Assembly: GCA_012964825.1 (NCBI GenBank)
Contig: DTTI01000084.1
Coordinates: forward strand, 62,001-126,000
Source of the DNA: Candidatus Neomarinimicrobiota bacterium
Lineage (GTDB): Bacteria; Fidelibacterota; Marinisomatia; Marinisomatales; S15-B10
Reading direction: 5' to 3'
Length of the DNA: 64,000 nucleotides
This document shows positions 1-64,000 of this stretch, in pieces. The translations under genes were made by a program, and so were the position numbers. Positions within the stretch are counted from its first letter, which is position 1. Every line of letters begins with the position of its first letter. The notes under the pieces are model-generated. The model did no database searches and was not told the origin of the DNA. It saw nothing but the letters and a program-made list of their open reading frames with translations.

Positions 1-660
1 ATCCTTTGGACAAACAGCACTGCACTCACCCACAAAAGTGCATTCCCAGATTCCATCGTGGCTGGCGATGACTTCCTGCCGGGCATCCCTGCCCTGGTCC
101 CGGGAGTCCAAGTTGTACCGTTGGGCAAGGGCAATGGCGGCGGGTCCGACAAAGGTAGAATCAAGAGCATAAACGGGACAGGCAGCATAACAGAGCATGC
201 AGTTAATACACATAGAGTACTGTTTATAATGAGCCAGCTCATTAGGGGACTGAAGGTATTCACCCTCCTCCAGAGGCTTCTCCTCACCTTCCGTCCGAAT
301 AATGTATGGCTGTATCTCTGTTAGTTTTGTCATAAAGTCATCCATTTCGAAGATGAGATCCCGCTCTACAGGAAAACCTGTTAATGGTTCTATACGGATT
401 TTATTTGGGTAGTAGTCCTTTAAAAATGCGGCGCATGATAGTTTCGGTACACCGTTGAGCATCATCCCGCAACTACCACAGACGCCCATCTGGCAAGACC
501 AGCGGTAGGAAAGCGTTCCATCGATCTCGTCTTTAATGTGATTGATGGCGTCCAGCACTACCCAGTCTTCACGGAACGGGACCTTGTATGTCTGAAAGGA
601 GGGCTCGCTCTCTTTCTCAGGTTGGTAGCGGAAGATTTCCAATTTCATGGTTTCTGCCAT
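1..660 (-). CDS. frdB: Fumarate reductase/succinate dehydrogenase iron-sulfur subunit (3' end outside window)
   Basis: Only the first 220 codons are inside the window; the gene runs off the left edge. It carries electrons between the flavoprotein and the membrane quinone site. Translating the minus strand from ATG at 660 shows the [2Fe-2S] motif (SCQMGVCGSCG), then CINCMLCYAACP for the [4Fe-4S] cluster, and the start of the third cluster motif (CTFVGECSAVCP) at the edge. An AGAAGG ribosome site lies about a dozen bases before the start. It follows frdA by 10 bp, the order seen in E. coli frdABCD, so membrane anchors may follow outside the window. Assignment to the Frd rather than Sdh type rests mainly on the neighbouring flavoprotein. 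Confidence 0.93.
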   Translation of the reverse strand, partial: MAETMKLEIFRYQPEKESEPSFQTYKVPFREDWVVLDAINHIKDEIDGTLSYRWSCQMGVCGSCGMMLNGVPKLSCAAFLKDYYPNKIRIEPLTGFPVERDLIFEMDDFMTKLTEIQPYIIRTEGEEKPLEEGEYLQSPNELAHYKQYSMCINCMLCYAACPVYALDSTFVGPAAIALAQRYNLDSRDQGRDARQEVIASHDGIWECTFVGECSAVCPKD

Positions 661-670
661 TGTTTATAAT

Positions 671-2431
671 TTATCCTTCTTTTCCATAAACCCTTTCTCC
701 AGGCGGCCATTTAGTAATCACCACATCTTTATAATCCATGCGGGGTTCAGTATCATTTCGGTATGCTAAAGAATGCTTTAAAAATTTTTCATCATCCCTG
801 TCGGGGAAGTCAGTTCGCTGGTGAGAGCCCCTGCTTTCCGTTCTTTCCAGAGCACTATAGGTGATGGCTTCTGCAACATCCAACATGAACTCGAGTTCTA
901 GTGCTGAGGTTAATTCAGTGTTAAAATTGAAACTTCTGTCCTCCATTATAATATTGGAAAACCGGTCTTTAAGTTCTTTTATTTTATTGCATGTTTCTTT
1001 CAAACTTTTCTCTGAGCGATAGATGCCGACACTCGTTTCCATCGTTTCGTTCATTTCTTGCCGAAGAGAAAAAATTCTTTCCGTCCCCCCTTCTTTTCTA
1101 AAGAAGTTTATCCCGATCCGTTCTTGTTCATCGGCAGCTTGCAGTTCCAGTGAGGCCGTGTTAAGATGGGGGTTCTCCAATGCAAACTGGGCCGCTGCCT
1201 TCCCTGCGCGACTCCCAAACACCAGAAGTTCCGTCAGGGAGTTCGATCCCAGGCGATTGGCCCCGTTGATAGAGATGCAGGCACACTCCCCGGCAGCGTA
1301 CAAACCGGGAAGGGCAGTAGCCCCTGTGATGTCAGTATCGATCCCTCCCATCATGTAGTGGACGACGGGTCTCACTGGGATTGGTTCATATACGGGATCA
1401 ATGCCAGCATAATTATTGGATAACTCCCGGACAAAGGGAATCTTTTTATCAATTTTCTTTTCACCTAAGTGACGAATGTCGAGATGGACTACGTGGCCAT
1501 ATGGACCGGAGATAGTTCTTCCTTTTTCTCTTTCCGCCACGAAAGCCTGACTCAGCCGATCCCGGGGACCCAGTTCCATGCTTTTTTTTACTGGATGCTT
1601 TGAATCATTAATATCCAACGGCTTGCCCAAGTCGTAATCCTGAAGGTATCTATAGCCGTCTTTATTCACCATGATTCCGCCTTCCCCCCGGGCTGCTTCC
1701 GTAATGAGAATACCCGTGCCAGGGAGTCCAGTGGGATGGTACTGGATAAATTCCATATCTTTTAGCGGTACACCGGCCCGGTACGCCATGGACATCCCGT
1801 CGCCCGTTTTGATGGCACCATTGGTCGTGAACGGGAAAACTCGTCCTGCTCCGCCTGTACACATTATCACCGACCTGCCGGTAATCGCCTCCACCTTGCC
1901 GGAGCGAAGTTCGATGGTAGCTACACCTTGGCACCGGCCATTCTCCACCAGAATTTTTGTGGCGAACCATTCATCGTAGCGGGTAATGTTGTTGTACTTA
2001 AGGGAGGTCTGAAAGAGAGTGTGGAGCATGTGGAAACCGGTTTTGTCAGCGGCAAACCATGTCCGCTCAATCTTCATCCCCCCGAAGGGCCTCGTCGCCA
2101 CCGTCCCATCAGTTTCCCGGCTCCACGGACAACCCCAGTGCTCCATTTGGATTAATTCTCTGGGAGCTTCGTTCACAAAAAGTTCCACCGCATCTTGATC
2201 ACACATCCAGGCCCCGCCGGCTATGGTATCATTGATGTGGTTTTCCAGAGAATCGTTATCTTTGATAACAGCCGCCGCGCCGCCCTCTGCTGCCACAGTG
2301 TGGCTCCGCATGGGATAGACCTTACTCACAACCGCGACACTTAAGCTTGGGTTCGTTTCGGCGATGGAAATTGCAGCTCGGAGTCCTGCGCCTCCGCCCC
2401 CGACCATGACAATGTCGTGATCTGTAATCAT
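671..2431 (-). CDS. frdA: Fumarate reductase/succinate dehydrogenase flavoprotein subunit, FrdA type
   Basis: Flavoprotein that interconverts fumarate and succinate at the cytoplasmic side of complex II. The 586-residue product closely follows E. coli FrdA from memory: a dinucleotide-binding [10 protein letters not shown] near residues 11-20, the SHTVAAEGG segment with His44 as the expected covalent FAD ligand, [11 protein letters not shown], the catalytic-Arg region EAARGEGG, and the FAD-binding [10 protein letters not shown] near the C-terminus. The C-terminal KRVYG/ERVYG ending is also shared with FrdA. The gene is upstream of frdB with a 10-bp gap. Direction in vivo (fumarate reduction or succinate oxidation) cannot be read from sequence; no separate sdh genes are visible here. 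Confidence 0.95.
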
Positions 2432-2824
2432 TTAAGATGGGCCAGAGAAGTAAAGATACTGGTGATCATGGCTGAACAGCTGGAAAAATTACAAAACAGG
2501 GAGGGGAAAAATCATCCCCAATTATTATGAATTTCAAAAAAACATAGGAGATCAGTTATCTCTCGATGTCAGCATCTATAATCTGAAAAAAGGATAGAAA
2601 GTGGTAAGGCATTCAGGCAAATAATCATTCTAGTCAAAGGCAGAAAAATCCCTGAGGCTAAATTGGAGAGCACCTCATTGGCAGCCGGTAATAATACGTC
2701 GGCCAAGCTGTTTGTAGTAGCTAAAATTTCGCAATTGGCACTTCTACCTCAACACCTAATTTCTTTGACACCAATTCTGACAGGGCTTAGTTTGTAGCTT
2801 TGACCTTACTAAGAAAGCAACTCT
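2432..2824. other. Intergenic region between divergent frdA and ggt
   Basis: This 393-bp gap must hold the promoters of two divergent units. I see no convincing protein gene; the longest ATG frames are about 20 codons. A GGGGA-7 nt-TCCCC inverted repeat lies near 2507-2523, on the frdA upstream side. A possible promoter for the plus-strand gene is listed separately. No tRNA or repeat was recognised. Confidence 0.6.
2765..2793 (+). promoter_or_regulatory. Possible sigma70-type promoter for the GGT gene
   Basis: A perfect TTGACA at 2765-2770 is followed after 17 bases by TAGTTT, which matches the -10 consensus at only three positions. It ends about 30 bases before the GTG start. The -35 box and spacing fit, but the weak -10 box makes this tentative. 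Confidence 0.25.
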
Positions 2825-4363
2825 GTGGATAAAAACATCATAGCAGCAGGTGACAAGACTACCGTGGAAGCAGCCAAGGAAATTCTATGGCTAGGTGGCA
2901 ATGCATACGATGCAGCTGTAGCAGCGGTGTTTACATCAATGACGGCAGAACCGTGTCTCACCAGTCTAGGCGGCGGCGGGCATTTTATGGCCTATCCGTC
3001 TGGTAGCAAGCCGATCCTGTTCGACTTTTTTGTTGACATGCCGAGCGGCGTGATTGAACCAAAACAGATGGAGTTTTTTGATATTGAGGTTGACTTTGGC
3101 CCGGAGCAACAGCAGTTCCACATAGGAAAAGGGTCCATTGCAGTGCCCGGAACAGCGGCAGGTCTCCTCCACGTTCACAAAGGGCTGGGAAAGCTAAAGA
3201 GAAAGGATCTAATGGCTCCTGCCATCCGCGCAGCTAAAGAAGGGACGGTTCTTTCTGACGCGCAAGCTTATCTAGTAAAGATTCTGGCACCCATTCTTAA
3301 TTATGAAACAGCGGGTAGAAGACTTTTTTCACCTGATGAAAGACTGCTTCAAACTGGTGACAGATTGGCCATTCCCGACTTGGCTGATTTCCTGGATGGT
3401 TTGGCCTGTGAGGGGGTTGATCTGATGTATAAAGGTGAAGTGGCTGACAGGATTGTAGAATGGGTAGGAGAAGAAGGCTTCTTGAGGAAAGCAGATTTGG
3501 AGCAGTATGAAGTGAAGGAGAGGACACCTATTACTACTAATTTTTTCGGCCACAAGGTCTATCTCAATCCACCACCTGCTATGAGCGGCATTCTTGTCGA
3601 TTTTACGTTCTGTCTTCTGGAGCAGGTGATTCTTTCCGCGGGGTCGTCAATCGAATTGAAAGATGTGGCCTTAGCCCTGTCGATGACTAATGAGGCGCGG
3701 CGGAACAAACTTCCTGAGGGAACTGTTATGAGCGGCCGCTCCCGTTTTTGCATGGACAAGGACTTCCAGACGTATGTTGAGGACTTCCCGACAAAACGGC
3801 CGAGGGGAGACAATAACCAAGAACCCACCTCCCGAGGTGCCACTACGCAGGTTAGCATTTTGGACACGGAGGGGAATGCCGCCAGCGTTACCACCACAAA
3901 CGGTGAAGGGTGTGGTTATATACTGCCGGGTCTTGGCTTTATGTTGAACAATATGTTGGGCGAGGAGGATTTAAACCCTCATGGGTTTCATCTTCATAAA
4001 CCCGGGGACCGCCTACCATCCATGGTGGCCCCTACCATTGTGACGAAAGATGGTGTGCCTGTCATGGTAACGGGCAGTGCAGGGAGTAACAGGATTCGTT
4101 CGGCAATTGTTCAGGTGATTACCAATGTTCTCTGCGGTGGCATGGAGATAAAGGAAGCCGTTGTGGCGCCGCGGATTCATGTAGAGGGGGACACGTTACA
4201 AGTGGAGCCAGGTGTGAATGAAGTACAACTGAGAAAGCTGACAGATTTTTTTGAGATTCATCAATGGAATGAGATGAATCTATATTTCGGTGGTGCCAAT
4301 TCTGTGACATCCTACGGAGGTGCCGGTGATCCTCGCCGTGGCGGGGCTGCGGCAACTGTATAA
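2825..4363 (+). CDS. ggt: Gamma-glutamyltransferase family protein (cytoplasmic-looking)
   Basis: Ntn-hydrolase family enzyme expected to cleave or transfer gamma-glutamyl groups of glutathione-like peptides. The 512-residue product shows the family N-terminus (LGGNAYDAAVAA), the GATTQVSILD segment where Thr340 should become the nucleophile after autocleavage, and the PTIV...VTGSAGSNRI region that matches the PTIVVKDG/GGSRI region of E. coli GGT. Classical GGTs are about 580 residues with a signal peptide; this one starts directly at the catalytic fold at a GTG codon and has no signal peptide, so it probably works in the cytoplasm. It converges on a gamma-glutamyl hydrolase and a glutamate-cysteine ligase, which supports a gamma-glutamyl role. 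The substrate is unknown. Confidence 0.85.
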   Translation: MDKNIIAAGDKTTVEAAKEILWLGGNAYDAAVAAVFTSMTAEPCLTSLGGGGHFMAYPSGSKPILFDFFVDMPSGVIEPKQMEFFDIEVDFGPEQQQFHIGKGSIAVPGTAAGLLHVHKGLGKLKRKDLMAPAIRAAKEGTVLSDAQAYLVKILAPILNYETAGRRLFSPDERLLQTGDRLAIPDLADFLDGLACEGVDLMYKGEVADRIVEWVGEEGFLRKADLEQYEVKERTPITTNFFGHKVYLNPPPAMSGILVDFTFCLLEQVILSAGSSIELKDVALALSMTNEARRNKLPEGTVMSGRSRFCMDKDFQTYVEDFPTKRPRGDNNQEPTSRGATTQVSILDTEGNAASVTTTNGEGCGYILPGLGFMLNNMLGEEDLNPHGFHLHKPGDRLPSMVAPTIVTKDGVPVMVTGSAGSNRIRSAIVQVITNVLCGGMEIKEAVVAPRIHVEGDTLQVEPGVNEVQLRKLTDFFEIHQWNEMNLYFGGANSVTSYGGAGDPRRGGAAATV

Positions 4364-4402
4364 TCACGATATTTGATTGAAAGAGTGCTTTTCCTCGCCT
4401 GA

Positions 4403-5122
4403 TTAGTCGGCAGCTTCTTCCACCAGCCATTTAAACAGCTTCATCTGTATTTCATCGTGCTGCATCTGTTCAGGATGCCACTGGATGGCGAGGAATTTTG
4501 CTTCTCCGTTAACGGATTCGACAGCCTCGATAAGACCATCAGGAGCATACGCCACTGGTGTGAGGTTTTTCCCAAGGTCACGAATGCCCTGGTGGTGAGT
4601 GCTGTTCACTGTAGGCGTGTTGCTTCCCAGAACATTCCTGAGAAGACTTGACTGGTGAATTTCAATAGCATGATTCACCACTGGACCTTTGTAATCACCG
4701 TGATCCAGTGCACCTTTAAGTTGCGAAGGGACATCTTCGTAAAGTGTGCCGCCGTTCATGACATTGATGAGTTGGATCCCGGCACAGATGGCGAGGATCG
4801 GCTTGTTCCTCTTAGCGAATGCGTCGAAAATCTTCCGGTCGAAGGAAACTCGAGCGGGGTGCATGGGCTCCTCACCCTTCAAATCGTATGGAGCACCACC
4901 ATAGATTTTGATGGGGAGATCAGGACCACCGGTCAGAATCAACCCGTTTAGTTGATCGGCAATATTGGAAACGTGGTGTTCTTTTTCGGGATAAGTGAGA
5001 AGAAGTGGGACGCCATCCGCTTTCCAGATGCTCTGACTATATGTTTCTCTCGTCATGTGCCAATAGGCATTCTCCTTAACGAAGTATCCCGGTGCAATGC
5101 CGATTAAAGGATTAATTCTCAC
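4403..5122 (-). CDS. Class I glutamine amidotransferase-like gamma-glutamyl hydrolase (peptidase C26, PuuD-like)
   Basis: Hydrolase of the C26 family, which cuts gamma-glutamyl amide bonds (the family includes PuuD, acting on gamma-glutamyl-GABA, and gamma-glutamyl hydrolases). The 239-residue product carries the oxyanion-strand segment LTGGPD, the nucleophile elbow AICAGIQ with Cys113, and the IQWHPEQ motif giving His216 and Glu218 of the triad. It starts 10 bp after the stop of the glutamate-cysteine ligase gene, so the two are very likely co-transcribed. That context favours a role in degrading or editing gamma-glutamyl peptides. No polyamine genes are nearby, so the puuD name is not used. 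Confidence 0.85.
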   Translation of the reverse strand: MRINPLIGIAPGYFVKENAYWHMTRETYSQSIWKADGVPLLLTYPEKEHHVSNIADQLNGLILTGGPDLPIKIYGGAPYDLKGEEPMHPARVSFDRKIFDAFAKRNKPILAICAGIQLINVMNGGTLYEDVPSQLKGALDHGDYKGPVVNHAIEIHQSSLLRNVLGSNTPTVNSTHHQGIRDLGKNLTPVAYAPDGLIEAVESVNGEAKFLAIQWHPEQMQHDEIQMKLFKWLVEEAAD

Positions 5123-5132
5123 TTTTATATCT

Positions 5133-6527
5133 TCATGGCTTTGTTATCTCTTTTAACAGATCTTTTTGCTCTTCCCACCGGTCTTTCAGGAACTGTTCCA
5201 CACTTTTCCCAGACTTTTCAAATGATGCCTGAGTTGAGAGAGAAAAAGGCCCTACCGATAAAAACTCTTCAGCAAAAAGTGCTAGAAATTGCTTTTCTCT
5301 ATTGTCAGCCAACCCTTCCAAAGCAAAGGATAAAAACTGTTCACACCATGCCCGCAATGTTTGTCCCGCGACCTCATAGGATAAATCGAGCGTCTGCGCC
5401 ATTGCATTCAGCTGTTGCCGATCTTCATCGGACCATTTTGCGCAAATCCCCATAACTTTTTCAAGCGAATCTGGTGAACGAAGTATCCCCTGGAAAAAAG
5501 CAGCGGGTACCAGTTCATAGCCAAAAGGGGGGCGGTCTGGGCCACGGATCTCAAGAACATGTTTAAAACGAACCTGTGTAAATATCTGGTGCAGAGCTGT
5601 CATGACGTCACCCGACTCTAGTTCACCGCGGCTGCCAAGAGAGTCGAGCCACCTTCCCAGGGTCCCGTCATAGGTGCCTATTGAGCCATCTTTTTCAAAT
5701 GTGAAAAGGGTGGGAGTGTTAAGAACATAGGTTATAAAGTTGTCCACTAGGCCATCAGGCGATTTTATGCCGTGATCAAATAGGCAGTTGCTCCTGATGG
5801 GGTCCGTATTCCGCCAAATGATCTCTCGCATGTTCCGGCTGCCTGTAGGTTCACCTCTGTAAAAAGGGGCGTTTGCAAAAATAAGTGCAATGAACGGGTG
5901 AAGACAATCGGATACAAAGGCCAACCTTTCCGCCTCTTCCAGGGAAGTATAGTCCAGGTTGATCTGGACGCTGGCTGTGTTGAGCATCATTTCGTGACCG
6001 TGCGTTCCAGTCTCGGTAAACCGTTCGTGCATTAGTTTGTATTTCATGTGATTTATAATAGTTATATCACCGGCGGGGACAACAGGCTCCAGCGCAAGAT
6101 CGGACACTATGAGATTTTCCTCTTCAGAGATGTGAAGAAGATTTGCTATATAAGTTTTCCATTCATTACCCAGATCGCGAAGAAACCTGTGGGGCTCTGA
6201 GGCGTACTCCATCTGGCCACCCGGTTCGATGGAGAGGATCGGGGCGATACCCTTTTCAGAGTTCTTATCTTCAAGGCGAACTTTCAAATCTGATGTAGAA
6301 ATAGAGGTGCCCGGATTGACGGGAATTCTCTTCATTTCGTGATCGTAGATGAGATTCTCCACCTCTAGTCCGACGCAGAGATCACTCATGGATCGCAACT
6401 GTGAGGTGATCACCTTTTTTACTTCCGAGTTTAATTCAAAGGGTGACATGAGAAACGAAGTGGCTGGGTCAATAATGGAGATTACTCTTTTCTGGTGACT
6501 GGAGACAAGTAAAAGTTGGTGATGCAC
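5133..6527 (-). CDS. gshA: Glutamate-cysteine ligase, GCS2 (plant/EgtA-like) type
   Basis: ATP-dependent ligase that makes gamma-glutamylcysteine, the first step to glutathione or related thiols. Recognisable features are the N-terminal GLEVENLIYD, ISIEPGGQMEYASEPH and MLNTASVQINLD segments, which match the plant-type GCS2 fold. The 464-codon frame opens with GTG at 6527, but no good ribosome site is visible; homology begins after Met27 (ATG at 6449, followed by SPFELNSEV), which may be the true start. No glutathione synthetase (gshB) lies in the window, so the end product may be glutathione, gamma-glutamylcysteine or another gamma-glutamyl compound. It heads the unit with the C26 hydrolase. 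Confidence 0.83.
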   Translation of the reverse strand: MHHQLLLVSSHQKRVISIIDPATSFLMSPFELNSEVKKVITSQLRSMSDLCVGLEVENLIYDHEMKRIPVNPGTSISTSDLKVRLEDKNSEKGIAPILSIEPGGQMEYASEPHRFLRDLGNEWKTYIANLLHISEEENLIVSDLALEPVVPAGDITIINHMKYKLMHERFTETGTHGHEMMLNTASVQINLDYTSLEEAERLAFVSDCLHPFIALIFANAPFYRGEPTGSRNMREIIWRNTDPIRSNCLFDHGIKSPDGLVDNFITYVLNTPTLFTFEKDGSIGTYDGTLGRWLDSLGSRGELESGDVMTALHQIFTQVRFKHVLEIRGPDRPPFGYELVPAAFFQGILRSPDSLEKVMGICAKWSDEDRQQLNAMAQTLDLSYEVAGQTLRAWCEQFLSFALEGLADNREKQFLALFAEEFLSVGPFSLSTQASFEKSGKSVEQFLKDRWEEQKDLLKEITKP

Positions 6528-6616
6528 CTTGCCATAAGTTTATCTGTTTAGTACTTTCATTACCACAGCAAGAAACATCAAAAGTTTTTAATTGATATTT
6601 CTAAGGAGAATTAATT

Positions 6617-7294
6617 ATGAGCGGAACATTGGTCTCTTTTCAAGCCAATGGCCGGACCTGTGACGGCTATCTTTCGGTTCCCGATTCCGGGGGCGGCCCG
6701 GCTGTCATTGTTCTTCAAGAATGGTGGGGTTTGGTTGATCATATCAAGGATGTAGCGGATCGTTTTGCAAACAGTGGCTTTACTGCTTTGGCTCCAGATC
6801 TCTATCACGGAGAATCAACAACTCAACCCGATGATGCCGGGAGGCTTATGATGGCCCTAAACATTGGGGAAACGGAGAAGGATCTTGCTGGTGCTGTAAA
6901 GTTTCTTGTAGATCACAATTCAGTTTCCAGTGATAAGGTTGGTACGATCGGTTTCTGTATGGGGGGACAGCTATCTCTCTTTGCCGCCTGTGCGAATCCA
7001 CAGATCGGTGCCTGTATTGATTTCTATGGTATTCACCCGAACATCCAGCCAGACTTTAAGAATCTGGCGGCACCGGTGTTGGGAATTTTTGCTGAGAATG
7101 ATGAGTTTGTGACTCCTGGGAATGTAGATGAACTGAAAGTATTGCTAGAGTCACAAGGTCACGAGCCGGATTTCCACATCTATCCAGGTGTAAACCACGC
7201 TTTTTTTAACGACTCCCGGCCGGATGTTTACGATGTGCAAGCCGCCACCGATGCTTGGGAGAAAGTAACAACTTTCTTTGGTGAGAATCTGTAA
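6617..7294 (+). CDS. Dienelactone hydrolase family protein
   Basis: Small alpha/beta hydrolase of the dienelactone hydrolase family, cytoplasmic, 225 residues. The triad is visible: nucleophile Cys114 in GFCMGG, Asp162 in AENDE and His194 in GVNHAFF; Glu in LQEWWG matches the residue that contacts the Cys in the resting state of DLH. A strong AAGGAGA ribosome site lies just before the ATG. Family members cleave dienelactones in chloroaromatic breakdown, but many act on other esters or carboxylesters; no aromatic-degradation genes are nearby. It is followed after 3 bp by a DUF4430-like gene in the same transcript. Confidence 0.9.
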   Translation: MSGTLVSFQANGRTCDGYLSVPDSGGGPAVIVLQEWWGLVDHIKDVADRFANSGFTALAPDLYHGESTTQPDDAGRLMMALNIGETEKDLAGAVKFLVDHNSVSSDKVGTIGFCMGGQLSLFAACANPQIGACIDFYGIHPNIQPDFKNLAAPVLGIFAENDEFVTPGNVDELKVLLESQGHEPDFHIYPGVNHAFFNDSRPDVYDVQAATDAWEKVTTFFGENL

Positions 7295-7297
7295 CCT

Positions 7298-7606
7298 TTG
7301 AAAAACTTGCTGGACAGCCAGCGGGAATCGTTCCACGCTCGTGTCATCATCATTGAGGGGGATGGAGAGTCTTCTGTTCTCGATCTACTGAAAGTTGAAC
7401 ATGAGGTTCTTGTAGCAGATGATTCTGTACATCGGGGAATGATTACATCCATTGACGGGCTGCAAAATTCTGACTCCGAGTTCTGGAGGTACGCGGTGGG
7501 AAATACAAAAATCCCAAAGCCGGCCTCCAAGACTATACCGGGAAAAGGTGATCTTATTATATGGTGGTTTGGAATTGACCCTGAGCCGCCAAAACTCCAG
7601 ACATAA
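7298..7606 (+). CDS. Small DUF4430-like (transcobalamin C-terminal-like) protein
   Basis: A 102-residue protein starting at TTG three bases after the dienelactone hydrolase stop. The pattern SSVLDLLK, then GMITSIDGL, then FWRYAVGNTKIPK and GDLIIWWF resembles the small DUF4430 domain found at the C-terminus of transcobalamin and in some bacterial surface proteins. It has no signal peptide, which is odd for that family. Function is unknown; it is likely translated by coupling, because the only start is TTG. A terminator follows directly, so this is the last gene of the unit. Confidence 0.6.
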   Translation: MKNLLDSQRESFHARVIIIEGDGESSVLDLLKVEHEVLVADDSVHRGMITSIDGLQNSDSEFWRYAVGNTKIPKPASKTIPGKGDLIIWWFGIDPEPPKLQT

Positions 7607-7608
7607 AA

Positions 7609-7632
7609 AAACCGCGCTTTGGCGGTTTCTTT
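7609..7632. terminator. Bidirectional rho-independent terminator
   Basis: Stem AAACCGC (7609-7615), 6-nt loop, GCGGTTT (7622-7628), then CTTT on the plus strand. A run of seven A's at 7605-7611, overlapping the left arm, gives a U-tract for transcripts on the minus strand. It sits between the convergent DUF4430-like gene and nuoB and can serve both. Confidence 0.8.
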
Positions 7633-7667
7633 AGTGAAGGTCTCTCCTTTATGCGAGGGAGGGGTAG

Positions 7668-8234
7668 TCAGGCTTCTGTGGATGCTATTTTTTTACTGCC
7701 TTTGACCTGCTTGGAAAACAGTTCTCGAATATTCTTGGAGATTGTGTCTTTCAATGTCGTTTCCTTGAGAATCTGCTCCTGAAGTTTCAAGAGACCTTCA
7801 ATGAGAGATTCAGGTCTTGGCGGACATCCAGGGACATAAACATCTACCGGCACCACAAGATCAACACCTTTAAGTACATGATAACCGTACTGCCAGTAGG
7901 GGCCACCACTGGTAGCGCAGCTACCCATGGAAACAACGTACTTGGGGTCGGCCATCTGCTCATATAGTCGTTTGACACGAAGAGCCATTTTCATGGTGAC
8001 GGTTCCGGCAACTATCATCACATCAGCCTGTCTTGGTGATGACCTAGGCACCATACCGATCCTATCCAAATCGTGACGGGAAGCGGCGGTAGCCATCATC
8101 TCGATTGCGCAGCATGCAAGACCGAACTGGAAGTACCAGGGCGATGTCGCCCTTGCCCAGTTTACCAATTTGTTCAACGGTGCTACAATAATGTCGCCCA
8201 GTCCGCTTTTATTGCCTGCCTGATCTAAAGTCAT
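7668..8234 (-). CDS. nuoB: NADH-quinone oxidoreductase subunit B
   Basis: Complex I subunit that holds the N2 [4Fe-4S] cluster next to the quinone site. The four ligands are visible in the 188-residue product: Cys41 and Cys42 (LACCAIEM), Cys106 (GSCATSGG) and Cys137 (VPGCPPR). Length is typical. It is unusual that no other nuo gene is adjacent: upstream lies only an unrecognised 85-residue gene (3-bp gap), and downstream the terminator. The rest of complex I must be encoded elsewhere, or this copy serves another ferredoxin- or hydrogenase-linked complex. Confidence 0.93.
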
Positions 8235-8237
8235 TTT

Positions 8238-8495
8238 TTATTCCTTAATTTGCTGAGCTGTCATGTAAACTGGTTTTTCGCCCATGAAGTCGTGATGGGG
8301 GAGAATGGCGTAACCCTGTTGATTCCGTGTGGGGCACGTTGAACAAGAGGTTGTTCCGTTTGTTCGGTGCCTCACAATATCTAATATTTTGTTGTTAGTT
8401 TCATCACCGCCCGCCACCAGCTCTTCATCTGTCTCTACATACCATCGGAGGGTCACCAGGTAGCGATAAGATTTTCTCTCTTTTTCTTTACTCAT
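8238..8495 (-). CDS. Unrecognised 85-residue protein with a CSTC motif
   Basis: I do not recognise this protein. It is hydrophilic and basic at the N-terminus (MSKEKERKSYRYLVTLRWY), has no membrane segment, and contains a single CSTC pair that could bind metal or be redox-active. It starts at ATG 8495 with a GAGGG ribosome site about 9 bases upstream, and its stop is 3 bp before nuoB, so the pair is surely one transcript. It occupies the place of nuoA in a standard nuo operon but has none of NuoA's three membrane helices. A role in complex I assembly or regulation is only a guess from position. Confidence 0.7.
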   Translation of the reverse strand: MSKEKERKSYRYLVTLRWYVETDEELVAGGDETNNKILDIVRHRTNGTTSCSTCPTRNQQGYAILPHHDFMGEKPVYMTAQQIKE

Positions 8496-9053
8496 CAGGA
8501 TATCCCTCGGATTGATTGCTAAACTTTAATCGACTGTGAATTTATACATGGTCTCTTTTTTGGCAAATCTCTTTCGCTTAAAGTGTTGTGACAAGACTAA
8601 AGACACCATTAAGGAATGCTAAACAAAGTGTCGATTTTATACCGTTATTTGCAATTGTATCAATCATGCTGTAGTCTCGAACTCCAGTCTATCTGCCGAT
8701 ACGGGCATCATTATTAGGGATTACGCCTACAGTTCGGACTGGACAAAAGAAGAGGTGTGGTAGTATAAAACTATGCTTGTAGGTGAGGAGACACTGGAGT
8801 TCTAACAGTCAATTAATTCTTCGGCAAAAATTATAGATAACAGGTTTAAATTGATACCGAGACAGGTATAATAAATAGAATCATGTGACTATATTCACGT
8901 CCATTAAATTGGGGTTAAGAACAGTGTTATGACGAAACAAACTAAAACTATAGCAGATAGTAATGTAATGATTGCTTGGAATGAAACTAACATCTCTCGA
9001 ACGGCTTGCGAATATCCCAATTGTTTTCTCAACAACCATGAAAAAGGTTTGTA
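8496..9053. other. Intergenic region between divergent nuoB unit and korA
   Basis: This is the longest gap in the window (558 bp). It holds a nested inverted repeat at 8679-8802 and a small ORF that overlaps the korA start (both listed separately). TATAAT at 8868-8873 lacks a well-spaced -35 box. No tRNA could be folded. Confidence 0.6.
8679..8802. ncRNA. Candidate structured RNA or operator: nested inverted repeats
   Basis: A perfect 10-bp inverted repeat, GAACTCCAGT at 8679-8688 and ACTGGAGTTC at 8793-8802, encloses a second pair (CCTACA near 8738 and TGTAGG near 8779) and two small hairpins (TGCC/GGCA near 8694-8707 and TAGT/ACTA near 8761-8773). The arrangement could fold as a closed multi-branch RNA of about 124 nt. 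It matches no RNA class I know (not tRNA, SRP RNA or c-di-GMP riboswitch). A chance 10-bp repeat in a gap this size is not excluded. Confidence 0.25.
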
Positions 9054-9054
9054 A
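8929..9054 (+). CDS. Small ORF (41 aa) translationally coupled to korA
   Basis: An ATG-started frame of 41 codons ends in TAATG, where its stop overlaps the korA start by one base. The product begins MTKQTKTIADSNVM and contains two cysteines (ACEYPNCF); no family was recognised. It has no strong ribosome site of its own. The exact overlap suggests either a real small subunit or a leader peptide that tunes korA translation; it may also be chance. Confidence 0.3.
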   Translation: MTKQTKTIADSNVMIAWNETNISRTACEYPNCFLNNHEKGL

Positions 9055-10838
9055 TGAACTCAGATAAATATGATTTTGTCATTTCCATCGGCGGTGCTGC
9101 AGGACAGGGGATTGCTGCACCGGGTGATGTATTTGCTTGGATTTTTGTCCGTCGAGGACTCCACCTTTACACCTATAATGCTTACCAGTCCATTATTCGT
9201 GGTGGCCATATTTTCCTAACTTTTCGTGTATCGACGGAAAAGGTTTATAACCACGGCGATAAAACTGACCTGTTAGTATGCTTGAATCAAGACACGATGG
9301 ACCGGCATCTGAAACACATGGAGCCGGGGAGTTGGGTCATCTACAACAGCGATACCATTAAGCCGGGCGAGGCTCAGGATGGTGTTCAGTTGTGCGGAAT
9401 ACCCGTTAAGGAGTTAAGTGACAACAACCGCAACAAGCTAGTGCAGAATACGGGGGCTCTTGGTGTCTGCATGCACATTCTCGGACTAGATTTTGGAATC
9501 TTGGAAAATATTCTCACTAAACAGTTTGTTCGGAAAGGCCAGACAGTGGTAGATGAGAACATTGGAGTTGCCCGAGCTGCGTGCGACTATGCAGTCGCAA
9601 ACTTTACGCCTTGCTCGGAAGCGATACCGGAGGGTGAAAAACCCCAGGCTTGGTGGTCCGGGAATGAAGCTTTGGCAATGGGTGGGGCTTGCGCAGGTGT
9701 CAAGTTCTACGCTGCCTACCCCATGAGTCCCGCCACAGGCGTACTCCACTGGATGGCCAAGTATGCTCGTGACCTAGGCATCATGGTTCGACAGGTTGAA
9801 GACGAAATTGGAGTTGCGACCATGGCCATTGGTGCAGCGGCTACTGGTACCAGAGCCATGTGTGCGACATCCGGGGGCGGTTTTGCCCTGATGACGGAGG
9901 CAGTTGGCAGTGCAGGGATGATGGAAATTCCGGTCGTAATGATCAATGTACAGCGAGCCGGACCATCTACCGGAGTCCCAACCAAGACCGAACAGGGGGA
10001 TTTGTGGCAGATGCTGGGTGCAAGCCAGGGGGATTTCCCAAGAATAATTGTTGCTCCTAAAGATGCTTTGGATGCTTTTAACACCGTCCCAGAGCTGTTC
10101 AACTTGGTGGATCGCTATCAGTGCCCCGGTATTATTATTTCCGATTTGTTGATTTCTGAAGGAAGGTCAAGCGTGGATCCTAACGACATCAATTTCCATC
10201 CCAATATTGACCTAGGTGAATTGATTACCAAGCACTCCACTAATGGCGACGAATATCTCCGCTACAAAAACACTGAAAGTGGAATCTCACCACGTGCTGT
10301 GCCGGGACTCAAGGGCTACGTCCATGTAATGGCAACCGATGAGCAAGACGAGGATGGTGTCCTGATCAGCGATGAATTTACGAACCCAGTCAAACGTCGG
10401 ATGATGGTCGAGAAACGCGGTCGTAAAATGCAGGATATATTCGAGCACGTCGCAGCGCCGGAAATAGAAGGGCCGAAAGAGGCCGACGTAACACTGGTCG
10501 GATGGGGATCCACCTACGGCGTTATACATGAAGCTGTCGAACAGTTGAAAACCGAAGGCATTACCGCCAACCACCTACCGATCAAGTGGATTGTCCCTTT
10601 CCACGTTAAAGAAATTATGGAAATCCTTTCCAACTGTAAGAAAGTGATTATGGTTGAAAACAACTATTCTGGCCAGTTTTATCGCTATATGCGTAGTGAG
10701 ACAGGACTGAATGTAGATACTCACATTCGCAAGTATGACGGCGAGCCTTTTATGCCCCATCAGGTTACAAATGGTGTAAAAGAGATATTGGATGGAGAGA
10801 CTGAAGTCTTTGTTCCAGAACATAAAATAATGGTTTAA
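9054..10838 (+). CDS. korA: 2-oxoacid:ferredoxin oxidoreductase, fused gamma-alpha subunit (2-oxoglutarate type)
   Basis: Oxidatively decarboxylates a 2-oxoacid, probably 2-oxoglutarate to succinyl-CoA, reducing ferredoxin. The 594-residue product has the gamma domain first (about residues 1-195, with GGAAGQGI and IRGGH segments) followed by the alpha pyrimidine-binding domain (GNEALAMGGACAG, YPMSPATG, EDEIGVATMAIGAAATGTRA, TSGGGFALM). This fused gamma-alpha layout with a separate beta gene is typical of KorAB. AAAAAGG just before the ATG is the ribosome site. korB follows 12 bp later. The 2-oxoglutarate assignment is by overall resemblance; branched-chain or pyruvate specificity is possible. 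Confidence 0.9.
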   Translation: MNSDKYDFVISIGGAAGQGIAAPGDVFAWIFVRRGLHLYTYNAYQSIIRGGHIFLTFRVSTEKVYNHGDKTDLLVCLNQDTMDRHLKHMEPGSWVIYNSDTIKPGEAQDGVQLCGIPVKELSDNNRNKLVQNTGALGVCMHILGLDFGILENILTKQFVRKGQTVVDENIGVARAACDYAVANFTPCSEAIPEGEKPQAWWSGNEALAMGGACAGVKFYAAYPMSPATGVLHWMAKYARDLGIMVRQVEDEIGVATMAIGAAATGTRAMCATSGGGFALMTEAVGSAGMMEIPVVMINVQRAGPSTGVPTKTEQGDLWQMLGASQGDFPRIIVAPKDALDAFNTVPELFNLVDRYQCPGIIISDLLISEGRSSVDPNDINFHPNIDLGELITKHSTNGDEYLRYKNTESGISPRAVPGLKGYVHVMATDEQDEDGVLISDEFTNPVKRRMMVEKRGRKMQDIFEHVAAPEIEGPKEADVTLVGWGSTYGVIHEAVEQLKTEGITANHLPIKWIVPFHVKEIMEILSNCKKVIMVENNYSGQFYRYMRSETGLNVDTHIRKYDGEPFMPHQVTNGVKEILDGETEVFVPEHKIMV

Positions 10839-10850
10839 GGAGATTATCTC

Positions 10851-11765
10851 ATGGTAACTGACACAGCAGTACAAGATGTAGAAAGACCTGTCAAAAAATT
10901 AAAGGCCAAGGATTTCAACGGAAAGGTCGATCCGGATTGGTGTCCTGGGTGCGGCGATTTTGGGGTCTTAAGTTCTCTTCAGAAGGCCTGTGTTGATCTA
11001 GAGCTGCATCCCCACGAGATTCTTACTGTCAGCGGAATTGGCTGCTCCTCTAATTTCCCTGGTTTTTTTAACTCTTACGGAATGCACACTCTCCACGGCC
11101 GCGCGCTTCCTTTTGCGACCGGTGCAAAGCTGGCCAACCATGAGCTTACGGTGATTGTTACCGGCGGAGATGGAGATGGCTATGGTATTGGGGGAAACCA
11201 CCTTACTCATCTTGCACGCAGGAATGTTGATCTTACTTACATTGTTATGAACAACCAGATTTACGGGCTTACCGTGGGGCAGACTTCACCAACCAGCGAG
11301 TTCGGCATGAAAACAAAGAGTACTCCCTTTGGTAATCTCGAAACACCATTGAATCCAATTACCGCAGCCATTATGAACGGCGCAACCTTTGTTGCTAGAG
11401 GTTATAGTGCTGATCCTAAAGGGCTGACAGACCTGCTGTGCCAGGCAATCCAACATAAAGGGTTTTCATTGGTAGATGTCTTTAGTCCATGTGTCACCTT
11501 TAATAAGGATAATACCTACGCTTGGTTTAAACCGCGGGTTAAAAAATTGGAAGATGAAGGACATGATTTCCATGATTGGAAGGCTGCTTGTGAACAAGCC
11601 CTGGTCTGGGGGAAGAAGATTTATTATGGAAAGTTCTTTCAAGTTGAGAAGAAGCCCACACTTAATGATTTAGAACCTGTACTGAACGAAGGTGGTCCAA
11701 TTTGTTTCCGTGAGCTGGGTCTTACTAAGGAGCAGTCGGATAAAATCCTCAAGGAGATGATGTAA
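10851..11765 (+). CDS. korB: 2-oxoacid:ferredoxin oxidoreductase beta subunit (2-oxoglutarate type)
   Basis: TPP-binding beta subunit partner of the preceding gene, 304 residues. It shows DWCPGCGDFG with Cys31 and Cys34, GIGCSSNFPG with a third Cys, and the TPP motif GGDGDGYGIGGNHL; the cysteines are expected to hold the [4Fe-4S] cluster. An AAGGAG ribosome site precedes the ATG. No separate ferredoxin gene is adjacent. It forms a two-gene operon with korA; malic enzyme follows on the same strand after a 149-bp gap. Confidence 0.92.
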   Translation: MVTDTAVQDVERPVKKLKAKDFNGKVDPDWCPGCGDFGVLSSLQKACVDLELHPHEILTVSGIGCSSNFPGFFNSYGMHTLHGRALPFATGAKLANHELTVIVTGGDGDGYGIGGNHLTHLARRNVDLTYIVMNNQIYGLTVGQTSPTSEFGMKTKSTPFGNLETPLNPITAAIMNGATFVARGYSADPKGLTDLLCQAIQHKGFSLVDVFSPCVTFNKDNTYAWFKPRVKKLEDEGHDFHDWKAACEQALVWGKKIYYGKFFQVEKKPTLNDLEPVLNEGGPICFRELGLTKEQSDKILKEMM

Positions 11766-11835
11766 CTCAAGAACGAATCAATTTTTTTATTTACCAAAAA
11801 CGGAAGGAGGCTCCACCGAATATTTTGACAAAGAT

Positions 11836-11934
11836 GTGAATCTGGACGAACTTTTACAAGCCACCCAAGAAGAAAGACTTTCGAAGAGGCGTCTGTTTCA
11901 AGATTTGGCCAGAATTGAGAAGATTGAAGAATAA
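11836..11934 (+). CDS. Doubtful small ORF between korB and malic enzyme, with an orphan strong Shine-Dalgarno upstream
   Basis: The 149-bp gap contains GGAAGGAGG at 11802-11810, one of the strongest ribosome sites in the window, yet no ATG, GTG or in-frame TTG lies at the usual distance. The frame open across the gap ends at 11934 and reads as a charged helical peptide (NLDELLQATQEERLSK...); its first usable start is GTG at 11836, 25 bases from the site. It overlaps the start of the malic enzyme frame. It could be a real small protein with an unusual start, or a relic. Confidence 0.2.
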   Translation: MNLDELLQATQEERLSKRRLFQDLARIEKIEE

Positions 11935-13585
11935 ATCGAACAAATCTTCATCTGATATATCTTTTCCCAAAGGAATCGAACTTTTACATAACCCCCTTTT
12001 AAACAAAGGGACAGCGTTCACAGCCAAAGAGAGAGAACTTCTTCAGCTAGAAGGGCTGCTGCCTCCTCATATCCTGACGCAGGAAGAACAGAAAATCAAA
12101 GTTCTTGCGAGCGTAAGAGTTCAGAAAACCGATCTAGACAAATATATTTATCTAACATCGCTTCAAGATCGGAACGAAGCGTTGTTTTACCGCTTAGTAA
12201 TAGATGAAATAGAAGAATTCATGCCGATAATTTATACGCCTACTGTAGGGTGGGCCTGTCAGGAATACGGCCATATATTCCGCCGTCCCAGAGGACTTTA
12301 TATTTCTTTAAATGATAAGGGTTGTATAGAAAAAATATTGTGTAACTGGCCTCATAGGAACGTGGATGTCATTGTTATCACAGATGGGGAACGCATTCTG
12401 GGATTGGGAGATCTAGGTGCCGAGGGAATGGGTATCCCGGTTGGAAAATTGTCTCTCTATACAGTGTGTGCTGGGATTCATCCAGACAGAACATTACCGA
12501 TCACCATTGACGTAGGTACAAACAATGAAGAACTTTTGGAGGATCCGCTTTATATCGGGTTGCGTCACAAAAGAATTGTTGGTGATGAATACGATGCTCT
12601 TCTGGATGAATTCATGGATGCAGCAACCCATGTTTTCCCTAATGTTCTGATCCAGTTTGAAGATTTTGCAAACCAGAATGCTTACAGGTTGCTGATAAAA
12701 TATCGAAAACATTATTGCACCTTTAATGATGATATCCAGGGAACTGCTGGTGTGGTTTTGGCTGGACTGTTGTCCGCCATGCGCATTACGAACTCATCCT
12801 TGGATAAGCAGAGAATCCTGTTTTGCGGTGCAGGTTCAGCTGCCATAGGCATTGCTGATATTCTAGGCAGGGAAATGACGAACTCTGGGATAGATGAAAA
12901 GGCGGCTAGAAAAAAAGTATACTTATTCGATTCCAATGGTCTTGTTACAGTTGATCGAGAAGATTTGTCTGAAGCAAATATGAAGTATGCTCAGAAAGCT
13001 GATGCTGAAACTAACTTCTCTGCGGCTGTTGAGAAACTAAAACCGACCATTGTGATTGGTGTGTCAGGAGTCGGGGGCGTATTTGAAGAAAAAATGGTTC
13101 GTAATATGGCTAAAGAGAATGACAGGCCAATAATTTTTTCTCTGTCTAACCCTACCTCAAAATCGGAATGCACTGCTGAAGAAGCATATAGTTGGTCCGA
13201 GGGCAAAGCCATTTTTGCCAGCGGAAGTCCTTTTGAAAACGTAAGATTGAATGGAAAAACTTACCATCCGGGACAGGGCAATAACGCCTATGTTTTCCCT
13301 GGCGTGGGATTGGGGGTTGTTGCCAGCGGTGCTACCCGTGTTTCAGATGAAATTTTTCTTGTGGCGGCCCACGCACTGGCGAACACGGTGAAGGAAGAAA
13401 ATCTTGAAAGGGGGACGGTCTATCCGGCACTCGCAGAGATTAGGGATGTTTCCAAACGGATTGCAGTAGCCGTTGCTCAAGAAGTTTACAATTCTAATTT
13501 AGCATCACAACCTTGCCCGGACGATCTTGAACGACACATAGAAGAAACGATGTATTCACCTCACTACGAATCCTATATAGATTAA
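11915..13585 (+). CDS. maeA: NAD-dependent malic enzyme
   Basis: Oxidative decarboxylation of malate to pyruvate. The 556-residue product follows E. coli MaeA through its length: YTPTVG (Tyr107), TDGERILGLGD, GKLSLYT (Lys178), QFEDF (metal ligands Glu249, Asp250), NDDIQGTA (Asp273), the nucleotide-binding GAGSAA at 305-310, and NPTS. The frame opens at TTG 11915; no ATG lies upstream in frame before the stop at 11837, and homology starts about 20 residues in, so the exact start is uncertain (TTG 11924 is an alternative). NAD preference is inferred from the large MaeA class. Confidence 0.93.
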   Translation: MRRLKNKSNKSSSDISFPKGIELLHNPLLNKGTAFTAKERELLQLEGLLPPHILTQEEQKIKVLASVRVQKTDLDKYIYLTSLQDRNEALFYRLVIDEIEEFMPIIYTPTVGWACQEYGHIFRRPRGLYISLNDKGCIEKILCNWPHRNVDVIVITDGERILGLGDLGAEGMGIPVGKLSLYTVCAGIHPDRTLPITIDVGTNNEELLEDPLYIGLRHKRIVGDEYDALLDEFMDAATHVFPNVLIQFEDFANQNAYRLLIKYRKHYCTFNDDIQGTAGVVLAGLLSAMRITNSSLDKQRILFCGAGSAAIGIADILGREMTNSGIDEKAARKKVYLFDSNGLVTVDREDLSEANMKYAQKADAETNFSAAVEKLKPTIVIGVSGVGGVFEEKMVRNMAKENDRPIIFSLSNPTSKSECTAEEAYSWSEGKAIFASGSPFENVRLNGKTYHPGQGNNAYVFPGVGLGVVASGATRVSDEIFLVAAHALANTVKEENLERGTVYPALAEIRDVSKRIAVAVAQEVYNSNLASQPCPDDLERHIEETMYSPHYESYID

Positions 13586-13613
13586 TTGGGAAAGAAAGAA
13601 GAGTGGTAAGCAG

Positions 13614-14618
13614 CTAATTTGACAAACGGTTAGCCCTGAAATCGTCTCTTAGCCGAACAACCCTATCGAAGGCTTCCTCAGGGACAATCCTCCCGCGAAT
13701 GTAGGGGTAGACCGTCTTTACTATTGCTTCCCACTCGGCATATTCTTCATCTGTAATTTTGTGAGCAATGAGACCGTACTCGGACATCACTTCTACCGCT
13801 TTGTCATCCAGTTTGCGAATCTCCTCGGTCAATTCAATTTCGGCTTCCTTGGAAGCGGTTAGTATAAGCTCCTGTATATTGGGCGGGATTTGGTCCCACA
13901 CTTTTTTCTGTATAATCGTGGCACCCATCAGAGGCGCCCACTTCACGTCTGTCATATGTTTTGCGCCTGCGAACCACTGATTCCCAAGAGCGAGTAAGGG
14001 GGTTGTACTGAATGCGGTAACCATGCTGGTCTGAAGCGCTATGGTGAGATCAGTTGCGGCAAGAGGTACAGGGCTCAGGCCGAGAGTTTTGTACATTTCA
14101 ATATCAGTTCCTTCATCAGCCCATACGAATAATTTATGCTTCTTCAAATCGTTGGGAACTCTAACCGGTGATTGAGCAAAATAGCGTACCCAGCCCACCT
14201 CACCCCAGTGAATGAATGCATATCCTTTTTTTTCAAGTTTTTGAATCAGTTCAGGGCTCAACTTTTCACGAACGTAATCTTTTTCTTCATCGGAGTTGTA
14301 AAGCAGAGGGATGTGAGTGACAGCAGCAAATTCTGGCACGATGTAAGCGAGGCCACTGGTAGATAAGGATGCTGCGTTGAGTTGGCCGATACGCATTTTG
14401 CGGATGACCGCTGATTCATCACCTGCAACACCCCCAGGATAGATAGTGAGCTTAACCTCACCGTTAGATTCATCGCGCCAATTTTGACCCATCTCACGCA
14501 ATCGAAGATCCCACGGAGAACCGTGACCAGCAAGTGTCGCAAGTTTTATATTGACTTTTTTCCCTTCGGCCGGGAAGACGGCCAGGCAAAAGATGAGTAT
14601 GCAGGTTTGTCTTATCAT
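13614..14618 (-). CDS. TRAP transporter substrate-binding protein (DctP family), orphan
   Basis: Periplasmic solute receptor for a tripartite ATP-independent transporter, which usually takes up dicarboxylates or other organic acids. From ATG at 14618 the product has a signal peptide (MIRQTCILIFCLAVFPAEG) and the DctP fold, with KLATLAGHGSPW at the mature N-terminus and the WADEGTDIEMYKTLGLSPVPL hinge region. A longer frame from TTG 14642 exists, but the ATG gives a cleaner signal peptide. No DctQ or DctM membrane genes are in the window; it is instead grouped with two lipoprotein genes upstream (39-bp gap), so it may work with distant transporter subunits or as a sensor. Confidence 0.85.
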   Translation of the reverse strand: MIRQTCILIFCLAVFPAEGKKVNIKLATLAGHGSPWDLRLREMGQNWRDESNGEVKLTIYPGGVAGDESAVIRKMRIGQLNAASLSTSGLAYIVPEFAAVTHIPLLYNSDEEKDYVREKLSPELIQKLEKKGYAFIHWGEVGWVRYFAQSPVRVPNDLKKHKLFVWADEGTDIEMYKTLGLSPVPLAATDLTIALQTSMVTAFSTTPLLALGNQWFAGAKHMTDVKWAPLMGATIIQKKVWDQIPPNIQELILTASKEAEIELTEEIRKLDDKAVEVMSEYGLIAHKITDEEYAEWEAIVKTVYPYIRGRIVPEEAFDRVVRLRDDFRANRLSN

Positions 14619-14657
14619 GACTCTGAAGTTAAGATGAGTCAAAAGGAATCAGAAACG

Positions 14658-15320
14658 TTACTCTTCCAGGAAAAGTGACTTATCAAGACTGGCGAAAAAT
14701 CGTTGGAAGAACTCAGGCTCATGTACACCACCGGTTTGTAAAATTTTTCCATCCTGCTCCGTTTCACCTTGCGCACTGACACGGACACTTATTTCATTAT
14801 TGTTTGCCTCATCAAGGTTCACCGTTATTCGATAACGGTGAATTTTTGGGCCATCAGGGCTTTTATCATTACCGCCATGATGAATAACATGCGTTTTATT
14901 ATCCCTGTCCTTCTTATCGCCATCTTTCCCACCGAACAGCAAGCTCAAGATTCCAATTATTAGAAACACACCCCCAACAGTAAGAACAACTTTTTTCCAT
15001 GTGGGCATGGATGGTATAACCTCTTCATCTTCCGATAAGCGTGCCTGTTGTTCTTGAGTTGTTCTGCTGGCAGTCAGAAGGCCAAACTCAATATTGATGA
15101 CATCCACTGTGTAACTGAGATCCTGCAGGACATTTACGGAAGATTTCAAAATTTTCTGCCTATCAGCAGTATAGGTTCGTGTCTCCATAGCGCGGGCTAC
15201 AGTAGTGGGAGGAGCTGGTAGTCTTGGGGCCACACAGCTAAGAAAGGTTATGAGGTAAAACCTTAGGGCAAGCCCAAAACCTTTTTGTATTGGACTTGTA
15301 GGATTACGAAAACGGTTCAA
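14658..15320 (-). CDS. Putative lipoprotein with internal membrane segment
   Basis: A 220-residue protein with an N-terminal hydrophobic stretch and lipobox-like LITFLSC. Its first domain (residues about 46-86: TRTYTADRQKILKSSVNVL, then LLTASR) resembles the small folds of envelope lipoproteins that end with 'GLvTAsR'. A second hydrophobic helix at about 108-128 is followed by a charged, glycine-rich stretch and a beta-rich domain. The only available start is TTG at 15320, 3 bp after the preceding lipoprotein, consistent with translational coupling. Function unknown; context suggests envelope biogenesis or quality control. Confidence 0.7.
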   Translation of the reverse strand: MNRFRNPTSPIQKGFGLALRFYLITFLSCVAPRLPAPPTTVARAMETRTYTADRQKILKSSVNVLQDLSYTVDVINIEFGLLTASRTTQEQQARLSEDEEVIPSMPTWKKVVLTVGGVFLIIGILSLLFGGKDGDKKDRDNKTHVIHHGGNDKSPDGPKIHRYRITVNLDEANNNEISVRVSAQGETEQDGKILQTGGVHEPEFFQRFFASLDKSLFLEE

Positions 15321-15323
15321 GAG

Positions 15324-15719
15324 TTAAAATTCTAAACGCTGATATTTAAAGTTAGCCACCTGCTTGTTGTCATTGAAGGTGATTAACACTGTAATCGACT
15401 TGGAGGTAGTGGAGGATCTTGAGGCGGTTCCTGATGCAATACCGCCCAACCAGCTGATGGGGTTCCACCAAGACACCACCATGCCACTGCTTGCTTGTGC
15501 CTCCCTGGATATTCTATCATAAGTCCAGACTTCTTTGCCGTCTGAATCCTTGGTTATAATATTCGGCGCACCCATCGTTTCCATTATTTCAGCCTGATTT
15601 GCACCTTCATACACGGATTTTTGAATAGTTCCCAGTGTAAGCCTGTCTGTTTGCGGTTTGTTCGCTGCACAACCGAACAAAAACAATGTGGTGAAAGCAA
15701 AAGCAGTGATTTTATCCAT
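15324..15719 (-). CDS. Small lipoprotein, BamE/SmpA-like
   Basis: About 131 residues with signal peptide MDKITAFAFTTLFLFGC (lipobox LFGC). The region IQKSVYEGANQAEIMETMGAPNIITKDSDG followed by EVWTYDR has the helix-turn 'xxGxPxxxxxxxxxxxWxY' pattern of the SmpA/OmlA/BamE fold. A clear AAAGGAGA ribosome site 7 bases before ATG 15719 decides the start over the ATG 18 bases upstream. The downstream half has Gly/Ser-rich sequence (GGIASGTASRSSTTSKS). It leads the three-gene minus-strand unit that ends with the TRAP receptor. A true BamE role is not shown. Confidence 0.7.
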   Translation of the reverse strand: MDKITAFAFTTLFLFGCAANKPQTDRLTLGTIQKSVYEGANQAEIMETMGAPNIITKDSDGKEVWTYDRISREAQASSGMVVSWWNPISWLGGIASGTASRSSTTSKSITVLITFNDNKQVANFKYQRLEF

Positions 15720-15796
15720 TTGAGTGTCTCCTTTCAAGAAGGGTCAGTTTCATTAAAAGTTACATCTCTGAACAATCTCAATAATGAAAAAGTTTC

Positions 15797-15828
15797 AACC
15801 ATGAGAAACATCTACTCTCATTATGGTT
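15797..15828. promoter_or_regulatory. Inverted repeat between divergent genes (possible operator)
   Basis: AACCAT-GAGA at 15797-15806 and TCTCATTATGGTT at 15816-15828 form a 10-bp interrupted palindrome with a 2-nt bulge. It lies in the 219-bp gap between the divergent BamE-like lipoprotein and the exonuclease gene. It could bind a repressor that serves both sides; no clear promoter boxes were found next to it. Confidence 0.25.
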
Positions 15829-15938
15829 ACTTTAATTCAGAACAGAAGGTTGAATATTGCCGGGAATGTGTGGAAATTTGATTTCGGCTTAATGGAAATA
15901 GGATCATCACCAAAAAAATGAAAAAGAAAGAGTAAACA

Positions 15939-16589
15939 GTGAGTTATCTCATAATGGATATTGAAACCGTTCCCAGAAAGGGACTGGACGATATGGTTGA
16001 GGCAGAAGTGGCTAAGCGGACGGAGAGACGACTTGAACAGAGTGGAGGTGATCCGGCAGAGGCTGAGTCATTGATTCGTTCCACGTCCCCTTTTTTCGGG
16101 GAAGTGGTTTGTGTCGGCATGCGTTGGCTCAAAGGTGATGGGACACATCGGGATAATGTCATCTGCGAGTCTAATGAACACGATACCTTGGAAAGATTCT
16201 TTGATGTGGTGAACCACGAATCAGCTCAATCGGTGCGGTTTGTGCACTACAACGGTCTCGGATTCGACATCCCTTTTTTAATCATTCGCGCAGCCCATCA
16301 CGGAACCAAGATTACAAATCAAAAATTCACTGATCTTCGCCGGTTTAGTTATAAAAGCCATATTGATCTTATGCAGTTTCTTGCTAATTGGGATTTCCGG
16401 GGTCGAGTCAGTTTTGATATTGCATGCCGTTCTTTCGGCATCCCTTCGCCAAAGGAAGGAAAGGTGACAGGTGCAACAGTAGGAAAGGCTTTTAAAGAGA
16501 GAAACTTGGAAGGAATAAAGCAATACGCCATGGAGGATGTGAAAGCGACCCATAAACTATTTGAAAAACTGAGAGACTATATATCTTGA
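15939..16589 (+). CDS. Predicted 3'-5' exonuclease (DEDDy, PolB-exonuclease-like)
   Basis: Predicted DnaQ-fold exonuclease of the family related to DNA polymerase B exonuclease domains. The 216-residue product shows Exo I MDIET (residues 6-10), Exo II FVHYNGLGFDIPFL and Exo III YAMEDVKAT, where Tyr and Asp fit the DEDDy class. It starts at GTG 15939 and heads a run of overlapping plus-strand genes: its TGA overlaps the ATG of the next gene by one base. A repair or RNA-processing role is plausible but unproven. Confidence 0.85.
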   Translation: MSYLIMDIETVPRKGLDDMVEAEVAKRTERRLEQSGGDPAEAESLIRSTSPFFGEVVCVGMRWLKGDGTHRDNVICESNEHDTLERFFDVVNHESAQSVRFVHYNGLGFDIPFLIIRAAHHGTKITNQKFTDLRRFSYKSHIDLMQFLANWDFRGRVSFDIACRSFGIPSPKEGKVTGATVGKAFKERNLEGIKQYAMEDVKATHKLFEKLRDYIS

Positions 16590-17656
16590 TGCGTGTTAAC
16601 ATATGTCTAACCGCTCTTTTTCTTCTGAGTTGTGAGCCGCTGGTGACACAATTCGAAGATTTGGAAGAGGCGGTCTATTATCAAGCCGCTAAAATAACAA
16701 CGCCACCTTACAGAATTGTTTCGTTTACAGTAGTTACTTGGAATATCCGTTTCGGTGCGGGCCGAATTGACTGGTATCTCGATTCATGCGGTGATCGTGT
16801 ACTACTTACCGAGAAAGAGGTCGTTGAAAATCTGGAGACCATAGCCAGGGAGATGGGTGAGATCGGAGCAGACATTCTGTTGCTCCAGGAAGTGGATAGA
16901 AATTCTAAGCGCTCTGCTTACATAGATCAGATACAGTGGTTTCTCGATCATACAGAACTGAACTATGGTGTCTATGCTCCTATTCAAAAAAGCCAGTTTA
17001 TTCCAAGCGATGGACTTGGTCGAATGGATCTGGGAAATGTGATTCTCTCTCGTTGGGAGATTAATGATGCCGAGAGAATCCAGATGGCACTCCGTGGTGA
17101 CCAGAGTGCTCTGACACAATATTTTTGGCCCCGGAGGAACATTATCAAATGTAAGATTGAGGTTCCGGGACATGACAACTTTTGGGCGGTGAATATACAC
17201 GCAGCGGCTTTCTCCACGGACGATACAAAAGAGAAACATGTAAAGCTCTTCAAGTCTGAATTGGATGAGCTTAATGGCATTGGGGCCACATTTGTTGGTG
17301 GAGGTGATTTCAACACGGTTCCACCGGGTTCGGAGAAAACAGAATATTGTGATGAGGACAGATGTCCTGGTGAAACCTCAGATCAATGCGGAGATGGTCT
17401 GGATTATACCACGGAACAAGACTGGCTCACTTCTTTATATGGTGACTACACACCAGCAGTGGCTCTGAACGATTATTTAATGGACAATTCTTCCTATTTC
17501 ACCCACAATCGCTCAGGGACGGAGTGGTGGGACAAGAAAATTGATTATATTTTCACAAACGGCGGTTGGGCAAACACCACTGGTACAACCCACCAGGACA
17601 TGTTCAATTTTTCTGATCATGCGCCTGTGAGCGCAGAATTTTTGTTGACCCAATGA
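16589..17656 (+). CDS. Secreted endonuclease/exonuclease/phosphatase-family lipoprotein
   Basis: EEP-fold phosphodiesterase/phosphatase anchored as a lipoprotein (MRVNICLTALFLLSC lipobox). Motifs in order: WNIRFG, LLQEVDRN, VNIHA, GGDFNT, and SDHAPVS at the C-terminus, which supply the metal and general base residues. Family substrates range from nucleic acids to phosphoinositides and sphingomyelin. The ATG at 16589 overlaps the upstream stop and is preferred over the in-frame TTG one codon earlier. Its stop overlaps the next start (ATGA). The neighbouring lipid kinase allows, but does not prove, a phospholipid substrate. Confidence 0.87.
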   Translation: MRVNICLTALFLLSCEPLVTQFEDLEEAVYYQAAKITTPPYRIVSFTVVTWNIRFGAGRIDWYLDSCGDRVLLTEKEVVENLETIAREMGEIGADILLLQEVDRNSKRSAYIDQIQWFLDHTELNYGVYAPIQKSQFIPSDGLGRMDLGNVILSRWEINDAERIQMALRGDQSALTQYFWPRRNIIKCKIEVPGHDNFWAVNIHAAAFSTDDTKEKHVKLFKSELDELNGIGATFVGGGDFNTVPPGSEKTEYCDEDRCPGETSDQCGDGLDYTTEQDWLTSLYGDYTPAVALNDYLMDNSSYFTHNRSGTEWWDKKIDYIFTNGGWANTTGTTHQDMFNFSDHAPVSAEFLLTQ

Positions 17657-18441
17657 GACGTACCATATTTTCCCTCCTTTTATTGTTTAGTCTACCAAAA
17701 GCCCAGGTCTGGTCAGGCGGTACGGCCGTGACCATACCTGCTGGGCGCTGGGAGATAGGGGTCTTTCAGCCATTGAAATACGGGCAAACAGAGGAGTTGG
17801 AATGGTCTGTCCATCCGATCTCCTTTTTAATCATACCCAACGTGCAAGTAAAGAAGTATTGGGGTCGTAGTGATTTTGGAATGGTATCGACACGCCACAG
17901 CTTGGTATATCCCACACCACTTCTGCGTAAGCTAAGGTTGAAAGGTTTCGGGAATAGTACACTTGCGGATATGGACGTAGGCGGAATTATCTCCGGAGAT
18001 CCGGATATTTCTGAGATTCCTGTTGCCTTTTCTTCAAGAAACGAAGTGTTGATCACGCGTCATCTTGGTAATGGGATGCAGTTAACGGGAAAATTTGGCA
18101 TGGCACTAGCGATTGCTTCAGGGGATTGGGACAAAAGGACAACAGTCGATCTGCCTTTGGTCTACCCAAGGATAGCTGTGCTTTATAATGGTTACGGCTT
18201 AAATGTCGGCGCTGATCTCATACGAGCTCTAACAAAGCGATTGCAATATCTCTTGGATGTGGATGTTCAACTTCTGCCGGGCTCGGAGAGCGATTTTTTT
18301 CTTGAACACAAATCACTGTTTCTTTGGAGCGGCAATGACCGTATCCGAATTTCTCTTGGCTACAAAATTGTTTACGGTCACTATCCTTTTGGTATCCAAT
18401 GGCATCTATTTCCCCTATTTGATGTACAATGGGGATGGTAA
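17653..18441 (+). CDS. Putative outer-membrane protein
   Basis: A 262-residue protein with a signal peptide (MRRTIFSLLLLFSLPKAQ) and alternating beta-strand pattern through its length, ending in a tryptophan (FDVQWGW), as outer-membrane barrels often end in an aromatic residue. No named family was recognised. It overlaps the EEP gene by ATGA, so it is in the same operon. Possible roles are a small barrel porin or an assembly partner for the secreted neighbours. Confidence 0.6.
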   Translation: MRRTIFSLLLLFSLPKAQVWSGGTAVTIPAGRWEIGVFQPLKYGQTEELEWSVHPISFLIIPNVQVKKYWGRSDFGMVSTRHSLVYPTPLLRKLRLKGFGNSTLADMDVGGIISGDPDISEIPVAFSSRNEVLITRHLGNGMQLTGKFGMALAIASGDWDKRTTVDLPLVYPRIAVLYNGYGLNVGADLIRALTKRLQYLLDVDVQLLPGSESDFFLEHKSLFLWSGNDRIRISLGYKIVYGHYPFGIQWHLFPLFDVQWGW

Positions 18442-18555
18442 ATACCAAGACCGAGTTCCTGATATCTTGCAACTAAGCTTTCCTTCGGACAAAGGACGTG
18501 GCGAAACCAACAGGCACGGCTATATTCGCCAAAAACTGAACGGTTAGAGAACACT

Positions 18556-19449
18556 ATGTCTTCCAATAGATTTATTATTCTTGTTAATCCTCAAGGGGGG
18601 ACCAAGCGGGGACTGGAGATTCTTAAACAGGTAGAGCCTCTTTTTAGGGAGGTTGGTGCTGATCTTGATATTCGAGAGACAGAATATGCCGGCCACGCCA
18701 CAGAGATTGCTTGCAAAATCGATCTTGAAGGTATCACAGGTTTCTGTCATATCGGCGGCGACGGGACGTTTCATGAAATCATAAACGGCCTGCTTACAAG
18801 GACTGATGGAAAGCAAGTTCCTCTTGGCTACATCCCGGGCGGGACGGGGAACTCATTTATGTATGACATGGAATGCCTCGATCCTGTGGAGGCTGCTAGA
18901 CGAATTGTTTCCGGGGGCACTACACCAATCGATGTGGCTGAAGTTGAGATGCCCGAAGAGAAGGTTTACTGCATGAATATTGTAGGGTGGGGAATGGTAA
19001 CCGATATCAATATGAGCGCCGAAAAATTGCGGTGGCTTGGTGAACAAAGATATAATGTTACAACACTTCTCCACGTGATGAAGCTGAAGCGACGTTCAGC
19101 AAAACTGGTCATAGAAAAAGAGGAGATTGATGACGATTTCCTATTCACAATTGCGTGCAATACACAGCACACAGGTCGTGGTATGAAAATGGCTCCCAAG
19201 GCTGAACTCAATGACGGACTCATAGATCTCGTTCTGGTAAGAAATGCCGGCCGTCTTAAACTTCTGCAGATGTTTCCGAAGGTTTTTGACGGATCTCATA
19301 TTGATGATCCTATTGTGGAGTATCACCAAGTAAAAGAATTTTCAATCACACCGGCGGAAGATGAGATTCTTAATCTTGATGGTGAATTGAAAGGTTCCAC
19401 ACCATTCTCCGTTCGGATGATTCCGTCAGCATTTTCTGTATTTGCCTGA
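18556..19449 (+). CDS. Diacylglycerol kinase-family lipid kinase
   Basis: Soluble lipid kinase of the DAGK/sphingosine kinase family, 297 residues. It carries NPQGGTKRG at the N-terminus, the nucleotide-binding GGDGTFHEIING at about 61-72, PGGTGN, and the C-terminal LDGELKGSTPF segment typical of DgkB/YegS proteins. Expected to phosphorylate diacylglycerol or a related lipid and recycle it to phospholipid synthesis. Its TGA overlaps the next start by one base. The 114-bp gap before it shows no promoter I could defend. Confidence 0.9.
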   Translation: MSSNRFIILVNPQGGTKRGLEILKQVEPLFREVGADLDIRETEYAGHATEIACKIDLEGITGFCHIGGDGTFHEIINGLLTRTDGKQVPLGYIPGGTGNSFMYDMECLDPVEAARRIVSGGTTPIDVAEVEMPEEKVYCMNIVGWGMVTDINMSAEKLRWLGEQRYNVTTLLHVMKLKRRSAKLVIEKEEIDDDFLFTIACNTQHTGRGMKMAPKAELNDGLIDLVLVRNAGRLKLLQMFPKVFDGSHIDDPIVEYHQVKEFSITPAEDEILNLDGELKGSTPFSVRMIPSAFSVFA

Positions 19450-20078
19450 TGAATAAATATCATTTTTTTCTTTTTTCTTTTGTCTTAAGCAGCGGAGTGC
19501 TTCCAGCCCAGGACTGGGAACTTGTGCTTGCATCAGGAGATACTGTTCGAGACCTTTCTTTCAAGGAATTGCAAGATGAAATACTGCTGGCTACGCAGCT
19601 GGGCAAACCGATAACTGATGTTCAAACTTTTGATATTGAAAAGATTGATGAGTTGAGGTATGTAGAAGAGAAAAAAGTTCGAGCGCCTTGGAAAACCCGA
19701 GCTGTGGGTATGACTGGCGGTACTTTTGTTGGTTATGGCGCTGGCTTCATGATGGGCAATATCATATTATGGTGGCTTTCTTACGAAGAGCTGGGTTCAT
19801 TGAAACTGTTTGGTCCAAGACCAGAAAATATGGACAGCGGAGAAGAGCTTATCACCAAGATTGCAATTAAGATGGTAACGATGATGGGATTACTGGCTGG
19901 CTATGACTGGAAGATGGAAATTGTGGACAATGTGACAGGCTATGAACTGTCAGAACTTTCCATGAAAGAGCGGAAAACTACGGTTCAAAATGCCATCTGG
20001 CCGGAACGTCCAAAGCGACTCAAAGAGTTCATTAAAAAATCTGCCACCGCAGTGAGAGATAAAATAAGGAAAAAATGA
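19449..20078 (+). CDS. Exported protein of unknown function
   Basis: A 209-residue protein with a signal peptide ending at VLPAQ, then a short beta-rich region (LASGDTVRDLSF, IDEL), a glycine-rich hydrophobic helix at about 87-110 (GMTGGTFVGYGAGFMMGNII), a second weak hydrophobic segment near 140-150, and a lysine-rich C-terminus. The family is unknown to me. The arrangement resembles small envelope proteins that report a 'GDTV...' beta domain plus a membrane helix. It overlaps both neighbours (TGATG and ATGA). Confidence 0.65.
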   Translation: MNKYHFFLFSFVLSSGVLPAQDWELVLASGDTVRDLSFKELQDEILLATQLGKPITDVQTFDIEKIDELRYVEEKKVRAPWKTRAVGMTGGTFVGYGAGFMMGNIILWWLSYEELGSLKLFGPRPENMDSGEELITKIAIKMVTMMGLLAGYDWKMEIVDNVTGYELSELSMKERKTTVQNAIWPERPKRLKEFIKKSATAVRDKIRKK

Positions 20079-21436
20079 CCAAAGAATTACGCCGCCAGCT
20101 GGGGCTGGTGGCCGTTATGGCCGTAGTTGCCGGGGATATGATGGGCTCCGGCATTTTTTATACCCCTCAGGAACTTGCTCCCATTGCCCAGGCCACTTGG
20201 CAGATATATCTTTTCTGGGGGCTGTGTGGTGTTATTACACTGACGGGGGTTATGACCGTAGGGCAGTTGGGTGCTGCTCTTCCGCGATCAGGCGCGGACT
20301 ATCATATCATCCGGAAAAGTTTCGGCGAGCTCTTGGGATTTGTGAAACTGTGGCAGAATGTGTGGGTGTCAGGGCCTGGCTCTGTGGCAGCGGTGGCAAT
20401 CCTCTTTGGGAAGTTTTGTTCTGATATTCTTGCATCCGCAATCTCTCTTTCGCCTGTAGCGTGGGGTGTAGTGGCTATTGTCGTTTTTACAGGGATCAAC
20501 CTTTTAGGCGTTAAATGGGGTGGCAGAACCCAAATTGTTCTGACTATAATAAAAATATCAGCACTGCTAGTGCTTGTTGCCGGAAGCCTTTTCTTGGTGG
20601 AGGGAGCTCACTCCACATCAACGGCAGATATGGCTGTCGCTAGTTTCTCTGAAGGGATTTGGGGATTTTTTCGCCTCATCGGACTTGGTATAGGTGCTGT
20701 CCTTTTCACCTATGACGGTTGGGTGGATATTATGCATGCTGCTGGAGAAGTAAGGGATCCGAAAAAAAATTTACCGCTGGGGCTTACTCTGGGTCTGGTT
20801 CTTATAATTATAGTGTATCTGCTTACAAACTATGCTTACCTGAGGGTTGTGCCTCTTCATGAAATGGCAGGAAGTGAATCATTGGCAGCTGTAGTGGTGG
20901 CTGAAAAAACATTTGGGAGCGCAGGGGGGAAATTTATTAGCCTGTTGATGATGATATCCATCCTTGGTGCTCTTGGCGGACTGGTGATGACATTCCCACG
21001 TCTGCTTTTCGCCGCGGGCATTCAGTACAGTGAGGAGGCAAAGAGAGGGGGAATAGTGGGGAGATTATTCCACCTTCTGGCCACTGTTTCATCAGGCTCA
21101 CAAGCGCCATTAGGAGCCATTTTGATGAGCTGCGTTACGGCTGTTATAGCTTTGGTCTTTTTTCAATCTTTCAGCAGGATTGTGAACTTTTTTGTGGTGC
21201 CCAACCATCTGTTCAACATCTTGCTGGTGGCTTCCGTCTTTAAATTTGCCCGGGGTAATGATGGTGAGAAATTCAAGTCTTTTGGATTTCCCGTTATACC
21301 CATTATCTATATTGTCACAATTGCAGGATTTCTCATCAGTGCCCTTGTTTATCGTCCGGGTGATACTTTGATGGGTGTGGCCCTATCGGCGACTGGGGTT
21401 CCTGTTTATTACTGGCTTGAAAGGAGAAAGAAATGA
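20075..21436 (+). CDS. APC-family amino acid permease
   Basis: Twelve-helix secondary transporter of the amino acid-polyamine-organocation family, 453 residues. It opens with the family signature for helix 1 (AGDMMGSGIFYTPQ), followed by GALIGELGA-like GQLGAALPRSGADY in helix 2 and FTYDGW in helix 6. Substrate cannot be read, but it overlaps an arginine-deiminase-like enzyme gene by ATGA, so a guanidino or basic amino acid is a reasonable guess. Confidence 0.9.
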   Translation: MTKELRRQLGLVAVMAVVAGDMMGSGIFYTPQELAPIAQATWQIYLFWGLCGVITLTGVMTVGQLGAALPRSGADYHIIRKSFGELLGFVKLWQNVWVSGPGSVAAVAILFGKFCSDILASAISLSPVAWGVVAIVVFTGINLLGVKWGGRTQIVLTIIKISALLVLVAGSLFLVEGAHSTSTADMAVASFSEGIWGFFRLIGLGIGAVLFTYDGWVDIMHAAGEVRDPKKNLPLGLTLGLVLIIIVYLLTNYAYLRVVPLHEMAGSESLAAVVVAEKTFGSAGGKFISLLMMISILGALGGLVMTFPRLLFAAGIQYSEEAKRGGIVGRLFHLLATVSSGSQAPLGAILMSCVTAVIALVFFQSFSRIVNFFVVPNHLFNILLVASVFKFARGNDGEKFKSFGFPVIPIIYIVTIAGFLISALVYRPGDTLMGVALSATGVPVYYWLERRKK

Positions 21437-22371
21437 AAGAGTTCGGTGTTGCCACGGCATACGGTACAATGAAACGGGTCCTTATGCATCGACCGGGGGA
21501 GGAACTGCAAAAAGTGACGGATGACACCCTTGAAGAGTTCCACTTTCAGCGCCCCGTGGAGAGAGACAAGTTTGTTGCTGATTACAACGGTATGCTGGAA
21601 CTGTTCCAAAGCCACGGGGTGGAGACAATTCTTCTGACAGATGTTTTGAAGAGTGATGATGACGCCATGTCTTACATCTGTCACCGACCAAATATGACCT
21701 ATACTCGTGATCTCGCTTCTGTTTTTTGTAGCGGGGCGATACTCATGGGACCCCATTTGAAGGGGCGGTGGGGAGATCAGTGGATTGTTGGACGGGCTCT
21801 TGAAAGATTGGGTGTCCCTATACTCGGGCGCATTGATCAGCCCGGATTTCTGGAAGGTGGTGGTGTGACACTCATTGGTGACGACATGGTAGTGGCATCC
21901 CTCTGCGACCGGGCCAACGAAACAGGGACTCGGGCATTGAGAGAGCTGATCATGGGCAAGGATGTAAAATATTTTCTTGAAGTACCCCTACCTCATGGGA
22001 ATGTACATATTGATGGCCTGTTCATGGTACTCGATGAAAAGCTTTGTGTCATCTATGAACCTATGTTTGATGTCTTCCCTTGTCGGCTTTATGAGGACGG
22101 TAGTTCGGGTTTCAGGAATGTTATGTTTCGGGAATTACTGGATGAGCGGGGATTCGACTGTATTGCCACCAATCTTCAGGAAAGGGAAATGGGGATGTTG
22201 AACATAGTGGTGACGAAACGGTCAGAGCGTACCATCGGCTTCGCAGGTACTACAAGAATTGGAGAAGAAATGGCAAAGTATGGGATAGTCTTGGAGAGCT
22301 TTTCTGCTGATGAAATGTGGCAGGGAAACGGTGGTGCCCACTGCATGACCTGCCCAGTTTTATTAGGCTGA
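21433..22371 (+). CDS. Arginine deiminase/amidinotransferase-superfamily hydrolase (guanidino group-modifying)
   Basis: Guanidino-group-modifying enzyme of 312 residues. Visible superfamily motifs: MTYTRDLA, GFLEGGGV (Glu of EGGD-type motif), HGNVHIDG with the catalytic His, and the C-terminal NGGAHCMTCP with nucleophile Cys304. The overall order matches bacterial arginine deiminase, but at 312 residues it lacks the extra helical domain of ADI (about 410) and is closer in size to dimethylargininase-type enzymes. The product could be citrulline from arginine or from methylated arginine. It is the last gene of the operon and is coupled to the permease. Confidence 0.8.
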   Translation: MKEFGVATAYGTMKRVLMHRPGEELQKVTDDTLEEFHFQRPVERDKFVADYNGMLELFQSHGVETILLTDVLKSDDDAMSYICHRPNMTYTRDLASVFCSGAILMGPHLKGRWGDQWIVGRALERLGVPILGRIDQPGFLEGGGVTLIGDDMVVASLCDRANETGTRALRELIMGKDVKYFLEVPLPHGNVHIDGLFMVLDEKLCVIYEPMFDVFPCRLYEDGSSGFRNVMFRELLDERGFDCIATNLQEREMGMLNIVVTKRSERTIGFAGTTRIGEEMAKYGIVLESFSADEMWQGNGGAHCMTCPVLLG

Positions 22372-22378
22372 GCTTAGT

Positions 22379-23515
22379 TTACAAAACGGCTGAAAGGGCG
22401 TCAAACAGGCGGTATGCATCGTCATCGGTGTTATATAAATGAGGTGAAACCCTCACTGAATTTCCTCTCACGCTGACATAAACCTTTCTTTCCGCCAGTT
22501 TCTCTAAAAGTCCTTTAGGCACACCATCCAGAAAACGAATGCCCATAAGGTGTGATGCTCGTTCATTAGCCGGCACCACATTAAGGCCCAATTTAGTAGC
22601 TCGAAGCGCGATGGTTTCGGTGAAAGCAGCCAGCGTCTCACTTACATTTTCTACATCCCATTCAAGCAGTTGCTTCAACGCTGCCACAGCCATGGGCATA
22701 AGGGCAAAGTTGCTTCGTTCTCCCACATCAAATTTTCTGGCCCCGGGTTGAAATTCATCCCGGTAATTAACAAGACCGGCAAAGTCTTCACTATTAGCGC
22801 GGTCGATCCAGTTGTGCTCTAGAGGATCGCAACTTTGCCGTCTCGGTGCAACATAGAGGAACCCCAGTGAATAAGGCCCAAGAAGCCATTTGTAGCAGGG
22901 AGCAATAACGAAGTCGGGATCAATCTCCTTAACAGAGAAGGGCATGGCACCAGCGGATTGAGCTAGATCAAGAACGAGGGCTGAACCGGACTGTCGACAC
23001 TTTTCGCTTATTTTTATGAGATCGATAACGGCCCCGTCTGTCCAGTGACAGTTGGGCAAGGCCACCACGGCTGTCTTTTCACTGATTGCTGTTAGGATAG
23101 CTGAAGTGATTGACCCTTCCGCCGGACGCTTAACGACAACCAGCTCTCCGTTCGCACGTTTAACATTTTCTGACCATACATAATAGTTGGATGGAAACTG
23201 TTCTTCCAATACTACCACATTTTCATCTTTCTTTATGGGCAGATTTAAGGCAGCTATGGCAATTCCGTAACTGACAGCGGGTATGATAGCAATGTCTTCC
23301 GAAAAGGAGCCTATGATCTGGGAGAAAAGACTCCGGGCCTCCTCCGATTCCTTAAAAAAGTCTGGAGGGGTTATGGACCACGGTTGAGATTTTTTCCCCA
23401 TTCCCCGGCGCCCGGCCTCAGTAACGGACTTCAGAGAGGGTGAGATATAGGCGCAGTTGAGATAAGTTACGTCATCAGGGATATCAAAGAGATGATGCTG
23501 GTTGGGTAGTAACAT
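22379..23515 (-). CDS. Class V aminotransferase-fold PLP enzyme
   Basis: PLP-dependent enzyme of the class V fold (cysteine desulfurase/kynureninase/isopenicillin-N-epimerase group), 378 residues. The cofactor residues are Asp183 in VLDLAQSAGA and the Schiff-base Lys209 in CYKWLLGP. YLNCAYISP at the N-terminus and RVSPHLYNTDDDAYRLF at the C-terminus are typical. The flexible-loop Cys expected of a cysteine desulfurase is not evident, so desulfurase activity is unlikely. It converges on the deiminase gene. The substrate is unknown. Confidence 0.85.
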   Translation of the reverse strand: MLLPNQHHLFDIPDDVTYLNCAYISPSLKSVTEAGRRGMGKKSQPWSITPPDFFKESEEARSLFSQIIGSFSEDIAIIPAVSYGIAIAALNLPIKKDENVVVLEEQFPSNYYVWSENVKRANGELVVVKRPAEGSITSAILTAISEKTAVVALPNCHWTDGAVIDLIKISEKCRQSGSALVLDLAQSAGAMPFSVKEIDPDFVIAPCYKWLLGPYSLGFLYVAPRRQSCDPLEHNWIDRANSEDFAGLVNYRDEFQPGARKFDVGERSNFALMPMAVAALKQLLEWDVENVSETLAAFTETIALRATKLGLNVVPANERASHLMGIRFLDGVPKGLLEKLAERKVYVSVRGNSVRVSPHLYNTDDDAYRLFDALSAVL

Positions 23516-23623
23516 GATTTTGTATTAAACGGCGGCAAATCTTGTGGTGGCTGATCTAAAGATGCAACGGAAAAACTGATCACACCTTGGTAACTTCTGG
23601 GAAATTCAGAGGGAGAGACGGTA

Positions 23624-24619
23624 ATGATCAATCAAAAAATACTTACTCTTTTTTCCGTGTTATGGCTTGTAGGTCTTTCAACGCATCTTTTGGCTACCGA
23701 GGCGTCACACTACAGGCCTGTGTCAACATATTCCGTTATTGCTTTCGACCCCGAGACCGGGGAGTTCGGAGTGGCTGTCCAAAGCCACTGGTTTTCTGTA
23801 GGTTCATTGGTTCCTTGGGCACAAGCGGGCGTGGGTGCTGTGGCGACGCAATCTTTTGTGAAAGCTGATTATGGACCTGATGGGCTGGAACGGATGAAAA
23901 ATGGATACACAGCGAATAAAGCATTAAAGGAATTATTGGCAGAAGATGATGGGGAGGCCTTACGCCAAGTCGCGATGATTGACATAAACGGGAATGTCGC
24001 AGTGCACACTGGGGATAAGTGTATTCAGGCTGCTGGGCATCAGATCGGTAAGACTTATTCTGTGCAGGCTAACATGATGGAGAAAGAGACTGTCTGGCCG
24101 GCAATGGCTAGAGCTTTTGAAAACACTCAAGGCGACCTTGCAGACCGCATGATGGCTGCGCTGGAGGCTGCTGAGGCTGAAGGTGGTGACATTCGCGGTA
24201 AGCAATCCGCGGCAATGCTTATCGTTGCTGGCGAACCGACCGGTGTTCAATGGAAAGATGTTGTTCTTGACTTGCGAATAGATGACCATGCCAATCCCTT
24301 AAGACAACTTAGGCGACTCATTCGCATTCATCGTGCTTACCAGCATGCAAACAGAGGTGATTTCCTCATGGAGAAAAATGATATTACGGGAGCACTTAAA
24401 GAGTATGAAGCCGCGACCAATTTTTACCCAGAGAACCTTGAACTGCCTTTCTGGACAGCCGTTACGTTGGCCAGCAGTGGTGAAGTTGAGAAAGCACTCC
24501 CCATATTTAGATCTATTTTCCAGCGTGATGAAAGATGGAAACGTTTTACGCCCAGACTGGTGCGGTCTGGACTTTTGCCTGATGATAAGAAACTTATTAA
24601 GCGAATTTTGAACCAGTAG
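23624..24619 (+). CDS. Exported DUF1028 Ntn-hydrolase-like protein with C-terminal TPR-like helices
   Basis: After a signal peptide (residues 1-24) comes a DUF1028 domain: TYSVIAFDPETGEFGVAVQSHWFSVG begins the family at about residue 35, and AGVGAVATQSFVKADYGPDGL and VHTGDKC follow. DUF1028 proteins have an Ntn-hydrolase-like fold of unknown substrate. From about residue 235 the protein becomes helical, with a repeat typical of TPR (KNDITGALKEYEAATNFYPENL, then GEVEKALPIFRSIF). AGAGGGAGAG upstream of the ATG supports the start. Three bp separate it from threonine synthase, a likely operon. Confidence 0.85.
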   Translation: MINQKILTLFSVLWLVGLSTHLLATEASHYRPVSTYSVIAFDPETGEFGVAVQSHWFSVGSLVPWAQAGVGAVATQSFVKADYGPDGLERMKNGYTANKALKELLAEDDGEALRQVAMIDINGNVAVHTGDKCIQAAGHQIGKTYSVQANMMEKETVWPAMARAFENTQGDLADRMMAALEAAEAEGGDIRGKQSAAMLIVAGEPTGVQWKDVVLDLRIDDHANPLRQLRRLIRIHRAYQHANRGDFLMEKNDITGALKEYEAATNFYPENLELPFWTAVTLASSGEVEKALPIFRSIFQRDERWKRFTPRLVRSGLLPDDKKLIKRILNQ

Positions 24620-24622
24620 CGC

Positions 24623-25759
24623 GTGCCGAAGATAACTTATCAGTGTACTTGGTGTGGAGAGGAATCACCTCTAGAAGGTGTTCAAACCGCCTGTGCCTGT
24701 GGTAAACCACTTGAGGTTGTTTTCGATTGGGAGAATACCCCACCGAAAAGAAGTGATCTCGATTCTGATAATAAGACGCTCTGGAAATATAGAGATGTGT
24801 TGGCCCCCATAGATGATGATCATATAGTGACACTGGGGGAAGGATGGACGCCCACAACTGATGGCGTTGATTATGATGGTGTAACAATCTTTTTCAAGGA
24901 TGAAAGTGTCAATCCCACAGGATCTTTCAAAGATAGGGGTATGTCCATGGCAGTTTCACACGCCCGGGGAAATGGTATATCTGAGGTGTGTCTACCATCA
25001 GCAGGAAACGCAGGCGTAAGCGCCTCGGCCTATTGCCAAGCTGCGGGGATCGCATGCCATGTTTTCTTGCCTGAGACGATACCTACTCCCTTCATTGATG
25101 CGACGGAAGAATATGGTGCTGACTTGCGGCTGGGAGGAAGAACTATCGCCCAAGCCGCCAGTAAGATGCGTGAAGAGATGAAAAAAGAATGGTTTGACCT
25201 TTCCACGCTGAAGGAACCTTTCAGGGTTGAAGGTAAAAAGACCATGGGATACGAGATTGCAGAGCAACTGGACTGGAGACTGCCGAATGTTGTAGTTTAT
25301 CCCACTGGAGGCGGCACAGGCCTCATTGGTATGTGGAAAGCGTTCAATGAAATGATTGATCTTGACTGGCTGGATCAAAAAGAGACAGACAGGCCGCGCA
25401 TGGTGGTGGTCCAATCTGATGGGTGCGCCCCTATCGTGAAGGCATTTGATGAAGGGCTTCAGGAAAATGACCTGTGGGAGAAGAGTCATACAGGAGCGCT
25501 TGGTCTGAATGTCCCCTCTCCTTTAGGAGGTGCATGGATATTAAAGACGCTGTGGGACAGCGGCGGGATAGCTCTTATGGTAGATGAAGCTCAGATTATG
25601 GAGGCGTCACATGAGGTTAATGAACTGTCCGGTGTAGATGGTTCCTGTGAGGATGGTGTGTCATGGCTCGGATTTAAAACTTTGGTTGAAACAGGATGGA
25701 TAAAGGAAGGTGAGAAGGTGGTGATTCCCATCACGGGCGCCGCTGAGAGATATGTTTGA
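24623..25759 (+). CDS. thrC: Threonine synthase
   Basis: PLP enzyme converting O-phosphohomoserine to threonine, 378 residues. It has an N-terminal zinc-ribbon-like pair of motifs (CTWC and CACG), LGEGWTP at about 71-77, PLP Lys103 in NPTGSFKDRG, SAGNAG and the glycine-rich GGGTGL phosphate loop. Start is GTG at 24623. Threonine synthase-like paralogues with other lyase activities exist, so the exact reaction is by resemblance. It lies in a plus-strand series with the DUF1028 gene and a class III aminotransferase. Confidence 0.85.
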   Translation: MPKITYQCTWCGEESPLEGVQTACACGKPLEVVFDWENTPPKRSDLDSDNKTLWKYRDVLAPIDDDHIVTLGEGWTPTTDGVDYDGVTIFFKDESVNPTGSFKDRGMSMAVSHARGNGISEVCLPSAGNAGVSASAYCQAAGIACHVFLPETIPTPFIDATEEYGADLRLGGRTIAQAASKMREEMKKEWFDLSTLKEPFRVEGKKTMGYEIAEQLDWRLPNVVVYPTGGGTGLIGMWKAFNEMIDLDWLDQKETDRPRMVVVQSDGCAPIVKAFDEGLQENDLWEKSHTGALGLNVPSPLGGAWILKTLWDSGGIALMVDEAQIMEASHEVNELSGVDGSCEDGVSWLGFKTLVETGWIKEGEKVVIPITGAAERYV

Positions 25760-25780
25760 TCAAAATATGAGGATAGCAGT

Positions 25781-27076
25781 ATGAACAGTCAGGAAGTACG
25801 TGATAAACACAAGAAACACCTTTTTGAAGCTGTAAAGAATTTTTACCAAGAACCTGTCGTGATAACGGAGGCTAAGGGAACCCGTGTCTCAGATATGGAT
25901 GGTAATTCTTATTTGGATTTTTTCGGTGGCATACTGACTGTTTCTGTGGGGCATGCCAATGAAGAGGTGAATGACGCTGTTATTGCTCAGGTAAATCATT
26001 TGACACATATATCTTCTTTGTACCCCACAGTGCCGGTGGTGGAGTTGGCCGAGCGGTTGGCTAGGATCGCCCCGGGGAACCTTGAGAAGGTATTTCTCAA
26101 TGCTTCCGGAACGGAAGCTGATGAAACAGCCGTCATGATGGCTCAGCTTTATACTGGGAACTCAGAACTGATAGCACTGAGGCACGGTTATTCGGGACGT
26201 TCTCTTTTGGCCCAATCCCTCACGGCTCATGCATCGTGGCGTGCCCTACCGACCCAGGTCTCCGCTGTAAAACATGCCGTGGCGCCTTACTGTTATAGAT
26301 GTCCGCTGAAGCTCACTTACCCGGAGTGCGGTGTCGCCTGTGCGGAAGACGTTGATGAGTTGATCCGCACCACCACCACAGGACAGGTTGCCGGCATCCT
26401 GGCTGAACCTATTATGGGTGTAGGCGGGTTTATTACACCGCCTGACGAATATTTCAAGATCGTGGCGGAGATTGTCCGGAATTACGGTGGTGTTTTCATC
26501 TCAGATGAGGTGCAGACAGGTTTCGGCCGCACCGGGAAACGGTGGGGTATTGAGCACTACGGCGTGGAGCCTGACATGATCACCGTTGCTAAGGGGATAG
26601 CCAACGGCATGCCACTGGCTGCTGTGGTTACCACCCAAGAGATCGCAAGCACACTTACCAAGAATACCATTTCCACCTTTGGCGGGAGCCCGGTAAGCTG
26701 TGCTGCGGCAAATGCCACCATTGATATTATAGAAAGAGATAATCTGAAAGGTAATTCGGCGGAAATGGGCAAAATTCTCCGGGATGGGCTTGAGGGACTT
26801 AAAGAAAAATATCCAAAGGTCATAGGGGAAGTGCGTGGAAAGGGCCTCATGCAGGGGATAGAACTTGTGATGGATGAAACGGCAGGTGACAGGACACCCA
26901 ACGTTGCAGCGACCGACCAATTGATGGAAGAGACAAAGAAGCGAGGACTTTTTATCGGTCGAGGTGGACTTTACGGGAATTCCATAAGAATATCACCGCC
27001 GCTTATCATCACAAAAGTAGAAGTGGAAGAAGCTGTTGGAATTATGGATGATTCATTTAAAGCCATAGAGGTATAA
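25781..27076 (+). CDS. Class III aminotransferase (AGXT2-like)
   Basis: PLP-dependent class III transaminase of 431 residues. Motifs: SGTEADETA for the phosphate site, FISDEVQTGFGRTGK with Asp242, and Schiff-base Lys271 in TVAKGIANGMPL. A cysteine-rich insertion (YCYRCPLKLTYPECGVACAED, residues about 170-190) is unusual and could bind zinc. The overall look resembles alanine-glyoxylate aminotransferase 2 and 4-aminobutyrate transaminases. AGXT2 also transaminates dimethylarginine, which is of interest given the deiminase upstream, but the link is only suggestive. Confidence 0.87.
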   Translation: MNSQEVRDKHKKHLFEAVKNFYQEPVVITEAKGTRVSDMDGNSYLDFFGGILTVSVGHANEEVNDAVIAQVNHLTHISSLYPTVPVVELAERLARIAPGNLEKVFLNASGTEADETAVMMAQLYTGNSELIALRHGYSGRSLLAQSLTAHASWRALPTQVSAVKHAVAPYCYRCPLKLTYPECGVACAEDVDELIRTTTTGQVAGILAEPIMGVGGFITPPDEYFKIVAEIVRNYGGVFISDEVQTGFGRTGKRWGIEHYGVEPDMITVAKGIANGMPLAAVVTTQEIASTLTKNTISTFGGSPVSCAAANATIDIIERDNLKGNSAEMGKILRDGLEGLKEKYPKVIGEVRGKGLMQGIELVMDETAGDRTPNVAATDQLMEETKKRGLFIGRGGLYGNSIRISPPLIITKVEVEEAVGIMDDSFKAIEV

Positions 27077-27152
27077 TGTGAATTATGGGTACCAAAAAGC
27101 AAACCAGAGCTTGAAAACAGCCGTAGACGCTGTGTAAACTTTTAGTGTAGCT

Positions 27153-27365
27153 ATGCCGATGTTCGATTACAAATGCGCCAGATGCGATCACACCTACGAG
27201 GAGCTTGTTTTTTCTTCTGGTGATGAACCTAAGGTGTGCCCCATTTGTAATGCCGAGACGCCAGAAAAACTGATGAGTGCCCCCGCACCGCTGGCAGGGT
27301 CAGCCGCTCCCATGTCATCTGAGGCGTGTCCCTGTGGAGAAAAACAGGGGACGGGTTTTTCTTGA
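27153..27365 (+). CDS. FmdB-family zinc-ribbon protein
   Basis: A 70-residue protein with the FmdB regulatory-protein pattern: MPMFDYKCARCDHTYEEL followed by VCPICN, giving two CxxC pairs for one zinc. A third cysteine pair (CPCGEK) sits at the C-terminus after an Ala/Pro-rich linker. FmdB was first linked to formamidase and amidase operons, but the molecular role is unknown. It stands alone between the transaminase and the antiporter genes. Confidence 0.85.
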   Translation: MPMFDYKCARCDHTYEELVFSSGDEPKVCPICNAETPEKLMSAPAPLAGSAAPMSSEACPCGEKQGTGFS

Positions 27366-27412
27366 GCTTAGCACAGCCCCCGGTCGGGGATATTTGACCT
27401 CCCTCATTCATT

Positions 27413-28852
27413 TTGACTCCTGAACATTACGGCCTCTGGTCTCTTCTGCCACCGGTGGGAGCTCTTGGCCTGGCCCTCTGGAAAAAGCAGGTCTACCCAG
27501 CACTACTATTTGGTTTATGGCTCGGTTGGCTGGTACTGAACAACTGGAATCCCATAAGTGCAACAGGTGCCACGGTGGCAAGTATTGTGAATGTTTTTTC
27601 CGATGCGGGTAACACACGAATATTGCTCTACAGCTTGGCCGTAGGAGGTACACTTACACTCATGAGTGCTACGGGAGGCGTTCAGGGATTTGTTAACTGG
27701 CTTGAGAAGAAGCGATGGGTCCGAAACAGAACCCAGGCGCAACTTGTCCCTTTTCTGGTAGGTGTACTGGTGACAGTAGAAAGTTCCATAACATCTCTGG
27801 TGGCGGGGACTGTTGGCCGGCCCCTCACAGACCGTTTTAAGGTAAGTCGGGAGAAGCTGGCTTATATATGCGACTCCACCTCAGCCCCAATCTGTATTTT
27901 GGTTCCGTTCAACGGGTGGGGAGCGTTTATTATCGGTCTGTTGGCGGTTCAAGGAATTGAATCACCGGTGGCTGTGTTGTTTCAGAGCATTCTGGTAAAT
28001 TTTTATCCAATGGCGGCTATTGTAATTGTATTCCTGAGCATCGTGCGCAAATGGAACTTGGGCCCCATGAAAGCGGCCGAGCTAAGGGCTGAGCATGAGG
28101 GAAAAGTTTACGGAGATGATGCCCGGCCCATGGTGGCAGACGATGTGGTGGGTGTGAAGCCCCTGGAGGGAATTCAACACCGTGCGGTGAATCTTGTTGC
28201 ACCTGTCATTACCATGGTGGTGAGCATTGTAGTGGGGATTTACGTGACGGGCCGACTGAATGTAGGAGAGGAGGCAGTGCTTTGGGACATAATCAAAGCC
28301 AGCTCCGGGTCAACGGCGGTGCTTTGGGCGGTGATAATGAGTCTAGTGGTCTTGGCAGCCCTTAATCTGTTTAGAGGACTCCCACTCAACACATTTGTGG
28401 ATCTTATTTTCAAGGGGATGGGCGGGATGATTCCTGTGGTCAGTTTGCTTCTACTGGCTTTTGCACTGGGGGATGCAGTTCGCCAGCTGGGGACCGGCGT
28501 TTATGTGGCTGGTGTTATCTCGGGAGTCCTTAGTACAAAGATGGCAGTCATAGGGCTTTTCCTCATTTCATGTTTTGTGGCGTTCTCAACTGGAACTTCC
28601 TGGGGGACATTTGCTGTCATGGTCCCCATAGCGGTTCCCATGGCGGCGACTTTGGAGGGAAGTACTTCCATGTTTCTTGCTGCTGTTCTGGGGGGTGGGG
28701 TATTTGGTGATCACTGCTCGCCCATCTCGGACACCACCATCATCTCTTCCATGGCATCGGCTTCCGATCACATCGATCACGTCAGGACGCAGATTCCCTA
28801 TGCATCTGTAGGTGCCGCTGTGACGGTTGTTTTATACCTCATAATCGCCTAG
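27413..28852 (+). CDS. Na+/H+ antiporter, NhaC family
   Basis: Inner-membrane antiporter of the NhaC superfamily, 479 residues with about 11-12 membrane segments. Family hallmarks are visible: the SSITSLVAGTVGRPLTDRF region, DSTSAPICILVPFNGW, and SFVAFSTGTSWGTFAVMVPIA followed by GGVFGDHCSPISDTTIISS. The frame starts at TTG 27413 with no obvious ribosome site; homology starts close to it. A Na+ exporter here fits a sodium-using organism and could supply the sodium gradient for a Na+-type motor, but the link is indirect. Confidence 0.88.
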   Translation: MTPEHYGLWSLLPPVGALGLALWKKQVYPALLFGLWLGWLVLNNWNPISATGATVASIVNVFSDAGNTRILLYSLAVGGTLTLMSATGGVQGFVNWLEKKRWVRNRTQAQLVPFLVGVLVTVESSITSLVAGTVGRPLTDRFKVSREKLAYICDSTSAPICILVPFNGWGAFIIGLLAVQGIESPVAVLFQSILVNFYPMAAIVIVFLSIVRKWNLGPMKAAELRAEHEGKVYGDDARPMVADDVVGVKPLEGIQHRAVNLVAPVITMVVSIVVGIYVTGRLNVGEEAVLWDIIKASSGSTAVLWAVIMSLVVLAALNLFRGLPLNTFVDLIFKGMGGMIPVVSLLLLAFALGDAVRQLGTGVYVAGVISGVLSTKMAVIGLFLISCFVAFSTGTSWGTFAVMVPIAVPMAATLEGSTSMFLAAVLGGGVFGDHCSPISDTTIISSMASASDHIDHVRTQIPYASVGAAVTVVLYLIIA

Positions 28853-28881
28853 CTCAGCGGGGAAGCTATTTACTCAGTGCT

Positions 28882-30243
28882 CTATTTAAGAATATTAGGT
28901 ACCAGCCGGTCTGTCTCTAGCGTTAGATCGAGGAGTCTGGCGATGAGTGAAGCTGTCTGTGTGATGTGGCTCGATTCTACGGTGGCACCAGACCGAATCC
29001 CCCGTCCCATGGCAAAGAGTGTTGATTTTAACTGAGGGTTATTCGGGTCTCCCCCGTGACCACCGCCAGGATGGGGATGAATGAATGGCTGGTCCAGCTC
29101 GCCGGGAAAGTTGTAGCCGTCTTTAGCCAGAACGACAAAATTCGTTTCGCCGTAGCCTTTCAGCGTTGCCGGCAGGTCTGACCCTTCAACAAGCCGCCCC
29201 CATTCTACATTTGCCAGTAGAGACCTCACTTTTTGACTTACTGCGGCGTCAGAGGGATTTTTCAGATGAATAAAAGCTGCCCCGCCGGACGGGTGAGCCA
29301 CTGCTTCCCAGTTGGTGATACCCCCATTTTCTATAGTGAGGAGTCCTTTTTCATGCAAAAGAGCATTGAGACGGATGTCGGTGTGGTGATCCACGTGTCC
29401 GTGATCTCCGGTGACGATGAGTGTTGTCTGGTCCCACTGGTTGAGTTCGGTGATCAGATCCATGACGGCACCTACCAGTGAATCAGCGAACAGAAATGCT
29501 TCCCGGACGCGGTCGTGATGCCGGCCGTATGCGTGTTGTACGTCATCTGTTTGGAAAATGTGATAACCTGTGAGATGAGGGAGGCCTTTCCTGAAGATAG
29601 TTTTGAAAATATGGTGCAGGTTCAGGTCCCTCTGAAAGCCGTGAGTCGATTTTTCACTGGAGTTGAGATCACTGAAAAAAGAGAAATATTCAATCATCAT
29701 TGAAGGTCGATCATGTTGTCGCACAAGATCGAGAGTTGACTCCTTTTCATCCCACACCGGCTCAATTTCGGGAATTAGGTAGTCAAACGGACCGTTCACG
29801 GAGACCGGCCAAGGCGTGGCCGCCGTCACTAGACCTTTCTTCTGAGCCAAGTGAAAGACAGTAGGGACTTTCAGACTATCGGCCCACCAGTACCATGGCT
29901 CAAAGTTACGTTTGGGGTCGAACGGGTGGTTGTGGTTGATCCCGTGTTCAAAAGGAAGCCGTCCTGTTACCATAGAAGTGTGGGCCGGGAAGGTGTGGGA
30001 AGGAAACACAGTAGTCACTTCCTTTATATGCGCGCCCTCAGCCGCCATCTTGTTCAAGCTGAGTAGATCCTCTGTTGAAAATCCGTTTACTTCGGGGTTG
30101 GTAAAAATGTCAGCCCGGAGGCCGTCTATAGAGATGAGGATTACCCTAGGATCTGAAGGTTTTCCTTTGGGGAGGCAGCCGACAATGAACAGACAGGAGA
30201 AAAGGAAAGCAAGTAGAGTGAAACGGGTGGCTGAGAGTCCTAT
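28882..30243 (-). CDS. Nucleotide pyrophosphatase/phosphodiesterase-type lipoprotein (ENPP/alkaline phosphatase superfamily), non-standard start
   Basis: Metal-dependent phosphodiesterase of the nucleotide pyrophosphatase branch. The region from TTG 30057 alone would lack the first metal ligand. Reading upstream in frame adds 62 residues: a hydrophobic stretch with lipobox LFIVGC, then ILISIDGLRADIF carrying the first metal-binding Asp. The nucleophile segment PSHTFPAHTSMVTG, GDHGH and GGGHGGDP follow. No ATG, GTG or TTG exists between the upstream stop (overlapping the previous gene's TAG at 30259) and the signal peptide; ATA at 30241-30243, 7 bases after GAGG, is the best-placed start. Alternatively a sequencing error removed a normal start. 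It is co-transcribed with the secreted hydrolase upstream. Confidence 0.8.
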   Translation of the reverse strand: MGLSATRFTLLAFLFSCLFIVGCLPKGKPSDPRVILISIDGLRADIFTNPEVNGFSTEDLLSLNKMAAEGAHIKEVTTVFPSHTFPAHTSMVTGRLPFEHGINHNHPFDPKRNFEPWYWWADSLKVPTVFHLAQKKGLVTAATPWPVSVNGPFDYLIPEIEPVWDEKESTLDLVRQHDRPSMMIEYFSFFSDLNSSEKSTHGFQRDLNLHHIFKTIFRKGLPHLTGYHIFQTDDVQHAYGRHHDRVREAFLFADSLVGAVMDLITELNQWDQTTLIVTGDHGHVDHHTDIRLNALLHEKGLLTIENGGITNWEAVAHPSGGAAFIHLKNPSDAAVSQKVRSLLANVEWGRLVEGSDLPATLKGYGETNFVVLAKDGYNFPGELDQPFIHPHPGGGHGGDPNNPQLKSTLFAMGRGIRSGATVESSHITQTASLIARLLDLTLETDRLVPNILK

Positions 30244-30258
30244 GGTTCTGACCTCGTC

Positions 30259-31758
30259 CTACTTCAAGTAGAGAACTTTCCGGGAGTGTCGCTCAATCAT
30301 GCCATGAAAGTTGGTCCGCTCCAGTGTGATAATATAGAGTCCGCCGGCAAATTGAGATGCATTCCAAGGTAATTCAAAGTGACCTGCCGGGAAAGGGCCT
30401 CTAGCAAGCATCTCCACTTCTTTGCCTAGCAGATCGAGGACTGAGATCTTTATATCGGAACGCTCATTGAGAGTGAAGCTAATCTTTGTGGAGCTATTGA
30501 AGGGTGAAGGATAGACTGATAGAAGGCTGTAGCCTTCAGGCGTAATATTATCAGCCACCCGTAGAGGTTGGCTCTTGTCCGTTAGACCCTGTATCCATGC
30601 AAACCCACTGAAAAGCAGTAACGCGGCTGCTTCTCCATGTGTCCCGCAGTCGCACTCGAACAATTCAACCTGGGTAGCGCCGTTTTCCTGGAATGTTTCA
30701 TAAGCCAGTCGTGAATTTTCCACAGGGACCAGATCATCACCAGTGCTGTGAAACAGACGCATGGGTGACTGAGGCGCCCAGTCGTAGAGATCGTTATCAC
30801 GCAACGCCTCACGAAGGGGGTGATTTTCATCTTTGCTGAACGCATCTACAACGTCCGGTTCCATAATCTCCATGGGTACTGCAGGCATGGCAGCGTTTAT
30901 TTCGCTGGATGAGTGGGTTCCATCGAACAGTGGCGGGAGCAATGTGGCATATTCTTCCTTGAGAAAATCGGATGGACTTTCCCAGAGATTATAGTATTCG
31001 TCAAATGCGAAAAGCGTATAGGGGAGATAGAAGGGTGAGGGATACTCTTCTCCCGATAGCATGAGATCAACCATGACCCCAGACATATCATAGGCACCCG
31101 CTCCCGGGGCTGAGGCTGTTATGGTGAATTCTTCCGGGTGTTCTTCTTCTATCATCTTGTGGGCAGCCATCATGGTGTAGCCGCCTTCTGAATAGCCCGT
31201 GAGAAAAAGCTGTCCGTTAGTCTCTAACCCCTCTTGGTCGCAGAAAGTACGGGTTGCTCTAAGCATGTCGATAATGACGGTGGCGTTCGGTTTGGCCATC
31301 TGATAGGGGTGGAAAAGTTCAGATTCACCCAAACCCAGATAGTCGGGTATGACCGTCAAGTAACCAGAAGAAGCAGTCCACATAGCAACAATTCCGTACC
31401 CACCATCAAACCCTGTGGCCGAGGACGCTTCGTCCCGTTTTATCATGGTTCCCGATTGAAAGCTGAGTGTGGGTAGCGCAAAGGTCGGTTTTTTCGGGGC
31501 TGTAACCGATCCTGATGCGATGGTGGGCTCTCCGTTAGGGTCGATGGTTTCATAAATTAGCTTATAAATGGATGCGCCGTATGTGGCTCTAAAGAAAATG
31601 ATTGAACCTGACAGTGCCTGGTCAATCTGGTATGCTGTTTTGTGCTCTAAAAGTTCTGATGATATGAGACGGCCCCGGTCACCAGTTAGGGATTGACTAC
31701 CAACCAGATTGAGCACAGTGAAAATTGTGAGTATAAACAGTCTGTGTAAATTCTTCAT
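30259..31758 (-). CDS. Secreted alpha/beta hydrolase with C-terminal sorting domain
   Basis: A 499-residue secreted hydrolase. Signal peptide at 1-22, then an alpha/beta-hydrolase domain of the secretory-lipase type: PDYLGLGES, the nucleophile elbow GYSEGGYTMMAAH, an acidic residue in STGDDLVP, and His in CGTHGEAA. From about residue 415 a beta-sandwich module begins (YPSPFNSSTKISFTL ... LDLLGKEVEML ... GLYIITL) like the type A sorting domain of T9SS cargo/FlgD-like Ig folds. It implies export across the outer membrane in an FCB-type bacterium. Likely esterase or lipase; the substrate is unknown. Confidence 0.85.
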   Translation of the reverse strand: MKNLHRLFILTIFTVLNLVGSQSLTGDRGRLISSELLEHKTAYQIDQALSGSIIFFRATYGASIYKLIYETIDPNGEPTIASGSVTAPKKPTFALPTLSFQSGTMIKRDEASSATGFDGGYGIVAMWTASSGYLTVIPDYLGLGESELFHPYQMAKPNATVIIDMLRATRTFCDQEGLETNGQLFLTGYSEGGYTMMAAHKMIEEEHPEEFTITASAPGAGAYDMSGVMVDLMLSGEEYPSPFYLPYTLFAFDEYYNLWESPSDFLKEEYATLLPPLFDGTHSSSEINAAMPAVPMEIMEPDVVDAFSKDENHPLREALRDNDLYDWAPQSPMRLFHSTGDDLVPVENSRLAYETFQENGATQVELFECDCGTHGEAAALLLFSGFAWIQGLTDKSQPLRVADNITPEGYSLLSVYPSPFNSSTKISFTLNERSDIKISVLDLLGKEVEMLARGPFPAGHFELPWNASQFAGGLYIITLERTNFHGMIERHSRKVLYLK

Positions 31759-31787
31759 TGTGTGGATTTTAAAGAGGTTGAGAAAGT

Positions 31788-32720
31788 TTATCCCTCGAAG
31801 AAGAACAAATCTTGATTGTTGTAAAAGTTATCGTAAAGACTGTCCATAGAGTCGAGGATAAAATAACGATCTTGAATGTTACTATAGTCGAAGCGTGTCA
31901 TAACCACTTCTTTCATATCAAATTGAAGGAACTGAGAAAAATCCGACTCGCCTTTGCTGCAAGCGACTACATTCATTACTTCATCATAACCTGAGATAAT
32001 GCCAGAACCGAAAATCTCGTGGTCAATGTCGTTAAGCAGAAACCGTCGTTCCTCGCTGCCAAGCTGCTTTTTTTGGATACCAAATTCATAACCCCACCAG
32101 ACAAAATTCTGGAGACGTTTTAGATTGTGTGCTATAAGATCCGGCCCGAGCTCACGTTCGTCATTAAGGAGTTCCAATCCCAACTTGCCTACATCACACA
32201 GAAAGTCCCCAAACTTTTTGTTCATCAGCAAAGGTGTGTGACCAAGGATGTCGTGAACAATATCTGGCTCCGGCGTGTATTCGTCCGTGTTAGCGATGGG
32301 AGTGCTTTCATATTTCTGCTCAAGTCGCTCTGACTGGCGAATAATATCTGTAACGGGAAATTCCCGGTTAGCGTTTAATTCGAAGAAGGGCCGTTCCTCC
32401 AAAAAGCCGGCAACAGGTGTCAGTTTCCAGTCACTTGCAGCTTTGGTACGGCGTGAAAGTTCGGTGAAGTTGGGCCACTTTTCAGCAGTGAGCCCTAACG
32501 CTTTAAGACCGTCCAGGTATTCCATACTGGCATATCGTTTAAGAGGCTTTTCGAGATTGTCAAAGAGTCTTTGCCAAACTTCCAGCTCAGCTTCCGTCAC
32601 TGCCTCATAATCTTGTTGAATGAGGTAGTCATCTTCTTTTGAAAAAATCTTAATATCGCCTACAGCGTTGGGGATAAGGTGGTGAAACAGGTGGTCGTAC
32701 TTTGTATATCTGTCTATCAC
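31788..32720 (-). CDS. phhA: Phenylalanine 4-monooxygenase
   Basis: Pterin- and iron-dependent hydroxylase converting phenylalanine to tyrosine, 310 residues. The facial triad is visible: His156 and His161 in EPDIVHDILGHTPLL and Glu212 in WGYEFG. Start is GTG at 32720. Pterin-recycling genes (e.g. pterin-4a-carbinolamine dehydratase) are not adjacent. The 166-bp gap upstream also holds the divergent promoter of the motor operon. Tryptophan hydroxylase specificity is less likely in bacteria. Confidence 0.93.
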   Translation of the reverse strand: MIDRYTKYDHLFHHLIPNAVGDIKIFSKEDDYLIQQDYEAVTEAELEVWQRLFDNLEKPLKRYASMEYLDGLKALGLTAEKWPNFTELSRRTKAASDWKLTPVAGFLEERPFFELNANREFPVTDIIRQSERLEQKYESTPIANTDEYTPEPDIVHDILGHTPLLMNKKFGDFLCDVGKLGLELLNDERELGPDLIAHNLKRLQNFVWWGYEFGIQKKQLGSEERRFLLNDIDHEIFGSGIISGYDEVMNVVACSKGESDFSQFLQFDMKEVVMTRFDYSNIQDRYFILDSMDSLYDNFYNNQDLFFFEG

Positions 32721-32796
32721 TGTTAAACAATTTACAGACTCTTACTAAAAACTGCATGGCTTACAATCTGAGGCTTTTGCATTTTTGCATTTTTTC

Positions 32797-32826
32797 TTGA
32801 CATATATGACACAAACAGGTTACACT
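32797..32826 (+). promoter_or_regulatory. Sigma70-type promoter of the motor operon
   Basis: Perfect TTGACA at 32797-32802, an 18-base spacer, and TACACT at 32821-32826 (four of six to TATAAT). It lies about 60 bases before the GTG start of the first gene of the operon, in an AT-rich region with repeated TTTTGCAT segments just upstream (near 32777 and 32784). It is the best promoter match in the window. Confidence 0.6.
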
Positions 32827-32886
32827 CGGGACGATTGGCCTCCCTAATCCGGGGTAGATAGCTAAATGACAAATTCGAGGTAAGCT

Positions 32887-34020
32887 GTGAAGCAAATAGC
32901 TAAAAGTGTATTCATATTGTCAAGCCTGTTTTTCTTAACAACGGCTCTACCTGCTAAGACGTACAAGATTTCCGGTAAGGTCATCGACCTTGAAGGTGAG
33001 GGTGTACCCGCAGCCCAGGTTGTCCTACTGGATGCCGATGGTGAAGAGGTGGGGAAAGAGACCACTAAGAAAAGGATCGGGAAAGGTGGTTTTGAATTCA
33101 AAAAAATAGATTCAGGAACTTATACTCTCAAGGCCAGTGGTGACGGCGGCGAAGCGACCCAGGAAGTGACTATTGATGAAGATAATGTTAAAGGTGTTGA
33201 ACTGACGCTTGGTGCTGAACCTGCGCCAAAGAGAAGGGCTGCTGCTGGGGTTGGTGAAGGTGAGGAAGAAGGACCAGCGGAGCGATTGCCCCAGGAAGAG
33301 TATGTGATGACTGAGATCAGTTTTGAGCTGAAGAAAATGGCGGCTGAGCTGGATCATATGTCAGGGCAGGTCCGGGACCTTCAGGCCAGAAGTGAAATGT
33401 GGGTTAACCCACTCTCCATTTACCAGAAAGAGATTATTCTTGATAACGGTAGTACAATGTTCGGCAAAGTGGTCTATCAGGATGAGGATATCTTGAAGGT
33501 GGAAACAATTGTGGGCTACCTGGTCATTGACAGGAGTACTGTTGTGAGGATCGTGGAAAATGTAATGGCACAGGAGGAGCCTGAATATGTACCGGAGCAG
33601 ATCCGGGAATCTTACAGTCCTCCACCCATGCCCAAGCTAGCTCAGCCTCGTTATGTTTCTGCCGAATCTGCTGACCGCGCCTCCAGCCGTCGTAGGGCCG
33701 CTAATATTGTTCTTGTAGGCAACATTTCTGAGAAAAAGGACCGATCTAATAACGTTGCACTGGCGGGGCAGGTGAAAAATGTAGGCGGCCACCGGGCCGA
33801 TTTTGTTAAAGTTAACTTTGTTATCCGGAAAAACTGGAGTGGTGAGACCAGAACACTTACAACTTTCGTAGCTGGTTCTTATTACACTTTTGATTCCGGG
33901 ATTACAACCGATTCTTCACTTCTCCCGGGTGCCACAGGGAATTTTGAACTTATCATTCCCGCTGATGTGGGGTCATTTCTCGGTTATTCGTATACTATTG
34001 ACTGGGAAGAGTACGAATGA
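32887..34020 (+). CDS. Exported protein: carboxypeptidase-regulatory-like domain, coiled coil, FxLYD-like domain
   Basis: First gene of the motor operon; GTG start with a GAGG ribosome site. The 377-residue product has a signal peptide (1-23), a carboxypeptidase-regulatory/CnaB-like beta domain (about 26-108, KISGKVIDLEGEGVPAAQV), a charged linker, a helical coiled-coil segment (about 140-168), a short beta-rich piece with GSTMFGKVVYQDEDIL, a Pro/Ala-rich linker, and a C-terminal FxLYD-like domain (about 275-372). It is likely periplasmic or outer-membrane-associated. Its stop overlaps the next start (ATGA). It matches no flagellar protein; it may anchor or load the motor against the envelope. 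Confidence 0.75.
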   Translation: MKQIAKSVFILSSLFFLTTALPAKTYKISGKVIDLEGEGVPAAQVVLLDADGEEVGKETTKKRIGKGGFEFKKIDSGTYTLKASGDGGEATQEVTIDEDNVKGVELTLGAEPAPKRRAAAGVGEGEEEGPAERLPQEEYVMTEISFELKKMAAELDHMSGQVRDLQARSEMWVNPLSIYQKEIILDNGSTMFGKVVYQDEDILKVETIVGYLVIDRSTVVRIVENVMAQEEPEYVPEQIRESYSPPPMPKLAQPRYVSAESADRASSRRRAANIVLVGNISEKKDRSNNVALAGQVKNVGGHRADFVKVNFVIRKNWSGETRTLTTFVAGSYYTFDSGITTDSSLLPGATGNFELIIPADVGSFLGYSYTIDWEEYE

Positions 34021-34988
34021 GTAACAGCTGGTGTCTCTGGCTAAGGTCGTTCTTGATTCTCGGCTTTGTTTTTTCCACTCTTATTGGTCAGCAGTCGTCA
34101 TCTGCGTTCTCTTCAAATTCCGATGCCTTTTTTCTTGATCTGGGCGTGGTCATTGAACCCGCAACAGGGAAAGAGGAAGTAGACCGCTATATCAAATCAC
34201 CTCCGGAGGAAGCTTCCTTTTTTCTTGATAAGAAGCCTAGCGGATCGGTCTACATGGCGACCACCAAACAATTGCATGAAACACTCCTGCGGATTCATGA
34301 AAAAATTGAAGGTCTTGAGACAAATCTTCATAACGAAATGACCGGTTTTAAAGAAGAGAATTTCCGGCGTATAAATGACCGTATCACTTTGTTAGAAAAG
34401 GCGCTTGGTGCTCAAATGACAACACTCCGGACAGAAAACAAGGATCTGCGGGGCATGATCTCCGATCTTCTTGCGCAGGAGGCACCTGTAATCGCAGAAG
34501 CGTTTTCTCCTTCTGTGATGGAAAAAATCGCCCCACCTGTTCCCGGTGTTACGTTGGAAGAGTTGACGGTATTAGAACCTGAAGAAGATGCTGTGACGAC
34601 TTCAGAAGCGCCACCTTTCAACAGGATGGTCTACATGAACGGTGTTCTTGCTTACCAGCGGGGAGATTACGGTGCAGCGGTTGGACATTTTGAGAAACTG
34701 TCCCTGGCTGAACTGGATGATATCACAGCCGGCAACATTCTCTACTGGCTTGCTGAATGCTACTTCCGCCTGGACAACTTCCGTGAGGCGTTACGCCTGT
34801 TACAATGGGTTGATGTGCTATTCGAATCTGATAAACGTGATGACGCCATGGCCCTCACCGGCATGGTGTACCGAGAGATGGGAGAGTATAACCAATCGCA
34901 GCAAGCCTTTGCTGAAATCATTGACTTTTTCCCTGACAGTGAATATCTCCGCCTTGCCCAAATGGAGCTGAGGAAGGGAGTGAAATGA
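34017..34988 (+). CDS. Exported coiled-coil plus TPR protein (CpoB-like architecture)
   Basis: Signal peptide (1-25), an extended region, a coiled coil of about 70 residues (80-150, e.g. LHETLLRIHEKIEGLETNL), then TPR-like helices (about 208-322: YMNGVLAYQRGDYGAAVGHFE, YWLAECYFRLDNFREALRLL, MVYREMGEYNQSQQAFAEII). This order, coiled coil then TPR in the periplasm, is that of CpoB/YbgF of the Tol-Pal system, but sequence identity is not claimed. It overlaps the previous gene (ATGA) and lies 1 bp from the next. It may trimerise and coordinate the motor with cell-wall or outer-membrane proteins. Confidence 0.78.
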   Translation: MSNSWCLWLRSFLILGFVFSTLIGQQSSSAFSSNSDAFFLDLGVVIEPATGKEEVDRYIKSPPEEASFFLDKKPSGSVYMATTKQLHETLLRIHEKIEGLETNLHNEMTGFKEENFRRINDRITLLEKALGAQMTTLRTENKDLRGMISDLLAQEAPVIAEAFSPSVMEKIAPPVPGVTLEELTVLEPEEDAVTTSEAPPFNRMVYMNGVLAYQRGDYGAAVGHFEKLSLAELDDITAGNILYWLAECYFRLDNFREALRLLQWVDVLFESDKRDDAMALTGMVYREMGEYNQSQQAFAEIIDFFPDSEYLRLAQMELRKGVK

Positions 34989-34989
34989 G

Positions 34990-36369
34990 ATGATATCGCG
35001 GCGACTTTTAAGACTTCTCGTTCTTGCCCTCTGTTTTTTGGCTCATCTGTCTGCGGTGACGCGTGTGTCGTTCACTCATCCAGGTTTCATGATGAAAATC
35101 CCAACCACCTTTATTAAACGGTCCCCCTACCTATTTACCTCCGGTTTTACTACAGAGGTTCACAGCTTTTCACCGTTCAATACGGCGAAGGGGGTCTTTT
35201 TCAGTATGGATGTCTCCGACCGTTTTACCCTTGGTTTTTCTTCCGGACAAGGGGCGGACACCACAGCAGTGGAGAAGATTCTAGAGTCGACTTATATTCC
35301 CCCAGTGGAGTTCGGCTTTCATACACAGTACAAAGTTTTTGTTCGTCAGGATATGTCAGTCACAATTGGTTTGCATGACGTCATTTTTGAAAATGATGCA
35401 AGCGAAGGTTTAAGGCTCGATCCCAAGCAGCTTACCTTCTTTGTCGCCGTGGGGAGCGAGAAAGAATTTGGCCAGTATCACATGAGTACCTATATGGGGT
35501 TTGGGACTGGTGGCTTCTCTGTACAGCCCACAGCCCTTGCTCCCGGTACTGCTGAGGCTGACACCGTATCGCAGGGGATGGGTGCAGGTGTCTTCGCTGG
35601 CGTTTTGCTAAAGACACCATTCATGCCCAAGTGGGGCGGAATAGATTTTGTGGGTGAATTCGACGGTGCAGGCCTCAATGTGGGACTCCGCATCCCCCTT
35701 ACCTCGGATTACCGCCTGGGCCTAGGATTCACCCACATAGAAAATTTGCCTGAGTTTTCTAATAAATATGATGCAAAGCACCCCGGTCTTGTGATGAATT
35801 TCACAATGACGATCCCGAAGGGTGTGCCTGGGTTACCTGGTCTTCCAGGAGCGCCGTCACCTGTGCCTGATAGAATTGCGGGCCCGGGGATCGGTATCAT
35901 CGACTCAACACTCATGGCAGCGGACGGTGCAGTAACTGTACTGCGGGATTCACTAAAATTGTCACGACACCAAGTGCGAAACCTTGCCACGCAGGTTTCC
36001 CTTTTGCAACAGAAGTCAGTTTCCCTGGCAGATTCTGTGAAATCACTTAACCTTGAAAAGAATGTGTCGCAGAAAAGTATTAACCGCGCCATGCGCCATC
36101 TGTCCCGGTCGCTCCGTTATTTTCATTCCGGAGACTACAGGGAAGCACTTCAGGAAGTGGAGACAGCCCTTGATATGAACCCCAACCTGGCTCTTGCCTA
36201 TGCTCGCCGGGGATCTATCTATTATCAGCTTGGCGATCCGCAGAGAGCGACAATTAACTGGAATCTTGCTCTCCAGATGGATCCAGAATATGATGATGTG
36301 CGAAACATTTTAAAGGCTCTTCATGAGAATAGACTTAAAACAACAAGTTTCTCCAGAGATGAGGATTAG
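34990..36369 (+). CDS. Outer-membrane beta-barrel-like protein with collagen-like linker, coiled coil and TPR
   Basis: 459 residues. Signal peptide (1-24), then a beta-rich region of about 250 residues like a small outer-membrane barrel (GFSSGQGADTTAVEKILEST, MSTYMGFGTGGF, GLNVGLRIPLTSDYRLGLGF). It is followed by a short collagen-like Gly-x-x stretch (GVPGLPGLPGAP, about residues 278-290), a coiled coil (about 315-360), and C-terminal TPR helices (YREALQEVETALDMNPNLALAYARRG, then a second repeat). The C-terminus would project into the periplasm. It is 3 bp before motA. It is a candidate outer-membrane partner that the motor pushes or rotates. Confidence 0.75.
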   Translation: MISRRLLRLLVLALCFLAHLSAVTRVSFTHPGFMMKIPTTFIKRSPYLFTSGFTTEVHSFSPFNTAKGVFFSMDVSDRFTLGFSSGQGADTTAVEKILESTYIPPVEFGFHTQYKVFVRQDMSVTIGLHDVIFENDASEGLRLDPKQLTFFVAVGSEKEFGQYHMSTYMGFGTGGFSVQPTALAPGTAEADTVSQGMGAGVFAGVLLKTPFMPKWGGIDFVGEFDGAGLNVGLRIPLTSDYRLGLGFTHIENLPEFSNKYDAKHPGLVMNFTMTIPKGVPGLPGLPGAPSPVPDRIAGPGIGIIDSTLMAADGAVTVLRDSLKLSRHQVRNLATQVSLLQQKSVSLADSVKSLNLEKNVSQKSINRAMRHLSRSLRYFHSGDYREALQEVETALDMNPNLALAYARRGSIYYQLGDPQRATINWNLALQMDPEYDDVRNILKALHENRLKTTSFSRDED

Positions 36370-36372
36370 TTC

Positions 36373-37158
36373 ATGGATATTGCCACACTCGTAGGAATTC
36401 TTTTAGGGCTTGGCTTCACTATTGGGGGTATTGCCATGGCCGCTATAGCAGCTGGTGCTTCAGCCATGGTCTTTGTTTCCGGTTCCAGTTTTGTCATTGT
36501 ATTCGGGGGGATGATTGCTTCCGTATCGGTGGCCTTTCCTCTTTCAGAAGTACTGAAACTGGGGGCAGCCATGGGTGCTGTTTTTAAAGGCAAAGACGAA
36601 AAGCTTGGCGGGCTGGTAGACGAAGCGGTTGATTTGGCCGATGTGGGGCGAAAAGGCGCTGCGGACCTGGAAAAAGGTGTTGAAAGCGTCAAAAATTTTT
36701 TCTTCAGAGACGGAGTTCAAATGGTGATAGATGGATACTCAGAAGAAGAGATTGTAGACATTCTTAATACACGAATTGATTACAGAGAGATCCGTGAGAA
36801 GAGTCAGGCTGAACTTTTTAAAACCATGGGAAACATGTCGCCGGCTTGGGGAATGATTGGTACGCTTATTGGCCTGGTTATCATGCTGTCCGGTTTCGGC
36901 GGTGAGGGCGGTGGTACTGACGCCCTTGGAATTGGTATGTCCGCAGCTCTTATCACTACTTTTTATGGAGCACTTATGGCAAATCTTTTTTTCTTGCCCA
37001 TGGCAGCAAAACTGAATTCACGTATTAGCCAGACAAGCACGGCACAAGCCATGCTAGTGGAAGCATCACGGTTGATCCACCAGCGCAAACACCCTCTTAT
37101 CGTTAGAGAAAAATTAAATTCGTTCATTCCTCCGAAGGAGTGGAAGAGAGAAGAATAA
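36373..37158 (+). CDS. motA: MotA/PomA-type stator protein
   Basis: Four-helix stator subunit, 261 residues, clearly MotA/PomA rather than TolQ/ExbB. It has MDIATLVGILLGLG at the start, FPLSEV after helix 2, the cytoplasmic loop FFRDGVQMVIDGYSEEEI, GNMSPAWGMIGTLIGLVIML in helix 3 (Pro157), and AALITTFYGALMANLFFLP in helix 4 (Pro209). The Thr in GMIGT (Thr164) and ITT (Thr195/196) match the PomA-type Na+ stator rather than H+ MotA, where Ala is usual. The cytoplasmic loop keeps charged residues where MotA contacts FliG. It sits in an operon with MotB, FliF-like and FliG-like genes but no other flagellar gene. Confidence 0.92.
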   Translation: MDIATLVGILLGLGFTIGGIAMAAIAAGASAMVFVSGSSFVIVFGGMIASVSVAFPLSEVLKLGAAMGAVFKGKDEKLGGLVDEAVDLADVGRKGAADLEKGVESVKNFFFRDGVQMVIDGYSEEEIVDILNTRIDYREIREKSQAELFKTMGNMSPAWGMIGTLIGLVIMLSGFGGEGGGTDALGIGMSAALITTFYGALMANLFFLPMAAKLNSRISQTSTAQAMLVEASRLIHQRKHPLIVREKLNSFIPPKEWKREE

Positions 37159-37163
37159 TCCTC

Positions 37164-37958
37164 ATGGCAGCTACTGCCCAAGAAAAGAAAAAATATATAG
37201 CTAAAGGCCGTGACCAGGTAGATGAAGGCCTGCCTGGCTGGTTTGGCACCTTTGCTGATATGATGACTTTGCTCTTTGCGTTCTTCGTATTGCTTGCGGC
37301 GATATCTACAATTGATCCGGTAAAGCTTCAGGAAATGGCTGATGGTATGGGTAAATCGGTAGGCAAAAAGGAAAAATTGGACAATCAGTCCATGTCCCTG
37401 TCTGATGTGAAGAAAGCGGCAGAAAAAATGGTAGAAGAGATGGAAGCTGATCCTGAGACGGGAGAAAAGCCCGTAGAGGTGACAACTGGGCCCAAAGGTG
37501 TTACTATCGGCATATCCTCAGATATCAGTTTCTCCTCTGGTTCTGCTAACCTTAAGTCAGGGATCGTGGACGTTCTAGACAAAATTGTGCCCACCATTCA
37601 GTCTTCCTATTTCATGGTGGCTGTAGAAGGACATACAGATACAGATATACTTCCTCAATCCATACAGTCAATATATCCCTCAAACTGGGAACTTTCAGGC
37701 GCCAGGGCTTCTGCTGTGGTAAGACAGCTGATAAATATGGAGGTGTCCCCCACGAGGCTTCAATCTGTCGGTTATGCGCAATATGTGCCGAGAGATCGAC
37801 CACAAGACAGAGTAATAAATGATGAGCTCATCGCAGAGCTTAATGCTACAAAAGAAATGAAAGCCCGAAATCGTCGCGTGGAAATCACCTTTCTTGCGTC
37901 CGGTATTTCGGGATCACAATTGTCTAAAATCGAGGAGGAAACTCCCGTAAAACAGTAA
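37164..37958 (+). CDS. motB: MotB/PomB-type stator protein with OmpA peptidoglycan-binding domain
   Basis: Ion-conducting stator partner, 264 residues from ATG 37164. One N-terminal membrane helix carries the essential acidic residue: WFGTFADMMTLLFAFFVLL, with Asp32 at the same number as in E. coli MotB, which supports this start over the in-frame GTG at 37140. A plug/linker of about 60 residues precedes an OmpA-like domain (about 110-250) with VEGHTDT, NWELSGARASAVVRQL and NRRVEI, expected to bind peptidoglycan. The start is 5 bp after motA. It completes the stator unit of the operon. Confidence 0.92.
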   Translation: MAATAQEKKKYIAKGRDQVDEGLPGWFGTFADMMTLLFAFFVLLAAISTIDPVKLQEMADGMGKSVGKKEKLDNQSMSLSDVKKAAEKMVEEMEADPETGEKPVEVTTGPKGVTIGISSDISFSSGSANLKSGIVDVLDKIVPTIQSSYFMVAVEGHTDTDILPQSIQSIYPSNWELSGARASAVVRQLINMEVSPTRLQSVGYAQYVPRDRPQDRVINDELIAELNATKEMKARNRRVEITFLASGISGSQLSKIEEETPVKQ

Positions 37959-37986
37959 TATTCCGAGGTAAAGGGAGAGCGGTAAA

Positions 37987-39564
37987 ATGAAAATGCGGAT
38001 TATTAAGTCCTTCATAGGACTCACACTCATAGCGAGCATAACGGCCCAGGAGTCAACCTACCTAGCCCAGAAATTGATGCTCGAGAACGACCTGCGCAGC
38101 CGAATCGAATCGGCTCTGCAGAAAATCATGGACGATCACAGGTATGTCCTTGATGTGACTGTGGACCTTAAGTTCACGCCTACTATAACGGAGGAAGTGA
38201 CCTTTCGTCCGGCAGGTTCTGATGATGCGAAGTCAGCAGTCATGTCAGGCAGACAGGAAGCGGAAAGATCCATTCCCATCACATCTGAATCTCGAGAGCC
38301 ACGCTCACGGATGACAGGTATTCCCATACCGGGATTCGATTTTCAGAGTATGGAAGATGAAGAGCCTGTGGTGGAATCTGTAGCTGAAGAGCCAGCTGAT
38401 ATGCTGGTGGCAGCACCTAAAGGTCCCAGGGAAGGTTCTCAGATTTTGAGTCAGTCCTACAAGGATACGAAAGCTTCAGTTCCTATTATTGAGAGACTGG
38501 AGGTGAGCTGTATTTTGCCCGAAGGTTCTGCACCTGAGCTCATTGAAAACGTAAGACAGATTATTATGGTGGCATCTCATTTTGACAGAAATCGCGGAGA
38601 TATGCTTTCTGTGATGACCGCCTCTTTCCGTCAAAGGAAAGATGAGCGGACGGCGGAGTCTATCATACTCCGTTCTATTGCTGCAAAGATCGATCATCTG
38701 GAGGAGAAACAGGCTGATGCTGAGGCGCAGGTTGCGGAAGACTGGCGTATGGAACTTGAGAGTTGGAAGGGTGAAGAAACCCGGCGCCGGGAAGAAGAAC
38801 GTGCTGTCTGGCGAGCTGAACTGGATCGACTTGAAAATGACCGGATGACCAGGGAATTTGATAACGAGCGGAAAGCATTGCTTGAAAGAGATTCACTCCG
38901 GATGAACCAGTTGACTGATGAGATCTCTCAACTCAGAGATGTTCTTACGGGGCCTCAGCTCTCTGAGGAAGAGCAAGCAGTGGCTGTGCAAGCCATGACC
39001 AGCAAAGAAGTGGAGAAAGCTGCACTGGATTCTCTGATTGAAGAAAAACTGGCCATGCTTGAACAGGCACAAAAAGAAATGGAAAGCATGGGAGGCGGGA
39101 TGAGTAATATTCCCATTTATCTCATGAGTGCCATTTCATTGTTAGCTGTTCTGGCCTTGGCAGCGGTGATTCTGTTCAACGGACGTTCCAAACCCAAGTA
39201 TGTTATGCCACCGCCATGGATGATGCAGCCACCGAAAAAAAAAGCAATGAAAAATAGTAACGGGGATGTTTCAACAGCTACCACAGCTACCACAGCTACA
39301 ATGGCTGCCCCTGTTGCGGCACCGCCCACCCCGGCTCCGGCATTTCAAGAGGACCCCAGTGTTCTCCAGTCTGAAGTGAGTAAAACTCGCGAGTCTGTTG
39401 TTAGCATGAGTGTGGGTGACCCAGAGGTGGCCACTTCCGTAGTTCAGGATTGGTTAGAGCAAGAAGCACCTCCTCCGCCGGAAGAACCGGCTGCTACACC
39501 GGCACCGGCTCCAGAGGCTGAAGAGGATGATGGTAAAAAGAAGAAAAAGAAGAAAAAGAAGTAG
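37987..39564 (+). CDS. FliF-like MS-ring protein, shortened and rebuilt (RBM3/collar, coiled coil, TM, FliG-binding-like tail)
   Basis: 525 residues. N-terminus is a signal peptide (1-21) instead of FliF's first membrane helix. Residues about 24-75 (YLAQKLMLENDLRSRIESAL, LDVTVDLKF) and 155-214 (SQSYKDTKASVPIIERLEV, VASHFDRNRGDMLSVMTASF) match the FliF collar/RBM3 region, where flagellar FliF has 'R.L.VAV' and 'GFD..RGD.V.V'. RBM1 and RBM2 are absent. A charged coiled coil (about 220-368) is inserted, then a TM helix (376-397), a Pro/Ala-rich cytoplasmic linker, and a short helix region at 460-492 (VSKTRESVVSMSVGDPEVA, VVQDWL) like the FliF tail that binds FliG. It ends with nine lysines. An AGGGAGAG ribosome site precedes ATG. 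Likely an inner-membrane ring; the homology is remote but consistent. Confidence 0.8.
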   Translation: MKMRIIKSFIGLTLIASITAQESTYLAQKLMLENDLRSRIESALQKIMDDHRYVLDVTVDLKFTPTITEEVTFRPAGSDDAKSAVMSGRQEAERSIPITSESREPRSRMTGIPIPGFDFQSMEDEEPVVESVAEEPADMLVAAPKGPREGSQILSQSYKDTKASVPIIERLEVSCILPEGSAPELIENVRQIIMVASHFDRNRGDMLSVMTASFRQRKDERTAESIILRSIAAKIDHLEEKQADAEAQVAEDWRMELESWKGEETRRREEERAVWRAELDRLENDRMTREFDNERKALLERDSLRMNQLTDEISQLRDVLTGPQLSEEEQAVAVQAMTSKEVEKAALDSLIEEKLAMLEQAQKEMESMGGGMSNIPIYLMSAISLLAVLALAAVILFNGRSKPKYVMPPPWMMQPPKKKAMKNSNGDVSTATTATTATMAAPVAAPPTPAPAFQEDPSVLQSEVSKTRESVVSMSVGDPEVATSVVQDWLEQEAPPPPEEPAATPAPAPEAEEDDGKKKKKKKKK

Positions 39565-39577
39565 GTAGGCACAGGCA

Positions 39578-40510
39578 ATGATTACTGAATACTACAAACT
39601 AGCCGGAATTGACAAAGTTGCTGTCCTCTTCTCCATCATCGGGGAGAGTGTTGCAGTGAAACTGTTAAAGAGTCTCAGCGAATCAGATATTCGTCGTATT
39701 CGCGCGCGAGATAGGGAGATGGAGCCTGTTTCCACTGCTTTAAAAAAGCAGATATTGGATGAGTTTTACCTTGGTATCATTTCTCAAAAGCTGAAAAGTG
39801 AGGGAGAACCAGAATCGAGGAAGCCGTTTGATTTCCTTGAGGAATTGGCTGATGAACAGCTCATTGCTTTACTGGAAGTGGAAGAGCCGCGCATCATTGC
39901 CATCGCCCTTGCTCAGGTTTCGTCTGAGCGCAAGATGAAAGTTTTGGAACGCCTAAATCCTGAGACTAAGGGCCAGGTACTGATACAGATCGGGTCATTG
40001 CAGAATGTTCCTCTTGAGGGGATTGTGAATGTGGCCAGTCAGCTCAGGACAAAGTCGCTCTACCTACCGAAAGGGGTAGAGTTTGCCCGCGGCGGCGGGA
40101 AGGATGTGGCGGGTCTTCTTGGGCAGATGTCTTCTTTTGAGGAAGAGCAGTTTATGGAAACCATCACCCGAGAGAACCCTGAGTTGGCAGAAGAGATTAA
40201 AAAGTACCACCTTACATTTGACAATATTCTTTCCTATTTCCCTGAAAATCTGCTTCGTGATCTTATGAACTCCGTGGAGCTTGATAACGTCGCTCTTTCC
40301 CTTAAGGGCTACAGTCAAGAAGAAGTGGACAAGGTAATAAAAAACCTTCCTAAAAAGAAACAGGCCATGTTTGAACCGGTGGAAGGTGCGGCAGCGAAAC
40401 GTGATGTGGACAAAGCTCAGAAGTCCATTGTTGACGCCGCTCGGCAAATGGAGAAGGACGGCAGATTTAATCTGGAAGACCTTCTTGGCTCTGCCGAAAT
40501 GGTTGAATAA
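39578..40510 (+). CDS. FliG-like rotor protein
   Basis: 310 residues with all three FliG domains. N-domain (1-~90): IDKVAVLFSIIGESVAVKLL and LSESDIRRI. Middle domain (~85-165): FDFLEELADEQLIALLEVEEPRIIAIALAQ, where EEPR (102-105) replaces the flagellar EHPQ. C-domain (~185-300): MNSVELDNVALSLKGYSQEE and DVDKAQKSIVDAARQMEKDGRF match the FliG torque region; Lys243 aligns with the conserved Lys of ALKG, and Lys259-261 and Glu266/269 provide charge near the positions of the E. coli torque residues. It is the last gene of the operon, 13 bp after the FliF-like gene. No FliM/FliN switch genes are in the window. Confidence 0.9.
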   Translation: MITEYYKLAGIDKVAVLFSIIGESVAVKLLKSLSESDIRRIRARDREMEPVSTALKKQILDEFYLGIISQKLKSEGEPESRKPFDFLEELADEQLIALLEVEEPRIIAIALAQVSSERKMKVLERLNPETKGQVLIQIGSLQNVPLEGIVNVASQLRTKSLYLPKGVEFARGGGKDVAGLLGQMSSFEEEQFMETITRENPELAEEIKKYHLTFDNILSYFPENLLRDLMNSVELDNVALSLKGYSQEEVDKVIKNLPKKKQAMFEPVEGAAAKRDVDKAQKSIVDAARQMEKDGRFNLEDLLGSAEMVE

Positions 40511-40542
40511 ACCAATACCTGACCCTCTAATAAGCTTTTCTG

Positions 40543-40578
40543 CCGAGGAATCAGATATTATCTGATTTCCGGTTTTTA
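40543..40578 (+). terminator. Rho-independent terminator of the motor operon
   Basis: An 8-bp perfect stem AATCAGAT (40549-40556), ATT loop, ATCTGATT (40560-40567), extended by CCG/CGG pairing, is followed by GGTTTTTA. It lies 33 bp after the FliG-like stop and before the convergent amidase gene. Confidence 0.8.
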
Positions 40579-40587
40579 CTTCAGTTA

Positions 40588-42291
40588 TTATGATCCGCTG
40601 AAAAGCGGTGGGTGGGCACTCTCAAAATCTGTCTCCTTCTGAAACTTCCGTGCCACTTCCAGAAGGGATGCTTCATCATAAAGATTACCCACAAGAATAA
40701 TGCTTGTTGGCCTTCCCTTTTTATCAAACCCGGCTGGGATAGATAGTGCTGGGTGGCCCGTTAGGTTGGTAATAAGGGTCTGGTTGCCGCCCCGCTGGGG
40801 TGAAATGATCACATCATAATCTTTCATCAGCTCATGCATGGCCTCAATGAGCCTGCCCCGGTGACGGTTGGCTTGGAGGTACTCAACAGCGGGAATAAAA
40901 CGGGACTGCCTCAGGGAGTTGACTCGGGAACGTTTCGTCTGTTCAACCATGAGGTCATCTCTGTTAGAGAGTAACAACTCATCAAAGAAAGCACCAGCCT
41001 CAGCCCTCAGTATAATATCGAAGGTACGGAAAGGAAAATCTTCCGGGAGTTTCACCGGCTTAAGTTCAATACCCATATTAGTAAACACCGCCAGAGCGGC
41101 CCGGCCGTTTGCTCCTGAATCTGTGGTGTCCTTTTTAAAAGCCTCTTCTAGATAACCGACCCTTAATTCCTGACCAGGGCTGGCCCAGAAATTATTGAAA
41201 GAGGCTTCAGTGGTCGTAGGATCTTTTTTATCCTTACCTCGAATAGTATCAAATACAATGGCACAGTCCGTAGCAGAGCGACAGATGGGGCCTACTTTGT
41301 CCATGGACCAGGAGAGGACCATGACGCCCGTTCTGCTCACACGGCCGTAGGTGGGTCTAAGACCCGTCACTCCGCACCGTGTAGAGGGAGAGACGATGGA
41401 CCCCCAGGTCTCTGTCCCTAAAGCAAAAGGAACCAGCCCAGCGGCTGTTGCTGCGGCTGGGCCGGCGGAGGAACCGCTGCTCCCTTGTGTGGTGTCCCAA
41501 GGGGAAATAGTTTTCCCCCCAAACCAGACATCGCCCCGGGCTAGGGCCCCGGAAGTGAGTTTGGCCACCAGCACGGCACCGGCGGCGTCCAGTTTTTTTA
41601 CCACTGTTGCCGTCTCTTCAATCACCTGGTCTTTGTAAGGTTCAGATCCCCAGGTGGTCTTGTATCCTTCCACAGCAATAACATCCTTCACCCCGTAGGG
41701 GATGCCATGGAGTGGGCCCCGGTAGTTGCCAGCGGTAATCTCTTCATCGGCTTGGTGGGCACTTTTCATGGCTCGGTCTTCCGTTAAGGTGATAACCGCC
41801 TTGAGTATGGGGTCGTACTTTTTCAACCGTTTAAGGAAAAATTGTGTTAGTTGTACGGAAGTGATTTGTTGTGACTGCACCAGAGCGGCCAGTTCCATAA
41901 CGGAATAGAAGGCGAGGTCATTACTGTCCTCCGGCAAGGATACGCCATCGGGAATTTTCCAGGTGACCGGTTTCTGATCCACGGAGACTTGGAAACCGGT
42001 GGGATGAGGGTTGAACTGTATCACCGGCAGATCACTGTAATCTAGAGGAAATGTTCGCATGGTGTCGTAATTGGCACGGTTGCGGAGGAGATAATTATAC
42101 ATAGTGTCAATCTCCTCCGCAGTGAAGTCAAGCCCCAACATGCGCTGAGATGCCATTATATCTAATTTGGTGAAATCTGCATCCTGGGTTTTCTCCTCTC
42201 TTGCACTTTTCATGGGTGCACAGGCTAAGAAAAAGAGAAAAGGGACCAAGTATGAAAACAGAATGGTTCTGTTTTTATTCATATTAAGCAA
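40588..42291 (-). CDS. Exported amidase-signature-family lipoprotein
   Basis: Amidase (AS family, GatA-like fold), 567 residues, anchored as a lipoprotein (FFLACAP lipobox near residue 24). The Ser-cisSer-Lys triad can be placed: Lys in GIPYGVKDVI, cis-Ser in QGSSGSSAGPAAA, and nucleophile Ser in WGSIVSPSTRCG. It hydrolyses an amide in the periplasm or at the surface; the substrate is unknown. The N-terminal 110 residues before the AS domain are helical and not recognised. It is in a minus-strand unit with the M28 peptidase, whose stop is 15 bp before it. Confidence 0.88.
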   Translation of the reverse strand: MLNMNKNRTILFSYLVPFLFFLACAPMKSAREEKTQDADFTKLDIMASQRMLGLDFTAEEIDTMYNYLLRNRANYDTMRTFPLDYSDLPVIQFNPHPTGFQVSVDQKPVTWKIPDGVSLPEDSNDLAFYSVMELAALVQSQQITSVQLTQFFLKRLKKYDPILKAVITLTEDRAMKSAHQADEEITAGNYRGPLHGIPYGVKDVIAVEGYKTTWGSEPYKDQVIEETATVVKKLDAAGAVLVAKLTSGALARGDVWFGGKTISPWDTTQGSSGSSAGPAAATAAGLVPFALGTETWGSIVSPSTRCGVTGLRPTYGRVSRTGVMVLSWSMDKVGPICRSATDCAIVFDTIRGKDKKDPTTTEASFNNFWASPGQELRVGYLEEAFKKDTTDSGANGRAALAVFTNMGIELKPVKLPEDFPFRTFDIILRAEAGAFFDELLLSNRDDLMVEQTKRSRVNSLRQSRFIPAVEYLQANRHRGRLIEAMHELMKDYDVIISPQRGGNQTLITNLTGHPALSIPAGFDKKGRPTSIILVGNLYDEASLLEVARKFQKETDFESAHPPLFSGS

Positions 42292-42306
42292 GGGTAAAGT
42301 CCCCGG

Positions 42307-43932
42307 TCAGTATTTGATCTGATCGGGAAGTTTTGGAAGCTGGCCGGCGTTTTTTCTCGGCCGGATGTCATTGTTGGCAACACTCCACCCAGTGAGGTAG
42401 ACGAGACGGGACACTTTTGCCAGTTTATTAAAGTTGATCTTGTCAACCGTGTCCGTCGGTTTGTGATAATCCTCATGTGTCCCGGCGAAATAGAAAATGA
42501 TGGGGATACCGTACTGGGCAAAGTTGTAGTGGTCACTCCTGTAGTAAAATCTTTCAGGATCATCCTTGGAGTTGTACCGATAGTTGAGGGAGATATCATC
42601 CAAACTGGAGGCGGCGTATTCGTTAATCTCGTGGAGATCCTGGCTGATCATGTTGGAGCCGATAATATAGATACTGTCCGGAGCATTCCTTCCCACCATA
42701 TCAATATTGAGATCAGCAACTGTGTTATTAAGGGGAATAAGCGGCTTTCTGGCGTAATGCTTTGACCCTAAAAGCCCTCTTTCCTCACCAGAAACAGCCA
42801 GGAAAAGAAATCCTCGTCTTGGCCCGTTTTTATTCTTTACCACAGCTTCGGCGATTTCCATGAGAGCGGAAGTTCCTGTGCCATTATCATCAGCACCATA
42901 GTAAATCTTTCCTTCCGCATTTTTCCCTACATGGTCGTAATGGGCGGAGATAACAACTGTCTCGTGCCCAATAAAGCTGTCGCTCCCTGGGAAATAGCCT
43001 GCCACATTCTGTGATGCGATGGCCTCTTTTTCCAGATCCACATTGAGTCGCACGTAACTTCCTGACAGTGCCTGGCTGTTGGATCTTCCTTCTGCCTCCA
43101 GCTCCACCTGGAGTTCTCTCACTGTTTTGCCTGAAGTGGCCACGATCCGATCCGCCGTTGTCTCGGAAATGGTTAAGACAGGGACAGTGGATTCTGATGT
43201 GGGGAGTGACATGCCCTCCCGTCGGAGCCAGCTTTTCCACCGCTTGAACTTGTCGGAAAAAAGTTCATCGGATTTGGGATTAGAGGCCACAAGTATGGCG
43301 GCGGCACCATTCTTTTTTGCGGCGTCTAGCTTTTGTCTAAGGTCCGCATACCGGGTATCTTTTGAGCCGTTGAACCGGCTCGGATTGTCTAGCTCCGGCT
43401 CACCGTCTATAATGAGGATAACGGAATTCTTCACATTTATTGTGGCATAATCGTCATACTGGTGCTCCTTGGCCGTAATGCCGTACCCGCCAAACACAAC
43501 AGGCGCCTGCACTTCCATACTGGCCGTCAATCCTCGGGGAGAGACGAAAAAATCCTCGCCGTACTGGAACCGCTCCCGGACAGAACCGCTCCCGTGATCT
43601 ACAAGGAGGGAAAGTTCATTATCGCTTCCCAATTTTGTTTTTACCAGCTCATATCGCTGGAAGTATGATTTGTCGGGACCAAGGGGTGTGAGGCCCAGGC
43701 GCCTGAACTGGGAGGCGATATATTCGGCCGCGATCTGAAGTCCCGGTTCGCCGGTGGCTCTGCCTTCTGTAACATCAGACGCTAAAAAAGTGAGGTGTGC
43801 CTCGAGGCCAGTGCTTGAGATAGACGCCATTCCACTGCGGGCTTCCTCAATGTCAAACGTGGGTGAAAAATAGATTCCCGCCTGAGCCAGCAGGCAGGAG
43901 AAGGGAAAGGCTGTAACAGTAAGAATTTTCAC
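42307..43932 (-). CDS. Secreted M28-family metallopeptidase with PA domain
   Basis: 541 residues from a GTG start with a signal peptide (about 1-18). A protease-associated-like domain (around 100-300) precedes the M28 catalytic domain, where di-zinc ligands appear in order: His and Asp in SAHYDHVG, Asp in GADDNGTGTSA, Glu in GEERGLLG, Asp in IDMVGR and His in THEDYHKPTDT. It is an exopeptidase (aminopeptidase type) acting on extracellular peptides. Together with the amidase downstream it suggests periplasmic peptide and amide scavenging. Confidence 0.92.
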   Translation of the reverse strand: MKILTVTAFPFSCLLAQAGIYFSPTFDIEEARSGMASISSTGLEAHLTFLASDVTEGRATGEPGLQIAAEYIASQFRRLGLTPLGPDKSYFQRYELVKTKLGSDNELSLLVDHGSGSVRERFQYGEDFFVSPRGLTASMEVQAPVVFGGYGITAKEHQYDDYATINVKNSVILIIDGEPELDNPSRFNGSKDTRYADLRQKLDAAKKNGAAAILVASNPKSDELFSDKFKRWKSWLRREGMSLPTSESTVPVLTISETTADRIVATSGKTVRELQVELEAEGRSNSQALSGSYVRLNVDLEKEAIASQNVAGYFPGSDSFIGHETVVISAHYDHVGKNAEGKIYYGADDNGTGTSALMEIAEAVVKNKNGPRRGFLFLAVSGEERGLLGSKHYARKPLIPLNNTVADLNIDMVGRNAPDSIYIIGSNMISQDLHEINEYAASSLDDISLNYRYNSKDDPERFYYRSDHYNFAQYGIPIIFYFAGTHEDYHKPTDTVDKINFNKLAKVSRLVYLTGWSVANNDIRPRKNAGQLPKLPDQIKY

Positions 43933-43996
43933 GGCAGAGCGAAGTTAAGACAGGACCTTCATAGAAAAAAGATTGGAGGTCCTATTGCTAACTTAG

Positions 43997-46699
43997 CTAA
44001 TTATTTTCAATCACCGCCTGGGCAGCGGCAAGACGGGCAATGGGGACTCGGAAAGGTGAACAGCTCACGTAGTCCAGACCTATCCTGTAGCAGAAATGTA
44101 TGGAGGCGGGATCACCACCATGCTCACCACAGATACCGATCTTTAGTTCACCGTTTTCACCGCGACCTTTTTCTACTGCCATCTCCATGAGCAGCCCCAC
44201 ACCTGACTGGTCCAACGACTGAAAGGGATCTTCCGGTAAGATGCCTTTTTCAAGGTAAGCCGGCAGGAAACCGCCGATGTCGTCCCGGGAAAAACCGAAA
44301 GTGGTCTGTGTAAGATCATTAGTGCCGAAAGAGAAGAACTCAGCTTTGCGGGCAATCTCATCAGCGGTGAGACATGCTCTCGGGATCTCAATCATGGTCC
44401 CCACGAGGTAGGGGTACTCAATATTAGTTTCGTTCTTTACTTTCTCTGCTACTTTCCGCACGATAGTTTCTTGATGATCATATTCAGCCTGCGTTCCCAC
44501 CAGTGGAATCATCACTTCCGGCAGTGCATTGACTCCCTCTTTGGTAAGCTGTGCGGTGGCCTCAAAAATGGCCCTCGCCTGCATTTCAGTAATCTCGGGG
44601 TAGGCAATCCCCAAACGGCATCCGCGGTGCCCTAGCATGGGGTTCAATTCATGAAGAGCGTCAATTCTGGCCTTCAGTTTTTCTTCATCCGTTCCCAGTT
44701 CTCCTGCCAACTCCTCTATTTGGTCTTCAGCCAAAGTGACGAATTCATGCAACGGAGGATCCAGCAGCCGGATTGTGACTGGAAAATCATGCATTGTTTT
44801 CAGGATCTCGTAGAAATCTTCCCGTTGGAAGGGGAGAAGTTTCATAACAGCTTTACGGCGGGCCTGTTCATTTTCAGCCACGATCATTTCCCGTATGGCA
44901 AGGATTCTCTCCGGGTCAAAGAACATGTGCTCTGTCCGGCAAAGACCTATACCCTGGGCGCCGAAAGCACGGGCCTGGGCTGCGTCTTCAGGTCTTTCAG
45001 CGTTTGTCCGGATGCCCAGTGTCCGGAAGTCATCTGCAATTTCCATGAGTCTGTTAAAAGATTCATTTTCACTGAGGTCGACCTGTGCCAGGGCCAGCTC
45101 ACCCAAATAGACCACACCTTTTGTACCGTTGAGGGTGATTACATCTCCTTCATTCAGGGTCCGCCTATCTACCGTCATTTTTTTACTGCGGCTGTCAATG
45201 TTCAGGACGCCACACCCCACCACGCAGCATTTACCCCATCCTCGGGCTACCAGTGCAGCGTGGCTAGTCATACCTCCCTTGGCTGTGAGAATGGCTTCGG
45301 CGGCGTGCATGCCGTGAACATCTTCCGGTGATGTTTCATTACGGACAAGGATGACCTTTTTTCCGTCCTTGGCCCAGGCCTCGGCGTCGTCCGCCGTAAA
45401 CACTATCTGACCTGTGGCCCCGCCGGGCCCCGCCGGCAGACCATCCGCCAGCCTTGTGGCTGTCACTTCCGCTTCCGAATCCACCATAGGGTGAAGAAGC
45501 TCATCCAGTTGGGACGGTTTTACACGGCCCACGGCTGTCTTTTTGTCAATGAGCCCTTCAGAAAGCATATCTGTGGCCATCTTTACGGCGGCCATGCCAT
45601 TCCGTTTGCCTACCCGTGTCTGGAGCATCCAGAGGCGGCCGCTCTCAATGGTGAACTCGATATCCTGCATATCGTTGTAATGTTTTTCCAAGTTTGACCG
45701 GATCCCGTCCAACTCATCATAGATCGAGGGCATGGCCTCATGAAGGGTGGGAAGCTCCCTGTTTTTTTTCGTCCGTCCCCACTGGTTGATGGGGTTGGGA
45801 GTCCGGATGCCCGCTACAACATCTTCACCCTGGGCATTGGAAAGCCATTCACCAAAGAACTGGTTCTCCCCTGTAGCAGGGTTCCGGGTGAAACCAACAC
45901 CGGTGGCGCAGTCGTCACCCATGTTGCCAAACACCATTGTCTGCACATTAACAGCTGTTCCCCACTCTTCTGGGATGCCTTCAATACGGCGATAGGAGAT
46001 GGCCCTTTTCCCGTTCCAGGATTGGAACACGGCACTAATACTGCCCCATAATTGTTCATGAGGATCATCGGGGAACTCACTTCCCAGAACATCTTTCACC
46101 GTGGTTTTGAAGAGTTCTGAGAGCTCTTTCCAGTCGTCACCGTCCAATTCCGTATCTTGGGTTACACCTTTCTCTGCTTTCCGCTGGTCAATGAATTTCT
46201 CCAGCTGCTCCCGTATGGGAATCCCGTTATTAGGTTCCACTCCGCCGGCTTTCTCCATGACCACATCTGAATACATCATTATAAGGCGCCGGTAGGCATC
46301 GTAGACAAATTGGGAGTTGCCGGATTTTTCTATAAGCCCCGGAATAGTTTTTGAAGTAAGACCTACATTCAGCACTGTCTCCATCATTCCAGGCATGGAA
46401 ATACGGGCACCGGAACGGACGGACATGAGGAGGGGATTTCCCGGGTCACCAAAATTGAGGTCCATAATTTCCTCAGTTTTAGAAATAGCCTCCTCCACCT
46501 GATTCTGTAATTCAGGCGGAAAGTTTTTCTCATTTGCATAATAATAAGTGCACACTTCCGTGGTAATGCTGAAACCGGGCGGGACTGGAATCCCCAGGTT
46601 TGTCATCTCTGCTAAGTTAGCCCCTTTGCCACCGAGCAGTTCTTTCATTGCGGCGGTGCCGTCTGCTTTTGAGTCTCCGAAAAAGTATACGTATTGCAA
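43997..46699 (-). CDS. ppdK: Pyruvate, phosphate dikinase
   Basis: Interconverts pyruvate + ATP + Pi and PEP + AMP + PPi. 900 residues with the full domain order: N-terminal ATP-grasp (YFFGDSKADG, LLGGKGANLAEM, SVRSGARISMPGM), phosphohistidine domain (GGMTSHAALVARGWGKCCV), and PEP/pyruvate TIM barrel ending FGTNDLTQ...GICGEHGGDP. The frame is open to 46762, but TTG at 46699 follows an AGAGGAA ribosome site at 7-8 bases and begins exactly where PPDK homologues begin (MQYVYFFG), so it is taken as the start. Near malic enzyme, frd and kor it points to flexible C4/C3 metabolism. Confidence 0.95.
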   Translation of the reverse strand: MQYVYFFGDSKADGTAAMKELLGGKGANLAEMTNLGIPVPPGFSITTEVCTYYYANEKNFPPELQNQVEEAISKTEEIMDLNFGDPGNPLLMSVRSGARISMPGMMETVLNVGLTSKTIPGLIEKSGNSQFVYDAYRRLIMMYSDVVMEKAGGVEPNNGIPIREQLEKFIDQRKAEKGVTQDTELDGDDWKELSELFKTTVKDVLGSEFPDDPHEQLWGSISAVFQSWNGKRAISYRRIEGIPEEWGTAVNVQTMVFGNMGDDCATGVGFTRNPATGENQFFGEWLSNAQGEDVVAGIRTPNPINQWGRTKKNRELPTLHEAMPSIYDELDGIRSNLEKHYNDMQDIEFTIESGRLWMLQTRVGKRNGMAAVKMATDMLSEGLIDKKTAVGRVKPSQLDELLHPMVDSEAEVTATRLADGLPAGPGGATGQIVFTADDAEAWAKDGKKVILVRNETSPEDVHGMHAAEAILTAKGGMTSHAALVARGWGKCCVVGCGVLNIDSRSKKMTVDRRTLNEGDVITLNGTKGVVYLGELALAQVDLSENESFNRLMEIADDFRTLGIRTNAERPEDAAQARAFGAQGIGLCRTEHMFFDPERILAIREMIVAENEQARRKAVMKLLPFQREDFYEILKTMHDFPVTIRLLDPPLHEFVTLAEDQIEELAGELGTDEEKLKARIDALHELNPMLGHRGCRLGIAYPEITEMQARAIFEATAQLTKEGVNALPEVMIPLVGTQAEYDHQETIVRKVAEKVKNETNIEYPYLVGTMIEIPRACLTADEIARKAEFFSFGTNDLTQTTFGFSRDDIGGFLPAYLEKGILPEDPFQSLDQSGVGLLMEMAVEKGRGENGELKIGICGEHGGDPASIHFCYRIGLDYVSCSPFRVPIARLAAAQAVIENN

Positions 46700-46774
46700 A
46701 AGTTTTTTCCTCTGGCCCAATAAATTAACGAGGAATTTAGAGTGAGGTACAAGTTGAACCAACGGCTAATTGAG

Positions 46775-46803
46775 TTGATTTTCAGACAAGCGGTGTGTAC
46801 CAT
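46775..46803 (+). promoter_or_regulatory. Possible promoter of the acetoacetyl-CoA synthetase gene
   Basis: TTGATT at 46775-46780, 17 bases, TACCAT at 46798-46803; each box matches consensus at four of six positions. It ends 30 bases before the ATG in the 133-bp divergent gap with ppdK. Tentative. Confidence 0.3.
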
Positions 46804-46832
46804 TCCGGCCAATCGATTATGGGGGAAGGATA

Positions 46833-48782
46833 ATGTCGGAAATATTGTGGCGGCCTTCACAAGAGCGGGCAGAGAAGTCACAGATGAATCAGTTCAGGCT
46901 ATTTGTGAATAAGAAGTTCGGACTCGGTCTGGACGATTACTCGGATCTCTATAACTGGTCTGTTAATGAGATTTCCGATTTCTGGGCAACTATGTGGGCT
47001 TTTAGTGATCCTGTTGTATCACAGGGGTACCACCAGGTGGTGGATGATGAAACCAAAATGCCTGGGGCAAAGTGGTTCAGCGGCTCCAGGCTGAACTTTG
47101 CAGAGAACTTGCTCCGCCGCCGGGACAGCCACACCGCAATTCTTTCAAGGGCGGAAGGGAAAAGTGACAGGCGCATTACTTATGCCGAATTGTATAGTGA
47201 AGTAGAGAAGATGGCAGCAGCTTTTCAGGAGGCCGGTGTTGAGAAAGGCAGCAGGGTGGCTGGATTTCTGCCCAATATTCCTGAAGCCATTGTTGCCATG
47301 TTAGGGGCAGCCTCCTTAGGCGCTGTTTGGAGCTCTTCATCGCCCGATTTTGGAATTAAAGGTGTGCTGGACCGTTTTCGCCAGATTGAGCCAAAAGTTC
47401 TCTTTGCAGCTGACGGATACCAGTATAATGGGAAGCCTGTTAATTCCTTGGATAAGCTGAAAGGGATTCTTACTGAACTGCCCAGCGTAGAGAAAGTGGT
47501 CATTGTCCCTTTTGAATCAGAGAATCCGGATCTGTCAGGCATTGAACAGGGGATCCTCTATGAAGACTTCCTGTCAGCTAAGACACCCGCTATTGATTTT
47601 GCGCAGTTGGCTTTCGATCATCCTCTTTACATTATGTATTCTTCCGGCACCACCGGCTTACCGAAATCTATTGTCCACAGTGCCGGTGGTACGATGCTCC
47701 AACATATGAAAGAATTGCGTCTTCATTGTGATATCAATGACGAAGATACCGTCTTCTACTTCACCACCTGCGGTTGGATGATGTGGAACTGGTTGGTGAG
47801 CAATCTGGCTATGGGTGCAACAATTGTACTGTATGATGGCTCTCCCTTTCACCCTGAGCCGTTAGCCATGTGGCAAATGGCTGAGGATTTTGGTATTACC
47901 GTTTTCGGAACCAGCGCTAAGTTCATCGCCGCTTGCCAGGGGCGCGGGTTAAAACCCAAAGAGCGACACGATCTCAGCTTAGTTAAAACTATCCTTTCCA
48001 CCGGTTCGCCACTGGTGGAGGAGAGTTTTGATTATGTTTACAATAGTGTGAAAGAAGACGTTCTGCTTGCCTCTATCTCCGGCGGAACAGATATTATATC
48101 GTGTTTTGCAGGAGGCAACCCTACGTTGCCAGTCTACAGGGGTGAGCTTCAGTGCCGCGGGCTTGCCATGAAAGTTGAATCTTTTGACGGGACTGGTAAG
48201 TCACTTATTAATGAAAAAGGGGAGCTGGTTTGCACGCGGGCATTCCCCTCCATGCCTGTCACTTTCTGGAACGACCCGGATGGTTCAAAATATCGCAATG
48301 CCTATTTAGTTGATTTTCCCGGTGTTTGGGCTCACGGTGACTACATTTCAATCAATGAGCATGGCGGTGTGAAAATATTCGGCCGCAGTGATGCAACACT
48401 GAATCCCGCCGGTGTCCGCATCGGCACCGCAGAGATCTACCGTGTTGTGGAGGCCTTTCCTGAAATAGAGGATTCCCTTGCAATAGGCCAACAGTGGGAG
48501 GGTGACGAGCGGGTCATCCTTTTCCTCAAAATGAGTGAAGGAGAAGAAGCCAGTGCTGATCTGGAGAGCAGATTAAAGGAGGCCATTCGTTCCGGTTGTT
48601 CACCTCGACACGTGCCGGCAAAAATGCTTGTCGTACCTGACATCCCTTATACTATCAACGGGAAAAAGGTGGAAATTGCTGTTAAGAAGATTATTCATGG
48701 TGATGAGGTACTAAACCGGGATGCACTGGCCAACCCTGAATCACTTTCATTTTATAATAATTTAGAGGCGTTGAGGAACTAG
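46833..48782 (+). CDS. aacS: Acetoacetyl-CoA synthetase
   Basis: Adenylate-forming ligase making acetoacetyl-CoA from acetoacetate, 649 residues. It has the family N-terminal extension (ILWRPSQERAEKSQMNQF, WSVNEISDFW), the P-loop YSSGTTGLPKSIVHS, the mid motif FTTCGWMMWNW and SGGTDIISCFAGGNP, and the C-terminal catalytic Lys in TINGKKVEIAVKK. GGGGGAAGG precedes the ATG. It is followed directly (TAG then ATG) by a membrane protein gene. Possible use is salvage of ketone bodies or polyhydroxybutyrate-derived acetoacetate. Confidence 0.92.
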   Translation: MSEILWRPSQERAEKSQMNQFRLFVNKKFGLGLDDYSDLYNWSVNEISDFWATMWAFSDPVVSQGYHQVVDDETKMPGAKWFSGSRLNFAENLLRRRDSHTAILSRAEGKSDRRITYAELYSEVEKMAAAFQEAGVEKGSRVAGFLPNIPEAIVAMLGAASLGAVWSSSSPDFGIKGVLDRFRQIEPKVLFAADGYQYNGKPVNSLDKLKGILTELPSVEKVVIVPFESENPDLSGIEQGILYEDFLSAKTPAIDFAQLAFDHPLYIMYSSGTTGLPKSIVHSAGGTMLQHMKELRLHCDINDEDTVFYFTTCGWMMWNWLVSNLAMGATIVLYDGSPFHPEPLAMWQMAEDFGITVFGTSAKFIAACQGRGLKPKERHDLSLVKTILSTGSPLVEESFDYVYNSVKEDVLLASISGGTDIISCFAGGNPTLPVYRGELQCRGLAMKVESFDGTGKSLINEKGELVCTRAFPSMPVTFWNDPDGSKYRNAYLVDFPGVWAHGDYISINEHGGVKIFGRSDATLNPAGVRIGTAEIYRVVEAFPEIEDSLAIGQQWEGDERVILFLKMSEGEEASADLESRLKEAIRSGCSPRHVPAKMLVVPDIPYTINGKKVEIAVKKIIHGDEVLNRDALANPESLSFYNNLEALRN

Positions 48783-49268
48783 ATGGACACCTTCAGTCAC
48801 GCATTCTGGGGTAGAGGACTTTTTGGTTATCGCGGGCATCCGTGGTTTGCCCTTTTCTTTGGTGCCGCGCCTGATCTCTTCTCGTTTGGAATTCTTTTTC
48901 TTGTTCGCCTGGCCACCCTCCAATTTCGGATGGGACCGCCGCCGATGGAGACAATACCGTGGTGGGTGTTCATCAATTATGATATCTCACACAGTTTTGT
49001 GAGTGCGTTTGTGGCTATCGGAATTGTCAGTCGATTCCGGAAAGATCTAGCTTTCGCCATGCTTGGGTGGCCTTTCCATATTCTGCTGGATTTCCCGTTC
49101 CACACACGGGCGTTCTTCCCTTCAAAGATATTCTGGCCTCTGTCGGATTTTACTGTAGATGGTATCAGCTGGGGGCAGCCTATAGTGTGGTTCCCGAACT
49201 TGGCTGGATTGATCATTCTATTTGTTTATAGGCGGTGGTTCTGGCCTGCAAGGAGACGATTTGAATAA
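48783..49268 (+). CDS. Predicted membrane-bound metal-dependent hydrolase-like protein
   Basis: 161 residues, very hydrophobic and aromatic, with about four membrane segments. Spaced His/Asp residues (DTFSHAFW, FFGAAPDLFSFG, DISHSFVS, HILLDFPFHT) fit the pattern of the YdjM/DUF457-type membrane-bound metal-dependent hydrolases, though it is short. It begins immediately after the acetoacetyl-CoA synthetase stop. Function unknown. Confidence 0.7.
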   Translation: MDTFSHAFWGRGLFGYRGHPWFALFFGAAPDLFSFGILFLVRLATLQFRMGPPPMETIPWWVFINYDISHSFVSAFVAIGIVSRFRKDLAFAMLGWPFHILLDFPFHTRAFFPSKIFWPLSDFTVDGISWGQPIVWFPNLAGLIILFVYRRWFWPARRRFE

Positions 49269-49333
49269 GAGGTGTTTCTAGGGCAGTTGCAGTAAATTCA
49301 TCAATAAGCAATTTCTGAGAACAGCAGTTAGTA

Positions 49334-49786
49334 ATGAATCAATCCCTTGTTGGAAAAATCTACCCTGCCATGGAATATGAAGTGGGTAGGGAGAAGATTT
49401 TTGAATATGCCCGTGCCACACTCTCTACCAACCCCTATTGCACAGACCCGGATTTTTCGTCAAAGTCCCGCTATAAAACAGTAGTAGCTCCCCCAACCTT
49501 TGTGGCTACCTACAGCCATCAGGCCATGCGGTATGTTTTCGAGGACAAAGAGCTTGCCATGGATATACCAAGAATTGTTCACGGTGAACAGTCATATGAG
49601 TTTGGTAAAGTGGTGAGATCAGGAGACAAAATATCGACTACGGTAAAGATTGTTGATATTTTTAGAAAAGAGAATAGGGAAGGACTTCAAAATGAGTTTC
49701 TCATTATAGAGACGGAATCGGTTAATCAAAAAGATGAGTTGGTGTGCAAAGGCAGGTGGACTCTAGTGGAGAGAGCCCATGAGTGA
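49334..49786 (+). CDS. MaoC-like (FAS1-type dehydratase) N-terminal hot-dog protein
   Basis: 150 residues with the non-catalytic hot-dog pattern of split R-specific hydratases such as mycobacterial HadA: GKIYPAMEYEVGREKI at the N-terminus, VVAPPTFVATYSHQAM, and VHGEQSYEFGKVVRSGDKI. It overlaps the catalytic partner gene by 8 bp, as expected of a heterodimer. It likely forms the substrate-binding half of a 3-hydroxyacyl-CoA or -ACP dehydratase. Confidence 0.85.
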   Translation: MNQSLVGKIYPAMEYEVGREKIFEYARATLSTNPYCTDPDFSSKSRYKTVVAPPTFVATYSHQAMRYVFEDKELAMDIPRIVHGEQSYEFGKVVRSGDKISTTVKIVDIFRKENREGLQNEFLIIETESVNQKDELVCKGRWTLVERAHE

Positions 49787-50120
49787 CCGTATAAAAATTG
49801 ATAAATTCCTACCTTACTATTATTCAGGGGCCAGTGGTGATTTTAACCTTATTCATATCGATCCCGATTTTGCTCGAGCAGCTGGTCTTGAAGGAATTAT
49901 CCTTCAAGGACTCTGCACTATGGGTATTGCTGCAAATCGTCTTATTGGGGATGAGGACCCTGGACGATTGAAATCCATTAACGTCCGATTCGCATCTCCG
50001 GTCTTTCCTGAAGATGAACTGGAGATGGAGACGGAAACGAGAGATGATCATGTACGTTTTATAGTGCGGAAGGATTCAGGAGAAGAAGTCATCTCCAAAG
50101 GCAAAGCTGTTTATCGATGA
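49779..50120 (+). CDS. MaoC-like dehydratase, catalytic subunit
   Basis: 113-residue hot-dog protein with the hydratase-2 motif YYSGASGDFNLIHIDPDFA; Asp21 and His26 are the expected catalytic pair. It hydrates or dehydrates enoyl/(R)-3-hydroxyacyl thioesters together with the preceding subunit. Its TGA overlaps the ATG of the LivH-type permease (ATGA), tying fatty or branched acyl metabolism to the transporter. Confidence 0.88.
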   Translation: MSDRIKIDKFLPYYYSGASGDFNLIHIDPDFARAAGLEGIILQGLCTMGIAANRLIGDEDPGRLKSINVRFASPVFPEDELEMETETRDDHVRFIVRKDSGEEVISKGKAVYR

Positions 50121-51043
50121 GTGAAGCCTTTGGGGGCCTGACTCAGGAGGTTGTTAGTGGTGTCGCCCTCGGTTGTATTTATGCCCTCATCGCTCTCGGA
50201 TTCACCTTAATCTTTAAAGCCACGGAAGTTGTCAATTTCGCCCAAGGGGAGTTGATGATGGTGGGTGCGTACGTCAATTTTTTCTTCGTCTCCACACTGC
50301 TAGAGATTCCTGTTTTGAACGGAGCCTGGGTGTTTCTCCTAGCATTGGTTGGAGCCATTGCTTTTGCCTTTCTCTTCGGAACGTTCCTTGACCTTATTAT
50401 AAACCGGCCTTTGAAGGATGAACCGGTCTTCTCGGTTATTATGGCGACCATCAGTTTGGCCATTATACTCAGAGCAGTCATGGCGATCATTGCCGGACCT
50501 ATCACACGAATTCCACCATCCCCGTTCGGCAGCAGTGTTGTGACTGTTGGGAATGTGGCCATTTCAACACTGGACATATTTATTATTCTCAGCGCTGTGA
50601 TACTTGTCATTGGTTTTTATCTCTTTTTCAATCGCACGAAGTGGGGAATAGCTATGAAGGCGACATCTGAAGATTCCATGGCGGCTCATCTTGTGGGAAT
50701 CCCGGTGAAAAAAGTGTACCGTAATGTATGGATTTTCTCCATGGTGGTGGCAACCATCGGAGGCGTTCTTTTAGCCCCGCGAACCTTGCTTGACACGAAC
50801 ATGGGTTTCCTTGGGCTTAAGGCATTCCCGGCTGCGGTCTTGGGCGGATTTGGCTCAATTCCCGGTGCCATTTTGGGAGGAGTAATCATGGGTGTTATTG
50901 AGACGTTGAGTATGGGAACGCTCTCTTTCCATTTTCCCTGGGTGAAGGAAATCAACGACGTCATCGTCTGGATTGTTCTCATTGCAGTGCTCATGATACG
51001 GCCAACAGGAATTCTTGGACGGGAGGAGATTGACCGGGTTTAA
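50117..51043 (+). CDS. livH: Branched-chain amino acid-type ABC transporter permease (LivH family)
   Basis: Inner-membrane permease, 308 residues, eight or so membrane segments, with LivH hallmarks (GVALGCIYALIALGFTLIFKATEVVNFAQGELMM near the start and VLGGFGSIPGAILGG near the C-terminus). Overlaps the MaoC gene. Although named after branched-chain amino acid importers, this family also moves urea, amides and aromatic or aliphatic carboxylates; the neighbours point to a carboxylic acid. Confidence 0.9.
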   Translation: MSEAFGGLTQEVVSGVALGCIYALIALGFTLIFKATEVVNFAQGELMMVGAYVNFFFVSTLLEIPVLNGAWVFLLALVGAIAFAFLFGTFLDLIINRPLKDEPVFSVIMATISLAIILRAVMAIIAGPITRIPPSPFGSSVVTVGNVAISTLDIFIILSAVILVIGFYLFFNRTKWGIAMKATSEDSMAAHLVGIPVKKVYRNVWIFSMVVATIGGVLLAPRTLLDTNMGFLGLKAFPAAVLGGFGSIPGAILGGVIMGVIETLSMGTLSFHFPWVKEINDVIVWIVLIAVLMIRPTGILGREEIDRV

Positions 51044-51060
51044 CTACAGGTAAACAGAGA

Positions 51061-52092
51061 ATGAAAGGTAGATACGATGATGAGAATTTGAAGTGGGTCG
51101 CACCGCTGATCGTTCTTGTCATTCTTGTGCCGTTTCTGGTGCGGGGGATGACTTTCAGCTACCGGTATTACTTGTATGTCTTGAACATTGCGGGAATCTA
51201 TACCGTTCTCACGGTGGGACTGGATATTCTGAGCGGGTATACAGGACTTATATCGCTGGGACACGCCGGATTTCTGGCTATCGGGGCGTACACATCGGCG
51301 ATTCTCGTAGATCAGGCGGGCGTCCCATTTGGTCTGTCTTTGATCATAACACCTCTGGTTACTGGGCTGTTCGGGCTAATGGTTGGTTTCCCCGCGCTGA
51401 GAATCTCTGGGATGTATCTCGGACTGACCACCATGGGATTCGGTTTCATTGCCCGCCGTCTGATTATCGCCCTCAGGGCGTGGACTGAAGGCTCGGCGGG
51501 CTTGGAGGTGTCAAAGCCTGTACTGTTCGGGTTTACATTTGCGAACGACTGGGACAATTATTTCCTCATTTATGCTTTTGTAATCCTAGTGATTGTTCTT
51601 TCCAGGAGAGTGGTGCAATCAAAAGTAGGCCGAGCCCTCATGGCCATCCGGGACTCGGAACGGGCTGCTGAAGCTGCTGGTGTGGATCTTACGCGATATA
51701 AGCTGTTCGCTTTCTTCATATCTGCGGTTTTGGCAGGTCTTGCGGGGGTGCTGTTTGCACATACCATGCGCTTTATCAGTACAGATCATTTCGATATCTT
51801 ATTGTCTATCTATTTTGTTATCATGGGGCTTGTTGGAGGGCTCGGTTCTATATATGGTGCTGTCTTGGGTACGGTATTTATTGTATTACTTGATTTTCTT
51901 TTTATTCCTTTGTTTAAAGATTGGCTTGCATTGTTCTTTTCTATCGAGGTAGCGGACATTCAGTCCCTAATATTCGGGCTTATAATGTTCCTCTTTATTA
52001 TATTCCAACCGATGGGCTTATACGGCATGTGGCTTAAGTTGAGGATTTACTGGAAACTGTTTCCTTTCAACCCAAGGAAGAAGTTCACTTAA
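51061..52092 (+). CDS. livM: Branched-chain amino acid-type ABC transporter permease (LivM family)
   Basis: Second permease, 343 residues, with YVLNIAGIYTVLTVGLDILSGYTGLISLGHAGF near the N-terminus and the coupling-helix region RDSERAAEAAGVDLTRYKL, which pair with LivH and the ATPases. Membrane segments cover most of the length. It follows livH by 17 bp and precedes the binding protein by 17 bp. Confidence 0.9.
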   Translation: MKGRYDDENLKWVAPLIVLVILVPFLVRGMTFSYRYYLYVLNIAGIYTVLTVGLDILSGYTGLISLGHAGFLAIGAYTSAILVDQAGVPFGLSLIITPLVTGLFGLMVGFPALRISGMYLGLTTMGFGFIARRLIIALRAWTEGSAGLEVSKPVLFGFTFANDWDNYFLIYAFVILVIVLSRRVVQSKVGRALMAIRDSERAAEAAGVDLTRYKLFAFFISAVLAGLAGVLFAHTMRFISTDHFDILLSIYFVIMGLVGGLGSIYGAVLGTVFIVLLDFLFIPLFKDWLALFFSIEVADIQSLIFGLIMFLFIIFQPMGLYGMWLKLRIYWKLFPFNPRKKFT

Positions 52093-52109
52093 CTGAAGGA
52101 GGACTCATT

Positions 52110-53282
52110 ATGACACGACTCACTCAATTATCGCTGACATTTTTGCTTTCCATTTTTATGGCTTGTGCTGGCCGTGAGCCAACACCGGGCGTCACCGATT
52201 CGGAGATTTTGATCGGCAATATTCAAGACCTGAGTGGCCCTATGAAGGAATTAGGTATGATGCTTCCACACGGCTCAAATCTCTATTTTAGTTACATCAA
52301 CGAAAAAGGAGGCGTGCACGGAAGGAACATCAAAATGGTCATAGAAGACCATCAATACAATCCTCAGAAATCAGTAGCAGCGGCCAAGAAACTTATTGAT
52401 GTGGATCAGGTTTTTTGCCTTTACCAAGTGATCGGAACTTCTCCATGTGAGGCGCTCCGGCCACTATTGGAGGAGAATGGTGTTCCTCTTATTGCACCGG
52501 CCACACAGTCTGGGACGATGTCCGACCGGTCTAGAACAGGGTGGAAATACATTTTTCATACCGATACAGGTTATGACAAACAAGCGAACATTCTCGTGGA
52601 CTATGCTTACGAACAAAACGCCGATGCTAAAGTGGGTGTGATCTATCAGGACGACGATTATGGTGCAAACGTGTTGAAGGGAGTCGCTGAAGCTGAGCAA
52701 CGACACGGCGTCACGGTTCAGAAGGAGGCCTATCAGAGAGGAGCCACAGATTTTGCCGGGCAGGTGATGAACCTGATGAAAGGTGAAGCAACACATGTCA
52801 TAATTGGCGGAATCGTACGAGAGCCTATTATTGTAATGAAGACTGCTGCTGCCATGAACTATGCACCTCAGTTCCTCGGCATCAGCCCAACCATGGATCA
52901 TCGCGTGGTTCTTGGCGCCGGCGAAGCAGGAGAAGGATTCATTGCGGCGAACTTCGCTGAACTCTATAACTCTGATACGGAAGGTGCCAAACTCTATCGG
53001 GAGCTGTTTAAGAAGTCTGGTACCGATGAGAAAGTGATGGGGATGTATAACTTCTACGGCTTCATGACAGCCATGGTTCTTGTGGAAGGATTGGAGCGTG
53101 CCGGTAAACGGCTGACACGGGAAAAGCTTATCACAGCCATGGAAGGGATAAAGAACTGGGATGGCATGGGTGTTTTCCCCGGCCTTTCTTATGGTCCAAA
53201 TGACCGTGCCGGCACAGAAGCGGTTGCCCTCGTTGCAATCAAAGATGGGAAACAACAGATCATCTCGGACTGGATCAAATAA
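52110..53282 (+). CDS. ABC transporter substrate-binding lipoprotein (LivK/periplasmic-binding type I)
   Basis: 390 residues; signal peptide with lipobox IFMACAG, then the type I fold of Leu/Ile/Val-binding proteins (ILIGNIQDLSGPMKELG, INEKGGVHGRNIKMVIEDHQYNPQKSVAAAKKLI, the ligand site region PATQSGTM). It captures the substrate for the surrounding Liv permeases and ATPases. A GAAGGAGG ribosome site precedes the ATG. Ligand is not readable. Confidence 0.9.
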   Translation: MTRLTQLSLTFLLSIFMACAGREPTPGVTDSEILIGNIQDLSGPMKELGMMLPHGSNLYFSYINEKGGVHGRNIKMVIEDHQYNPQKSVAAAKKLIDVDQVFCLYQVIGTSPCEALRPLLEENGVPLIAPATQSGTMSDRSRTGWKYIFHTDTGYDKQANILVDYAYEQNADAKVGVIYQDDDYGANVLKGVAEAEQRHGVTVQKEAYQRGATDFAGQVMNLMKGEATHVIIGGIVREPIIVMKTAAAMNYAPQFLGISPTMDHRVVLGAGEAGEGFIAANFAELYNSDTEGAKLYRELFKKSGTDEKVMGMYNFYGFMTAMVLVEGLERAGKRLTREKLITAMEGIKNWDGMGVFPGLSYGPNDRAGTEAVALVAIKDGKQQIISDWIK

Positions 53283-53396
53283 CAGTTTGAGCAGATATGG
53301 AGAAGTGGGGGGAGGCACTCTCCATTGCTCCAGGTTTCGTTTGTTCCTTTCTAATCCAACCTCAATGGTTCAGTAAAACGAGACACTTTTTGCTTG

Positions 53397-54158
53397 ATGT
53401 CTGATCTGCAAATCGAAGATCTTCATGTTCATTTTTCCGGTGTAGTAGCTCTGAACGGAGTCTCCATGGATGTCCGCGAGGGTGAAATCTTTTCTCTTGT
53501 GGGGCCGAACGGCTCAGGGAAGACGACACTTTTTAATTGTATTAACGGTTTCGTCACACCTCGCTGTGGCGGAATCCGCTTTGGCGATGTTGACCTCCTC
53601 TCTCAACCTTCTCACAGAATTATCGATGCCGGTATTTCTCGTACATTTCAGAATCTTCAAAATGTACCGTACATGACAGTTCTGGATAACGTTCTCCTTG
53701 GTAATCACAGCAGAATCGGAAACCCTGACACGATAAAGCGATGGTTCTCGCGGCAGCAACGTGAAAAGGAAGAGCGAGTGGCTCTGGAGATGCTTGCTTT
53801 CCTCGGTCTCGCAAATTATGAGCAGAAGTACCTTTCCGGTCAGCCATATGGGATACAGAAATTGGTTGAAATTGCTCGAGCACTGGTCTCCCACCCAGAT
53901 CTGATACTCATTGATGAGCCCGCCGCTGGAATGAACGATCAGGAGACCATGGAGATTGCCAAGATTGTTACTGAGATCCGTAATGATCTCGGGATCACAG
54001 TACTGGTGGTAGAGCACGACATGAGCTTGGTTATGAGGATCTCTGACCGGGTCTGTGTCCTCGACTCCGGCAATATCATTGCGGTGGGCGCTCCCGATGA
54101 AGTTAAAGAACATCCAGATGTGATCTCGGCGTTTCTCGGGGAGGGTGCCGTTGCTTAA
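53397..54158 (+). CDS. livG: ABC transporter ATPase (LivG family)
   Basis: ATPase of about 253 residues with Walker A GPNGSGKTT, Q-loop region NGFVTP, a degenerate signature YLSGQPYGIQKLVEIARAL, Walker B LILIDEPAAGMND and H-loop VVEHDM. The ATG at 53397 is preferred to the TTG one codon upstream. It overlaps the LivF gene by 14 bp. A 114-bp gap separates it from the binding protein gene; nothing was found in it. Confidence 0.9.
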   Translation: MSDLQIEDLHVHFSGVVALNGVSMDVREGEIFSLVGPNGSGKTTLFNCINGFVTPRCGGIRFGDVDLLSQPSHRIIDAGISRTFQNLQNVPYMTVLDNVLLGNHSRIGNPDTIKRWFSRQQREKEERVALEMLAFLGLANYEQKYLSGQPYGIQKLVEIARALVSHPDLILIDEPAAGMNDQETMEIAKIVTEIRNDLGITVLVVEHDMSLVMRISDRVCVLDSGNIIAVGAPDEVKEHPDVISAFLGEGAVA

Positions 54159-54897
54159 GTTGATCGGCATAGAAACTTTCTACGGGAAGATCAAGGCGCT
54201 GCACGGCGTATCGCTTGAAGTTGAGGAAGGGATGCTGGTCTGCATCTTAGGAGCGAACGGTGCGGGCAAAACAACTATCTTGAAGACCATCAGCGGGATT
54301 GTGAAACCAGAAATGGGAACGATACATTTTGATGGACAGCGAATCGACGGGATGGACCCAGAAGAAATTATCAAACTGGGTATCTCCCTTGTACCTGAAA
54401 ACAGACGCATTTTTCCGGGATTAACGGTGTATGAAAATTTGTTGATGGGTGGGTTTCTGATAAAGGATAAAGGTCTTTTTGAAAAACGCTTGGAAAAGGT
54501 TACAGATCATTTCCCGGTGTTGTTAAAACGTGAAAGCCAGCAGGCGGGGACGTTGAGTGGTGGGGAACAACAAATGCTGGCTCTAGCAAGAGCATTAATG
54601 CTGGAACCGAAATTATTGTTGTTAGATGAACCATCTTTAGGTTTATCGCCAAAACTCGTCCAGGACATTTTTGCCATAGTTAAAGACTTGCATCAATCGG
54701 GTGTAACCATGCTTCTCGTGGAACAAAATGTGAATCATGCTCTAAAGATCTCGGATTATGGGTATGTCCTTACTTCTGGAAAGATCTTTTTGAGCGGTAC
54801 GTATGATGAATTGTATGAAGAAGAAAAAGTACGAGAAATGTATTTAGGTGAAGGGAAATATACCCGTCGAGCCAGATTATGGAGTGGTGACAGATGA
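54145..54897 (+). CDS. livF: ABC transporter ATPase (LivF family)
   Basis: ATPase of 250 residues: Walker A GANGAGKTT, signature LSGGEQQMLALARAL, Walker B LLLLDEPSLGLSP, H-loop VEQNV. Start GTG at 54145 sits directly after GGGGAGG and overlaps livG. Its TGA overlaps the ATG of the acyl-CoA ligase (ATGA), so the ligase is translated with the transporter. Confidence 0.9.
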   Translation: MPLLKLIGIETFYGKIKALHGVSLEVEEGMLVCILGANGAGKTTILKTISGIVKPEMGTIHFDGQRIDGMDPEEIIKLGISLVPENRRIFPGLTVYENLLMGGFLIKDKGLFEKRLEKVTDHFPVLLKRESQQAGTLSGGEQQMLALARALMLEPKLLLLDEPSLGLSPKLVQDIFAIVKDLHQSGVTMLLVEQNVNHALKISDYGYVLTSGKIFLSGTYDELYEEEKVREMYLGEGKYTRRARLWSGDR

Positions 54898-56714
54898 ATA
54901 TTGATTTAAACAAGTATAATACCATTCCGAAATTATTCTGGCGTCAAGTGCGCAAGTTCCCTGATAAAACGACAATCTGGCGAAAACAGGGAGGTTCGTG
55001 GAAATCTGAAACTTGGAAACAGTACGGAACATTTTCGGAAGAGGTTGGTAATGCGCTGTTGGCTTCTGGTGTTCAAACAGGGGAAAAAATTTCCATCCTG
55101 AGTCAAACCCGGCCGGAATGGGTCATGTGCGATATGGGAATTATCTGTGTTGGATGTGTGACTGCCCCGATTTACCATTCCAATACCAATGAACAGGTAT
55201 TCTATATGGCTGATCAGAGTGACAGTGTTCTTGCCTTTGTAGAGGATCAGGAGCAATTGGATAAAATGCTGGCCATTTGGGACCGTCTTCCCAAAATCGA
55301 GAAAATTGTCGTCTTCGACCGATACCACCCATCGGATATGCCTAATGTGTGTTCCTTAGACCAATTCTTGGAACTCGGACGTGAATATGGGAAAAAACAT
55401 CCTGATCAATTTGAAGAATTGATTGAGAGCTGCCAACCGGATGATATAATAAGTCTTACCTATACTTCCGGTACAACTGGAAACCCAAAAGCGGCGATGT
55501 TTACTAGTAGAAATATCATTGCCAGCTCACGGTATTTACCTGAGGCGACGAAAATTAGTGCTGAAGATCTTTATGTGTGCTATCTGCCCCTAGCCCACGT
55601 TGCGGAACGGTTAATCGGCCATTTTCTAAGATTTCTTGTGGGGAACGCAGCCGTGTTTGCCGAAAGTATTGAAGATATGCCCAGCAATATCCGACAAACC
55701 GGCCCAACGGTCGTTTTTGGTACACCTAGGGTTTGGGAGAAATTTTATGCCAGAATATTTACTGGGATTGATGATGCTACCTGGTTTCAGCAAAAGATAT
55801 ATCATTGGGCAATTCATGTGGGTAAAGCCAATTGTGATGTTAGGGAAGCCGGGAAAACTCCTGGTTTTTGGCTGAAGATAAAATCGATAGTGGCCAGATT
55901 CCTTGTTCTGGACAAGATTAAGGAGATCTTTGGGGGTAAAATTCGATATATGCTTACAGGGGCAGCACCGATTTCAGAGCAAATTCTTTATTTTTTCAAT
56001 TGGGTCGGAATACAGGTATTCGAAGGGTATGGTATGACCGAAACTTCTGGTATCATCTCAATACAAACAGAAGGTGAAGTGAAAATTGGTTCGGTTGGAC
56101 GTGCTATCCCCGGCACAGAATTAAAAATCACCGAGGATGGTGAAATATGTGTCCGCGGGGAGCAAAATATAAGTGGTTATTACAAAGATGAGGAAGCCTC
56201 CAATGAATTGTTGAAACCTGATGGTGAAGGCGGATACTGGCTCCATACTGGCGATGTGGGACATCTTGACGAAGACGGATTTCTATTCATTACGGACAGG
56301 ATGAAAGACATTCTCATCACCTCCGGCGGCAAGAACGTAGCGCCGCAGAACATCGAGAACTTATTAAAAACAAGCCCCTACGTGAGCCAGGCCATGGTTT
56401 ATGGGGACAGGAAACCGTACCTCACTGCGCTGATCACATTGGATGAAGATGAAATAAACAAGTTTGGACGGGACAGAAAAATCCTATATCAAGATCTGGG
56501 TGACCTGTCAAGAAAACCGGAAGTCTTGGATTTAATGAGGAGCGAAGTGCATAAAATGAACAGTGAATTAGCTTCTTATGAAACGATCAAAAGGTTTCGC
56601 ATTCTTGAGGAGGATTTTGATCAGGATAAAGATGAAATTACTCCTACATTCAAAATTCGACGGAAGGTTATAATTAAACATTATAATAACTTGATCGATG
56701 AAATGTATGCTTAG
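54894..56714 (+). CDS. Long-chain fatty-acid-CoA ligase
   Basis: Adenylate-forming enzyme, 606 residues, of the long-chain acyl-CoA synthetase group: P-loop YTSGTTGNPKAAMFTS, YLPLAHVAER, GYGMTETSG, the adenylate motif WLHTGDVGHLDEDGFLFITDR and the C-terminal ITPTFKIRRK region. Coupled to the Liv ATPase by ATGA. It would activate the imported acid as its CoA thioester, explaining the transporter's company. Homology is closer to FAA/FadD15-type ligases than to short-chain ones; the chain length is unknown. Confidence 0.9.
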   Translation: MNIDLNKYNTIPKLFWRQVRKFPDKTTIWRKQGGSWKSETWKQYGTFSEEVGNALLASGVQTGEKISILSQTRPEWVMCDMGIICVGCVTAPIYHSNTNEQVFYMADQSDSVLAFVEDQEQLDKMLAIWDRLPKIEKIVVFDRYHPSDMPNVCSLDQFLELGREYGKKHPDQFEELIESCQPDDIISLTYTSGTTGNPKAAMFTSRNIIASSRYLPEATKISAEDLYVCYLPLAHVAERLIGHFLRFLVGNAAVFAESIEDMPSNIRQTGPTVVFGTPRVWEKFYARIFTGIDDATWFQQKIYHWAIHVGKANCDVREAGKTPGFWLKIKSIVARFLVLDKIKEIFGGKIRYMLTGAAPISEQILYFFNWVGIQVFEGYGMTETSGIISIQTEGEVKIGSVGRAIPGTELKITEDGEICVRGEQNISGYYKDEEASNELLKPDGEGGYWLHTGDVGHLDEDGFLFITDRMKDILITSGGKNVAPQNIENLLKTSPYVSQAMVYGDRKPYLTALITLDEDEINKFGRDRKILYQDLGDLSRKPEVLDLMRSEVHKMNSELASYETIKRFRILEEDFDQDKDEITPTFKIRRKVIIKHYNNLIDEMYA

Positions 56715-58368
56715 CAATTCAAATGTTGTGCAAAGATTGAGCTTGCTACTAGCAGTTTCTTTTGGTGTAGCACAGCAGCGTTCTACCTGGGAGGTGATTC
56801 AAGAAGAAGTTTGGACACCACGATGTGTGGAATGCCATCAGGAAGGAACCACTTTCGGTGAACAATCTGATCTTTATCTCACGTCTGATGTAGCCTATGA
56901 GGAGTTGGTGAATACACTTCCAAACAACACTGCCGCAAGGGGTGACGGGTTTCTTCTTTTAGGCAATGATGGTTTGGCAAGTCTTCCTACAAGTTTCCTT
57001 TGGGAAAAAATAAATGCTTCAGATAAAGAGCACTTCTATTCTGATCACCCTTACTATGGAGCTCAGATGCCGCTTGGGGCATCATATCTGACTAACGGGC
57101 AATTGGCGTTTATAAAAGAGTGGATTCTGGGCGGTGCTCCCAAGGAGGGGATTGTGGAAAAGGCAAAGGAGTCTCTTCTAGATGACACCACAAGATACGA
57201 TCCCCCGGAATTTATGGCTATTGACACACCGGAACAGGGAATCCAACTTCATTTGGGGCCTTTTGAGATCTCACCACAGTTTGAGAGGGAATTCTATTAC
57301 TTTCAACCGCTGGATACGACCGGAAACATATATATTGAGCGGGCTGAACTCACCATGCGGTCCGGTAGCCATCATTTTATTGCTTATTCATTCTCTGAAT
57401 CTATTCCCGCATGGGTTGGGCTGACACCTTTTGAATATCGTGATATACGGGCTGAGGACGGCTCTTATATTCAGTCTAGCCTATTAGCCACACTCTGGCA
57501 CAGTTTTGGATTTGGAGCTCAGATCCCTTTTATGAATTACCAATTTCCTAATGGTGTAGCACTGCGGCTTGATGCTGATCTAGGTTTGGATTTGAATTCA
57601 CACTATATCAATCTGACGGACACAGCAAGCGTTGGTGAAGTGTATATAAATATGCATCTACTTAAACCGGAAGAAGTTGACCGGATCGCAGAAGTCCTCT
57701 CTCTTAATCACCTTACACTGAGTCTACCGCCGAATAAAGTAACGACACTTGATACAACATTCACATTCATTGAAGATGCAAGTGTATTTCAGCTTATGTC
57801 ACATGCACATGAACATATGCTGGAATTCAGAGTGGAAAAAGTTGGTGGTGAACTGGATGGAGAATTGGTTTATATCGCATATGACTGGGAGCACCCACCA
57901 ATATTGGAACTGGATCCGCCCATCCACGTCCGGGCCGGGGAAGGGTTGAAACTAATCGTTACATATGACAATTGGACGGACGAAACATTAAGGTTTGGGT
58001 TTTTGAGTGAAGATGAAATGATGATACTATTTGGTTATTACTACTTTGGATCACCTAAGGCTTCAATTGAAGAAGAGCCCCTTCTGCCCGTTGCTTTTGA
58101 TTTGAGACAGAATTACCCGAACCCGTTCAATGCTGAGACGAAAGTGGAGTTCACACTGAACAGGAATTCAAATATGAAACTTTATCTGTATGATATGATT
58201 GGCCGTCCGGTCACAACACTTCTGGATGGTAACATGGCTGCGGGCACCCATACGGTTAACTGGTCAGCTTCAGATAACAAAGGACGACCGCTCCCCTCGG
58301 GAGTATACCTAATAAAATTATCAGTTCAGGATCAGTTTCGGGTAATAAAGGCTGTGCTGCTGAGGTAG
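56698..58368 (+). CDS. Secreted CxxCH/copper type II monooxygenase-like protein with C-terminal sorting domain
   Basis: 556 residues. Signal peptide (about 1-25), then a cytochrome-like CVECH heme c motif in a helical region (TPRCVECHQEGTTF), followed by a beta-rich region with metal-site patterns typical of the copper type II ascorbate-dependent monooxygenase/PHM fold: SGSHHFIAY, LNSHYIN and SHAHEHMLEF. From about residue 470 a sorting/FlgD-like domain (LRQNYPNPFNAETKVEFTLN ... GRPVTTLLDG ... GVYLIKL) directs it outside the cell. The start overlaps the ligase stop by 17 bp (ATG 56698; ATG 56707 is an alternative). Activity is inferred only from fold; redox or oxidative cleavage outside the cell is possible. 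Confidence 0.78.
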   Translation: MKCMLSNSNVVQRLSLLLAVSFGVAQQRSTWEVIQEEVWTPRCVECHQEGTTFGEQSDLYLTSDVAYEELVNTLPNNTAARGDGFLLLGNDGLASLPTSFLWEKINASDKEHFYSDHPYYGAQMPLGASYLTNGQLAFIKEWILGGAPKEGIVEKAKESLLDDTTRYDPPEFMAIDTPEQGIQLHLGPFEISPQFEREFYYFQPLDTTGNIYIERAELTMRSGSHHFIAYSFSESIPAWVGLTPFEYRDIRAEDGSYIQSSLLATLWHSFGFGAQIPFMNYQFPNGVALRLDADLGLDLNSHYINLTDTASVGEVYINMHLLKPEEVDRIAEVLSLNHLTLSLPPNKVTTLDTTFTFIEDASVFQLMSHAHEHMLEFRVEKVGGELDGELVYIAYDWEHPPILELDPPIHVRAGEGLKLIVTYDNWTDETLRFGFLSEDEMMILFGYYYFGSPKASIEEEPLLPVAFDLRQNYPNPFNAETKVEFTLNRNSNMKLYLYDMIGRPVTTLLDGNMAAGTHTVNWSASDNKGRPLPSGVYLIKLSVQDQFRVIKAVLLR

Positions 58369-58378
58369 CCCGCGCCGG

Positions 58379-59932
58379 TTAATGCTTGAAACAGCGTTGG
58401 CCAGTAAAAACCATAGCGATGCCGTGTTCGTTACAAGCATCAATCACTTCCTGATCACGAATAGAGCCACCAGGCTGGATCACGGTGGAAATCCCCGTTG
58501 TGCCAATGGCATCAATACTATCTCGGAAGGGGAAGAATGCATCAGAGGCCAGCACGCCACACCTCACATTTTCACCTCCCTTGCGAAGCGCCATGTGCAC
58601 TGCGTCCACCCGGCTCACTTGACCGGCTCCAAGCCCCACTGTGGTATAATCCTTTGCTATAAGAATTCCATTAGATTTGGCGTGGCGCAATACCTTCCAA
58701 GTGAATAAAGCAGTGTCGATTTCTTGGTCTGTTGGTTTCTTTTCAGTTACAACATTAAGATCATCCCGGGTTAATATTTTTGTATCTACATCCTGGACCA
58801 ATAAACCACCATCAACATTTCTTACTTCTAATTTGGGTTGGCGTTTGCCAAACTCACCAATCTCTAAAACTCGCAGATTTTTTTTCTTTTTAAAGGTATC
58901 TAACGCTTTGGGCTCAAAACCTGGTGCCAGAACAATTTCAACAAACACGGAAGTGATAGCCTCCGCCACTGCTTTGGTGCAAGTTCTGTTGAAGGCGATA
59001 ATACCTCCAAATGCGGAAAGAGAATCAGCATTGAAAGCCCGATTATAGACATCCAGTATATCATTACCCATGGCTACACCGCAGGGGTTGGCGTGCTTTA
59101 CCACCACACAGGCTAGTTCATCAAATTCTCGGACGCAGGCCAACGCTCCATCTGCATCCATGATATTATTATAAGATAGTTGTTTTCCTTGGTGGATGGT
59201 GGCATTAATAATATTTGGCTCATCATTGCCCGGGATTTTGTAAGAAGCAGCAGATTGGTGGGGGTTTTCACCATACCGCATTTCAGAATGTTTTTCAAAA
59301 GTGATTGAGAAATCATCCGATAAATCCTCACTTTTCAGATAATTATGGATAATGGTGTCATATTGTGCTGTGTGGCCAAATGCTTTGGACGAAAGATATT
59401 TTCGCGTCTCGAATGATATTTCTCCCGACTGGAGTTCATCGGAGAGGGAGGAATAATCAGCCGGATCCACAGCGACGCAGACCCACCCCACATTTTTTGC
59501 TGCTGAGCGGATCATGGTGGGCCCACCAACATCCACATTCTCCAATGCCAAGGCCAGATCGCAATCTTCATGGGAAATAGTGTCTGAAAATGGATAAAGA
59601 TTACATACCACAAGATCAATCCATTGAATATTGTTGGATTCAGCATCACCGCTGTGTAGATCACGAAGACCAAGGATTCCGCCTTCTACCAATGGGTTGA
59701 TGGTTTTTACCCGTCCATCCATGATCTCCGGGAATTGGGTGTAATCACTTACATCCGTAACGGGAATATTTGCATCACGAAGTGCTTTAGCAGTACCGCC
59801 CGTGGAAAGCATTTCAACACTAAGACCGTTCAGTGATTCGGCCAATTCTACTACGCCTGTTTTTTCGAAGACAGATATAAGCGCCCGTTTTACTTGAGTT
59901 GGGTTTTGATTTAAGATAGGATTATTAATCAT
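58379..59932 (-). CDS. purH: Bifunctional AICAR transformylase/IMP cyclohydrolase
   Basis: Last two steps of IMP synthesis, 517 residues. The N-terminal MGS-like cyclohydrolase domain (RALISVFEKTGVVELAE, STGGTAKAL, GGPTMIRSAAKN) is followed by the transformylase domain (LRYGENPHQ-like MRYGENPHQSA, KHANPCGVA, SDAFFPFRDSID). It is the last gene of the purine operon and overlaps purN by 8 bp. Confidence 0.96.
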   Translation of the reverse strand: MINNPILNQNPTQVKRALISVFEKTGVVELAESLNGLSVEMLSTGGTAKALRDANIPVTDVSDYTQFPEIMDGRVKTINPLVEGGILGLRDLHSGDAESNNIQWIDLVVCNLYPFSDTISHEDCDLALALENVDVGGPTMIRSAAKNVGWVCVAVDPADYSSLSDELQSGEISFETRKYLSSKAFGHTAQYDTIIHNYLKSEDLSDDFSITFEKHSEMRYGENPHQSAASYKIPGNDEPNIINATIHQGKQLSYNNIMDADGALACVREFDELACVVVKHANPCGVAMGNDILDVYNRAFNADSLSAFGGIIAFNRTCTKAVAEAITSVFVEIVLAPGFEPKALDTFKKKKNLRVLEIGEFGKRQPKLEVRNVDGGLLVQDVDTKILTRDDLNVVTEKKPTDQEIDTALFTWKVLRHAKSNGILIAKDYTTVGLGAGQVSRVDAVHMALRKGGENVRCGVLASDAFFPFRDSIDAIGTTGISTVIQPGGSIRDQEVIDACNEHGIAMVFTGQRCFKH

Positions 59933-60506
59933 ATTTATCAGTTTGGATCAATTTTATCGCTTCAATGAAAGCTTCACCTTCCAATGCTTGGACTTTTGTC
60001 TTTAAAGATTCAACGGTATCCTCAGGTGTAACGGTGCATTTTTTCTGGCTCAGGATCGGTCCAGCATCTACTTCTTCGGTGACAAAATGGATCGTACACC
60101 CTGTTTCAGCATCACCATTTTTTATTACTTCAGCGTGAACGTTGGTATCCATTCCACCAGCATATTTTGGCAGTAGAGAAGGGTGGACGTTTAAAATTCT
60201 GTCACGCCATTCCTGGCAAAATTCCACTGACAGAATCCGCATGAAGCCGATGAGAAGCACCAGTTCAACACCATAGTTTTGCAGAACCGTGGTCATTTCT
60301 CTATCAAACTCTTCTCTGGCTTTTCCTTTATGGGGAATGAAAAAAGTTGGTACTCCGTGGTTTTTGGCCCGTTCTAGGATGTAAGCGCTTTCTTGATTGG
60401 AGACGACCACCGATACTTTCGCATCTAACAGGCCGTTATTTACGGCATCCAGTACAGCTTGTAAGTCTGTCCCTTTTGTGGATCCAAGAACACCAAGCTT
60501 AATCAT
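59925..60506 (-). CDS. purN: Phosphoribosylglycinamide formyltransferase
   Basis: Formyl transfer from 10-formyl-THF to GAR, 193 residues. Formyltransferase motifs: GSTKGTDLQ, HPSLLPKYAGGMDTNVHA, and TGCTIHFVTEEVDAGPIL with the catalytic His and Asp. ATG 60506 overlaps the purD TGA as ATGA, so it is chosen over the TTG at 60515. Confidence 0.93.
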   Translation of the reverse strand: MIKLGVLGSTKGTDLQAVLDAVNNGLLDAKVSVVVSNQESAYILERAKNHGVPTFFIPHKGKAREEFDREMTTVLQNYGVELVLLIGFMRILSVEFCQEWRDRILNVHPSLLPKYAGGMDTNVHAEVIKNGDAETGCTIHFVTEEVDAGPILSQKKCTVTPEDTVESLKTKVQALEGEAFIEAIKLIQTDKYD

Positions 60507-61828
60507 CGGAGACAAACCATATGATCAATTCTTTTTTGCACTAGTGCTTCGGTACCTATATCTGTCCGATGAAAGAGGGGGCCGGTTACTCTTGAAATTT
60601 CCCCTTCAGCAAGTTGCTCTGCCGCGGTAATAGAGTCGGCTATCCCCACTACGGCCACAGTTCTGCTACCTGCTTCTACCAACTGGTCATTTTTCATATC
60701 CACCGATGCGTAAAATAGGCCTTCCCGATTTTCAATACCTGACACATCAATTGGCTCGCCCTTCACTGGATTGTCAGGATATCCTTCAGGCACTGCATAC
60801 TTGCAGACCGTGGCCTGGTTTCTGAACTTGACATCAACATCATGGAGGTTACCATCCGCAATGGCTCTACAAAGTGCAACAAAATCTGATTCTAGCAGAG
60901 GCAACACATTCATGGCTTCTGGATCACCGAAACGGGCGTTGTATTCAATGAGCTTGAGACCGGTTGCAGTGGCCATAAAACCGCCGTAGAGAATACCTTT
61001 GTAACCTTCTCCGCACTTATCTTTCAATGCAGTGACCATCGCCAGGTTGATTGCCTGTGCCTGTTCAATATCAGCATCTCTGAGAAAGGGGAGGGAGTGG
61101 TTTGCATCAGAGTAGGTCCCCATGCCGCCGGTGTTGGGGCCTGTATCTCCTTCGTAGGCTCGCTTGTGGTCCTGTACCACTGGCATATGTTTCAGAGTTT
61201 CTCCATCGCAGAAGCTCATGAGAGAAAACTCCTGCCCCGTCAGTTTTTCTTCGATGACAAACTGACCGCCTTTTTCCACTAGCTCTCGGCAATACTCCAC
61301 GGCTTCCCCATAGGAATAAAGGTGTTCCCCTGAAACTTTTACACCTTTGCCTCCCGCCAGACCATCATACTTCACTACATAGTTCTCACCTAGTTCATTC
61401 AGATAATCAGTAACACCCTCCATGGATGAAAATGTCTTGTATTCAGGACAGGCAGGAATATTGTATTCTTTGAGAAGATCTCGGGCGAACGCTTTAGAGG
61501 TTTCGATCTGGGCCAAGTCTTTTTTGGGTCCCACCACTTTGACACCCGTTTCCCAAAGTGCATCAGCCACACCGCAGGCCAGTGGATTCTCCGGCCCGAT
61601 GATGGCAAGCCCCACTCCGTTTTTCTCTACATACGAAATGACTGAATCTGAGTCGTTAATGTCACCTTTAGTTACATCGTCACATAAGTCGGCAATGCCG
61701 GGATTGAAGTTTGTGGCGAGGCAAAAAATCTTTTTTTCTTGGGGAGAACAATGCAAAGCTCGGCAGATGGCGTGCTCCCGGGCACCGGAACCCACCACCA
61801 GAAAGTTATTATTCACCATTTCGGTCAT
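60503..61828 (-). CDS. purD: Phosphoribosylamine-glycine ligase
   Basis: ATP-grasp ligase forming GAR, 441 residues. GSGAREHAICRAL at the N-terminus, YVVKYDGLAGGKGVKV in the ATP-grasp region, GPNTGGMGTYS, and YNARFGDPE are diagnostic. It overlaps purF by 20 bp and purN by 4 bp. Confidence 0.96.
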   Translation of the reverse strand: MTEMVNNNFLVVGSGAREHAICRALHCSPQEKKIFCLATNFNPGIADLCDDVTKGDINDSDSVISYVEKNGVGLAIIGPENPLACGVADALWETGVKVVGPKKDLAQIETSKAFARDLLKEYNIPACPEYKTFSSMEGVTDYLNELGENYVVKYDGLAGGKGVKVSGEHLYSYGEAVEYCRELVEKGGQFVIEEKLTGQEFSLMSFCDGETLKHMPVVQDHKRAYEGDTGPNTGGMGTYSDANHSLPFLRDADIEQAQAINLAMVTALKDKCGEGYKGILYGGFMATATGLKLIEYNARFGDPEAMNVLPLLESDFVALCRAIADGNLHDVDVKFRNQATVCKYAVPEGYPDNPVKGEPIDVSGIENREGLFYASVDMKNDQLVEAGSRTVAVVGIADSITAAEQLAEGEISRVTGPLFHRTDIGTEALVQKRIDHMVCLR

Positions 61829-63284
61829 TTAGTCGCATGGTTTCCATCTCGATCATTTTTTCTTCGTCTACGTTCCCTGAAACATACCAGCCATCGAGAC
61901 ATGCCATGCACGGACGATCAATGTTGTGATCGCCTCTTCGGGTCACTGCTTCTACTAGGTCGGGGATTTCCTGGTAAAGGAGAATGTCCACACCGATATA
62001 GGCCTGGATTTCATCAACCGATTTCTGGGCAGCAATCAGTTCTGACCGAGTTGGCATATCCACACCGTAGAAACAGGGATTCTTCACCGGTGGACAGGCA
62101 GAAACAAAGTAAACTTCTTTTGCACCCATGTCCTTAACCATACGGACAATTTGCCGACTTGTGTTTCCACGGACGATGCTGTCATCAACGATCATCACTT
62201 TTTTGTCTCGGATCTCGATTTCCTGCGGAACCAGCTTATATCGGATCGATTTCTTCCGTTCGGCTTGGCCCGGCATGATGAATGTTCGTCCAATGAATGG
62301 ATTTTTATATAGACCTTCAGAGTAACGGACGCCCAGTTCGTAAGCTAATGACAAGGCGGCGGTATTGGCTGTGGAAGGTGCTGGGATGACGATGTCCGGA
62401 TGAATATCGGGATATTTTTCAGCCCATTTTTTTGCCAAGTTCTGACCCATCCTTAGTCTAGAGCGGTAAACACTTACGTCATTCATCATTGTGTCCGGGC
62501 GGGAGAAGTAGACGTACTCGAAAATGCAGGGTGTGAATTCGTCCGACGCAAGTTTTTTACTGAAAACTTTGCCACTTTCACTTACATAGTAAACTTCGCC
62601 TGGTTCAACATTGCCTTTCGGTTTGAATCCCAGTGAATGAAACATGGTAGTCTCGCTAGAAAATATGTGATCAACAGAACCGTTGTCACTTGTGCGCTCA
62701 CCTCTTGACAGTGGCCGTATACCATGTGGATCCCTGAAGGCGATAAGTCCTTTTCCCACGATTGCGGCTACCACCGAAAAAGACCCGGTGGCACGGGCAA
62801 AGACACTTTTTACTGCACCACAGATTTGTTCGAAAAATGCTTTGTCTGATTTTGATGAACCGTTTTGTTCCAGTGCACTGGCAAACATGTGGAGCAAAAC
62901 TTCTGTGTCGCTGTTAGTGTTGAGGTACCGTTTCTCTCTATCCGTGATCTCTTTCGCCAACTCTTTATAGTTGACAAGGTTGCCGTTATGTCCCAGGGCG
63001 ACACCGTAAGGTACTTCCGTCCAGAAGGGCTGAATCTCGCCATGACCAAAACCACCATGAGTTGGGTATCGGGTGTGGCCAATTCCTACGTTACCCTTGA
63101 GCAGGTTCATGTTTTGCTCATTAAAGATATCCCGAACTAGACCGAGACCTTTCTCTTTATGCATGCGAAGATCATAAGTGATAATTCCGGCGGCATCCTG
63201 ACCCCGATGCTGGAGATGGATCAGGCTGTCATAAAGTTCAGATGCTACGGACGTCTGTGCCTGGATTCCCACAATGCCGCACAT
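61809..63284 (-). CDS. purF: Amidophosphoribosyltransferase (Fe-S-type)
   Basis: First committed step: PRPP plus glutamine to phosphoribosylamine, 491 residues. Cys2 right after Met is the glutaminase nucleophile (MCGIVGI, no propeptide), LQHRGQDAAG follows, and VMIVDDSIVRGNTSRQI is the PRPP loop. Cysteines in PCIFEYVYFSRPD, NPCFYG and PCMACLDG match the [4Fe-4S] ligands of the B. subtilis type, although that enzyme has an 11-residue propeptide that this one lacks. Its start overlaps the purB stop by one base (TGATG). Confidence 0.95.
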   Translation of the reverse strand: MCGIVGIQAQTSVASELYDSLIHLQHRGQDAAGIITYDLRMHKEKGLGLVRDIFNEQNMNLLKGNVGIGHTRYPTHGGFGHGEIQPFWTEVPYGVALGHNGNLVNYKELAKEITDREKRYLNTNSDTEVLLHMFASALEQNGSSKSDKAFFEQICGAVKSVFARATGSFSVVAAIVGKGLIAFRDPHGIRPLSRGERTSDNGSVDHIFSSETTMFHSLGFKPKGNVEPGEVYYVSESGKVFSKKLASDEFTPCIFEYVYFSRPDTMMNDVSVYRSRLRMGQNLAKKWAEKYPDIHPDIVIPAPSTANTAALSLAYELGVRYSEGLYKNPFIGRTFIMPGQAERKKSIRYKLVPQEIEIRDKKVMIVDDSIVRGNTSRQIVRMVKDMGAKEVYFVSACPPVKNPCFYGVDMPTRSELIAAQKSVDEIQAYIGVDILLYQEIPDLVEAVTRRGDHNIDRPCMACLDGWYVSGNVDEEKMIEMETMRLNDRNGE

Positions 63285-64000
63285 CAGATCATCTCCACAA
63301 GCTTTGGGGCAAGCCCGGTGTAGTCAGCTGGTGTGAGCTTAAGAAGTGTCTGTTTATCCTTATCACCGAGATTTAGTTGGGACACGAATTGTTTTATTGA
63401 ATTAGCATCAACCTGTTGACCTCGGGTCAGTGCCTTCATTCCCTCGTAGGCATCTTGCTTTCCCGCTTTTCGGAGGATGGTTTGAACCGCTTCAGCTAAC
63501 ACTTCCCAGTGTTTGTTCAGTTCGGCTGATAATTGAGATCTGTTAACAGAGATACGACTGAGACCATTCAAAACATTTTTCAGTGCTAAAGTGCTGTGCC
63601 CAAGGGCAACACCTTGGTTGCGCAATGTGGTACTGTCAGTAAGGTCCCGCTGCATTCTGGAAATGGGGAGTGTGGTGGCGAGATGATTCAGCAGTGCATT
63701 TGCCACACCCAGATTACCTTCAGCATTTTCAAACTGAATAGGATTGATCTTGTGAGGCATGGTGGAGGAGCCTACTTCACCGGCCACGGTTTTCTGACCT
63801 AGTATTCCACGACTGATGTATGACCACATATCTCTGCAGAGATTGGTGAGGATGGAATTGATCCTTACAATTTGATGATAACTTTCCGCAAGTGAATCGT
63901 GGGATTCAATCTGAGTGGTGACAAGATTCGGTTCCAGTCCGAGACTTTTAATGATCCTGTTGGTAAAGCGTATCCAGTTCACTTTGGGATACGCCACTTT
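63284..64000 (-). CDS. purB: Adenylosuccinate lyase (5' end outside window)
   Basis: C-terminal 238 residues are visible; the gene enters from the right edge, so GTG 63997 is an internal codon, not a start. It resembles E. coli PurB: TTQIESHDSLAE, the fumarase-superfamily signature GSSTMPHKINPIQFENAEGN and RDLTDSTTLRNQG. It cleaves SAICAR and adenylosuccinate. It is the first visible gene of a purB-F-D-N-H operon. Confidence 0.95.
   Translation of the reverse strand, partial: KVAYPKVNWIRFTNRIIKSLGLEPNLVTTQIESHDSLAESYHQIVRINSILTNLCRDMWSYISRGILGQKTVAGEVGSSTMPHKINPIQFENAEGNLGVANALLNHLATTLPISRMQRDLTDSTTLRNQGVALGHSTLALKNVLNGLSRISVNRSQLSAELNKHWEVLAEAVQTILRKAGKQDAYEGMKALTRGQQVDANSIKQFVSQLNLGDKDKQTLLKLTPADYTGLAPKLVEMI

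Follow-up and report, generated by a model that had tools for sequence, protein, structure and literature searches.

The described systems closest to the locus reported here are the bacterial flagellar motor, the T9SS/gliding motor (GldL–GldM with GldK/GldN) and Tol-Pal. The GldL–GldM motor, like the machine that we propose, is ion driven and extends a long shaft across the periplasm to components of the outer membrane. Tol-Pal resembles the present system in having an ion-driven pair in the inner membrane, a periplasmic protein with TPR and coiled coil, and a peptidoglycan-binding OmpA domain; it is not known to have a FliF/FliG rotor, whereas one is present here. A 2025 survey (PMC12199754) reported that 11% of non-motile species carry rotor genes but lack filament genes, and raised the question of what purpose half a motor could serve. 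The operon described below, from a Ca. Marinimicrobia host, is a concrete, testable case of such a half-motor, in which the outer half can be named and is conserved across the phylum. We estimate a probability of roughly 0.5 that it encodes a non-flagellar, ion-driven rotary machine spanning the whole envelope, with the products of its first three genes (g1, g2 and g3) as the outer half. If this is true, the flagellar stator–rotor core would be reusable away from secretion and swimming. A search of the open-licence PubMed Central literature, preprints being outside its scope, did not turn up any account of a FliF/FliG/MotAB operon in Marinimicrobia.

The window (the whole 64,000-nucleotide stretch of DNA analyzed) contains a tight plus-strand operon that opens with g1-g2-g3 and continues into motA, motB, a reduced fliF and fliG (Table 1). 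The first-pass annotation had placed three coupled genes for envelope proteins upstream of motA, and the reading frames bear this out: the proteins of 377, 323 and 459 aa all have signal-peptide-like N-termini, and the spacing is −4 bases at g1/g2, +1 at g2/g3 and +3 at g3/motA. The promoter-like site is weak because the consensus scan returned 12 such sites in the region vs. 8.7 expected. Adjoining the operon is a Por_Secre_tail protein with a T9SS-type C-terminal sorting domain (30259–31758).

Table 1. Positions of the operon's genes, domains and putative transcription signals in the window
Feature	Position	Strand	Evidence and remarks
Promoter-like site TTGACA-18-TACACT	32797..32826	+	60 bases 5′ of g1; consensus scan, 10/12 matches; weak
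g1: exported, multidomain	32887..34020	+	ORF, profile matches, AlphaFold2 model
g2: exported coiled coil + TPR, N-terminal DLGIVIEP-type motif	34017..34988	+	ORF, profile matches
g3: predicted outer-membrane beta-barrel + periplasmic helix + TPR	34990..36369	+	ORF, Pfam, AlphaFold2, Foldseek, VIA-align
g3 12-strand barrel domain, residues 47–276 (predicted)	35128..35817	+	AlphaFold2, Foldseek, VIA-align
g3 75-residue helix, residues 306–380 (predicted), then TPR helices to residue 457	35905..36129	+	AlphaFold2; TPR by Pfam
motA, stator	36373..37158	+	PF01618 E 1.2e-26; MotA-type NCBIfam models
motB, stator, TM Asp + OmpA-type peptidoglycan-binding domain	37140..37958	+	PF13677 E 1.6e-15, PF00691 E 2e-11
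FliF-like: signal/N-anchor, RBM3 as sole RBM domain, long predicted helical stalk, single C-terminal TM (~377–396), FliG-binding-type tail	37987..39564	+	PF08345 E 1.5e-6
FliG: N, M and C domains; N–M connection shortened	39578..40510	+	PF01706 E 1.4e-22, PF14842 5e-14, PF14841 4.3e-9
Terminator-like hairpin 3′ of fliG	40547..40569	+	Pattern scan: 10 pairs, 3 G-C; weak

The motor core is like that of the bacterial flagellum in the ion and force residues of MotA/MotB, in the N, M and C domains of FliG and in the RBM3 domain and FliG-binding-type helix of FliF. Among aligned system homologues, MotA R90 is kept in 111 of 112 proteins, E98 in 110 of 112 and both P173 and P222 in all 112; the MotB D32 position is kept in 106/106, FliG K264 in 82/83 and FliG R281, as K or R, in 83/83. 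Most members have lost the two acidic residues of the FliG torque helix (D288/D289 in E. coli): D or E stands at 288 in 17 of 83 and E at 289 in 14, with a gap in 69, and the stator contact of FliG is therefore altered in most of the clade. FliG here further differs from its flagellar counterpart by loss of the EHPQ motif and of 22–29 residues between N and M. It scored 111.1 against a cut-off of 226.7 for the equivalog model TIGR00207, with all three domains over their Pfam cut-offs. In a 29-row FliG tree (19 system, 9 flagellar and E. coli), the system proteins formed a single clade with 100/100 support, to the exclusion of the phylum's flagellar FliGs; the system/flagellar split received support of only 80/100 in a tree of 34 MotAs.

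The FliF-like protein matches FliF in its RBM3/C-terminal part only (TIGR00206, E 5.6e-10 over residues 239–305 of 555). A profile compared with solved FliF aligned to residues 270–461 and the C-terminal helix, and one strong transmembrane segment follows the signal region, against two such segments in flagellar FliF. Judged by these profiles, the protein keeps the ring-building RBM3 domain and the FliG-binding tail and, unlike flagellar FliF, has no RBM1 or RBM2. It also differs in the helical stalk between RBM3 and the membrane, which, as read from sequence, spans ∼165 residues here and 44–210 in the 91 of 100 FliF-like proteins that could be measured; of six flagellar FliFs, two could be measured, at 23 and 32 residues.

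Further flagellar parts are missing from the host's own genome, in which FlhA (PF00771), FliM/FliN (PF01052) and FlgI (PF02119) had no match. FlhA exceeded its cut-off in 40 of 199 phylum genomes; the operon provides a candidate motor in a marine phylum of which the other 159 sampled genomes lack FlhA over the cut-off. The system itself occurs in 104 genomes without FlhA and alongside FlhA in 31. Matches to FliM/FliN came from 3 of 25 genomes and from 4 of 14 controls, and FlgI matched in 3 of the 25 genomes searched. The proposal that the layout is unlike flagellar P/L rings thus holds, and the outer part here consists instead of barrel, lipoprotein and TPR proteins. The absence of RBM1/2, the export gate and FliM/FliN is consistent with a rotor that has no part in subunit export and no CheY-controlled reversal. 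Chemotaxis genes likewise do not go with the system, CheW being found in 5 of the 104 system genomes without FlhA, and control by chemotaxis is unsupported. A motor that lacks the export machinery searched for, and presumably a filament, and is clustered with envelope proteins suggests work on the cell envelope; candidate tasks are gliding, powering T9SS and envelope work.

The outer half is tied to this motor by descent. Chance adjacency would be expected to leave g1, g2 and g3 widespread without motor genes; co-occurrence was near perfect. Across the 199 phylum genomes, 136 have a strong g1 match (a count that leaves out 14 of 150 matching genomes with weak matches, E > 1e-30), 134 a strong g3 match (best E ≤ 1e-20; at E ≤ 0.001, 178 genomes match, the remainder weaker and many in the TPR region) and 131 a FliF-like match (E ≤ 0.001), with all three in 127 genomes and none in 60. 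In genome lists transcribed manually, g1 and the FliF-like gene occur together in 128 genomes, g1 alone in 8, the FliF-like gene alone in 3 and neither in 60 (Fisher p 5e-38, uncorrected for phylogeny). Moreover, the order g1-g2-g3-motA-motB-fliF-fliG is constant in 40 loci from 29 families; these regions were picked from genomes with g3 or FliF-like matches and therefore show order, not frequency. In a set of 80 named loci that overlaps these 40, motA comes next after g3 in 79, and the sole exception (L161) ends 33 bases past g3. Ten of the 80 have g1 and g3 directly followed by a complete motor with g2 not detected, and g2 is therefore not indispensable. Co-occurrence and synteny together rule out chance adjacency: g1, g2 and g3 are inherited with the motor as one constant unit.

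The same observations bear on whether the operon might be the remnant of a lost flagellum with g1–g3 as chance neighbors. Non-motile species with a rotor and without filament genes are a known class, for which PMC12199754 offers either a remnant or an alternative function. However, the operon is constant across 29 families and retains its ion and force residues, its FliG forms a separate clade, the system coexists with FlhA in 31 genomes and g1 and g3 accompany it almost without fail. A decayed flagellum is therefore so improbable that we rejected it.

The g1 product had been described as an exported CnaB/FxLYD protein. Its CarboxypepD_reg/CnaB-type domain exceeded the cut-off (residues 28–108; PF13620, E 1.6e-10); the FxLYD match stayed below threshold (NF038353, E 2.3e-4, 21.0/23 bits), although the AlphaFold2 model (pLDDT 76.8, pTM 0.35) has a C-terminal Ig-like/FxLYD-like beta sandwich at 274–372, the second in the model, after a predicted coiled coil (136–173) and a small five-strand beta domain (181–224). 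In VIA-align, Z 13.1 was reached by the N-terminal domain alone, the listed folds covering mostly residues 24–113 and hardly any of the rest of g1. In an alignment of 40 proteins, the conserved core is residues ∼143–376, and the CnaB domain is missing in 19, which carry a lipoprotein-like Cys at the end of the signal peptide instead (counted by eye, with a rough script count alongside). This rules out the CnaB domain as a core part of g1; the alignment indicates that it is a lineage-specific addition, other lineages having a probable lipoprotein-type N-terminus.

The g2 product, labeled a CpoB-like coiled-coil/TPR protein in the first-pass annotation, has that architecture. It scored 41.5 bits against a cut-off of 90.1 for YbgF (TIGR02795, E 1.7e-10) and 14.3/383 bits, far below the cut-off, for the CpoB equivalog model; "CpoB-like" is therefore true of its build and not of its membership. 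The resemblance to YbgF raises the alternative of a Tol-Pal-like device that pulls on the outer membrane by proton flow for upkeep or division, with g2 as YbgF/CpoB and MotB as peptidoglycan anchor. Canonical TolB was over cut-off in 0 of 25 genomes vs. 2 of 14 controls, with many weak propeller matches, a result that might also speak for such a device. Nevertheless, we consider it quite improbable, given how far g2 falls below both cut-offs, the presence of a FliF/FliG rotor and the absence of the machine from 60 of 199 genomes, which would be unusual for envelope upkeep.

The g3 product is predicted to combine an outer-membrane barrel, a long helix and TPRs. The TPRs are clear (PF07719 E 9.2e-11), and AlphaFold2 modeled 12 long strands over the barrel region with pLDDT 81. 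This region had no Pfam match in any of 62 g3 homologues. Foldseek, which had been suggested as a check, matched the modeled barrel to FapF (1.3e-5) and NanC (3.8e-5), and VIA-align gave Z 15.8–17.4 over 162–183 residues to KdgM (17.4), NanC (16.1) and VhGalP. The likeness to these 12-strand porins and FapF is one of barrel fold; identity is 7–9% in the VIA-align rows, and g3 differs in running on into the helix and TPRs. An earlier description of g3 as barrel, collagen-like linker and C-terminal TPR stands for the barrel and TPR; the linker, GVPGLPGLPGAP, is exact in the window and is the host's own version of a linker that varies across a 25-row alignment. With pLDDT under 50 at residues 280–305, it carries no weight, and we ruled it out as a functional part.

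How g1–g3 would engage the rotor can be set out as follows. Ion flow through MotAB would turn the FliG ring, and the FliF-like stalk would raise the RBM3 collar through the periplasm and act as the drive shaft in place of the flagellar rod. At the outer membrane, g1, g2 and g3 would receive the shaft via their coiled coils and TPRs and would pass torque to the barrel complex or its surface cargo. In this arrangement, g1–g3 would bear the motor's load. They might instead be its stationary part, either a bushing at the outer membrane and peptidoglycan or a scaffold for the stators, comparable to P/L rings, accessory disks and collars, which would guide the rotor or hold stators without carrying output. 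A static role has precedents in other motors, whose stators are held by scaffolds of TPR and coiled-coil proteins. FlcA and PflA are named as partners of E-ring proteins in PMC13023049. The linkage of g1–g3 to the motor fits a static role equally well, and our survey of neighbors found no other outer-half candidate constant in the operon neighborhood, the commonest further neighbor being a TPR protein (36 loci). However, a bushing would have no function without a rod, and the host's genome has neither FlhA nor FlgI; moreover, a static role would leave the motor without an identified load in the operon. We regard a static role as less likely and tentatively keep to the load-bearing one.

A destination for the torque may lie in T9SS. 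SprA (TIGR04189) has matches in 193 of 199 genomes, including the host (E 5.7e-192), and 185 of them exceed the cut-off, whereas the usual motor protein GldL (TIGR03513) passes its cut-off in a single genome of the 199 and has no match in the host. GldM (TIGR03517) matched 0 of 120, the controls likewise being without a match. The motor might thus power T9SS or T9SS-linked gliding, with g1–g3 coupling to the apparatus; the adjoining Por_Secre_tail protein is in keeping with this. Set against it are 59 SprA-matching genomes without the motor (from the manually transcribed lists), the streamlined family f2 included, which shows that SprA can do without the motor; SprA also lies on another contig (C71), with no shared neighborhood seen with the operon. 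We consider such a dedicated role unlikely. The rotor here also differs in kind from the GldL–GldM motor, being FliF/FliG. Returning to a load-bearing outer half, we tentatively suggest, as a possibility well short of even, an additional class of rotary machine crossing the envelope: a secretion-free and filament-free flagellar-type rotor whose FliF homologue would be its own drive shaft (RBM3 collar and long coiled-coil stalk), turning or dragging a barrel–lipoprotein–TPR complex for surface movement or T9SS-type surface display in a SprA-positive, GldL-negative phylum of uncultured marine bacteria.

The g3 barrel had no match in a plasmid collection, and a PHROGs search gave one weak match, in the TPR region. 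In a scan of genome contigs, 165 stretches matched, 146 of which encode a relative; among the best 80 of the 146, 72 are titled Marinimicrobia or Neomarinimicrobiota (counted by eye), and the remaining 8 are titled only "bacterium," "FCB group bacterium" or "uncultured bacterium."

The genes g1, g2 and g3, which encode exported envelope proteins upstream of motA, are closely tied to the motor genes that follow them. The first-pass annotation had named their wide occurrence without motor genes as the sign of chance adjacency. When tested, the opposite was found: among 199 genomes of the phylum, strong matches to g1 and g3 occur in 136 and 134, the FliF-like protein in 131, all three in 127, at least two of the three in 135 and none in 60. 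Gene order is constant across 40 loci that we picked from 29 families. In 79 of 80 loci (the best 80 of 146 relatives in the named collection, selected by g3, and overlapping in organisms with the 40, so that the two sets are not independent), motA follows g3, and the remaining contig stops 33 bases past g3. The host genome (2.2 Mb, 84 contigs, 97.6% completeness) carries these genes as a tight run with opposite-strand genes on both flanks, a promoter-like site 5′ of g1 and a hairpin 3′ of fliG, each of the two signals weak on its own.

Table. Coordinates of the operon and of further features in the host (G000) and related genomes
Feature	Location	Coordinates	Strand	Remarks
Seven-gene run g1, g2, g3, motA, motB, fliF-like, fliG	window	32887-40510	+	intergenic gaps -19 to +28 bases
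Biopterin-dependent aromatic amino acid hydroxylase	window	31788-32720	-	29 loci have a similar-looking protein ahead of the operon
Secreted lipase-like protein	window	30259-31758	-	T9SS-type C-terminal sorting domain (Por_Secre_tail); beside operon
SprA homologue	G000:C71 (L203)	1033-7356		host genome without GldL
Second motA/motB pair	G000:C79 (L202)	5307-6850		away from any FliF/FliG seen; MotA match crosses two stop codons, may be decayed or misassembled
TPR protein upstream of g1	L155	6047-6670		also in 35 other loci; lipoprotein-like in some members
g3 in two overlapping frames	L038 (G012)	9557-11265		frameshift or assembly error

We rate the system as a probable ion-driven rotary motor made of flagellar parts. 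The FliG of the window has all three domains, and in a FliG tree the system proteins form a single clade (100/100), distinct from the phylum's flagellar FliGs. MotB D32 is conserved in 106 of 106 proteins. MotA R90 and E98, the interaction partners of FliG D289 and R281 (PMC7564593), are conserved in 111 and 110 of 112 system proteins; on the FliG side, all 83 proteins have K or R at the R281 position, but most have lost D288/D289. The segment bounded by E. coli positions 66 and 117 is shortened in system FliG to 21-28 residues, compared with 50. The EHPQ motif of FliG binds FliM. It is gone from system FliG, where H and Q are replaced, while E persists in all 83 proteins and P in 47 of them; EHPQR is placed in the middle domain of FliG (PMC6290876).

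In the FliF-like protein, similarity to FliF is confined to the RBM3/C-terminal part (PF08345, E 1.5e-6; TIGR00206, 239-305 of 555). A profile of 22 homologues could be aligned to residues 270-461 of solved FliF and, weakly, to its last helix, and by eye the tail aligns with flagellar FliF tails of the phylum. The protein also has an N-terminal hydrophobic stretch, which may be cleaved. The stretch from RBM3 to the TM helix, measurable in 91 of 100 homologues, is 162 residues in the window protein (median 165, range 44-210), whereas the two measurable flagellar FliFs have only 23 and 32. In flagella, RBM1 and RBM2 encircle the export gate. Family searches of the host genome returned no match for FlhA, FliM/FliN or FlgI; the loss of RBM1/RBM2 agrees with the missing FlhA, as does that of EHPQ with the missing FliM. 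In the sample, the system occurs with FlhA in 31 genomes and without it in 104, and only 5 of these 104 have CheW, suggesting no chemotactic switching. The system works like a flagellar motor, yet is not a flagellum: motor action is alike, but the system departs from it in FliF architecture, FliM/FliN, FlhA and FlgI, all of which were tested. That it may form a separate class of motor is the stronger claim. We found no description of such an operon in a search of open-licence PubMed Central papers. According to a survey from 2025, 11% of non-motile species have rotor genes but no filament, and the use of these genes is left open there (PMC12199754).

Of the three envelope proteins, g3 is the most telling. 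Its reading as barrel-like with a C-terminal TPR is borne out by prediction: an AlphaFold2 model from 62 sequences (pLDDT 81, pTM 0.52) places twelve long strands at residues 47-276, a helix at 306-380 and TPR helices up to 457. Foldseek ranks FapF and NanC highest, and VIA-align gives Z 17.4 against KdgM (rmsd 2.3, 163 aligned) and 16.1 against NanC (rmsd 3.0, 176 aligned); the barrel region matched a Pfam family in 0 of 62 members. For g1, annotated as a CnaB/FxLYD protein, the N-terminal CarboxypepD_reg/CnaB-type domain was recovered (PF13620, E 1.6e-10); a coiled coil and a small beta domain come next, and the protein closes with a beta sandwich whose FxLYD match is sub-threshold. Of 40 homologues, 19 lack the CnaB domain and have, read by eye, a lipoprotein-like Cys where the signal peptide ends, while conservation is strong from about residue 143 to the C terminus. 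The g1 core is therefore the coiled coil, beta domain and Ig-like domain, with CnaB a lineage-specific addition. A rougher script on a larger set gave the same trend (short N terminus, 30 with Cys and 6 without; long, 11 and 37; 12 unplaced). The coiled-coil/TPR architecture ascribed to g2 held, with a build like YbgF, but its likeness to CpoB does not extend beyond architecture to membership of the family, the profile scores falling far below the YbgF and CpoB cut-offs. Many lineages carry a tandem duplicate of g2. The upstream TPR protein occurs in 12 of 17 g2-less loci with room for it vs. 24 of 83 g2-bearing loci that also have room.

In the mechanism we propose, ion flow through MotAB would rotate a ring of FliG, itself carried by a FliF-like ring. 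Since there is no rod for the motor to turn, the likely shaft would be the RBM3 collar, lifted on its stalk, with g1, g2 and g3 as its outer-membrane partners. Both the coupling of the collar to g1-g3 and that of g3 to the surface are inferred. The same data are also compatible with g1-g3 as a static bushing, which we hold to be less likely, and for that reason we put their role as the load side of the motor at about one half.

The motor might alternatively serve T9SS or gliding. SprA is matched in 193 of 199 genomes (185 over cut-off) and GldL exceeds its cut-off in one, so that a T9SS/gliding motor is missing and the operon is a candidate for the role. The Gld motor resembles the system in plan, but its parts differ, and 59 SprA-matching genomes lack the system motor, making the SprA link loose. 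A GldM search matched 0 of 120 genomes, and likewise none of the controls. Two genomes of family f16 are unlike the rest of the phylum: the GldL over cut-off of one (G193:C9) and the full-length SprA of the other (G185:C9) possibly reflect transfer or contamination. The MAG UBA2125 holds two differing operon versions (L112 and L157), one of the same size and score as that of MAG UBA7300 (L111), which suggests a mixed bin.

Follow-up and report, generated by a model that had tools for sequence, protein, structure and literature searches.

Outside flagella, an RBM3-type ring protein is known from sporulation (SpoIIIAG). According to a 2025 survey, 11% of non-motile species have flagellar rotor proteins without a filament, and these proteins may serve an alternative function (PMC12199754). 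One paper describes GldLM, the motor of type IX secretion, as lacking homology with MotAB (PMC13104615). We analysed a seven-gene operon in a 64,000-nucleotide stretch of DNA (the window, taken as a whole) from Candidatus Marinimicrobia, or Neomarinimicrobiota, now Fidelibacterota, a phylum whose members live mostly in the ocean and the subsurface. The genes follow each other in the order Areg, Btpr, Cbar, MotA, MotB, FliF* and FliG* (Table 1). We propose, with a probability of roughly 0.7, that FliF* serves as rotor scaffold in an ion-driven trans-envelope motor which stands alone and whose genes make up this operon. A search confined to open-access papers returned no description of such an operon.

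Table 1. Genes of the operon and segments of FliF*, in positions of the window
Feature	Position	Strand	Evidence
Areg, 377 aa	32887..34020	+	Signal-peptide-like start, CarboxypepD_reg beta-sandwich (Pfam, E=1.6e-10)
Btpr, 323 aa	34017..34988	+	Secreted coiled coil and C-terminal TPR, YbgF/CpoB-like; TPR and tol_pal_ybgF matches
Cbar, 459 aa	34990..36369	+	Outer-membrane beta-barrel (about residues 47-276), periplasmic helix (about 306-380) and TPR (about 383-451) in AF2
MotA* stator subunit, MotP/PomA-like	36373..37158	+	Pfam MotA_ExbB 1.2e-26; best PDB match MotA, E about 5e-50
MotB* stator subunit	37140..37958	+	MotB_plug 1.6e-15, OmpA 2e-11; PDB MotB match
FliF* signal-peptide-like start (residues 1-20), mature start at invariant Q21	37987..38046	+	Conserved from Q21 onward; predicted
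FliF* first half of RBM3 (residues 21-75)	38047..38211	+	TIGR00206, PF08345, AF2, Foldseek
FliF* collar insertion (residues 76-151) with invariant PIPGF (residues 113-117)	38212..38439	+	PF08345, alignment of relatives
FliF* second half of RBM3 (residues 152-214), ending in RGDxLSxMTASF	38440..38628	+	Pfam, alignment, AF2, Foldseek
FliF* charged coiled coil (helices 219-321 and 327-370)	38641..39096	+	AF2, pLDDT about 90 over most of it
FliF* single TM helix (residues 377-398)	39115..39180	+	Hydrophobic maximum in all relatives, AF2
FliF* predicted FliG-docking tail (residues 457-491)	39355..39459	+	PDB FliF C-termini as best matches; alignment; motif kept phylum-wide
FliF* Pro/Glu-rich linker and poly-Lys C-terminus (residues 492-525)	39460..39561	+	Sequence; character conserved in relatives
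FliG*, 310 aa	39578..40510	+	FliG_C 1.4e-22, FliG_N 5e-14, FliG_M 4.3e-9

FliF*, the sixth gene (37987-39564, forward strand, 525 aa), starts with ATG 28 nt after the motB stop and is preceded by AAAGGGAGAG, a purine-rich ribosome-binding site. A preliminary description of this ORF had claimed that it keeps the collar and RBM3 segments of FliF, and HMM, profile and fold searches all found them. Residues 44-214 match YscJ_FliF_C (PF08345, RBM3 and collar) with an E-value of 1.5e-6, the only Pfam model above the cut-off, and 20 of 21 relatives match it as well (best E-value 1e-12). The NCBIfam model TIGR00206 (fliF) aligns through its positions 239-305 of 555 with residues 27-92, at 38.8 bits against an equivalog cut-off of 129.75 bits. 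The span of the Pfam match and an alignment that begins at model position 239 indicate that the homology of FliF* with FliF starts at RBM3. PF01514, the model of RBM1/RBM2, matched neither FliF* nor any other protein of the window's genome in our Pfam search, which agrees with the claim that these two modules are missing. We then examined the AF2 model, a monomer built on a 21-sequence alignment. Its confidence is modest over the full length (pLDDT 68, pTM 0.29), with low values in the collar loops and tails, and reaches a pLDDT of about 85-90 in the RBM3 elements; beyond the coiled coil and the TM helix, it contains tail helices at residues 457-474 and 479-491. All 18 Foldseek matches of this model in the PDB at E<=1e-3 are FliF RBM3/collar structures. 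These and the HMM results on RBM3 rule out a chance coiled-coil match.

The N-terminus had been described as a cleavable-looking signal peptide. In 26 relatives from the same order, a short hydrophobic stretch is followed by an invariant Gln, from which conservation starts. Our hand count in these sequences found Ala, Gly or Ser at position -1 in nearly all and a small or aliphatic residue at -3. Judged from these residues, the N-terminus fits a cleavable signal peptide, an uncleaved anchor being the other possibility. In other classes, the starts are less clear in a few sequences. The long charged coiled coil that had been noticed before the single TM helix is borne out by the AF2 model, where it takes up about 160 residues. 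RBM3 and the TM helix are 119-208 residues apart in 40 of 41 sequences, with 164 as a common spacing, and 44 residues apart in the remaining one; about 30-48% of the residues in this stretch are charged. FliF* proteins vary between about 390 and 670 aa across the phylum with the domain order unchanged, so the arrangement is indeed found in other genomes. The one with 44 residues between RBM3 and TM helix (L122:8381-9550, 389 aa) has almost no coiled coil; this one family counts against the stalk idea discussed below and is a natural test of it. Near-identical FliF* fragments, 59% identical to the query, occur in two MAGs (G002 contig 14 and G025 contig 77; L080 and L081), and one of these bins is probably mixed.

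The tail of FliF* had been likened to the FliF-FliG contact. With a 50-aa family consensus of the tail as query, the best two of 177,635 PDB sequences are the last 28 or so residues of FliF (E=0.03-0.06, which is weak alone, though the match falls where it should). The direct alignment of tails pairs ESVVSMSVGDPEVATSVVQDWL of FliF* with EEVIKHAQENPEDSAKLIRSWL of a flagellar FliF from the same phylum, and the motif is conserved in every class examined. FliG*, encoded next to FliF*, has an intact FliG_N domain, and its presence beside a FliF-like tail counts for the predicted docking of the two proteins.

We next consider the other genes. Areg has a conserved region at residues 140-260 and a C-terminal FxLYD/CARDB-like domain ending in DWEEYE, and is strongly conserved in 15 relatives. 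Btpr is conserved in position and duplicated in several other classes. By their predicted features both are secreted-type proteins, and Areg is an envelope component. Cbar has a mean pLDDT of 65 in AF2, and its Foldseek matches are outer-membrane barrels (FapF, OmpT, the T9SS chain 6h3i_F and others) and TPRs. Its mean column identity is 67-68%, within a range of 44-75% for the operon proteins across the order. MotA* has invariant R93, K94, E100 and P157, and the Arg-Lys...Glu positions align with those of Clostridium MotA. MotB* combines a TM helix carrying an invariant Asp (TFADMMTLL) with an OmpA-like peptidoglycan-binding domain; its true start is probably an ATG near position 37164. The downstream genes for a tryptophanase and a glutamate-cysteine ligase were judged to be unrelated neighbours, as was a gene of 376-385 aa found upstream in other classes.

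In the window's genome, which is 98% complete, searches that were positive in control genomes found no FliP, no FliM/FliN C-domain (FliMN_C) and no RBM1/2 protein. Two other genomes (G014 and G018) encode a canonical FliF of about 533 aa, FliM/N and FliP, none of them on the contig that carries the operon. A tree of 50 FliG sequences places 41 FliG* in one group (support 100/97) and six flagellar FliG in another. The FliM-binding motif EHPQ...R is intact in none of the 41 FliG* and in all six flagellar FliG of the same phylum. The torque residues K264 and R281 (the latter as Lys or Arg) are retained in 41 of 41. The FliG residues D288/D289, which partner MotA in E. coli, are lost in most FliG* and kept in nine, and a conserved acidic residue adjoins that place; their loss counts against the proposed motor. 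A truncated or decayed flagellar FliF is ruled out by the conserved length and domain order, the phylum-wide operon and the co-existing canonical FliF; among the orthologues inspected, none has RBM1/RBM2 upstream.

We surveyed 175 genomes of the phylum, each at least 80% complete. FliF* occurs in 130 of them and FliP in 32; FliF* is found without FliP in 101 genomes and together with it in 29. FliF* and Areg are both present in 129 genomes and both absent in 37, with nine discordant. The agreement in 166 of 175 genomes, a co-occurrence inflated by shared ancestry, indicates that outer-membrane parts are retained, or lost, jointly with the motor parts. In the neighbourhoods of 20 relatives from the same order, the seven-gene order is identical on every contig of sufficient length; some few relatives have no detectable Btpr or are broken by contig ends. 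The same order, often with a doubled Btpr, is found in 15 loci of other orders and classes (L115-L119, L121-L126, L129-L132) and also in L147. FliF* and Areg are missing together in families f13 and f15 and in genus g56, including streamlined genomes of about 1 Mb that keep SprA. Of the matches in a pattern scan of genome contigs, nearly all are named as Neomarinimicrobiota and the others have no phylum in their names; the patterns were too specific to speak for the wider distribution.

RBM3, a TM helix and FliG are joined in one protein, headed by a signal peptide, at two loci (L139 in G055 and L145 in G146). The first (L139:2308-11202, G055 contig 94) encodes a fusion of 466 aa, MotA, MotB and two receiver-domain proteins, and its cluster also contains an FG-GAP protein tagged with the type IX signal CHU_C, and a barrel with TPR that resembles PorV/FadL. 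At the second (L145:7580-11149, G146 contig 45), a fusion of 509 aa is followed by two secreted coiled-coil/TPR proteins, with no adjoining MotAB. The fusions show that evolution joins exactly these parts in the same order, and they have the topology that the rotor model needs, which counts for the model. We think it fairly probable that minimal rotors are a wider family, marked by these variant loci, as part of a joint reading in which a flagellar-type rotor and stator drive an outer-membrane device without export, rod or filament. The operon would then encode an undescribed class of rotary machine, conserved in the phylum alongside or instead of flagella.

In the proposed motor, FliF* subunits would form a ring in the periplasm through RBM3 and collar. 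Their coiled coils, as a stalk or a cage, would connect it to single TM helices, likewise arranged in a ring, below which the cytoplasmic tails would dock FliG-N. The minimal rotor thereby made of FliF* and FliG* would do without the MS-ring base (RBM1/2), the C-ring (FliM/N) and the export gate. The stator of MotA* and MotB*, anchored to peptidoglycan through its OmpA domain, would push on FliG-C and presumably turn the rotor as in the flagellum. Torque might be handed over to Cbar, Btpr and Areg near the outer membrane, since the coiled coil could place the RBM3 ring as much as about 20-24 nm higher (164 residues at 0.15 nm each, if not folded back). A straight helix of about 24 nm is close to the width of the periplasm. 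The break that AF2 places in the coiled coil at residues 322-326 would permit a fold-back, which would roughly halve the reach. For a possible contact between FliF* and Cbar, our sole basis is gene order and a co-occurrence confounded by shared ancestry. The idea of a periplasmic FliF* stalk that still docks FliG, put forward in the preliminary description, is strengthened by the adjacent, co-conserved FliG* and by the two fusion loci, and stays a prediction from sequence.

If this model is true, the FliF-FliG-MotAB rotor core can function independently as a module, with neither a flagellum nor a type III secretion system around it. This would bear on the minimal rotor, on the order in which motor parts arose and on the way in which outer membranes might be powered in phyla without GldLM. 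The operon is a concrete and testable candidate for the alternative function proposed in the survey, and may explain why many non-swimming bacteria retain flagellar rotor genes.

What the motor drives can be read in more than one way. It is possible, if doubtful, that it energises the type IX translocon or surface adhesins in place of GldLM, which would be compatible with a trans-envelope motor. SprA_N was found in 170 of 175 genomes and GldM_1st in only one, on a contig that is likely a Bacteroidota contaminant. GldM is absent from the window's genome and, in this phylum as a whole, type IX secretion seems to be without its known motor. However, the sensitivity of the GldM search is shown by that single match only, with no control genome positive for GldM or SprA. 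The clustering of the FliF-FliG fusion, MotA and MotB with the CHU_C-tagged FG-GAP protein and the PorV/FadL-like barrel with TPR in L139 also favours this reading, as do the T9SS motors of Flavobacterium, which are proton-driven and needed for secretion (PMC8986121). On the other hand, SprA also occurs in families without the operon (f13, f15 and others), and thus the operon cannot be a general SprA motor. The main operon is also without any T9SS gene. We dropped the co-occurrence with SprA as proof of a T9SS role, since SprA is near universal and present without the operon. An anticorrelation of GldM and FliF* in G118 was likewise dropped: the gldKLMN contig of this MAG (L133, G118 contig 9; 5% contamination) looks like contamination from Bacteroidota. 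Elsewhere in the window, a secreted hydrolase-like protein (30259-31758, reverse strand) has a type IX type-A sorting tail that is weak and below the threshold (18.2 against 23 bits).

It is rather unlikely that the motor works in the manner of Tol-Pal, with MotB* on the peptidoglycan, the stalk and the barrel serving to tether or remodel the outer membrane for division or stability. Btpr resembles YbgF/CpoB, and the components of the operon span both membranes. The phylum has no convincing TolB, with matches in 21 of 175 genomes that are all weak (E-values from 5e-6 to 1e-3), and the window's genome has no TolB match. Yet the operon is absent from well-assembled genomes of about 1 Mb (f15), which are also without TolB among the matches listed, and Tol-Pal has no FliF/FliG-like rotor.

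An unrecognised, export-free, flagellum-like device for swimming is very improbable. The stator and rotor core are complete, but the operon has no filament, hook, rod or export gene. Furthermore, Fidelibacter multiformis IA91, a cultivated member of the phylum with a genome of 2.79 Mbp, is described as non-motile (PMC11652737), and is putatively the organism of G042, a single-contig genome in which the operon is present and FliP absent. A functionless, degenerate remnant of a lost flagellum, an explanation also offered in the survey for the 11% of non-motile species that keep a rotor protein without a filament (PMC12199754), is scarcely credible against open frames, a conserved order, 44-75% mean column identity across the order, a separate FliG* clade and true flagella beside the operon in 29 genomes.

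The proposed trans-envelope motor can finally be set beside the known systems. SpoIIIAG gave no Pfam or top Foldseek match with FliF* and is without a FliG tail. Tol-Pal is alike in its working, with an ion-driven motor, a peptidoglycan-binding OmpA domain and a YbgF/CpoB-like TPR protein, all predicted here from genes. It differs from the operon, which has a FliF/FliG rotor and a barrel and no TolB that we could find. GldLM/PorLM, too, is alike in its working: a proton-driven motor acts across the periplasm on parts in the outer membrane (PMC8986121), which the genes suggest for the operon as well. The operon, in contrast, has a FliF/FliG rotor, in a genome without GldM. Compared with the flagellar rotor and stator, the EHPQ...R motif is lost, FliM/N is missing from the window's genome, the D288/D289 region is shortened and an outer-membrane barrel is part of the operon. 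The FliG N-M-C domains, the torque Lys and Arg, the MotB Asp with its OmpA domain and the MotA fold are all shared. Flagellar FliF has RBM1/RBM2 and a first TM helix, whereas FliF* has neither module, probably lacks that helix and starts with a putative signal peptide instead. FliF* also has a coiled coil of usually 119-208 residues before the TM helix, a Pro-rich linker and a poly-Lys end, and no linkage to an export apparatus. It shares with flagellar FliF the RBM3 and collar, the TM helix and the C-terminal FliG-docking helix motif. All parts of the motor are recognisably homologous to flagellar ones, and the machine as a whole may deserve a class of its own.
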